From the IMG/VR virus record IMGVR_UViG_3300000176_000967, positions 1 to 27,186 of that record: 27,186 nucleotides of DNA; one strand, 5' to 3'. Under the pieces are notes generated by a model. That model searched no databases and was not told the origin of the DNA. It saw only the letters and a program-made list of their open reading frames with translations. This DNA is from a virus. Both the position numbers and the translations under genes were made by a program. Below are positions 1 to 27,186 of the stretch, one piece after another (the first letter of the stretch is position 1; each line of letters begins with the position of its first letter).

Positions 1-104
1 TAATTAAAATTGGCACACTAACTGAAGGCAAAAGCAATGAAGCATCTAAAAAGAAGGAGCTTGTCTCCCGAAACTTATCGGTCTTTAGCCGATAAGTAGT
101 TCAT
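1..104 (+). repeat. Structured 105-nt repeat, copy A1 (cut by window edge)
   Basis: This segment matches 4894-4998 over its whole length with one single-base indel (five versus six A's after the GCATCT) and one substitution in a hairpin loop. It may extend left of the window. It contains a small GGAG/CTCC hairpin and then a 9-bp hairpin at 73-97 (arms ACTTATCGG and CCGATAAGT, loop TCTTTAG), followed by AGTTCAT. The indel shifts every reading frame between the two copies and each copy has stops, so the conserved unit is better explained as RNA or DNA structure than as protein. Confidence 0.85.
73..97 (+). repeat. TCTTTAG-loop hairpin, stem type A (copy A1)
   Basis: Perfect 9-bp stem at 73-81 and 89-97 around the 7-nt loop TCTTTAG, preceded by GAAAC overlapping the stem base and followed by AGTTCAT. 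Same loop and flanks as the type B hairpins, but a different stem sequence. Confidence 0.8.
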
Positions 105-140
105 CTGAGAAAAGTTACAGAGATCACATTGAAACCTGAA

Positions 141-172
141 ACACATTAGTCTTTAGCTAATGTGTAGTTCAT
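141..172 (+). repeat. TCTTTAG-loop hairpin, stem type B (copy B1)
   Basis: Stem ACACATTAG (141-149) pairs with CTAATGTGT (157-165) around loop TCTTTAG (150-156), followed by AGTTCAT (166-172). A copy with the same stem and the same upstream TGAAAC-TGAAAC pattern lies in inverted orientation at 2952-2995. It sits just beyond the 3' end of the minus-strand nuclease gene, so it could also act at that gene's end. Confidence 0.8.
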
Positions 173-175
173 AGA

Positions 176-709
176 TTAATCAACCTTTCTAAAAACCAGT
201 TTACAAGTTAAATTATGAGAAAGCTGCCTAATAAAATTATGGGTAGCTTTTTCTTTATGTATTAACGGAGCTTTTTTAATTGTTTCAAATTCTTGTTTCT
301 CATTCATATAGATTAGCCCAGCATATTGTGGAATATCTTCTATTGGTAATAAGTTTTCTGGAACAACAAAATAGAAATAGTTTGGAGTTAAATACCAAAT
401 ATCTCTCACCATATTGTTATTTTCTTTTATAAGGCGCTCTTTCACACCAACACCTTCTAACATTAACTTATGTTTTTCCTTCTTAAAATCAGCCTTAAAA
501 TCTGATTTAGATATCTTTACTTCATATTCATATATGTAGTCTGACTTACTTATTGAAATAACATCACATTCTGATAAACCATATCCAGTAAAGTGTGAGG
601 TTATTGGTGAATGTTGTTTTTCATATAAATACATAGCTAAAGCTGCCTCTATATTTTTTGAGGCCGTATTACTTCTTTTAATTTTTCTGATACTTGATTT
701 TCTACTCAT
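176..709 (-). CDS. MmcB-like PD-(D/E)XK nuclease family protein
   Basis: The 177-aa product has the layout of the MmcB/YraN-like restriction-endonuclease fold. A helix with Glu21 is followed by Asp49 (ECDVISIS) and a strand carrying Glu63-Val-Lys65, which is a D...ExK nuclease core. Then come KSDF, and a C-terminal half (WYLTPNYFYFVVPENLLP, then an AGLIY strand) like MmcB proteins, in which a 'fyfavP' strand and an 'aGli' strand follow the core. MmcB was linked to DNA repair in Caulobacter; a phage copy could act in repair, recombination or host DNA breakdown, which is inference. The gene is transcribed divergently from the 744 gene with only 34 bp between start codons, so the two share a short promoter region. 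The N-terminus is basic (MSRKSSIRKIKRS). Family placement is from motif recognition only. Confidence 0.65.
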   Translation of the reverse strand: MSRKSSIRKIKRSNTASKNIEAALAMYLYEKQHSPITSHFTGYGLSECDVISISKSDYIYEYEVKISKSDFKADFKKEKHKLMLEGVGVKERLIKENNNMVRDIWYLTPNYFYFVVPENLLPIEDIPQYAGLIYMNEKQEFETIKKAPLIHKEKATHNFIRQLSHNLTCKLVFRKVD

Positions 710-743
710 AAATTATATATCTAAAATTTTAATATATAGCAAC

Positions 744-1316
744 ATGAAATATATTATTAGTATAAGACAAAAATCAGAAGATGCTACTAAGAGAGAACAA
801 TTTGTTCGTGGTAGTGAAGGAACCGTTCAAACTAAAATAATCAATATGATTAATGCTAATCCTTATGGTGATTATGATTTTTTAGTAAATGAAGATGGGA
901 ATAAATACATACAAACTTCAGAAGAACTATTAGGAGAAGTTGTAAATATAGTAGATGATAATTGTTTAGCCGAATTTACTGAAGATGAAGATGGCAATCC
1001 TATGATATTATTAAGCCATTTTGAAGGAGCGCTTCCTCAACAACATACTGTTGATCAATTAAAAGCTTTAAGAAAAATTACTAAAAAAACTGATATTGGT
1101 GATAAAATTAGTGACATGAATAAACAAGGGGCTAACATTCAATATATCAGAAATCCAATAGATACCGGAGTCGAATCTACACAAGACTATGAAAGAAGTA
1201 ATAAAAAATTTGAACCAAACTGGAATCTTAAGCGTATAAAGCCTTTTAAAGGATATTTTTATGATCAAACAACTTCAGATAGACCTTCACATAAAAAGAA
1301 AAAGAAAAAGAAGTAA
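744..1316 (+). CDS. Hypothetical phage protein with poly-lysine tail
   Basis: The 190-aa product is not a family I recognise. The first two thirds look like a compact, acidic alpha/beta domain (NEDGNKYIQTSEELLGEVVNI). The last 60 residues are basic and probably extended, ending in a run of seven lysines. No signal peptide or membrane segment is visible. Its TAA stop shares one base with the ATG of the phosphoesterase gene (TAATG at 1314-1318), so the two are translationally coupled and likely co-expressed. A lysine tail could mean nucleic-acid contact, but there is no direct evidence. The A-rich codon run for the tail is a place where replication slippage could change the length. Confidence 0.75.
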   Translation: MKYIISIRQKSEDATKREQFVRGSEGTVQTKIINMINANPYGDYDFLVNEDGNKYIQTSEELLGEVVNIVDDNCLAEFTEDEDGNPMILLSHFEGALPQQHTVDQLKALRKITKKTDIGDKISDMNKQGANIQYIRNPIDTGVESTQDYERSNKKFEPNWNLKRIKPFKGYFYDQTTSDRPSHKKKKKKK

Positions 1317-1849
1317 TGATTAAAAAATATCAAGATTTTTTAGAAAGTAAAAGTAGTAAATTTTATGATTATGGTTGTGTTATGATTTATCCGACAATCG
1401 AAAATTGGTCTGAAATAACATCTATAATTCATCCAGATGATGTTTATAACCCATCGCCTACTTATGGCATTGAATCTGATCCACATATTACTTTACTATA
1501 TGGTCTTCACCCTGAAGTAACTCATGAACAAATAGGTGATGTATTAAATAAATTTAAAGGTAAGTCCTTTGGAATTGATATTAATGGAATTGGAAAATTT
1601 GATAACAAAGATTTTAGTGTAGTTAAATTTAATATCGACTCCCCTATTCTACACGAAATTAATCATGAGTTAACTAAATTACCACATACAACAGATTACC
1701 CAAATTATGTTCCTCACATGACAATCGCATATGTAAAACCTGGCTCTGCTGATAAGTATTTATCAGGCGATTATAGAAAGACATTTAACAACGTGAATAA
1801 AGTGGTTTATTCAATGACAGATGGTAATAAAATTCCTTTTCAATTATAA
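1316..1849 (+). CDS. 2H phosphoesterase, possible Acb1-type anti-CBASS nuclease
   Basis: The 177-aa product carries the two His-x-Thr motifs of the 2H phosphoesterase superfamily: H57-I-T59 in PHITLLYG and H134-M-T136 in PHMTIAYV, each on a predicted beta strand. This superfamily includes 2'-5' RNA ligase-like and cyclic phosphodiesterase enzymes. It also includes phage Acb1 (T4 gp57B), which cuts cyclic nucleotide signals to disarm CBASS. Length and motif spacing (77 residues) are near those of Acb1, and the gene is on a T4-like phage, so an anti-defence role is plausible. Other 2H members act on RNA ends or ADP-ribose phosphates, so the substrate is open. The start overlaps the previous stop by one base. 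The gene is followed by about 70 bp of AT-rich leader to the SSB gene. Confidence 0.75.
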   Translation: MIKKYQDFLESKSSKFYDYGCVMIYPTIENWSEITSIIHPDDVYNPSPTYGIESDPHITLLYGLHPEVTHEQIGDVLNKFKGKSFGIDINGIGKFDNKDFSVVKFNIDSPILHEINHELTKLPHTTDYPNYVPHMTIAYVKPGSADKYLSGDYRKTFNNVNKVVYSMTDGNKIPFQL

Positions 1850-1880
1850 ACAATTATATTAATTATTGATATAATAAGTA

Positions 1881-1898
1881 ATCAAGCCTAAGCTTGAT
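1881..1898 (+). promoter_or_regulatory. Leader hairpin upstream of the gp32-like gene (possible autogenous operator)
   Basis: Arms ATCAAGC (1881-1887) and GCTTGAT (1892-1898) with loop CTAA lie 19 bases before the SSB start codon and are followed by an A-run and an unstructured AT-rich stretch. T4 gene 32 is translationally autoregulated by gp32 binding that starts at a structured element in its leader and spreads over unstructured A/U-rich RNA to the start. This layout is similar, but no pseudoknot is clear, so the function is inference. Confidence 0.4.
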
Positions 1899-1917
1899 AT
1901 AAAAAAAATTAACGGCA

Positions 1918-2877
1918 ATGGCAGAATTAGATGATTTATTTAGTGGCAGTTTAGATTCAAAAATGGATTTTTTGAATGAAAAAAAGGCAGTAAATGCAGA
2001 TGGCATTTATCGTATCGACTTATCAAAAGTAAAAGATAAGAAAAAAGGTTACAGATCAGTAGTTAGGTTTCTTCCTAACTTAACCAAAGAAGGAAAAGTT
2101 GGTCAGTTAGCAGTTGAGAAAATTACTCACTATGTTGACATTAAAAATGCAAAAGAATTATCTGGATGGTTCGATTCAGCAAAGAATTTCAATGAGAAAT
2201 GTGCTTTGACTGATCTTTATTACACAATGATGAATTCAAAAAATGCAATTCTTCAAGAAAAAGCAAAATGTTTAAAGTATAGTAAAAAATACTACTCATA
2301 TGTTCTTATCATTGAAGATGAACAACAACCTGAATTAGTTGGTAAGGTTATGATTTTCCAATATGGAAAAACAATTAAAGACAAAATTCAAGCTGAAAAA
2401 AATGGCGAGATAAGTGGTGTATCTTGTAATGTTTTTGATTTATCAGCTGGTAAAGATTTTGTTCTTTCAGTTAAAGAAATTCAGACTGGTGATGAAACTT
2501 ATCCTGATTATAAAAATTCAGCCTTTAAACCAGAAACTTCTTCTTTACCAATTTATATTGAAGGAAAAGGATTTAAAAATGTTCCTTTAGTAAACGGTAA
2601 AGTTGATCCTAAGACTCAATCTATGGTTAAAGATTTCTTATTAAAAAGAGATCATGAACTTGAAGAATTTTCACCTAAGAGATTAACAGAAGAACAACAA
2701 GCTAAAATCAATGAGATTACAGCTTATTTAACAGGTAAAGCTTCTGCATCTTTCAAAAAAGAAGCTGTTGCATCTTCTGATGACTTTGATTTTGAAGAAT
2801 CACATACTGCATCAAGTAGTAGTTCATCCTCTTCATCCTCTGATGATGATACAGAAGATTTCTTTAAAGATTTTTAA
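1918..2877 (+). CDS. T4 gp32-like single-stranded DNA-binding protein
   Basis: The 319-aa product follows T4 gp32 in order. An N-terminal segment leads to a VVRFLPN strand near residues 48-54 (T4: AVIRFLP). A central OB-fold region includes KYSKKYYSYVLIIEDE and GKVMIFQYGKTIKDKI at 120-157 (T4: ...SYWANILVVKD...GKVFKYRFGKKIWDKI). A linker ends in a run of ten serines, and the acidic/aromatic tail is DDDTEDFFKDF. In T4 that tail recruits replication and recombination proteins, and gp32 coats ssDNA during replication, recombination and repair. The T4 zinc site (His64, Cys77, Cys87, Cys90) is not preserved: only His71, Cys95 and Cys118 are near, with the wrong spacing, so zinc binding is doubtful. 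The gene is flanked by a leader hairpin and a strong terminator, suggesting its own transcription unit. Confidence 0.9.
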   Translation: MAELDDLFSGSLDSKMDFLNEKKAVNADGIYRIDLSKVKDKKKGYRSVVRFLPNLTKEGKVGQLAVEKITHYVDIKNAKELSGWFDSAKNFNEKCALTDLYYTMMNSKNAILQEKAKCLKYSKKYYSYVLIIEDEQQPELVGKVMIFQYGKTIKDKIQAEKNGEISGVSCNVFDLSAGKDFVLSVKEIQTGDETYPDYKNSAFKPETSSLPIYIEGKGFKNVPLVNGKVDPKTQSMVKDFLLKRDHELEEFSPKRLTEEQQAKINEITAYLTGKASASFKKEAVASSDDFDFEESHTASSSSSSSSSSDDDTEDFFKDF

Positions 2878-2900
2878 GACTAATTGATTATCAATGAATT

Positions 2901-2928
2901 ATAGCCTCTTCGGAGGCTATTTTTATTT
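2901..2928 (+). terminator. Rho-independent terminator after the SSB gene
   Basis: An 8-bp stem (ATAGCCTC at 2901-2908, GAGGCTAT at 2913-2920) with a stable TTCG tetraloop is followed by TTTTATTT. It starts 24 bases after the SSB stop codon. Confidence 0.9.
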
Positions 2929-2951
2929 ATAAAAGTCTAACATTTCTATTA

Positions 2952-2995
2952 ATGAACTACACATTAGCTAAAGACTAATGTGTTTCAAGTTTCAT
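2952..2995 (-). repeat. TCTTTAG-loop hairpin, stem type B (copy B2, inverted)
   Basis: Read on the minus strand this has the same 9-bp stem, TCTTTAG loop and AGTTCAT flank as the hairpin at 141-172, with a near-identical upstream flank. On the plus strand the arms are 2959-2967 and 2975-2983 and the loop CTAAAGA is 2968-2974. Confidence 0.8.
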
Positions 2996-3145
2996 AGACT
3001 TATCTAACGACAACGCCTCCAACTGTTTTTGTTTAATGTCCGACTCAATCCCTGAACCAGACAATATTTTTAAACCTTGTTTTAATATGTTTTTACTTGC
3101 ATTAGTATGAGTTTTAATCTCTCTTTTTGATTTTTTTAACCTTTT
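2975..3145 (-). pseudogene. Possible gene remnant: open frame without a start codon
   Basis: A 56-codon open frame lies between two inverted hairpins. It opens just after a TAA in the A/T repeat and ends at a TAG inside hairpin B2. Its predicted product is basic and helical (for example KNILKQGLKILSGSGIE, then DIKQKQLEAL) and looks protein-like, but there is no ATG, GTG or near-upstream TTG start. It could be the tail of a gene truncated by rearrangement at the hairpins, or a chance open frame. The segment KTHTNASKNI faintly resembles the start of the nuclease encoded at 176-709; this may be coincidence. Confidence 0.25.
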
Positions 3146-3166
3146 TTAACTTTTTTAACTTTTTTT
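3131..3166. repeat. Short tandem T-tract repeat
   Basis: Runs of six or seven T's separated by AAC or AACC recur with a period of about 10 bases. Regularly phased T/A tracts of this kind bend DNA. The repeat lies between the two inverted hairpins and is probably prone to slippage. Confidence 0.6.
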
Positions 3167-3187
3167 GATATAAATAATTACCAAAAT

Positions 3188-3210
3188 CACAGAAGCTAAA
3201 GACTTCTGTG
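3188..3210 (-). repeat. TCTTTAG-loop hairpin, stem type C (copy C', inverted)
   Basis: On the plus strand the arms are CACAGAAG (3188-3195) and CTTCTGTG (3203-3210) with loop CTAAAGA. Read on the minus strand it is identical to the hairpin at 4728-4750. The 15 bases on its 3' side (minus strand; 3173-3187) are also identical between the two copies. Confidence 0.8.
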
Positions 3211-3407
3211 TGGTCAATATAAATCTATCAAATGGTTGTAAATTTGTATAATGGTTCAATCTTATAACACCATCCATTGTTTTTACTGATATGGTGGAAA
3301 AGACGAGATAGAGGAATTTCTCCAGTGACTTCTTAAAATTATTATATAAACTTTCTCTGTATTAATAAATACAATTAATGTATAGATTTATAAAAATAAT
3401 TTAAATT
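3211..3407 (+). other. Gene-free leader before the 295-aa gene
   Basis: About 200 bases with no credible open frame on either strand. A 6-bp inverted repeat (CACCAT 3268-3273, ATGGTG 3291-3296) and weaker pairings suggest a partly structured 5' leader for the 3408 gene. The last 70 bases are AT-rich and unstructured, ending in the start codon without a Shine-Dalgarno sequence. No recognisable riboswitch. Confidence 0.4.
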
Positions 3408-4295
3408 ATGTTTCCAAATTTAAAAAGTAAAAAATTCTTAGACGTATCTACTAGCAAACCTGTAGTTGTTAAAGAACAGTTCGAGAATATTGCTATATTA
3501 GACAACAACCAAAGAGTTGATGTTAAAAGATTATTAGATAAAAGCTACTATGATGACTATATTGATCCTTCTAGTTTTTTTGATATATCTAACTTGCAAA
3601 TTTTTGCTGATAAAATAAAATCTATACCTAATGAAGCACTACAGAACATGAATGATGATGATTCTCCTATCATAACATCATATGATCCAGAAGAAGAAAA
3701 AAGAATTTTGGAAAAGAAGGCTAGAGAGATGTATAGTCAACCAAATACATCTGTTATGAGTCAAATTGACAAATTTAAAGGTATGATTGATGAAGATGAA
3801 TTACCAAATATATCAACACCCACTAATGTTGTCAAAGTATCAACGAATCAAAATTTTAATCAGGTTCAAGTCAATCAACCTGTTCAGAATAATCAAAGTG
3901 ATCCAATGATCAATATGTTTAGGAACATTAAAAGAAATACAGATTTTAAAATATCTATTGATATTGAAAACAAAATACCTCGTCCAGATTTTATTGAAAT
4001 GATGGAAGATTCGTATGAAGTTAGTATTATTGACTATTTATCTGACGAGTTTACTAAATCCATTTTAAGTGATACCTCAATAATTAGAGGTAAAATAAAG
4101 GAAGCTATTAGAGATATTGTTTATAACAAAAAAGTTTCTGAAAAAAAAGAAATTCCTAATGTTCCGGAAAAAAAAAGAGAGAAATTAAATGAAGGTGTTG
4201 AGAAAAAAACTAAGAGAACCCCTCGTAAGCCAGATTCCTCTAAGTATAGAGAAATTGAAGAAGGTCAAGAACCAGAAAAACCAAATGTTAACTAA
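3408..4295 (+). CDS. Hypothetical phage protein, probably modular with disordered segments
   Basis: The 295-aa product is unrecognised. Three parts can be seen: an N-terminal region of about 110 residues rich in Asp and Lys; a Gln/Asn/Val-rich low-complexity linker around residues 135-170 (QNFNQVQVNQPVQNNQ); and a helical segment (DYLSDEFTKSILS, then IIRGKIKEAIRDIVY) followed by a strongly basic, Lys/Pro/Glu-rich tail. No membrane segment or signal peptide. The stop codon abuts the start of the 125-aa gene with no spacing, so the two form a coupled pair ended by a terminator. Position before virion genes would suit a structural or assembly role, but this is inference only. Confidence 0.7.
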   Translation: MFPNLKSKKFLDVSTSKPVVVKEQFENIAILDNNQRVDVKRLLDKSYYDDYIDPSSFFDISNLQIFADKIKSIPNEALQNMNDDDSPIITSYDPEEEKRILEKKAREMYSQPNTSVMSQIDKFKGMIDEDELPNISTPTNVVKVSTNQNFNQVQVNQPVQNNQSDPMINMFRNIKRNTDFKISIDIENKIPRPDFIEMMEDSYEVSIIDYLSDEFTKSILSDTSIIRGKIKEAIRDIVYNKKVSEKKEIPNVPEKKREKLNEGVEKKTKRTPRKPDSSKYREIEEGQEPEKPNVN

Positions 4296-4673
4296 ATGAT
4301 AGAAAATTCAATTATAGACAGCGCTAAATCAATAAGAAATGAATTCTTAAAATTAACAAAAACATTATCTGTTTACGAAGATGATGTTAAAAAATTGGCC
4401 GAATATTTCTTTAAAGTTTCTAATGAGTTAAAAAATATAGAATCTGAAATAACAAATAAAGATACCATAGAAAGTATTAAAAATAAGATAATTAGTAAAT
4501 TATCTGACTTAGAACTAGAATCTGAAAGAGTATCTAAAAAGATAGAGAATATAAACAATCAAATAGAAAAACTCAAAAAAGAAGAAATGGACTTATATAA
4601 AGTTATAAAGAAAAGACACCCTTCTATGTCTGATGATCAAATACGAAGTGAAATACAAGAAAGAGTATTCTAA
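4296..4673 (+). CDS. Small coiled-coil phage protein
   Basis: The 125-aa product is almost entirely helical. Heptad-like patterns of Leu/Ile with Lys/Glu run from about residue 25 to 105 (for example SKLSDLELESERVSKKIENI), so it probably forms a coiled coil or helical bundle. I do not recognise a family. Its ATG directly follows the TAA of the upstream gene (4293-4298), implying coupled expression and perhaps interaction with that product. It is followed four bases later by a strong terminator, so the two genes form one transcription unit. Candidate roles such as assembly chaperone or scaffold component cannot be separated from the sequence. Confidence 0.75.
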   Translation: MIENSIIDSAKSIRNEFLKLTKTLSVYEDDVKKLAEYFFKVSNELKNIESEITNKDTIESIKNKIISKLSDLELESERVSKKIENINNQIEKLKKEEMDLYKVIKKRHPSMSDDQIRSEIQERVF

Positions 4674-4677
4674 AAAA

Positions 4678-4707
4678 TAAACCCTTCAATGAAGGGTTTA
4701 TTTTTTT
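4678..4707 (+). terminator. Rho-independent terminator after the coiled-coil gene
   Basis: A 10-bp stem (TAAACCCTTC at 4678-4687, GAAGGGTTTA at 4691-4700) with loop AAT is followed by seven T's. It begins almost at the stop codon. Confidence 0.9.
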
Positions 4708-4727
4708 ATATTGAAAACCAAAGAAAA

Positions 4728-4765
4728 CACAGAAGTCTTTAGCTTCTGTGATTTTGGTAATTATT
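4728..4765 (+). repeat. TCTTTAG-loop hairpin, stem type C (copy C)
   Basis: Arms CACAGAAG (4728-4735) and CTTCTGTG (4743-4750) enclose TCTTTAG. The following 15 bases (4751-4765) are shared with the inverted copy near 3173-3210, giving 38 identical bases in all. It lies 21 bases after the T-run of a terminator, so it is not needed as a terminator for that gene. Confidence 0.8.
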
Positions 4766-4829
4766 CACTAAATTCAATTAAAGGAAAGAGTCTATATTAA
4801 ATATATAATATGTTAGGAAATTAAAAAAA

Positions 4830-4998
4830 TTCTAGCATCGGCAGGGACTGTCGATTACAGGCGTGGAGCAAAAATAAGACCTGATTAGATAACTAATTAA
4901 AATTGGCACACTAACTGAAGGCAAAAGCAATGAAGCATCTAAAAAAGAAGGAGCTTGTCTCCCGAAACTTATCGGTGTTTAGCCGATAAGTAGTTCAT
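4830..4998 (+). ncRNA. Candidate structured RNA or leader, containing repeat copy A2
   Basis: This gene-free stretch is less AT-rich than its surroundings and holds four stacked hairpins: 4837-4855 (8 bp with one G-T pair), ATTAG/CTAAT near 4884-4897, GGAG/CTCC near 4950-4962, and a 9-bp hairpin at 4967-4991 with loop TGTTTAG. From 4894 on it repeats the left edge of the window. It ends 27 bases before the 614-aa virion gene, so it is either a 5' leader of that gene or an independent small RNA. It does not fold as a tRNA, and I do not recognise a riboswitch or intron core. Confidence 0.45.
4967..4991 (+). repeat. TCTTTAG-family hairpin, stem type A (copy A2)
   Basis: Stem identical to copy A1 (4967-4975 with 4983-4991). 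The loop reads TGTTTAG, the only loop change among the five copies. AGTTCAT follows at 4992-4998, and similarity to copy A1 stops there. Confidence 0.8.
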
Positions 4999-5025
4999 AT
5001 ATATAACTAAAATAGTCAAGTAGAA

Positions 5026-6870
5026 ATGAGGATATCCAAATATATTAAGGTAGATAAAAATATACTGATAGAATATGTATACGATGATTCTAACTTAATA
5101 GGTGAGTCTTATGAGATTGGTCTTAATTTAAAAAACAAAAACTATAATTACGTAGCCAATGATTTAAGTGGTACTTTGAATACAGCAGGTAATACAAATT
5201 TATCTTCTTCAAATACTTTATTTCCTATTGATTTAGTTAATAATACATATGGAATTTATAACACAACTACTTATCCATTTTTACAGCTTCAAAGCTATGG
5301 AAGTGGATTTCCGGTTAGACACGATTCTATCATTGTAAGACTTCCAATAAATTACACTTTTGGAGAATACTTAGGTTTCTATTTAAGAGTTTACGCTTTT
5401 GATACATTAAACCAAAAGACTTATGATTTATCTAACTTCTTTTTTGATATAACAAATCTTGATCAAAAAAAGAATCTTAATTATGTAAATCCTCCTATTT
5501 TCTTTCAAGAAATGTTATGGGGTAAATCTATTACATTAGAAATTCCATCTCTATTTGCATTATCAAATCAAAGAACTAACAATAATGTACAATCTAATAG
5601 TATAAATTATAATTTAACAGGTGGTGTTGGATTAAATTTAAATTCACCACTTTTTATTGATTTTCATTTTATAACAAATACCAAAACAGTTAACTCTGTT
5701 AAGACATATACATTAACTACTGCGAATACTATAACTGTACCTCAGACACCAGAATTTGAAAAAATCGGGGTTGTGATTGAAGAATCATCTGACGGTGATT
5801 TTTTTGATATTTATGCGGTTTATAGTGGTAGTATAGGTGATTTTAATAACTTCATTAATAATTCTGTTTATTTAGGAAATAGATATTATGTTCAATATAC
5901 AATCACAATGTATGAACAAAATATTAGAGGAAAATCTCTGACCGTGGTTGTTACTGAGGATTTCCTATCCAAAGTTGAATATAGACCAATTATCAAATAC
6001 TCAACCACAACAGCTATTATAGATGTACAAATGGATTTAATAGATGCAGTTGATAATTCAAGAATAACAAGACAAGCTTCTTACGGTATGCTTCAAAACC
6101 AGGTTTCAAAGTATAGTCTATCATTAATGAGAATTAATTTAGCAAATGCAAATAAACCTAAAATTTATAACATTAAAAATAGTATAAATTTAGGAAGTAC
6201 GGCCTCAAATCTATTGGGTGCTGGCAATCCATCGGTTGAAGCGGTGCAAGTTCCTTATCCAGTATTAGTTGATAAGTATAATGTTGTTGCTAAAACAGAT
6301 AATGCTCAAGTTGGAAAAGACTACTACTATGGTATAGGGAACGTTTTAATAGTTTTATATCCATTTGATAACATTATTACATTTACAATTGCTAGTCAAG
6401 TTGCTGATAATAAGATTGATTTCATGGATTTAACCAATATGGGTGTTATTACAATGACAATCAAAAATCAAGTTCTCTCAGTTGATGTTCCTTTATATTC
6501 AGAATCAGGATCTGTAGATTTATCAAGAGGATTTTTAGTTTTCAAGTTGGTATCAAGTAAAATAAATGATGTTAGAAAAATATATAACTCAGGTATCAAT
6601 GTATTCTACATAACCTCTACTCAACAGAAAACAACAACTACAGTTTTATATACAGGTTTATTTAAAATATATGATTCGGTTAGTAATGTTGCTGCTTTAA
6701 ACACAACAGCTAATCAAAATGCATCAAGTTTGAGTGTTGGATCTGCTTCAGTAATACCTACTGGAACAGCTATTGTAACAAGAACTGTTGTTCCAACATT
6801 AATCACAGGAGCTTCGTCGCCCAGCTCAAATTATATAGTTATTTCAGCAACAGGAGCAACTGGTCCATAA
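5026..6870 (+). CDS. Probable virion structural protein, 614 aa
   Basis: I do not recognise a specific family. The product is almost all predicted beta strand with many Asn, Thr, Ser and Tyr residues, few cysteines and no membrane segment, a composition typical of phage tail, neck or fibre proteins. Strand-rich blocks such as SIIVRLPINYTFGEYLGFYL near residue 110 and GLFKIYDSVSNV near the C-terminus suggest several beta domains. The last residues (ISATGATGP) resemble a single short collagen-like Gly-x-Pro turn. It is followed 14 bases later by a tail-tube-like gene, which supports a virion role. The start at 5026 is the first ATG after the structured repeat and lacks a Shine-Dalgarno sequence. 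Confidence 0.65.
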   Translation: MRISKYIKVDKNILIEYVYDDSNLIGESYEIGLNLKNKNYNYVANDLSGTLNTAGNTNLSSSNTLFPIDLVNNTYGIYNTTTYPFLQLQSYGSGFPVRHDSIIVRLPINYTFGEYLGFYLRVYAFDTLNQKTYDLSNFFFDITNLDQKKNLNYVNPPIFFQEMLWGKSITLEIPSLFALSNQRTNNNVQSNSINYNLTGGVGLNLNSPLFIDFHFITNTKTVNSVKTYTLTTANTITVPQTPEFEKIGVVIEESSDGDFFDIYAVYSGSIGDFNNFINNSVYLGNRYYVQYTITMYEQNIRGKSLTVVVTEDFLSKVEYRPIIKYSTTTAIIDVQMDLIDAVDNSRITRQASYGMLQNQVSKYSLSLMRINLANANKPKIYNIKNSINLGSTASNLLGAGNPSVEAVQVPYPVLVDKYNVVAKTDNAQVGKDYYYGIGNVLIVLYPFDNIITFTIASQVADNKIDFMDLTNMGVITMTIKNQVLSVDVPLYSESGSVDLSRGFLVFKLVSSKINDVRKIYNSGINVFYITSTQQKTTTTVLYTGLFKIYDSVSNVAALNTTANQNASSLSVGSASVIPTGTAIVTRTVVPTLITGASSPSSNYIVISATGATGP

Positions 6871-6884
6871 ATTAAAAAAATAAA

Positions 6885-7487
6885 ATGAGATTATCTAGTC
6901 AATCGAGTCAGTTTGTATTTAACCTACCTTCAGATTTCTTAACACAAGATATCATAAGCACTTATACGCCTATACTTGAAAAAAACTGGGTACAATATGA
7001 AAATGTTATTGATTATTTAAACTCTACAATTAAGAGTGTAAGTTTTCCAGGATTAAGTATCACAACACCAGAACAGAATTTAATAAGAGGTAAGAAAAGA
7101 GCTTATTTACCAGCAACAAATGTGAATGATATAGTAACTACAAGAGAATTCACCGTTACATTCAGATCTGTTGATTCTGACTTGAATTATTGGCTAACAT
7201 ATGATATATTTATAAAACACTATTTAGATGTTTATAATTTATATATCAACCCATTTACTATCACCGCAGTTGATATACACAGAGATGCTATCTATTTAAT
7301 TAAATTTTTTGAGATATTAGCAATTTCACTTGGTGATTTAAAATTTGACTACTCACAACAAAAGGTAAATGCAAAAGAGTTTACAATGACTTTTAAATTT
7401 AACTTCATTGAAGTTGAATTTTTACTAAACCAATCAAAGACTATGGAATTGGGTGCTTTTCCACCATCAATTATCCAGAAATATTAA
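6885..7487 (+). CDS. Tail-tube-fold structural protein (gp19/gp54-like)
   Basis: The 200-aa product has the strand pattern of contractile-phage tube-type proteins. An N-terminal segment is followed by VSFPGLSI, then REFTVTFRSVDSDLNYWL (residues about 87-104), a long loop, and a second sheet (FEILAISLGDLKFDYS, then AKEFTMTFKFNFIEVEF near 160-178). In such proteins 'eftvtFr..ds...w' and 'gdl.fdys...kftvtF.yn' strands form the beta sandwich that polymerises into the tube or its baseplate initiator. I cannot decide between tail tube, tube initiator or another baseplate protein. It is the last plus-strand gene: its stop overlaps, tail to tail, the stop of the 74-aa minus-strand gene. Confidence 0.5.
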   Translation: MRLSSQSSQFVFNLPSDFLTQDIISTYTPILEKNWVQYENVIDYLNSTIKSVSFPGLSITTPEQNLIRGKKRAYLPATNVNDIVTTREFTVTFRSVDSDLNYWLTYDIFIKHYLDVYNLYINPFTITAVDIHRDAIYLIKFFEILAISLGDLKFDYSQQKVNAKEFTMTFKFNFIEVEFLLNQSKTMELGAFPPSIIQKY

Positions 7488-7708
7488 TCTTTTTTCTTTT
7501 TATAATAAGGGTGATCTTCTTTCTTCATTTCTACATACTCTTTACCATCTATAACAGATTCTATTTTTCTATCTCTATTTGTTACCCTAATCTCATCTTC
7601 AATAACGCCTACCATAATAGTGTCGATTATTTCAGTGTCTATAGACTTTGATAGATTTTCTGATAATATTCTCAACAACTCTTTTTCTGGATCTAATTTT
7701 TTCTTCAT
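7484..7708 (-). CDS. Small charged hypothetical protein
   Basis: The 74-aa product is highly charged (many Lys, Glu and Asp), has no membrane segment and ends in KKKKD. It probably has an N-terminal helical part (PEKELLRILSENLSKSI) and a short strand-rich middle. No family recognised. Its ATG overlaps the TGA of the GT10 gene (ATGA), so it is the last gene of the long sugar-gene operon, and its end overlaps the tail gene's stop by four bases. Despite operon membership it does not look like a sugar enzyme. Confidence 0.65.
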   Translation of the reverse strand: MKKKLDPEKELLRILSENLSKSIDTEIIDTIMVGVIEDEIRVTNRDRKIESVIDGKEYVEMKKEDHPYYKKKKD

Positions 7709-8571
7709 ATTAAATTTTTATTTTTAAATATATTCTCAAAAAAATCTAGCAGATTATTATATTGAAAATTAAATGGTAGATCAACATTTGTAAAGTGTGG
7801 TTCTGATAGTATTTTAAAATACAAGTCATCATTATTGTCAACTTCTTTTATATACTCAATCATCTGATTCATATTATCAAATTCATAAGCATTTATAAAA
7901 GCCTTTGTGTTCCAATCTTCACCAACCTTTGGATTTCCCCAATATATTGGAATACTATTTTTTAATTTAGGATGTACTAATTTTTCGGTGGTATATCCTG
8001 GATACTCACTGTTTTCAAAAGCAATTGTAAATTTGTAATTATTAATAAATGACAATTTATCACCCACTGGTCCACCTATATTATTATAAACTCTTCCACC
8101 AGCATCTACCAATTTATATTTAGAAAGTTCAAAAAATAATTGATTCCTTAAATGCGCACCTGGGTTAGAAAAAACAAAATTACAGAACTTTGTTTTTTCT
8201 CTTTTTACAACATCGAAATCTATTTCCTTTTTGAAATTTTGAGTATATCCAGACTCATATAATGTTATGGCTGATAAAGGAAATCTAAAGTTTCTATCAT
8301 CATCTATATAATCAAAGCTAATGGAATAGTCACATTCGTTATAGTTAGGTCTTTTATTTTCGGCGGTAAAAAATATTTTAGTACCATTAAATCTTTGATG
8401 ATTATTACCAAATACACTATAAATCAAAATATCAGGTGTATATGATATTTCAACATCCCATCTCTCAGATAGAATTGTATATAGTGTATTATCTCCAATA
8501 TTACTAATATTAGGGTTATAATTAAATCCGCTCCATAAATCTGAAAATCCAATTTTTATTCGTTTCTTCAT
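7705..8571 (-). CDS. GT10 alpha-1,3/1,4-fucosyltransferase
   Basis: The 288-aa product matches the GT10 family, which moves fucose from GDP-fucose onto GlcNAc or glucose in Lewis-type structures. Key stretches are FFTAENKRPNYNECDYSISF (residues 67-86), FCNFVFSNPGAHLRNQLF (129-146) and the signature FENSEYPGYTTEKLVHP (185-201), which fits the alpha-1,3-FucT motif FEN...GY.TEK, followed by IPIYWGNP. It is shorter than the Helicobacter enzymes, which carry C-terminal heptad repeats and a membrane anchor not seen here, so it is probably soluble. It is coupled by ATGA overlap to the 74-aa gene and lies six bases after a GT11 gene, so two fucosyltransferases of different linkage are co-expressed. 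Confidence 0.9.
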   Translation of the reverse strand: MKKRIKIGFSDLWSGFNYNPNISNIGDNTLYTILSERWDVEISYTPDILIYSVFGNNHQRFNGTKIFFTAENKRPNYNECDYSISFDYIDDDRNFRFPLSAITLYESGYTQNFKKEIDFDVVKREKTKFCNFVFSNPGAHLRNQLFFELSKYKLVDAGGRVYNNIGGPVGDKLSFINNYKFTIAFENSEYPGYTTEKLVHPKLKNSIPIYWGNPKVGEDWNTKAFINAYEFDNMNQMIEYIKEVDNNDDLYFKILSEPHFTNVDLPFNFQYNNLLDFFENIFKNKNLI

Positions 8572-8577
8572 AGTTAT

Positions 8578-9366
8578 TTAAATTTTAATCCATGTCTCTG
8601 GAATTATATCTGATTTATCTATATCTATACCTGTTTTTTCTCCAAACCATTTATTTGGTGCTATAACTTTTTTATTTGGGTTATTATTTAACCAAGCTCC
8701 CCACCAACTAAAAGAACTGTTGGCTATTATATTATTCTTACACATACTCATTAGATATAAATCTTCTAAGTTTGAAAAATCACTCATAAAAACCATATTA
8801 TTAAATGGTAAATTATCTTTACACCATTGCATATCATCAGAAAAAACAAAAATATAATCATATTCACCAATGATATCAAGAGCTTTTTTATAATACTCTA
8901 TATCTTGAACCGGATGATATCCATTCGATTTTACATAATCCGTTCTTCTAATATGCATAGAAACCGTATTAGTGTCAATTAGAGGTGTCTTATTAAGTTT
9001 TGATATCATATCATTAGATGGTGAGAAGTCATTCCGAATGATATCAGAATTGATTTTAAAATACTTTTCACTTTGCCAATAACCATCAAGATAATAATGT
9101 GTATAATTTGATACGAGATGTTCTTGATAACTAAATGAATCTTGTATTCTATGAATGTGGTAATTATTTAATACCGGTATATTTACATAAGTATAAGTAT
9201 TTGAAAATTTATCCAACTCAAATTCTCTAATGGTTTCTGAAAATTGGTTTTTATAAAAAGATATATCTAAATAGAAATCAGTATTATATTTATATGATAA
9301 GCTTCTACCATAAGCATACTGAAACATTTGATTTCCTAAACCACCTTGAATCTTATTGATAATCAT
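8578..9366 (-). CDS. GT11 alpha-1,2-fucosyltransferase
   Basis: The 262-aa product starts with the family opening GGLGNQMFQYAYGRSLS (residues 8-24). It has an intact GDP-fucose-binding motif His138-x-Arg140-Arg141-x-Asp143-Tyr144 and the C-terminal SSFSWWGAWL motif near residue 217. These are the hallmarks of GT11 enzymes, which add fucose in alpha-1,2 linkage (or make O-antigen fucose branches) from GDP-fucose. It is full length for the family. This is the most canonical of three GT11 proteins in the window. Its start overlaps the end of the upstream SDR gene by four bases. No GDP-fucose synthesis genes (gmd, fcl) are in the window, so the donor must come from the host or from genes outside. 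Confidence 0.92.
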   Translation of the reverse strand: MIINKIQGGLGNQMFQYAYGRSLSYKYNTDFYLDISFYKNQFSETIREFELDKFSNTYTYVNIPVLNNYHIHRIQDSFSYQEHLVSNYTHYYLDGYWQSEKYFKINSDIIRNDFSPSNDMISKLNKTPLIDTNTVSMHIRRTDYVKSNGYHPVQDIEYYKKALDIIGEYDYIFVFSDDMQWCKDNLPFNNMVFMSDFSNLEDLYLMSMCKNNIIANSSFSWWGAWLNNNPNKKVIAPNKWFGEKTGIDIDKSDIIPETWIKI

Positions 9367-10127
9367 TCTTTTGTGTAATTTTTAATAAAGTTTTTTAAAT
9401 CCTCTAAGACTTCTTTTTTACTATATAAATATCCACTCACAGATAGTCCAGTCTTATAGTCATATATAATGTTATCACCTTTAATTAAGTTATTAGAAAT
9501 ATTACTAAATAGGGAAGTTATTTCTTTTGTACTAATTGGTTCATTAAAGAAATTAAATATCATTTTATTAGGATATTTAGAGCTATATTTTTGAATATCT
9601 AAATAAATATTATCAAGGTTATACCATTGAAAGCTTGAATTTATATTAATATCCCATTTTGTGTTATTTAACAAATCGAATAAAATATTCTTTTTTATTC
9701 GATTATTAAATAGAGCACCTAGTCTAAATATTTTTAAATTATCATACTTCAACATATCCTTAACCATAAGTTCAAATAAGTATCTATTACTACCATAATC
9801 TAATTGTCCTAAATTTGGCAAATAATTTTCAGTAACACCAAGAGGTGAATTTCGATAAACATCTATTGTGGAAATAAGAGTTATTTGTGAGTAAGATTTT
9901 CTTGATAATGTTCTAATGATATTATTAATATTTTCAATATCTTGTGTAATATTTTTATTAACAAACATTCTATTGGAAGATAAACAACTTAAAAATAAAT
10001 TGTCACCATTCTCAACATATTTATCAAAATCATTAATATTTTGACTATTAAAACAACAGTCAAAATTGACAAATTTACTTATAGTAGATCCTACTAATCC
10101 TGTATGTCCAATTAAAATATTATTCAT
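9363..10127 (-). CDS. SDR-type NAD(P)-dependent epimerase/reductase-like protein
   Basis: I place the start at the ATG at 10127 (254 aa): a longer frame to 10157 begins with GTG and overlaps the DUF5672 gene by 38 bases, whereas the ATG puts the Rossmann motif at the N-terminus (MNNILIGHTGLVGSTI). A strand ending LISTIDVY gives the usual Ser/Thr. The catalytic Tyr-x-x-x-Lys position reads Tyr111-Gly-Ser-Asn-Arg115, so Lys is replaced by Arg. Extended SDRs of this kind reduce or epimerise nucleotide sugars such as dTDP-4-keto hexoses, but the altered motif makes activity uncertain. It sits between a GT11 gene and a DUF5672 gene in the operon. Confidence 0.7.
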   Translation of the reverse strand: MNNILIGHTGLVGSTISKFVNFDCCFNSQNINDFDKYVENGDNLFLSCLSSNRMFVNKNITQDIENINNIIRTLSRKSYSQITLISTIDVYRNSPLGVTENYLPNLGQLDYGSNRYLFELMVKDMLKYDNLKIFRLGALFNNRIKKNILFDLLNNTKWDININSSFQWYNLDNIYLDIQKYSSKYPNKMIFNFFNEPISTKEITSLFSNISNNLIKGDNIIYDYKTGLSVSGYLYSKKEVLEDLKNFIKNYTKE

Positions 10128-10824
10128 AACTTCTATATTGTGCGTTATTCTCACCACCTTGAAAATTGTGGAAGCAAAATGGTTTTATATCACCATATTC
10201 AACTCCATCTAAAGTTTTTAAAGTTCTCTTACCATTTTCACCAAAGCTTTCAACCAAAACTTCTTCATGTGAAAAGTATTTAGCTACATCAAAAGGTGCA
10301 AATTTTATACCATGATGTAAAAATAAATTCCTATTCCAAATACATATTTGAGCATCTTCATTGTAATTACCATCATAAGGAATCCAAGGCATTTTATATT
10401 TGTCTGGAATTTCCATTAATTTTTTACTTCTTATAGATATTCCATTTCCAACTTTTATCGGTTCACCATATCTATCATAGAAACAATTGAATCCCCATGG
10501 TGCTCCAATATAATCATAGTCTAAAAAATCATCACGCCACATTTCAGGATTAACAACATATCCATCACTTTGTATTTGAAGTGCAAAATCAGTATCAATA
10601 TATTTGTATAACTCATATATAACAAATCGATTATACTCAACAATATCCATTTTTGGAACCTTTACTACTTCTATACCTTCCGCTTCTACATCAACATCAG
10701 TGAATAGTTTAACTGCACCAAAATTAATTCCTCTACATGACTTTTTTATTGCTAAAATAGTCTCTTCTAGTCGAATTGATGTGACACTAACTAATGTTAT
10801 ATTAGGTAAATCTATCTTAGACAT
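10120..10824 (-). CDS. DUF5672 family protein, putative glycosyltransferase
   Basis: The 234-aa product fits DUF5672: NITLVSVTSIRLEETILAIK at the N-terminus, YNRFVIYELYKYIDTDFALQ, then IQSDGYVVNPEMWRDDFLDY and DYIGAPWG, then VGNGISIRSKKLM. The Asp-rich QSDG stretch sits where a GT-A enzyme has its DxD metal site. The late motif APFDVAKYFSHE is shared with the second DUF5672 protein at 21389-22036, a clear paralogue. The family occurs in glycan-synthesis clusters and is thought to be glycosyltransferase-like; donor and acceptor are unknown. It overlaps the upstream GT11 gene by eight bases. Confidence 0.85.
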   Translation of the reverse strand: MSKIDLPNITLVSVTSIRLEETILAIKKSCRGINFGAVKLFTDVDVEAEGIEVVKVPKMDIVEYNRFVIYELYKYIDTDFALQIQSDGYVVNPEMWRDDFLDYDYIGAPWGFNCFYDRYGEPIKVGNGISIRSKKLMEIPDKYKMPWIPYDGNYNEDAQICIWNRNLFLHHGIKFAPFDVAKYFSHEEVLVESFGENGKRTLKTLDGVEYGDIKPFCFHNFQGGENNAQYRSYE

Positions 10825-11596
10825 AAATAAATTTTTTACTTTTTATCTCACAAGGAAACCATCCCTTTTCTGGTTTATCGTAGTATATCCAATACATCGG
10901 CGCAACTGTGATATATTTATCCGTTAACCAAGCTGCCCACCAAGAATAAGTAGATGGTGAGATTATACAATACTTTGAAAAGTATAAAAGTTTTAAATCT
11001 ACCATCATATCATTTGAAATTATCTCACAATCAACATCTTTAAATACTTCTTCTGCTTTTGGTATTTCTTCTGTGATAACTAAAAACTTGATATCAGGTT
11101 TTATTTCTTTTATTTTATCCATCGCATCTAAATAAAATTTCAACGAAATATATGTCTGACCTTCACCGAAAACATATACCCTAAAATGTATATAACAATA
11201 CTCTTCTACTGGATATTTCAATAGTAATTCAGAAGTTTTATCATCAGCTTCTAATTTAAACCATTCTTTTATTTTATCCTCATATCCTTCAAAATATCTT
11301 TCTGTTTGATAGTATCCATATAATCTTGTGAAATTTGGAGCATTAAAAAGATTTGGATCAAAATATTGACCAGGATTCTCATTATAAATATATTGTAAAT
11401 TACCATCAATCTTTCCTCTTTCAAGATTTGGAAAAAAGTTAAATATGTGATGTGATGGATCTTCAGGATGTGGATGTGGTAATTCATTTACTTGTGGTAA
11501 ATAAAATTCATATCCATTTTTTTCAGCTACGATTCTTGCTATAGCATATTGAAACATCTGATTACCTAACCTACCTCCAAATGAACCATGTATCAT
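10817..11596 (-). CDS. GT11-like fucosyltransferase with degenerate donor motif
   Basis: I choose the ATG at 11596 (259 aa): the longer frame to 11659 starts with TTG inside the upstream gene and adds a run of hydrophobic residues unlike the family. From 11596 the protein opens with MIHGSFGGRLGNQMFQYA, the GT11 signature. The C-terminal YSWWAAWL block is also kept. The donor motif HxRRxDY reads His-Phe-Arg-Val-Tyr (IHFRVYVFG), so the second Arg and the Asp are missing. It may use a different donor or have altered activity. The start lies one base after the stop of the epimerase gene, so they are coupled. Confidence 0.85.
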   Translation of the reverse strand: MIHGSFGGRLGNQMFQYAIARIVAEKNGYEFYLPQVNELPHPHPEDPSHHIFNFFPNLERGKIDGNLQYIYNENPGQYFDPNLFNAPNFTRLYGYYQTERYFEGYEDKIKEWFKLEADDKTSELLLKYPVEEYCYIHFRVYVFGEGQTYISLKFYLDAMDKIKEIKPDIKFLVITEEIPKAEEVFKDVDCEIISNDMMVDLKLLYFSKYCIISPSTYSWWAAWLTDKYITVAPMYWIYYDKPEKGWFPCEIKSKKFIYV

Positions 11597-11597
11597 T

Positions 11598-12530
11598 TTA
11601 GTTATTATTAATTTTATAATTTGAAAGAGAATCCCAATTATTTTTAAGATAATCTTCAATACATTTAACTCCCTTTTCTAAATCAAAGTTGATTTTATAA
11701 TCTAATACTGAATTTAGTTTTGAAAAGTCAACTTTATAATCTCTTGGGTCATCGAAATCTACGTATTTAACTTCAAAGTCTAGTCCACACTTTTTTAGAT
11801 TATTAACAATGTCTCTTTTAGTGAAATTTAGTGATTCTTCACCTATATTATAAACACCTTTTAAATTCTTATTCATTGCTTGAATTATAATATCACAAGC
11901 ATCATCTACATATAAAAACGGCCTCCATGTCTCCTCACCAAAAACACTGATATATCCATCTCTCATTCCTTCATAGATAAATTGATTAATTGTTAAATCA
12001 ACTCTCATTCTATGAGATACACCAAATAATGTAGAACACCTGAGAATTAAATAACTCTTTGAATTTTCTATTATATAGTTTTCAGATTTAATTTTAGAAT
12101 CTGAATACATACCTAATGGATTTAATTCAGAATCTTCATTTACAACTTCTGTGTTTTTTCCATAATTAGAACAAGTACTTAAAAATATAAATTGCTTATT
12201 ATTTTGATTACAAATATCTGATATAAATTTTGTTGATTCTGTATTGATATTATAAACATTTTCTTTTGTAGTTTTTTTACAAGCAGGTTCACCGACTAAT
12301 GCGGCTAAATGTATCACAACATCATTACTATTTATGACCTCGTTTAATTTATTAAAATCAGTTACATCACCAATTACTAATTTATAATTTGGATTTTTAA
12401 GAAATGCCTGACATCCAGAATCTCCATACATCAGGTTATCATAGACAGTTACGTGATGATTTATATCAAGTAATTTTTCGGACAACTTAGATCCGAAAAA
12501 TCCAGCTCCTCCAGTAATTAAAATATTCAT
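11598..12530 (-). CDS. NAD-dependent nucleotide-sugar epimerase/dehydratase (extended SDR)
   Basis: The 310-aa product is a complete extended SDR. It has GGAGFFG at residues 7-13 for NAD binding, Asp31 at the end of the second strand, LAALVG after the fourth strand, Ser118-Thr119 and the catalytic Tyr142-x-x-x-Lys146 (MYSDSKIKSE). RPFLYVDDACDII is the usual sugar-binding stretch. GalE, UDP-glucuronate decarboxylase and dTDP-glucose dehydratase all share this plan, so the exact reaction cannot be fixed; the 'TWRPFLYVDD' region is typical of GalE-like and reductase-like sugar SDRs. Its ATG overlaps the TGA of the dehydrogenase C-half (ATGA at 12527-12530), so the two are co-translated and may act in one nucleotide-sugar pathway. 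Confidence 0.88.
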   Translation of the reverse strand: MNILITGGAGFFGSKLSEKLLDINHHVTVYDNLMYGDSGCQAFLKNPNYKLVIGDVTDFNKLNEVINSNDVVIHLAALVGEPACKKTTKENVYNINTESTKFISDICNQNNKQFIFLSTCSNYGKNTEVVNEDSELNPLGMYSDSKIKSENYIIENSKSYLILRCSTLFGVSHRMRVDLTINQFIYEGMRDGYISVFGEETWRPFLYVDDACDIIIQAMNKNLKGVYNIGEESLNFTKRDIVNNLKKCGLDFEVKYVDFDDPRDYKVDFSKLNSVLDYKINFDLEKGVKCIEDYLKNNWDSLSNYKINNN

Positions 12531-13105
12531 TTAGAGTCTCCTATTTTTATTAATTTTATATTATTTTGTTCCTTAATATATCGCCAAGGGTCTATTACAA
12601 CCGAACCCTCTGGAAACTTATAATCTAAAAAGATATCATGGTTTGTACCTATAAAAAATATACTTGGTGTATCTAAAGTAAAAGGATCCGTGTCAACCCA
12701 AGGATCATACATCATGACTTGTGATTCTTTTTCCTCTAATATATTTTTTAGTAGAATAGATGGACTACCTAATATAAGATTAGTTTCTTTTTTAAAGGTT
12801 TTTCCCAAAATAACTATTGGTAAATCATTTTTACTCTTCTCTTCTAAAATTAAAGTTGATAACCATTCAGTTTGTTTTTCCCTACACTCCATTAAATTAT
12901 CATACCAGTTAAAGCTTAGGTCTACTTTATTTGCAAGCCATGATAAAGCAATATTATCTCTTGGATGACAATTGTGAACTACTATACCTGTATCACTATC
13001 AATATAAAATTGGTCATCTTTTTTTTCATGAAATGGTTCTACTTCTAAATTATATACATATCCTTCATATTTCTCAATTTCAATTTTTGTTATTCTATCT
13101 TTCAT
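12527..13105 (-). CDS. C-intein plus C-terminal half of a UDP-glucose/GDP-mannose dehydrogenase
   Basis: The 192-aa product has two parts. Residues 1-45 are a C-terminal split-intein fragment: VYNLEVE (block F) and GIVVHN (block G) ending in the His-Asn needed for asparagine cyclisation. Residue 46 is the +1 cysteine of the C-extein, which begins CHPRDNIALSWLA, the catalytic-Cys segment of the nucleotide-sugar dehydrogenase family. The rest is the family's C-terminal NAD-side domain (GKTFKKETNLILGSPSILL, then MMYDPWVD). It lacks the N-terminal Rossmann domain and is inactive alone. Splicing in trans with the product of 13943-15055 would restore the enzyme. The start lies three bases after the homing endonuclease stop; the end overlaps the epimerase start. 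Confidence 0.92.
   Translation of the reverse strand: MKDRITKIEIEKYEGYVYNLEVEPFHEKKDDQFYIDSDTGIVVHNCHPRDNIALSWLANKVDLSFNWYDNLMECREKQTEWLSTLILEEKSKNDLPIVILGKTFKKETNLILGSPSILLKNILEEKESQVMMYDPWVDTDPFTLDTPSIFFIGTNHDIFLDYKFPEGSVVIDPWRYIKEQNNIKLIKIGDSK
12971..13105 (-). other. Split intein, C-fragment (45 aa)
   Basis: Codons 1-45 of the C-half gene. It has block F (YEGYVYNLEVE) and block G (GIVVHN) directly before Cys46, whose codon is 12970-12968. The length and an own start codon close to block F match known split C-inteins such as those of phage gp41 or NrdJ (about 35-45 aa). Confidence 0.92.
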
Positions 13106-13108
13106 ATT

Positions 13109-13909
13109 TTAGCATATTTTTATACCCAAATTTTTTAGGTCCTCTTTAAAAAGAATTTGTATCTTATTGTTATTACTTTTTAATATTTCAAATTTACGAC
13201 TCTGTCCTATAAATGTATAGGTTGATTTTATATCAACATATACATTCCAATTATATACAAAAAAATCTGGATAATAATTCTTACATTTACCCTCGTCATC
13301 TATATATGGTATCTTACCCCTATGACATTCAAAAGTTAAATTATTTTTATCCAACCACTCGATGAATTTTAATTCCCATGTTCCTTGTACTTTATATACC
13401 TTACCACTCGAATGTTTATAATCATACCATAAACATTTCCAACAATTATTCACACCAATGAATTTACCATCTTCCCAAGCCTTCTTAGTACCATTTGAGT
13501 ATTTCTTCCTCATACTTAAAGTCATTCCTTCTGATCTTGTTTTAGAAACTTTATTTCTTATTTCTAAACTTTTCATGGGATTTTTATCACCCGATATATC
13601 AACTTTTGATCTTATCAAATCCGACATTTCCTTTCTCTTATCTTCCGACTCCCATATTTTTTTCAAAGCCAATTTCATTTTTTCAATCTTTTCCGGCCTT
13701 CTATTTAGAATCAACCTCCAGCAAATATTACAATAATCATTAGAAAATAATTCATTTTCTTTCATTTTTTTATATTGATTTAGAGATCTTTCATGTATAA
13801 TATCACACTTATCACACTTGAGTTTAAGTATTTTTTCATTTCTATTAATAACTTTATCTAACTTTTTATCAAAATATTGAGTGTTCAGGTTTAATTTTTC
13901 AATTATCAT
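13109..13909 (-). CDS. Freestanding homing endonuclease inside the fractured dehydrogenase gene
   Basis: The 266-aa product has two CxxC pairs (Cys32/Cys35, Cys60/Cys63) forming a likely zinc finger. A basic helical DNA-binding segment follows, with a NUMOD-like GDKNPMKSLEIRNKVSKTRS at 107-126. The C-terminal nuclease domain has Glu179 in GTWELKFIEWLDKNN, then YYPDFF with Asp215 and VDIKS with Asp226 and Lys228, a PD-(D/E)XK-type site also seen in Vsr-like phage homing enzymes. It lies between the intein halves exactly where a cis intein would carry its endonuclease domain, but has its own start and stop, 33 bases after the N-half and 3 before the C-half. It most likely cuts intein-less copies of this dehydrogenase gene and so spreads the whole arrangement. 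Confidence 0.85.
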   Translation of the reverse strand: MIIEKLNLNTQYFDKKLDKVINRNEKILKLKCDKCDIIHERSLNQYKKMKENELFSNDYCNICWRLILNRRPEKIEKMKLALKKIWESEDKRKEMSDLIRSKVDISGDKNPMKSLEIRNKVSKTRSEGMTLSMRKKYSNGTKKAWEDGKFIGVNNCWKCLWYDYKHSSGKVYKVQGTWELKFIEWLDKNNLTFECHRGKIPYIDDEGKCKNYYPDFFVYNWNVYVDIKSTYTFIGQSRKFEILKSNNNKIQILFKEDLKNLGIKIC

Positions 13910-13942
13910 ATCTTATATATTAAAAATAGAAGACACCCTCCA

Positions 13943-15055
13943 CTATAACACATAAAACTTATCATCATTTCTAATTTCAATTGCTTTTACTAGAATTAAT
14001 TTTCCATTTCTTTCCACTGGAACTATATGATCAGTTGTCAAGCTTATTTTTTTACCACTCTCTGTTGTGAAATTTATCATATCACCGATATAATGTCTTC
14101 TAGTTACCTCGTTTATCTTTTTTTGATTTTTTGTATTACATGTGTAGTTACATGAGTCAACAAGATATGTAGATTCATCATCAAATGAATTATACAATTC
14201 ATCAATTTGAACAATATCATTATTTACCTTTACTTTAAATGTAGGCTTAACACAACCACCACCATCACCCATACCACCTAATAAATACTTAGGACTCATA
14301 AGTCGCTCATTTGCTAAAAATAATCCTCTCATAACATTATCACAATTAATATTATCCAATTTATGTGATAACTCCATTACAGTGTTTGCTAAGCAAACTT
14401 TCATAGTTATATAAGTGTTATAAGTTACTTTTATCATCTCAGCTTCTTCTATAGTACATTTATAAACTGGTTTATTATGTATTGTTGCATAGAAATCTTT
14501 AACATATTCATAAGCATTATCATCATCTACGCCAAACAAAACAAATTCTGGAGATACAAAATCTCTAATGGTTGTACCCATTGCTATAAAGAAAGGATTA
14601 TAACATAACTTAACATGATTATTTAATAGTGGTTTAATTTCCTTTCTTATTGTCCCTGGTAAAACAGTTGAAATAATAACTACTATTTTATCTATTCCCT
14701 GTTTTTGTATTTCATCTGATAGATTCTTCATACCTTGTTTCAGCCAAGTATAATCAAAATCAACTCTTTCTTCTGGTATTCTAGTATCTCCCTCATATTT
14801 TGGTAAGTGTGGAGTTTGGATAGGAACAAAAATAATATCAGATTTTTTTACAACATCCGAAATACTTGACCAAATTATATTATTATCAACCAAAAGTTCC
14901 TCAGCTCCTTCTTCTCTATAAGGCAGCTTTTTGTTGACTAAAATATCTTTAACGTTTTGATTGATATCAAAACCAAATACTGTGTGTCCTCTTTTTTCTA
15001 TAGCTAAAGCACACGGTAATCCTAATTTACCAAGACCTAAAAATCCAATATTCAT
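13943..15055 (-). CDS. N-terminal half of a UDP-glucose/GDP-mannose dehydrogenase plus N-intein
   Basis: I choose the ATG at 15055 (370 aa); the longer frame to 15079 begins with TTG and overlaps the methyltransferase gene. The N-extein is 267 aa: a Rossmann motif MNIGFLGLGKLGLPCALAI, the central dimerisation helix region (YNTYITMKVCLANTVMELSH) and LLGGMGDGGG, the start of the active-site loop. In the family this loop continues straight into the catalytic Cys. Here Cys268 instead begins an N-terminal intein fragment of 103 aa. The joined product of this gene and 12527-13105 would be about 414 aa, normal for enzymes that oxidise UDP-glucose, GDP-mannose or UDP-ManNAc to the uronic acid with two NAD. 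The exact sugar is not decided. Confidence 0.92.
   Translation of the reverse strand: MNIGFLGLGKLGLPCALAIEKRGHTVFGFDINQNVKDILVNKKLPYREEGAEELLVDNNIIWSSISDVVKKSDIIFVPIQTPHLPKYEGDTRIPEERVDFDYTWLKQGMKNLSDEIQKQGIDKIVVIISTVLPGTIRKEIKPLLNNHVKLCYNPFFIAMGTTIRDFVSPEFVLFGVDDDNAYEYVKDFYATIHNKPVYKCTIEEAEMIKVTYNTYITMKVCLANTVMELSHKLDNINCDNVMRGLFLANERLMSPKYLLGGMGDGGGCVKPTFKVKVNNDIVQIDELYNSFDDESTYLVDSCNYTCNTKNQKKINEVTRRHYIGDMINFTTESGKKISLTTDHIVPVERNGKLILVKAIEIRNDDKFYVL
13946..14254 (-). other. Split intein, N-fragment (103 aa)
   Basis: Starts with Cys (codon 14254-14252) in CVKPTFKVKV (block A). It contains the block B Thr-x-x-His as LTTDHIVPV, and ends at a TAG at the place where cis inteins carry their endonuclease domain. 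Together with the 45-aa C-fragment it has all four splicing blocks with intact nucleophiles. Confidence 0.92.
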
Positions 15056-15065
15056 TTTTTCATTT

Positions 15066-15665
15066 TTAATTTTTTTCAAAGATAACTAATACATCATCAT
15101 ATCTTCCTTGTACATTTCTCAGATCTACTACTTTTGGTGAAAATGGCAAAAAATGTGTAATGTTTTGTTCTAAGTTAGCAAAGTCTTCAATTATATAAAG
15201 ACCTCCTTTATTTAACTTTTGTATCATAGTTTGATAAGTACTATACTGATCTTGTATAGTATGACTAGCATCATCTATAATTATATCAAATGTTGTATCT
15301 TTTATTTCAGACATGACTTTTTGTGTATCGTTTATATCTGAAAAAATCATATTCACTTTTTCAATACCTTCAAACCAGGTTAGATTTAAAGGGTCAATAT
15401 CTATTCCAAATATTTGACTATCTTGATGGAAATAGGTCTTCCACATATGAAGGATCCAGCCACCTGAAATTCCTATTTCAAGAAAGTTAATTGGTCTGTC
15501 TTGATATTTACTAAAATAATATTCATATGTGTCTATAAAGCTATGTACACTACCTTTGTCAACATCGTATTGAGTTGTATTTCTCTCACCATTAGTACCT
15601 GGTTCTTTTCCAGTATATTGTCTAATGTAATTCAGAGTTATTTCTCTTGCTTCTTTAAGGTTCAT
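15066..15665 (-). CDS. Class I SAM-dependent methyltransferase
   Basis: The 199-aa product has the SAM-binding motif FLEIGISGGW (residues 61-70), an acidic residue at the end of strand 2 in FGIDIDP (86-92), DIIIDDASH at 127-135 and GGLYIIEDF after strand 5. The pattern, with DDASH and EDF, resembles sugar O-methyltransferases such as the MycE/cephalosporin-hydroxylase-like group, in which these Asp/His residues bind a metal. Its place in a glycan operon fits O-methylation of a sugar. It lies two bases after the Gfo/Idh stop and just before the dehydrogenase N-half. Confidence 0.82.
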   Translation of the reverse strand: MNLKEAREITLNYIRQYTGKEPGTNGERNTTQYDVDKGSVHSFIDTYEYYFSKYQDRPINFLEIGISGGWILHMWKTYFHQDSQIFGIDIDPLNLTWFEGIEKVNMIFSDINDTQKVMSEIKDTTFDIIIDDASHTIQDQYSTYQTMIQKLNKGGLYIIEDFANLEQNITHFLPFSPKVVDLRNVQGRYDDVLVIFEKN

Positions 15666-15667
15666 AA

Positions 15668-16393
15668 TTAGTTTATATTTTTTACTTTTTCAGTTAAGCT
15701 TAATGTACTTAATGTCAACTTCTTATTAAATTCATAATCTACTTGATTATTGATAATTTTTAAAATAGACTCTTGTAAAGGATCATTCATTGGATTGGAG
15801 AAATCAATTACATGACCATCAATAATTATCCTTTTTTCTTTTCCATCATAATTCCTATCATATTTGAATGTTGATATCATGTTACCATTTATCATCTCCA
15901 TATCTAAATCGTCCTTCGTATAGCTACATTTTGTTATTTCCCATTCATCACTAGTTAAACTCAATAACATATAAATATCATGATATAAAAGTCTATCTAA
16001 TATACTTTCTTTGTTTTTATCATATTTATTCCAAATGAAACTGATATTACTAATTTTTTTGTCAATATTCATGAATTCAGTTCTATATAAAAAGGTATTA
16101 TCAACAAATATTTTAACTTTATTAAGTGATAGTTGATATATCTCTTTTGCTTTAGAAAAATCACCAGTAAACGGCTTTTCACAAAAGACATTCTTATTAT
16201 ATTGAATACATTTTTTAAGTATATTATAATGAGTTTCTGTTGTTGAACAGATGAATACCCAATCAATATCTTTTTTTAATAATTCATCTAAATCACTTTT
16301 AGAATTTGCAACATATAATAGATTAGTCAGTGATTGTAACTTTGGTTTTATTATATTACCCCAATATCCATCTCCTATTAATAATGTTGTCAT
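15668..16393 (-). CDS. Gfo/Idh/MocA-type oxidoreductase
   Basis: The 241-aa product starts with a Rossmann fold (TTLLIGDGYWGNIIKPKL) and has the family's EKP motif at Glu72-Lys-Pro (VFCEKPFTGD), where Lys is catalytic. It is clearly shorter than the usual 320-380 aa: the C-terminal beta domain is reduced but still ends with a plausible helix. Members oxidise or reduce sugar hydroxyls at C3 or nearby on nucleotide sugars, which suits its place beside the dehydrogenase and epimerases. Substrate unknown. The ATG overlaps the TGA of the FAD oxidoreductase gene. Confidence 0.82.
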   Translation of the reverse strand: MTTLLIGDGYWGNIIKPKLQSLTNLLYVANSKSDLDELLKKDIDWVFICSTTETHYNILKKCIQYNKNVFCEKPFTGDFSKAKEIYQLSLNKVKIFVDNTFLYRTEFMNIDKKISNISFIWNKYDKNKESILDRLLYHDIYMLLSLTSDEWEITKCSYTKDDLDMEMINGNMISTFKYDRNYDGKEKRIIIDGHVIDFSNPMNDPLQESILKIINNQVDYEFNKKLTLSTLSLTEKVKNIN

Positions 16394-17454
16394 ATCATTT
16401 TTTTAATATCTTCAGCAATTTTCCAACAAGTTGTTATTTTACCAGACAAAATGCTGATAACTTTTATATTATCGACACAATTAAAAGTTATATCACTCAT
16501 TCTAGAATCATCTTCGTTTATTGGTAGTGCTCTGATTGTTTGCCAATATCCATCAGGCTCACAATCTTTTAAAAAGGAATAATATTTTATAGACTCATCA
16601 TATATTTTGTCAATTTTTTTACTTATAATAATTTTATCATAAATATTTTTCTTAAAAAATTTGTTCTTGATTATTTTTTTTTCAAGCTCCCACATACCTG
16701 AAATATTATATCCTTCCGATTGACAAATAACAGAGTTTCTAACATGATATAATAAAAAATAATTATCATCAAATCCTTTTGGCATTATACTACAATATTT
16801 ACCATCCATTATTGTTAACCCAATTTTATTCATATTCTTTCTAAATATTGGTATAACCACATTTTGAAACCTCAGAGTGGACTCTGGTAGATTGAATAAC
16901 CTATTTATCTTATTTATATTAAAATAAGATGCGTTTATTACAACATCATAACCATCAACATCTGACTTATTTTGAAGTGTTTTATTCAATATTAGATTTA
17001 TAGTGGATTTACAAATCATGTTTTTTAATATCTTTTTAAGTGTCTCATAGTCATAAACTGGTTCATTGGTTAGAAAGGAGGAATCTATATTTGAAAAGTC
17101 CATATCTATTTTAGGATATTCCTCCACAATTTTTAGACTCAATTTGTTACAAAAGTCGGAGTAATCAGAAGAACTCACCTTACTATTTTTTTCAACCATG
17201 TAATAGTTTGGAAAATTATCTACAACCGAATCTTTGAAAATTTGATGAAAAGATTTAAAACCTTCTATACTCTGAATAGCAGTTTCAATACTCCTTGGAT
17301 AATGAAACCCAAAGTGGAGTCTATTATGATTAAATTTAGATGCATTCAACATAATGTCATCATTGCTATCAATTAGTGTAACTCTATTCGACTCAGATAA
17401 TTTTAATGCAGTACAAATTCCGAATACTCCAGCTCCTATAACCAATATATTCAT
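16390..17454 (-). CDS. FAD-dependent oxidoreductase (DAO family)
   Basis: The 354-aa product begins with the dinucleotide-binding motif MNILVIGAGVFGICTALKL and an acidic residue at the end of strand 2 (VTLIDSND). Asn-His-Asn-Arg and HFGFHYPRS follow, as in D-amino-acid/2-hydroxyglutarate-oxidase-like flavoproteins. The C-terminal stretch ISILSGKITTCWKIAEDI matches the second FAD-contacting region (usually 'v.Ggk.T..p.lA'). Most family members oxidise small amines or hydroxy acids; a role on a sugar or amino sugar is inferred only from context. It is coupled by a four-base overlap to the Gfo/Idh gene. Confidence 0.82.
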   Translation of the reverse strand: MNILVIGAGVFGICTALKLSESNRVTLIDSNDDIMLNASKFNHNRLHFGFHYPRSIETAIQSIEGFKSFHQIFKDSVVDNFPNYYMVEKNSKVSSSDYSDFCNKLSLKIVEEYPKIDMDFSNIDSSFLTNEPVYDYETLKKILKNMICKSTINLILNKTLQNKSDVDGYDVVINASYFNINKINRLFNLPESTLRFQNVVIPIFRKNMNKIGLTIMDGKYCSIMPKGFDDNYFLLYHVRNSVICQSEGYNISGMWELEKKIIKNKFFKKNIYDKIIISKKIDKIYDESIKYYSFLKDCEPDGYWQTIRALPINEDDSRMSDITFNCVDNIKVISILSGKITTCWKIAEDIKKMI

Positions 17455-17482
17455 TAAATTATTTAATTTTTAGTTTAACAAA

Positions 17483-18077
17483 TTATGGTCTCCAAAGACC
17501 TATGCCACCCCAATGTTCAGAAAATTCACCTGATTTTATTTTACCACTTGATTTTGAACAAACTATCTCAACTTTAGATCCACCTTCTATATCACACCAA
17601 TGTTTATATACTTGGTCATCATAAACATTATTTGGATCTATATCATGAAAAACAACATATCCTCTATTGGAAAGTAGTTTTTTATACAAATCAAAATCTC
17701 TTTTAACACCATCATAACTATAATCTTCATCAATAAATATCAAATCATAATTATCACAATAAGATCTCACATTTTCAAAAATTTCTTCTGTTTGTGAATT
17801 ACCACAAAAGAATTGATATTCCTCTTCCATTACTCGGTTTAATATTTCACCGACAATAGGATCAATATCAACCGAAACTTTTTTACCTGTAGATAATTTA
17901 GAAACAGTCCAAAAGGTTGCACCTGATCTAGTTCCTATCTCTAAAATATTATTGGGTGAAAAGCCTTTTCACCCAATATAAATATGTTAGGAACTCTTCA
18001 TACACTTGTAATATTGTCTCTATTTGACCATTTTCTTTTTTTCTTATATACTCTTCAATTAATTCTATTGGTTCCAT
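17483..18077 (-). pseudogene. Class I SAM methyltransferase broken by a one-base frameshift
   Basis: Reading from the ATG at 18077 gives MEPIELIEEYIRKKE... up to FLTYLYWVKRLFTQ and a TAA at 17975-17973. If one T is ignored in the TTTT at 17966-17969 the frame continues as RLSPNNILEIGTRSGATFW, the SAM-binding motif, then VSVDIDP and DLIFIDEDYSYDG to the stop at 17483, making a normal methyltransferase of about 197 aa. The upstream reading also fits the family (EE-L-x-L-hydrophobic-K-x-L-x-P-x-x-ILEIG). Starting at the internal ATG at 17830 would delete the SAM site, so it is not a real start. Explanations are a true mutation, a +1 programmed shift at CUU-U, or a sequencing error. Confidence 0.8.
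17950..17978. repeat. Perfect 13-bp palindrome at the frameshift site
   Basis: Arms 17950-17962 and 17966-17978 are perfectly complementary around the loop GCC. The methyltransferase frame breaks in the four-T (minus-strand) arm. Without the extra base the arms would be imperfect. Confidence 0.85.
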
Positions 18078-18085
18078 TTTATTAT

Positions 18086-18754
18086 TTATTCTTCATATTC
18101 AAAAATTTTCCACATCATTCTTTCAAATACATGTGGCATACTATAGTCCATCCAACTTTTATAAGTCGGAAATCCAAGTGTTTTCAAATGTGCTGCATCA
18201 TGATTTGGTATTACTTTACTTGGGTCTGGATTTTCTTGATAACAGTCGTATCCATAATTACAAGCATTCTTATAAACATCATAAATATTAATCCACCAGT
18301 TAAGTGATTTCTTCATAAGAAAATCGCTTTGTAAAATATATTGGTCTCCTGCTGAGAAAAATAGCTCTTCTTCTCTTACAACACTTGATTTGAAAACAAG
18401 AGGTATAAAATCATTTAAATATATCTGACCAGCAGAACTATAAACATCACCAAGTGGTTGTATACCATATTTATCATAGCTATTAATTTGTTCCACTATC
18501 GTCGGACAATGTGGGAATGGATCACCTTGTAAAAAAGCAATCACTTCTGGGTAGTTACCATAATAATTAATGATATACTCAAAGTATGTACCTTCTCCCC
18601 TCCACTTATTTTCTAAATAGACTGTCTCGAGACATTTTGAACCAAAATCTCTTTCAATAGGAAGCCCCTTATTATAAACAATAAAATTACAATCTAATCT
18701 ATCTACCCAATTAATATCCTCTTGATATCTAGCTATTAAGCAAACTTTCTCCAT
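18086..18754 (-). CDS. DUF3431 family protein, putative glycan enzyme
   Basis: The 222-aa product fits DUF3431: an N-terminal strand with an Asp (VCLIARYQEDINWVDRL), IVYNKG, then EGTYFEYIINYYGNYPEVIAFLQGDPFPHCP (residues about 54-85), which matches the family's 'YL.hI...Y..LPd...FlQG.p..H' signature, then a conserved YILQ...W region. The family is found in fungi and in bacterial or viral sugar clusters and is suspected to be glycosyltransferase-like; no reaction is established to my knowledge. The start overlaps the end of the fusion gene by 26 bases, an unusually long overlap, but MEKVCLIARY is the natural N-terminus. Confidence 0.8.
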   Translation of the reverse strand: MEKVCLIARYQEDINWVDRLDCNFIVYNKGLPIERDFGSKCLETVYLENKWRGEGTYFEYIINYYGNYPEVIAFLQGDPFPHCPTIVEQINSYDKYGIQPLGDVYSSAGQIYLNDFIPLVFKSSVVREEELFFSAGDQYILQSDFLMKKSLNWWINIYDVYKNACNYGYDCYQENPDPSKVIPNHDAAHLKTLGFPTYKSWMDYSMPHVFERMMWKIFEYEE

Positions 18755-21344
18755 CTAATTGATTTATTTTTACATATTCGTTCTGAATATCCTTTATTGA
18801 TATAAATAAAACACCTTTATCAATTAATTCTTGATTATTTCTCTTAATATCCTCAAAGAAGTTCCAAGCTAATACAATAATAACTTTCGGTAAATTTTCA
18901 AAAGCATATTCTTTACTTTGTATAGGTATATTCACACCAGGTATAATTTTTCCTACTTTTAATTTATTATCCTCAATAGTATAATCAATAAATGAGTTAT
19001 CAATACCAAAATAGTTTAAAGCAGTTGTAGCTTTTGCTGGTGAACCATAAGCAGCGATTCTACCAAATTTAGATTTTAATAAACTTGCGTTTTTCACAAC
19101 ATTATTCTTTATTGAGTGTAATCTTTTAGAGAATAGTTTATAAGTTTCATTTTTTGATATACCAAAATCTGCCTCTCTTAACAAGAATTCCTGAACACTA
19201 TTATCGGTGTTTTTTTGTTGTAAATCCATGTTTCTTCTTACATAAACTCTAATGGAACCACCATGTGTATTAATATGTTCAACTTTGTATAAACATAAAT
19301 TCAAATTATTAAAGAAATTATTTAATGAAGTTACAGACCAATAATTTACATGCTCATGGTAAATATTATCAAAAGTCATGTCCTTAATAGTATCTAACAA
19401 ATATTGAACTTCAATAATAAAAGAACCATTATCTTTTAATAATTCAAAAGATTGATTAGCTATGTTCACAAGTTCATCAGAGTGAGCGAAAACATTAGAA
19501 GCGGTTATTATATCAGCTTTTCCCTTAGTACTTAATATTTTTGAAACAACATCTTCATTAAAATAAGAATTAATTGTTTCCACACCATTATCATTAGCAA
19601 TCTTAGCGACATTTTTAGCTGGCTCAACTCCAATTACTCTAACTCCTCTATCTTGTAAAGGCTTTAAGAATACTCCATCGTTACTACCAATATCAACTAC
19701 CAAAGAACCACTATCTAAATTAAATTGTTTTATGTAATTATCAGCAGCTTCCTCGAAATGCTTTCTAAATGATGCAGCTGTTGATGAAACGTATAAATAA
19801 TTGTCAAACATTTTAGTAGGTGGTACTACATAAGAAAGTTGTACATTTTGACATTTTTGACAACGTTTAATTTCTAAAGGATACATTTCAGTTTTTTCCT
19901 CTAAATTGTCTAATAAATTATTAGCTAAAGGTGACATACCTAAAGAGACTATATCAACTAAATCATCACTACCACAAGATCTGCAATTTGTTTTATAATT
20001 ATCAATTAAGCTTTTTCTAAAATCTTCATCAACTAATACATAAGGTATAGTATGTGTGATGCCATAATTTTCATGCTCTCTTTCTCCTCTCACTAAATTT
20101 AAGAAAATAGAATCTTCTAAAAACACCATAGTATGTGCTACATTTGGACGAATTACAGCTATGTCACCAGCTTTAATAATTCGTGTTTCTAATTTAGCAT
20201 TAGGATCAGCAAGATCTTTTATAACACTAATGTATTTACCCTTAACCAATAAACACTTCTGCTCTTGTATTGGGTGATAATGGTTAGCTCTTACCGTACC
20301 TGATTTAGATTCAATATAACCGATTAAATTAATTGGTTCGGTTAACTCATAGTTAGAGATTTTACCTCTACTATCAATATATTCCTTACCACCTTTTTGA
20401 ATATATTCGAGAGCATCTGGTTGTTCCTTTTCACTCCAATTTCTAATCATTTCTTCTATCGAACTTTCGATGTTATATAAAAATTTAAATCCAGTAGAAA
20501 GTAATTTCTGATTCGATAATGTATATCCAAGATTAGGTATTTCATCATTTGTTTCAATTATATTAACACTTGGATTATAGTTTTTACATATTTCAGCCAC
20601 ATTTTTAATAGTCATATTTTCATTTGTTAAATGAAATGTTTCTCTACTAATATTTGAATCACCTAAGAACTTCATTGCTCTAACCACATCTATTAAATTA
20701 ACTAAACTTTTATACTGAACACCACCAGAAAAGAGACTGATAGTTCCATTTTGTGATGCAATTTTAGAGAATAGATTAGGCATAATATTAATTCTCATAG
20801 TATCTGTTGAATATCCATAAACAGATCCAAGTCTAACTATTACATAGTTTAAATTAGACTCTTTTAAGTCCATTTCTGACTGGACTTTACCATTTGAATA
20901 TGTAAGAACTGGACAAGTTGGTTCGTCTTCTTTTATATCAAATTTAGTTTCACTAAATCCTTCATAAACAACGTGTGTAGATGGAAATACAATTTTACAA
21001 TTATCAGGGATGTATTTTATTACATTTCTAGTACCATCAATTCCGTAAGCTTTTATTTCATTATCTTTTTCTACATTTAATTGAGTTTTAGTATACGCAA
21101 CATCAGTAACACCAGCAAGGTGATAAACTAAAGTAGCATCCTCTAAAATTTGACTCATTAACTTCTCATCTAAGATACTACCTTGAATAAAAGTCATTCC
21201 CCAATCAGTAATTTGTTTAACTCTTTCTGAAACAAATCTTGAGTCCATGACAACTATGTTTTTAAATCTAGCTTCTCCTGAATAAATTTTACACAACTCG
21301 GTTCCTATATAACCAAGACCACCTGTGATAACTATTTTTTCCAT
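18729..21344 (-). CDS. Trifunctional sugar enzyme: SDR epimerase, cupin and C-methyltransferase
   Basis: The 871-aa product joins three domains. Residues 1-305 form an extended SDR: GGLGYIG at 8-14, Ser122-Thr123 and Tyr149-x-x-x-Lys153. Residues about 325-445 form a cupin with RANHYHPIQEQKCLLVKGKY and a later His404 (NVAHTMVF), like sugar 3,4-ketoisomerases or 3,5-epimerases. Residues about 450-871 form an NDP-hexose C-methyltransferase of the TylCIII/TcaB9 type: zinc cysteines Cys454/Cys457 and Cys495/Cys498, SAM motif VVDIGSNDG near 549-557, the YHEHVNYWS segment and the C-terminal YGSPAKATTALNYFGI and AWNFFEDI blocks. Together they could turn a 4-keto nucleotide sugar into a C-methylated, epimerised deoxysugar. 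These are usually separate proteins. Confidence 0.88.
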   Translation of the reverse strand: MEKIVITGGLGYIGTELCKIYSGEARFKNIVVMDSRFVSERVKQITDWGMTFIQGSILDEKLMSQILEDATLVYHLAGVTDVAYTKTQLNVEKDNEIKAYGIDGTRNVIKYIPDNCKIVFPSTHVVYEGFSETKFDIKEDEPTCPVLTYSNGKVQSEMDLKESNLNYVIVRLGSVYGYSTDTMRINIMPNLFSKIASQNGTISLFSGGVQYKSLVNLIDVVRAMKFLGDSNISRETFHLTNENMTIKNVAEICKNYNPSVNIIETNDEIPNLGYTLSNQKLLSTGFKFLYNIESSIEEMIRNWSEKEQPDALEYIQKGGKEYIDSRGKISNYELTEPINLIGYIESKSGTVRANHYHPIQEQKCLLVKGKYISVIKDLADPNAKLETRIIKAGDIAVIRPNVAHTMVFLEDSIFLNLVRGEREHENYGITHTIPYVLVDEDFRKSLIDNYKTNCRSCGSDDLVDIVSLGMSPLANNLLDNLEEKTEMYPLEIKRCQKCQNVQLSYVVPPTKMFDNYLYVSSTAASFRKHFEEAADNYIKQFNLDSGSLVVDIGSNDGVFLKPLQDRGVRVIGVEPAKNVAKIANDNGVETINSYFNEDVVSKILSTKGKADIITASNVFAHSDELVNIANQSFELLKDNGSFIIEVQYLLDTIKDMTFDNIYHEHVNYWSVTSLNNFFNNLNLCLYKVEHINTHGGSIRVYVRRNMDLQQKNTDNSVQEFLLREADFGISKNETYKLFSKRLHSIKNNVVKNASLLKSKFGRIAAYGSPAKATTALNYFGIDNSFIDYTIEDNKLKVGKIIPGVNIPIQSKEYAFENLPKVIIVLAWNFFEDIKRNNQELIDKGVLFISIKDIQNEYVKINQLDGESLLNS

Positions 21345-21388
21345 TTATATTATCTTTTTTTTATTTTATGAAAATTATTTCTTTTAGT

Positions 21389-22036
21389 TTAGTAAGTCAT
21401 ATTATATTTACTCCACTTTCCATGAAATCCAAAAGGCACTATACCTTGTGTCTCAGGCATTTCAGCTTCATGTGAGAAGTATTTAGCCACATCAATTGGT
21501 GCAAAATTACAACCATGACTCTCAAAAATGTGTCTATTGTGAACAGAAAAAAATCCGTCCTCATTAAAATATCCAAAGTAAGACTTCCATTCTAAATTTA
21601 ATATTGAAGGCAATGATATTAGCTTTTTACTTCTGAAGGAAAATCCACCATTACCAACTCTAATTATGTTATTAAATGGATCTCTACAACTAAAACTGTC
21701 AGTTGGCATATCCCAAGGAGCACCTATATAATCATACTTAAAGAAGTCATCTCTCCATTGTGTTGGATTAATAACATATCCATCATCTTGAATAATCAAT
21801 AGATAGTCAGTTTCTATATACTTATGTAGTTCATAGACAATAAATTTATTATATTGTTCATAATCAAGATTATTAATTTTAATAGTCTTTACTTTATCAT
21901 CAAAAATATCTTGTGATGTAATTAACTTAGCATCATAAAAATCAATTCCAGACATTGATTTTTTAATAGCATTTAAAGTTTCAATAACTCTAACACAAGC
22001 TACTGAAACAATTGTTGTATTTTTTAAATCTACCAT
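21389..22036 (-). CDS. DUF5672 family protein, putative glycosyltransferase (second copy)
   Basis: The 215-aa product is a paralogue of the protein at 10120-10824. It shares TIVSVACVRVIETLNAIKKS, YNKFIVYELHKYIETDY, IQDDGYVINPTQWRDDFF, DYIGAPWD, VGNGGFSFRSKKL and APIDVAKYFSHEAE in the same order. The Asp pair in QDDG is closer to a GT-A DxD site than the QSDG of the other copy. The two differ most in the middle loop (TDSFSCRDPFNN versus CFYDRYGEP), where an acceptor or donor might bind. It lies two bases after the upstream methyltransferase gene and 44 bases before the fusion gene. Confidence 0.85.
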   Translation of the reverse strand: MVDLKNTTIVSVACVRVIETLNAIKKSMSGIDFYDAKLITSQDIFDDKVKTIKINNLDYEQYNKFIVYELHKYIETDYLLIIQDDGYVINPTQWRDDFFKYDYIGAPWDMPTDSFSCRDPFNNIIRVGNGGFSFRSKKLISLPSILNLEWKSYFGYFNEDGFFSVHNRHIFESHGCNFAPIDVAKYFSHEAEMPETQGIVPFGFHGKWSKYNMTY

Positions 22037-22037
22037 A

Positions 22038-22649
22038 TTATTTTATAATTTGAATATTACCATCATTATAGTAATTTATTAATCCTGTTCCCCAAGTGTG
22101 TCCTATATCAGTTATATCATATTTCTCAACATTAATAGAGTTCCACCATGTCTCCATCATTGGTGACCAAGGTAGATGTATATCATCACAAAGAACATAT
22201 CCTTTATAACCAATTCTTGTTAACATATCGGTAAACTTCCACTCTTGTGTAGCGTCATGTGCAATATCTAAAAATATAATTTTTGCAGAATTAATTACGT
22301 CACTTGACTCGTCATTTATATCCATCTTTTTAAATTCTAAATTTGGAAAATTTGCTGAAAATGGAAATTCCCAAATATGTTCGATATCGTATGATATAAT
22401 TTTGTTTTTAGGATTTTGTGATAAGGCGATAGCAGAATCACCCCAGTTAGTGCCAGCATCTATTATTACGATATCATCAAATAACATAGTTAAATAAGTT
22501 AGTAACTTATAGTGTTCTCCTCCTGAATTTGATCGTTTGTCAGAAAAGTGATGTGTGTCATCCAGAGGATTTGGATATCCTGGAAAATCATAGTTTTTCA
22601 TGTAGCTATGTGTGCTAATCTCACGTATTTTTTTATAATCAATAATCAT
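22038..22649 (-). CDS. Class I SAM-dependent methyltransferase-like protein
   Basis: The 203-aa product has a SAM-site-like motif IIDAGTNWGDSAIAL (residues 62-76), an acidic strand-2 end (ISYDIEH) and IIFLDIAHDATQEW after strand 4, the position where related small methyltransferases have Asp and His for metal. YVLCDDIHLPW follows strand 5. Rather than the usual Glu-x-Gly the motif reads Asp-Ala-Gly, which is tolerated in many members. The N-terminal 50 residues (FPGYPNPLDDTHHFSD...GGEHY) are probably the acceptor-side lid. A sugar O-methyltransferase role is inferred from the operon. Confidence 0.75.
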   Translation of the reverse strand: MIIDYKKIREISTHSYMKNYDFPGYPNPLDDTHHFSDKRSNSGGEHYKLLTYLTMLFDDIVIIDAGTNWGDSAIALSQNPKNKIISYDIEHIWEFPFSANFPNLEFKKMDINDESSDVINSAKIIFLDIAHDATQEWKFTDMLTRIGYKGYVLCDDIHLPWSPMMETWWNSINVEKYDITDIGHTWGTGLINYYNDGNIQIIK

Positions 22650-22667
22650 AAATTTATTTTATTTTTT

Positions 22668-23645
22668 TTAAAGTTGTGACTCAACCTCTTTTATTATTTT
22701 ATCATATAATATTTTTATATCTAATTTATCCATATCAAGTTTTAGTGCTTCTTTATATAAATGTTCATTATTATTTAATAATTCCTCAGTAACTTCATCG
22801 AAACTATCGACCATCAATACCGGGAAATCTTCAAATATTTTTTCTAAAAATTTAGATCGTATCACCACTGGAACTCTCCTCATGTATAAAACTTCCCAAT
22901 CACGATGACATTCACATCCAATTGCATTACCATCTGGACATATTACAAATTTGTGATCTTTAATTTCACGTAAATAATTAATATATTCATTCGGACTCTG
23001 ACCACCTGGACTCTTAATAGTAGCCCATGGTTTATTAAAAAAGTGTTGATTAATTTTTATCCTATTTGGATTGTGTCCTACATTATGATTCATATAAAGA
23101 AGTTTGGTAGGTTGATATTCGTTATTTATACTATTTAATAATATAGAATGTCTATCATCCCAGAACCATAATTTTCTTTGTATACCATAAGGAACTGGCT
23201 TAACTTTTCCACCGAATGATATCGCATTTGCTGCGTAAATTGAGATTACATTTTCAGGTATTTTGTCAAAAATCTCATCATCGATAGGAGTATCATCAAA
23301 ATATGAAAATATAACAAATTTCATATCTGTTAATTGTGAACATAATTTTAATAAATCATTTTGACTAAAATATTCCTTAACTACCTTATCTTTATAGTCT
23401 CTAGATTCTTTATTTACTAATTCAACCGCTGAATACTTAATCCCTGGTCTATTATACAATCTAATACTATCAATAAACAGTGTCATGTATGACTTTTTAC
23501 CAACAAGACTTCTATACTTGTTAATAAACTCATAATTATTGATATTAGCAGGTTTCATATATCCACCATAGAGTTCTAATCCCGCATGGTCACCAAATGA
23601 ATAGTCACAAATATCTCTTATATATGTTGGGTCTAATAAATACAT
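22668..23645 (-). CDS. Exostosin-like (GT47-type) glycosyltransferase
   Basis: The 325-aa product resembles exostosin-family GT-B transferases in its C-terminal half: HKFVICPDGNAIGCECHRDW (residues 231-250) followed by EVLYMRRVPVVIRS and, later, VLMVDSFDEVTEELL. This fits the family pattern in which 'F..cP.G.g.d.hR..Ea' precedes 'g.iPVii'. The His-Arg pair and the acidic residue after it normally contact the nucleotide sugar. The N-terminal half (SYMTLFIDSIRLYNRPG, then KFVIFSYFDDTPI) could form the first Rossmann-like domain. Known relatives act on heparan-type or pectic glycans; the substrate here is unknown. It lies three bases after the GT17 gene's stop. Confidence 0.65.
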   Translation of the reverse strand: MYLLDPTYIRDICDYSFGDHAGLELYGGYMKPANINNYEFINKYRSLVGKKSYMTLFIDSIRLYNRPGIKYSAVELVNKESRDYKDKVVKEYFSQNDLLKLCSQLTDMKFVIFSYFDDTPIDDEIFDKIPENVISIYAANAISFGGKVKPVPYGIQRKLWFWDDRHSILLNSINNEYQPTKLLYMNHNVGHNPNRIKINQHFFNKPWATIKSPGGQSPNEYINYLREIKDHKFVICPDGNAIGCECHRDWEVLYMRRVPVVIRSKFLEKIFEDFPVLMVDSFDEVTEELLNNNEHLYKEALKLDMDKLDIKILYDKIIKEVESQL

Positions 23646-23648
23646 TTT

Positions 23649-24554
23649 TTAAACTTTTTTTATTAAATATGGAAATTTATTTTTAATCAATTCTACCATT
23701 CTATCTGGACACTCACTCATATCTGTGATTTTCATATTCTCATAATAGAATTCCTGTATTGGATTGTGATAAGTGTTATTTCCTCTTCCGAATGGATCTT
23801 GATTTTGCTTCATTTTGAAGTCTATTTGGTTCAAAACCCACGGATTGTTGAATTCTTGATGTGAATAACTTATGATTTTATTTTTAACTCTCTCAGCACC
23901 ACCTACAAAACTGAAATGCCATCCAGCATCATATATAAAGTCATATCTCTTACTCTCATTTCTTAAATGTGTTAATGAAACATCCTTAATATCTTTATAT
24001 TCTACTACATAAGCACCATACCAATTTGTGTGAGCTACCACATTAACATAGTAGTAGTAACAATTTTGTAATAAACACTTTTTTGTAAGTCTGTTTTCCT
24101 TTATATTTTTTACAACTTCTGGGTTTGATATTTCATCTAAATCTGATACCATAATTAAATCATCGTCTTGACAATCTATTAATCCTAATTTAATATATTC
24201 TCTTTGTAAGTAATCTCTACAAAAGTTTGGCCATTTCTTTAAATCATTTTCATTTTCTTCTTTATCATAAATATCAGATATAAGATTATATTGTTGACTA
24301 TATTTGTCATCACTTTGTCTTTTCTTGAAATGTAAAATATCTTCAGGATATTCTTCTTTTATATGAATTATTTTATCCATATATTTTTCAAATAAGTGTT
24401 TATTCTCTTCAAAATAGTACGGTTTATCTAAATTAGAATGTGTCCTATTTGTTTCACTGATCACAAAGTAATCAACATAATCATACAAAGTATCTAGTCT
24501 AATTTCTAATACATCAAATTCATTAAAGAATTGAAAGCAATCATATATTTTCAT
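23649..24554 (-). CDS. GT17 family glycosyltransferase (beta-1,4-GlcNAc transferase-like)
   Basis: The 301-aa product matches GT17. The N-terminal MKIYDCFQFFNEFDVLEIRL and DYFVISETNRTHS are near-diagnostic, MVSDLDEISNP (Asp138-x-Asp140-Glu) supplies the metal-binding DxD site, and GWHFSFVGGAERVKNKI near residue 212 is the late family motif. Eukaryotic GT17 (MGAT3) adds bisecting GlcNAc to N-glycans; bacterial and giant-virus or phage members are common in glycan clusters, and their acceptors are mostly unknown. No membrane anchor is present, unlike MGAT3. It is full length and sits one base after the DUF3431-like gene's stop. Confidence 0.9.
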   Translation of the reverse strand: MKIYDCFQFFNEFDVLEIRLDTLYDYVDYFVISETNRTHSNLDKPYYFEENKHLFEKYMDKIIHIKEEYPEDILHFKKRQSDDKYSQQYNLISDIYDKEENENDLKKWPNFCRDYLQREYIKLGLIDCQDDDLIMVSDLDEISNPEVVKNIKENRLTKKCLLQNCYYYYVNVVAHTNWYGAYVVEYKDIKDVSLTHLRNESKRYDFIYDAGWHFSFVGGAERVKNKIISYSHQEFNNPWVLNQIDFKMKQNQDPFGRGNNTYHNPIQEFYYENMKITDMSECPDRMVELIKNKFPYLIKKV

Positions 24555-24555
24555 A

Positions 24556-25287
24556 TTAATTTATTAAATTTTTTATAGTATCGGCTACTTCAAAATTACA
24601 CATCCAAATAGTATAAAGAGCTCTTTCTATCATTTGTCCTTCCCCAGATACTCTGTGATGATCGGTAATGGTTCTAAGATTTTGATAAAATATCTTATCA
24701 TATTTTAGAATATGATCCTTTGGAACAACATAATTTCCACCAGGAGGAAACCTGACATATCTTGGTAACACAGGATCTTTAAAACAATATTTTAAAAAAT
24801 CATTATAGTTTCTAAAATATTTTGTTGGGTGTTTAGGATGATTTAAATACCAACTATCATTTATTTCCATCCAACCACCATCACATGAAAACATTGTATA
24901 ACCATTTAATAAAGCTGGATTATTAGCATGTTCTCTCCAGTCTTCTATAGTCGTAAATGTTTTATTGTTTATTACTCTATCAAAATATTCCTGACTCACA
25001 TGTCGACCAATAGTGTTGCCTTTTATGAATACAGTTACATCTGGTAAGTTATCATAATGGTCTATAATAAATGTCATATAATCACTTATATTATACCCAG
25101 TTGGTGATCCATTTGTTACATTATATTCTGGATACCTTTCTTTTAAATTAGAAGGAGGTAGCATTACGGACTCATCATTATCTATAAATCCACCATTCCA
25201 AGCTTTATCATATATCAAATGTGGATTGGGATAATTTTTGACCCAATCTAAGTCATTATTATAACTAGATATACAAAAAAAATTCAT
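24556..25287 (-). CDS. DUF3431-like protein (second copy, divergent)
   Basis: The 243-aa product has the same order of elements as the protein at 18086-18754. FFCISSYNNDLDWVKNYPN opens it, then HLIYDKAWNGG (for IVYNKG), ISDYMTFIIDHYDNLPDVTVFIKGN followed by His (for the family's IFLQG...H), and YVVPKDHILKYDKIFYQNL near residue 190. The QG is replaced by Lys-Gly, so this is a divergent member or a sister family. A glycan-transfer function is suspected only from context. The ATG overlaps the TGA of the GT11-like gene downstream of GT2. Confidence 0.65.
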   Translation of the reverse strand: MNFFCISSYNNDLDWVKNYPNPHLIYDKAWNGGFIDNDESVMLPPSNLKERYPEYNVTNGSPTGYNISDYMTFIIDHYDNLPDVTVFIKGNTIGRHVSQEYFDRVINNKTFTTIEDWREHANNPALLNGYTMFSCDGGWMEINDSWYLNHPKHPTKYFRNYNDFLKYCFKDPVLPRYVRFPPGGNYVVPKDHILKYDKIFYQNLRTITDHHRVSGEGQMIERALYTIWMCNFEVADTIKNLIN

Positions 25288-26213
25288 ATTAAATTATTAT
25301 TTTTATAGAATTCTAAAGCTTCTCTTTTACAAGTTTCGTAATCAAAAAGTTTTCCTTCCCTATCCATATAATGAAATTGACGAGAATATGAGTCTCCCAG
25401 TGACCAATATCCATTGCTAACATTATACCTACCAAAATATTTTGGACCTATTATCAAATTTGCTCTTTGATTTAACCAACCAGCCCACCAACTAAAACTT
25501 GAGTTTGTTATTATTAAATATTTTGATTTGTTAACCATATAAAAGTCAAATCCAATATCTATGTGGTAACAAGGAACACCAGGTATATAAGCATTTGCAC
25601 ATGGTGGATCATCTGTTATGATAATAAATTTCATATTTGGATTAATACTTCTCATATATGACATAGCATTTTTCCAGTATTCTGGATTTGGTATTAAATT
25701 CGGAACAGATCTAAATTCACCACCTCTAAAGTTAATAACACACATATTATCATCAAGTGATATACCCATTTGATCCATTTTTGATAAATATTGATTTTCA
25801 TAATCTTGATTAATAGAAAACCAATTTAAAATATCTTCTCTTCTTTCGACTAAATAATCTTCAGATTGTGATATGATATGCACCATTGTATTATCTTGGA
25901 TATTGAATACTTCTGGATCATACATATTAATACAACAAGAATCATCATTATAAACATGTGTTTTATTTTTATCAGAATATCTATGTTCAATACCTTCATA
26001 AATATTTAAACCATCTGGATATTTTCCGACTATGTTTAAACTTTTCCCATAATCTACATTCATAAAATACATTTGGTTAGCACCTCTGTAATAATCATGT
26101 GTTGGATGTGGAGGTATACCCCAGTCAAAACCCTTTTTTTCAGCAGTCAATCTAGCAATCACATAATTCCACATGTGATTACCAAGATTTCCTGTTAAAT
26201 TAGCTGTTATCAT
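25284..26213 (-). CDS. GT11-like fucosyltransferase, third and most divergent copy
   Basis: I prefer the ATG at 26213 (309 aa): it lies one base after the GT2 stop and gives MITANLTGNLGNHMWNYVIA, which lines up with the starts of the other two GT11 proteins; a start at 26222 adds three residues. GNLGNHMWNY stands in for GGLGNQMFQY. The donor motif HxRRxDY reads Asn-Phe-Arg-Gly-Gly-Glu-Phe (INFRGGEF), keeping only the first Arg, and SSFSWWAGWL is intact. It therefore keeps the GT11 fold but may not use GDP-fucose in the usual way. It is longer than the other copies, with extra residues around 60-100 and at the C-terminus. Confidence 0.82.
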   Translation of the reverse strand: MITANLTGNLGNHMWNYVIARLTAEKKGFDWGIPPHPTHDYYRGANQMYFMNVDYGKSLNIVGKYPDGLNIYEGIEHRYSDKNKTHVYNDDSCCINMYDPEVFNIQDNTMVHIISQSEDYLVERREDILNWFSINQDYENQYLSKMDQMGISLDDNMCVINFRGGEFRSVPNLIPNPEYWKNAMSYMRSINPNMKFIIITDDPPCANAYIPGVPCYHIDIGFDFYMVNKSKYLIITNSSFSWWAGWLNQRANLIIGPKYFGRYNVSNGYWSLGDSYSRQFHYMDREGKLFDYETCKREALEFYKNNNLI

Positions 26214-26214
26214 A

Positions 26215-26916
26215 TCATTCATTATATTTATTAACTACATATCTAAACTCTCTTAATTTTAGTTCTTCGGTTATAGTTGAACTAACTCTAGTAGAATTAT
26301 CTTCTCTATTTACAACAGTGATTGCATTGCAAATTCCTGGTAATCCATATTTATCAAATAACATCCTATAATAATCACAATCTACTAACCAATTTAAATT
26401 TTCATCAAATGGTATAACATTTTCATTTTTAAACATCAATACACTTGGTGAACTAATTGTGTTATTACCATATTGTATTTGTTCGTTATACACTGGATAA
26501 AATTCTCTGTAGAAATTATAACCATCAACAGTGTGACAACAAGCAGTAACCAACCAATAGATATTACTGTTTATGAAATTAAAAACCATAGTTTCTAGTG
26601 ATTTCTCATTAAATAAAAAATCATCTTGACATAGAGTTTTAATGATGTTTCCTTTAGCATTTCTTATAGCATTATTCATATTACTTGGAAACATACCTCG
26701 ATTATTTTCGTTGTAGATATGAGTTATATTCAATCTATCTTGCCAAGATTTACAAATATTTTCAACATCATTTGATACACTATGATCTGAAACTATCACT
26801 TCAAAATTTCTATAAGTTTGTATTGACATTTTATGAAAAGAAAAATTAAGAAACTCAGCTCCCTTTCCTTTCATCTCATAAGCTGGTATACAAATGCTAA
26901 CTAATGGATTTAACAT
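26215..26916 (-). CDS. GT2 family glycosyltransferase
   Basis: The 233-aa product is a GT-A enzyme: PLVSICIPAYEM at the N-terminus, FEVIVSDHS for the first nucleotide-binding Asp, NRGMFPSNMNNAIRNAKGNII, then CQDDFLF with Asp98-Asp99 as the metal-binding motif. A later NWLVDCDYYRMLFDKYG matches the family's acceptor-side Asp-x-Asp-x-x-x. It is complete, if slightly short for the family, and has no membrane helices, so it acts in the cytoplasm on a soluble or lipid-linked acceptor. Donor unknown. It starts one base after the end of the C-methyltransferase fragment at the right edge. Confidence 0.88.
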   Translation of the reverse strand: MLNPLVSICIPAYEMKGKGAEFLNFSFHKMSIQTYRNFEVIVSDHSVSNDVENICKSWQDRLNITHIYNENNRGMFPSNMNNAIRNAKGNIIKTLCQDDFLFNEKSLETMVFNFINSNIYWLVTACCHTVDGYNFYREFYPVYNEQIQYGNNTISSPSVLMFKNENVIPFDENLNWLVDCDYYRMLFDKYGLPGICNAITVVNREDNSTRVSSTITEELKLREFRYVVNKYNE

Positions 26917-26917
26917 A

Positions 26918-27186
26918 TTAATATATTTTAAATTCTGGTAAAAATGTTATAAACTTACCATTGAAATCAGAAAGACTTTCCATAATATAATCTGCAAAGT
27001 TATGAGTCAATATTATTAGATAATCTACGTGATTATTTTTTAAATAATCACGACTAACTATTTCTATTCCGGTTCCCGGCATAAATTTACCTTGCTTAAG
27101 GTCTGTATCATCGACTATAAAATCTATCTCATTATATGTTAATCCAATAGAATTTAAGAAAATACATCCTTTAGCAGCAGCTCCAA
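26918..27186 (-). CDS. C-terminal part of a second NDP-sugar C-methyltransferase (cut by window edge)
   Basis: The open frame runs off the right edge and ends at a TAA at 26920-26918, giving 88 residues. It reads GAAAKGCIFLNSIGL, then EIDFIVDDTDLKQGKFMPGT and DYLIILTHNFADYI. This lines up with the end of the fusion protein's third domain (YGSPAKATTALNYFGI, IDYTIEDNKLKVGK, VIIVLAWNFFEDI), the C-terminal Rossmann-like domain of TylCIII-type C-methyltransferases. AWNF is replaced by THNF. So the operon encodes at least two such enzymes. The N-terminal zinc and SAM domains lie outside the window. Confidence 0.8.
   Translation of the reverse strand, partial: GAAAKGCIFLNSIGLTYNEIDFIVDDTDLKQGKFMPGTGIEIVSRDYLKNNHVDYLIILTHNFADYIMESLSDFNGKFITFLPEFKIY

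Follow-up and report, generated by a model that had tools for sequence, protein, structure and literature searches.

Introduction

Fractured genes, in which a host gene is carried in two open reading frames (ORFs) with split inteins and a free endonuclease ORF between them, were reportedly described by Dassa et al. in 2009. The intein in these genes, which are of phage-like metagenomic origin, is said to be split at the usual position of the endonuclease. PMC12350094 gives the endonuclease family of the 2009 genes as EDxHD/Vsr-like. PMC4071816 lists an intein of the dehydrogenase family considered here, the 'udp' allele of UDP-glucose 6-dehydrogenase, for Halobacteria, Methanocaldococcus, Dictyoglomus and other taxa. 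Inteins of this allele are contiguous, share one open frame with their host and mostly measure about 450-480 aa from Cys1 to Asn. In 58 of 60 matches to VHN-CFPKD in GTDB species genomes, the intein stops immediately upstream of CFPKD and the frame is sugar-dehydrogenase-like; about 40 of these 58 also have a visible GxGGS/C start. A LAGLIDADG pattern, too strict to be meaningful, found no match on these genome inteins.

The locus described here lies in a 27,186-base IMG/VR virus record (the window, i.e. the whole stretch of DNA that was analyzed). It resembles the fractured genes of 2009 in its two-ORF host gene, its complementary intein parts and the endonuclease ORF between them, but the host is a nucleotide-sugar dehydrogenase, the endonuclease motif is PD-(D/E)xK with TnsA as the best fold match, and related loci add empty, contiguous, endonuclease-less and endonuclease-swapped stages at one codon. 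With the 'udp' allele it shares the enzyme family and the insertion point directly before the catalytic Cys (GxGGS/C ... HN/CFPKD), whereas the phage form consists of two ORFs with a stop and a start codon between them, about 148 intein residues and a separate endonuclease gene. The initial annotation regarded a sugar-modifying dehydrogenase as an unfamiliar host of such a system, a view that is corrected by the contiguous 'udp' inteins recorded in this gene (PMC4071816) and by the same site in GTDB genomes. As judged from these sequences, inteins have thus long occupied this site of the dehydrogenase gene in archaea and bacteria, and the phage form is a split variant that brings an endonuclease gene of its own. 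None of the open-access papers surveyed connects inteins with a sugar dehydrogenase of a phage, a result that argues only weakly against an existing report. The split phage form, for which no report was found, would accordingly be the new part, while the gene, the site and the fractured-gene anatomy are already known.

Anatomy of the fractured gene

The window has a G+C content of 27.8%, and its region from 7.5 to 27 kb is occupied by a dense glycan gene cluster on the minus strand that includes GT11 and GT10 fucosyltransferases, an epimerase and methyltransferases. Inside this cluster the dehydrogenase gene is present as two ORFs, separated by a third. The T4-type late promoter TATAAATA gave no signal in the window (13 sites versus 11.6 expected). 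A single-strand DNA-binding protein and an RNA-ligase-like protein are encoded in the first kilobases. Another assembled contig, of 58 kb, matches the window at 100% identity across 10.9 kb and therefore represents the same population and not an independent observation.

The N-half ORF (13943-15055, minus strand, 370 aa) starts with an ATG at 15055, an in-frame TTG at 15079 also being possible, and comprises 267 dehydrogenase residues and a 103-aa N-intein. The N-extein (residues 1-267; 14255..15055, minus strand) ends in GGMGDGGG and covers the NAD-binding and central domains, with PF03721 (85.9 bits) and PF00984 (41.5 bits) both above cut-off. The N-intein (13946..14254, minus strand) begins with Cys268 as its Cys1 (codon 14254-14252), carries TTDH as block B and is closed by the stop codon at 13945-13943; its splice residues align with those of its relatives. 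The 33-base spacer from this stop to the start of the endonuclease (13910..13942, minus strand) is predicted to form a short hairpin with a U run and folds at -9.3 kcal/mol versus -4.4 +- 2.7 kcal/mol in shuffles; a consensus scan of 11000-16500 gave no terminator after the N-half. The 266-aa endonuclease ORF (13109..13909, minus strand) separates the N-half from the C-half ORF (12527-13105, minus strand, 192 aa). The latter consists of a 45-aa C-intein ending in GIVVHN (12971..13105, minus strand) and a C-extein of 147 residues plus stop codon (12527..12970, minus strand), which begins CHPRDN and whose first codon (12970-12968) encodes both the +1 residue and the catalytic-loop Cys. Every part of the arrangement proposed in the initial annotation, a gene fractured by a split intein directly before the catalytic Cys, is therefore present on the minus strand, and so is the intervening endonuclease, which had been named there only as a known pattern.

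Scores against intein profiles, the comparison suggested at the outset, were above cut-off for both fragments: 34.2 bits for the N-intein against NCBIfam TIGR01445 (cut-off 24.5) and 20.2 bits for the C-intein against NCBIfam TIGR01443 (cut-off 15.6). Joined, the two halves match the M. jannaschii MJ0781 (KlbA) intein (2jmz, 3e-10) over nearly its full length; this intein (2jmz/2jnq) is contiguous, resides in another host and has distant sequence identity only. The N-intein alone as query matched solely the identical contig. An intron in place of an intein was rejected, as the window contains no Rfam match and the intein profiles fit. The class 1 intein signature is complete (Cys268 as Cys1, TTDH, VVHN and Cys+1), and the 15 distinct loci that have both halves all retain Cys1, the block B T-x-x-H, the HN and the +1 Cys. 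Block B of L043 reads TPCH in the alignment, and in L024 a Gln replaces the block B His. The two dehydrogenase halves very probably splice in trans. The statement of the initial annotation that enzyme activity depends fully on this reaction goes too far, as unspliced halves might complement each other non-covalently. It is improbable that the halves instead act as two subunits of a non-covalent active enzyme, with the intein remnants serving as passive tags or association handles. The mutual binding of intein halves is tight, and T4-like nrdA with mobE, as cited in PMC3322345, is a genes-in-pieces enzyme that works without splicing; nevertheless, all chemical splice residues are conserved, which is more than binding alone requires, and an unspliced catalytic Cys would bear the C-intein on its amino side within the active-site loop.

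The joined dehydrogenase

Joining the exteins yields a protein of 414 aa, the length given in the initial annotation, with a computed mass of 47.4 kDa in place of the roughly 46 kDa stated there. Loss of family alignment on joining had been named as the result that would speak against the proposal, and the opposite was seen: against TIGR03026 the N-half scored 144.8 bits, the C-half 35.0 bits and the joined exteins 192.7 bits, so that the curated cut-off of 189.8 bits is passed by the joined protein and by neither half. The PF00984 score rose from 41.5 bits in the N-half to 57.6 bits in the joined protein, above cut-off, as was PF03721 (85.1 bits), while PF03720, for the UDP-binding domain, remained slightly below its cut-off of 30 (27.8 bits). 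All equivalog models, which would name a substrate, scored far below cut-off. The score of the best solved relative, the GDP-mannose dehydrogenase 1mfz, increased from 77 to 104 bits after joining, and Cys268 of the join aligned on the Cys of the 1mfz loop (gggChprd over GGSCLPKD). The catalytic Cys of the UDP-glucose/GDP-mannose dehydrogenase loop GGxCxPKD is thus present as Cys268, and the exteins join into an intact dehydrogenase as had been claimed.

Uninterrupted versions of the gene were found in 12 viral loci (L002-L013) with 69-77% identity, and also in LR756502, a 642-kb uncultured phage record, with which the range becomes 69-78%. The active-site loop of L002-L013 reads GGMGDGGGCHPRDN, and no residue is gained or lost at the junction. 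Comparison with these uninterrupted alleles puts the joined reading far beyond chance.

The endonuclease between the halves

The endonuclease is composed of an N-terminal CxxC...CxxC region, a helical middle and a C-terminal PD-(D/E)xK-like nuclease domain. Cys32/35/60/63, E179, D215, D226 and K228 are common to 14 endonuclease relatives, and the nuclease motif reads D215 ... D226-x-K228, i.e. PD-(D/E)xK. The protein matched the endonuclease profile phrog_945 (1.2e-6). A structure model was obtained from a 4-row input (pLDDT 73), and its predicted C-terminal domain (158-264) was compared with known folds by a second-look structure aligner. The top match was TnsA (Z 9.3, 104 residues, 2.3 Å), followed by Vsr (Z 6.1) and I-Bth0305I (Z 5.9), the lower Z values being of a size that can come from a common arrangement; Foldseek with the same model returned nothing below E 0.001. 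Because of the low Z values and the lack of a significant Foldseek match, membership in the restriction-endonuclease-like superfamily is considered likely and the exact family less certain. The modeled C-terminal domain has the restriction-endonuclease-like fold in common with Vsr and with I-Bth0305I and the EDxHD homing endonucleases, but differs from them in the invariant D215 ... D226-x-K228 and in the higher match to TnsA. The type is best given as a PD-(D/E)xK motif on a predicted TnsA-like fold, which is not clearly Vsr-like.

Recurrence at the same codon

Searching with profiles of the endonuclease and C-half produced 85 rows of loci, to which models for each of the five parts were applied. 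Several allelic states are found at the junction codon. Empty alleles are represented by L002-L013, and a contiguous mini-intein of 154 aa without endonuclease by L062, whose structure model has the dehydrogenase fold (1mfz, Z 24.4), while its intein part is of too low confidence for use. A split intein with the window-type endonuclease is present in the window, L016, L017, L018-L021, L024, L026, L028, L030, L069, L070 and copies. In L079-L084 the split intein is combined with a different homing endonuclease (phrog_314, 2e-11), and in L063 and L073 there is nothing between the two halves, both of which are intact. The bases before the C-half start of L063 and L073 are TAGGAATTAAATT or nearly so, the sequence found at the 3' terminus of the L017 and L028 endonuclease genes. 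This remnant would be a deletion scar, retained because the ribosome-binding site of the C-half lies in it. In L041, L043 and L046 the fractured gene belongs to a second dehydrogenase subfamily, in which CFPKD or CLPKD replaces CHPRD; the break lies at the same position, and the endonuclease is of the same family as that of the window. In L047/L048 an uninterrupted gene of this subfamily has the endonuclease directly behind it.

The order of N-intein, endonuclease and C-intein is repeated in many diverged viruses from many samples with all frames open. While the window is a metagenomic contig whose exact twin comes from the same population, this repetition leaves only a negligible probability for an assembly or sequencing artefact. 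Among 50,697 phage records no match reached into the intein, and the split form is therefore known only from metagenomes.

Mobility and selection

The pair L028 and L030 allowed the ages of insert and host gene to be compared. Their exteins differ by a dS of 3.2 and 2.2, values above 2 being saturated and therefore simply indicative of old exteins, versus 0.50 for the N-intein, 0.36 for the endonuclease and 0.24 for the C-intein, and DNA identity changes in a step near the intein edges. The insert is thus far younger than the flanking exteins, which argues that the block homes as a whole and that a single step suffices to fracture the gene. L041 versus L046 agrees (extein pS 0.80 and 0.88; insert 0.49, 0.40 and 0.68). 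The reverse is seen for L017 and L028, whose hosts are 84-88% identical and whose inserts are about 50% identical, and this suggests two separate arrivals. In the trees, the window exteins group with L062, L024 and 8 empty alleles (support 100/100), and the window endonuclease pairs with that of L024 (support 100/99). In the window lineage the element may have been lost from the empty relatives, rather than gained by the window. DNA variation around the junction is mainly at third codon positions, as would be expected for an element aimed at an unchangeable protein loop.

For the insert parts, dN/dS was 0.04-0.08 for L028/L030 and 0.16-0.25 for window/L024, low values from which it follows that purifying selection maintains the endonuclease as well as the two intein halves. 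A relic, left when an endonuclease invaded an intein and splicing ceased, with both halves now in decay, would account for a gene in pieces and for the Gln in block B of L024. Such decay is hard to reconcile with a dN/dS of 0.04-0.27 throughout all parts, extein pieces included, with splice residues retained in 15 of 15 loci that have both halves, or with the persistence of the endonuclease-less split alleles L063 and L073 with intact halves, and we regard it as very unlikely. The sequence comparisons made here show that the block is mobile as a whole, is found repeatedly at the same codon and is subject to purifying selection. The strongest evidence for a fracture element is that carried by the endonuclease and the related loci.

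Proposed mechanism and implications

With considerable confidence, the locus is interpreted as a mobile gene-fracturing element that inserted directly before the catalytic Cys codon and whose host protein halves would be rejoined by trans-splicing. The mobile unit, inserted in one piece, would run from the N-intein through a stop codon, the endonuclease gene and a start codon to the C-intein. The endonuclease is expected to cut uninterrupted alleles within the conserved sequence of the active-site loop, and repair from a fractured copy would insert the whole block, so that one gene becomes three. The intein halves would then associate and splice in trans, linking GGMGDGGG to CHPRDN and restoring the 414-aa dehydrogenase, which may serve the surrounding glycan-synthesis genes. 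The phage would tolerate the insertion because of this presumed trans-splicing. Since the catalytic Cys doubles as the +1 nucleophile of splicing, the site could hardly mutate to escape, and only precise loss would be tolerated.

A broader reading has about an even chance of being correct. It holds that these loci form a phage element family in which the mobile unit is the whole gene fracture, that a TnsA-like PD-(D/E)xK endonuclease is new to split inteins, and that a cycle runs at one catalytic-site codon through empty, contiguous, split with endonuclease, endonuclease-swapped and endonuclease-deleted stages.

At the DNA level, the loci provide evidence for joint homing of a split intein, its endonuclease and the stop and start codons as one block, which amounts to a single-step fracture. 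They also document the invasion cycle in its stages at a single site, itself a long-standing intein home in archaea and bacteria. The diverse natural split inteins with Cys+1 are a resource for protein ligation, and the homing endonuclease is of a type that is of interest for testing. The fractured dehydrogenase represents an unusually complete and informative evolutionary series.

Endonuclease and dehydrogenase variants at the insertion site

Among the related metagenomic viral loci, L079 to L084 carry a phrog_314 homing endonuclease (L079:1635-2531) at the fractured dehydrogenase site in place of the window's endonuclease family, and its N-terminus looks GIY-YIG-like by eye. Endonucleases of the window's family were also detected immediately 3' of an unbroken sugar dehydrogenase gene in L047 (2694-4377) and likewise in L048, an arrangement that is possibly a free-standing stage of the invasion cycle. 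The N-intein of L024 (3-341) has TSDQ where the block B motif TxxH is expected, and its splicing may be lost or altered.

Hairpin-forming spacers precede the endonuclease start in L069 (2829-2890) and L070 (3122-3185). In both loci, as in L020 and L026, the hairpin covers the AGGAG ribosome-binding site, and TATAAATA or GATAAATA is present within the spacer. The occurrence of TATAAATA in the window was no higher than chance level. T4 intron endonucleases are controlled by a late promoter and a hairpin, and these spacers are reminiscent of that arrangement.

Approximately 20 kb of the window's minus strand (7484-27184) is taken up by glycan genes, including fucosyltransferases, epimerases, methyltransferases and DUF5672, which suggests that the phage makes or modifies its own glycans. 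An empty dehydrogenase allele is found in the cultured cyanophage Synechococcus phage Bellamy (MF351863, 180081-181283); as far as the point of insertion it shares 60% identity with the N-extein of L030. This allele could serve as a laboratory target in homing tests.
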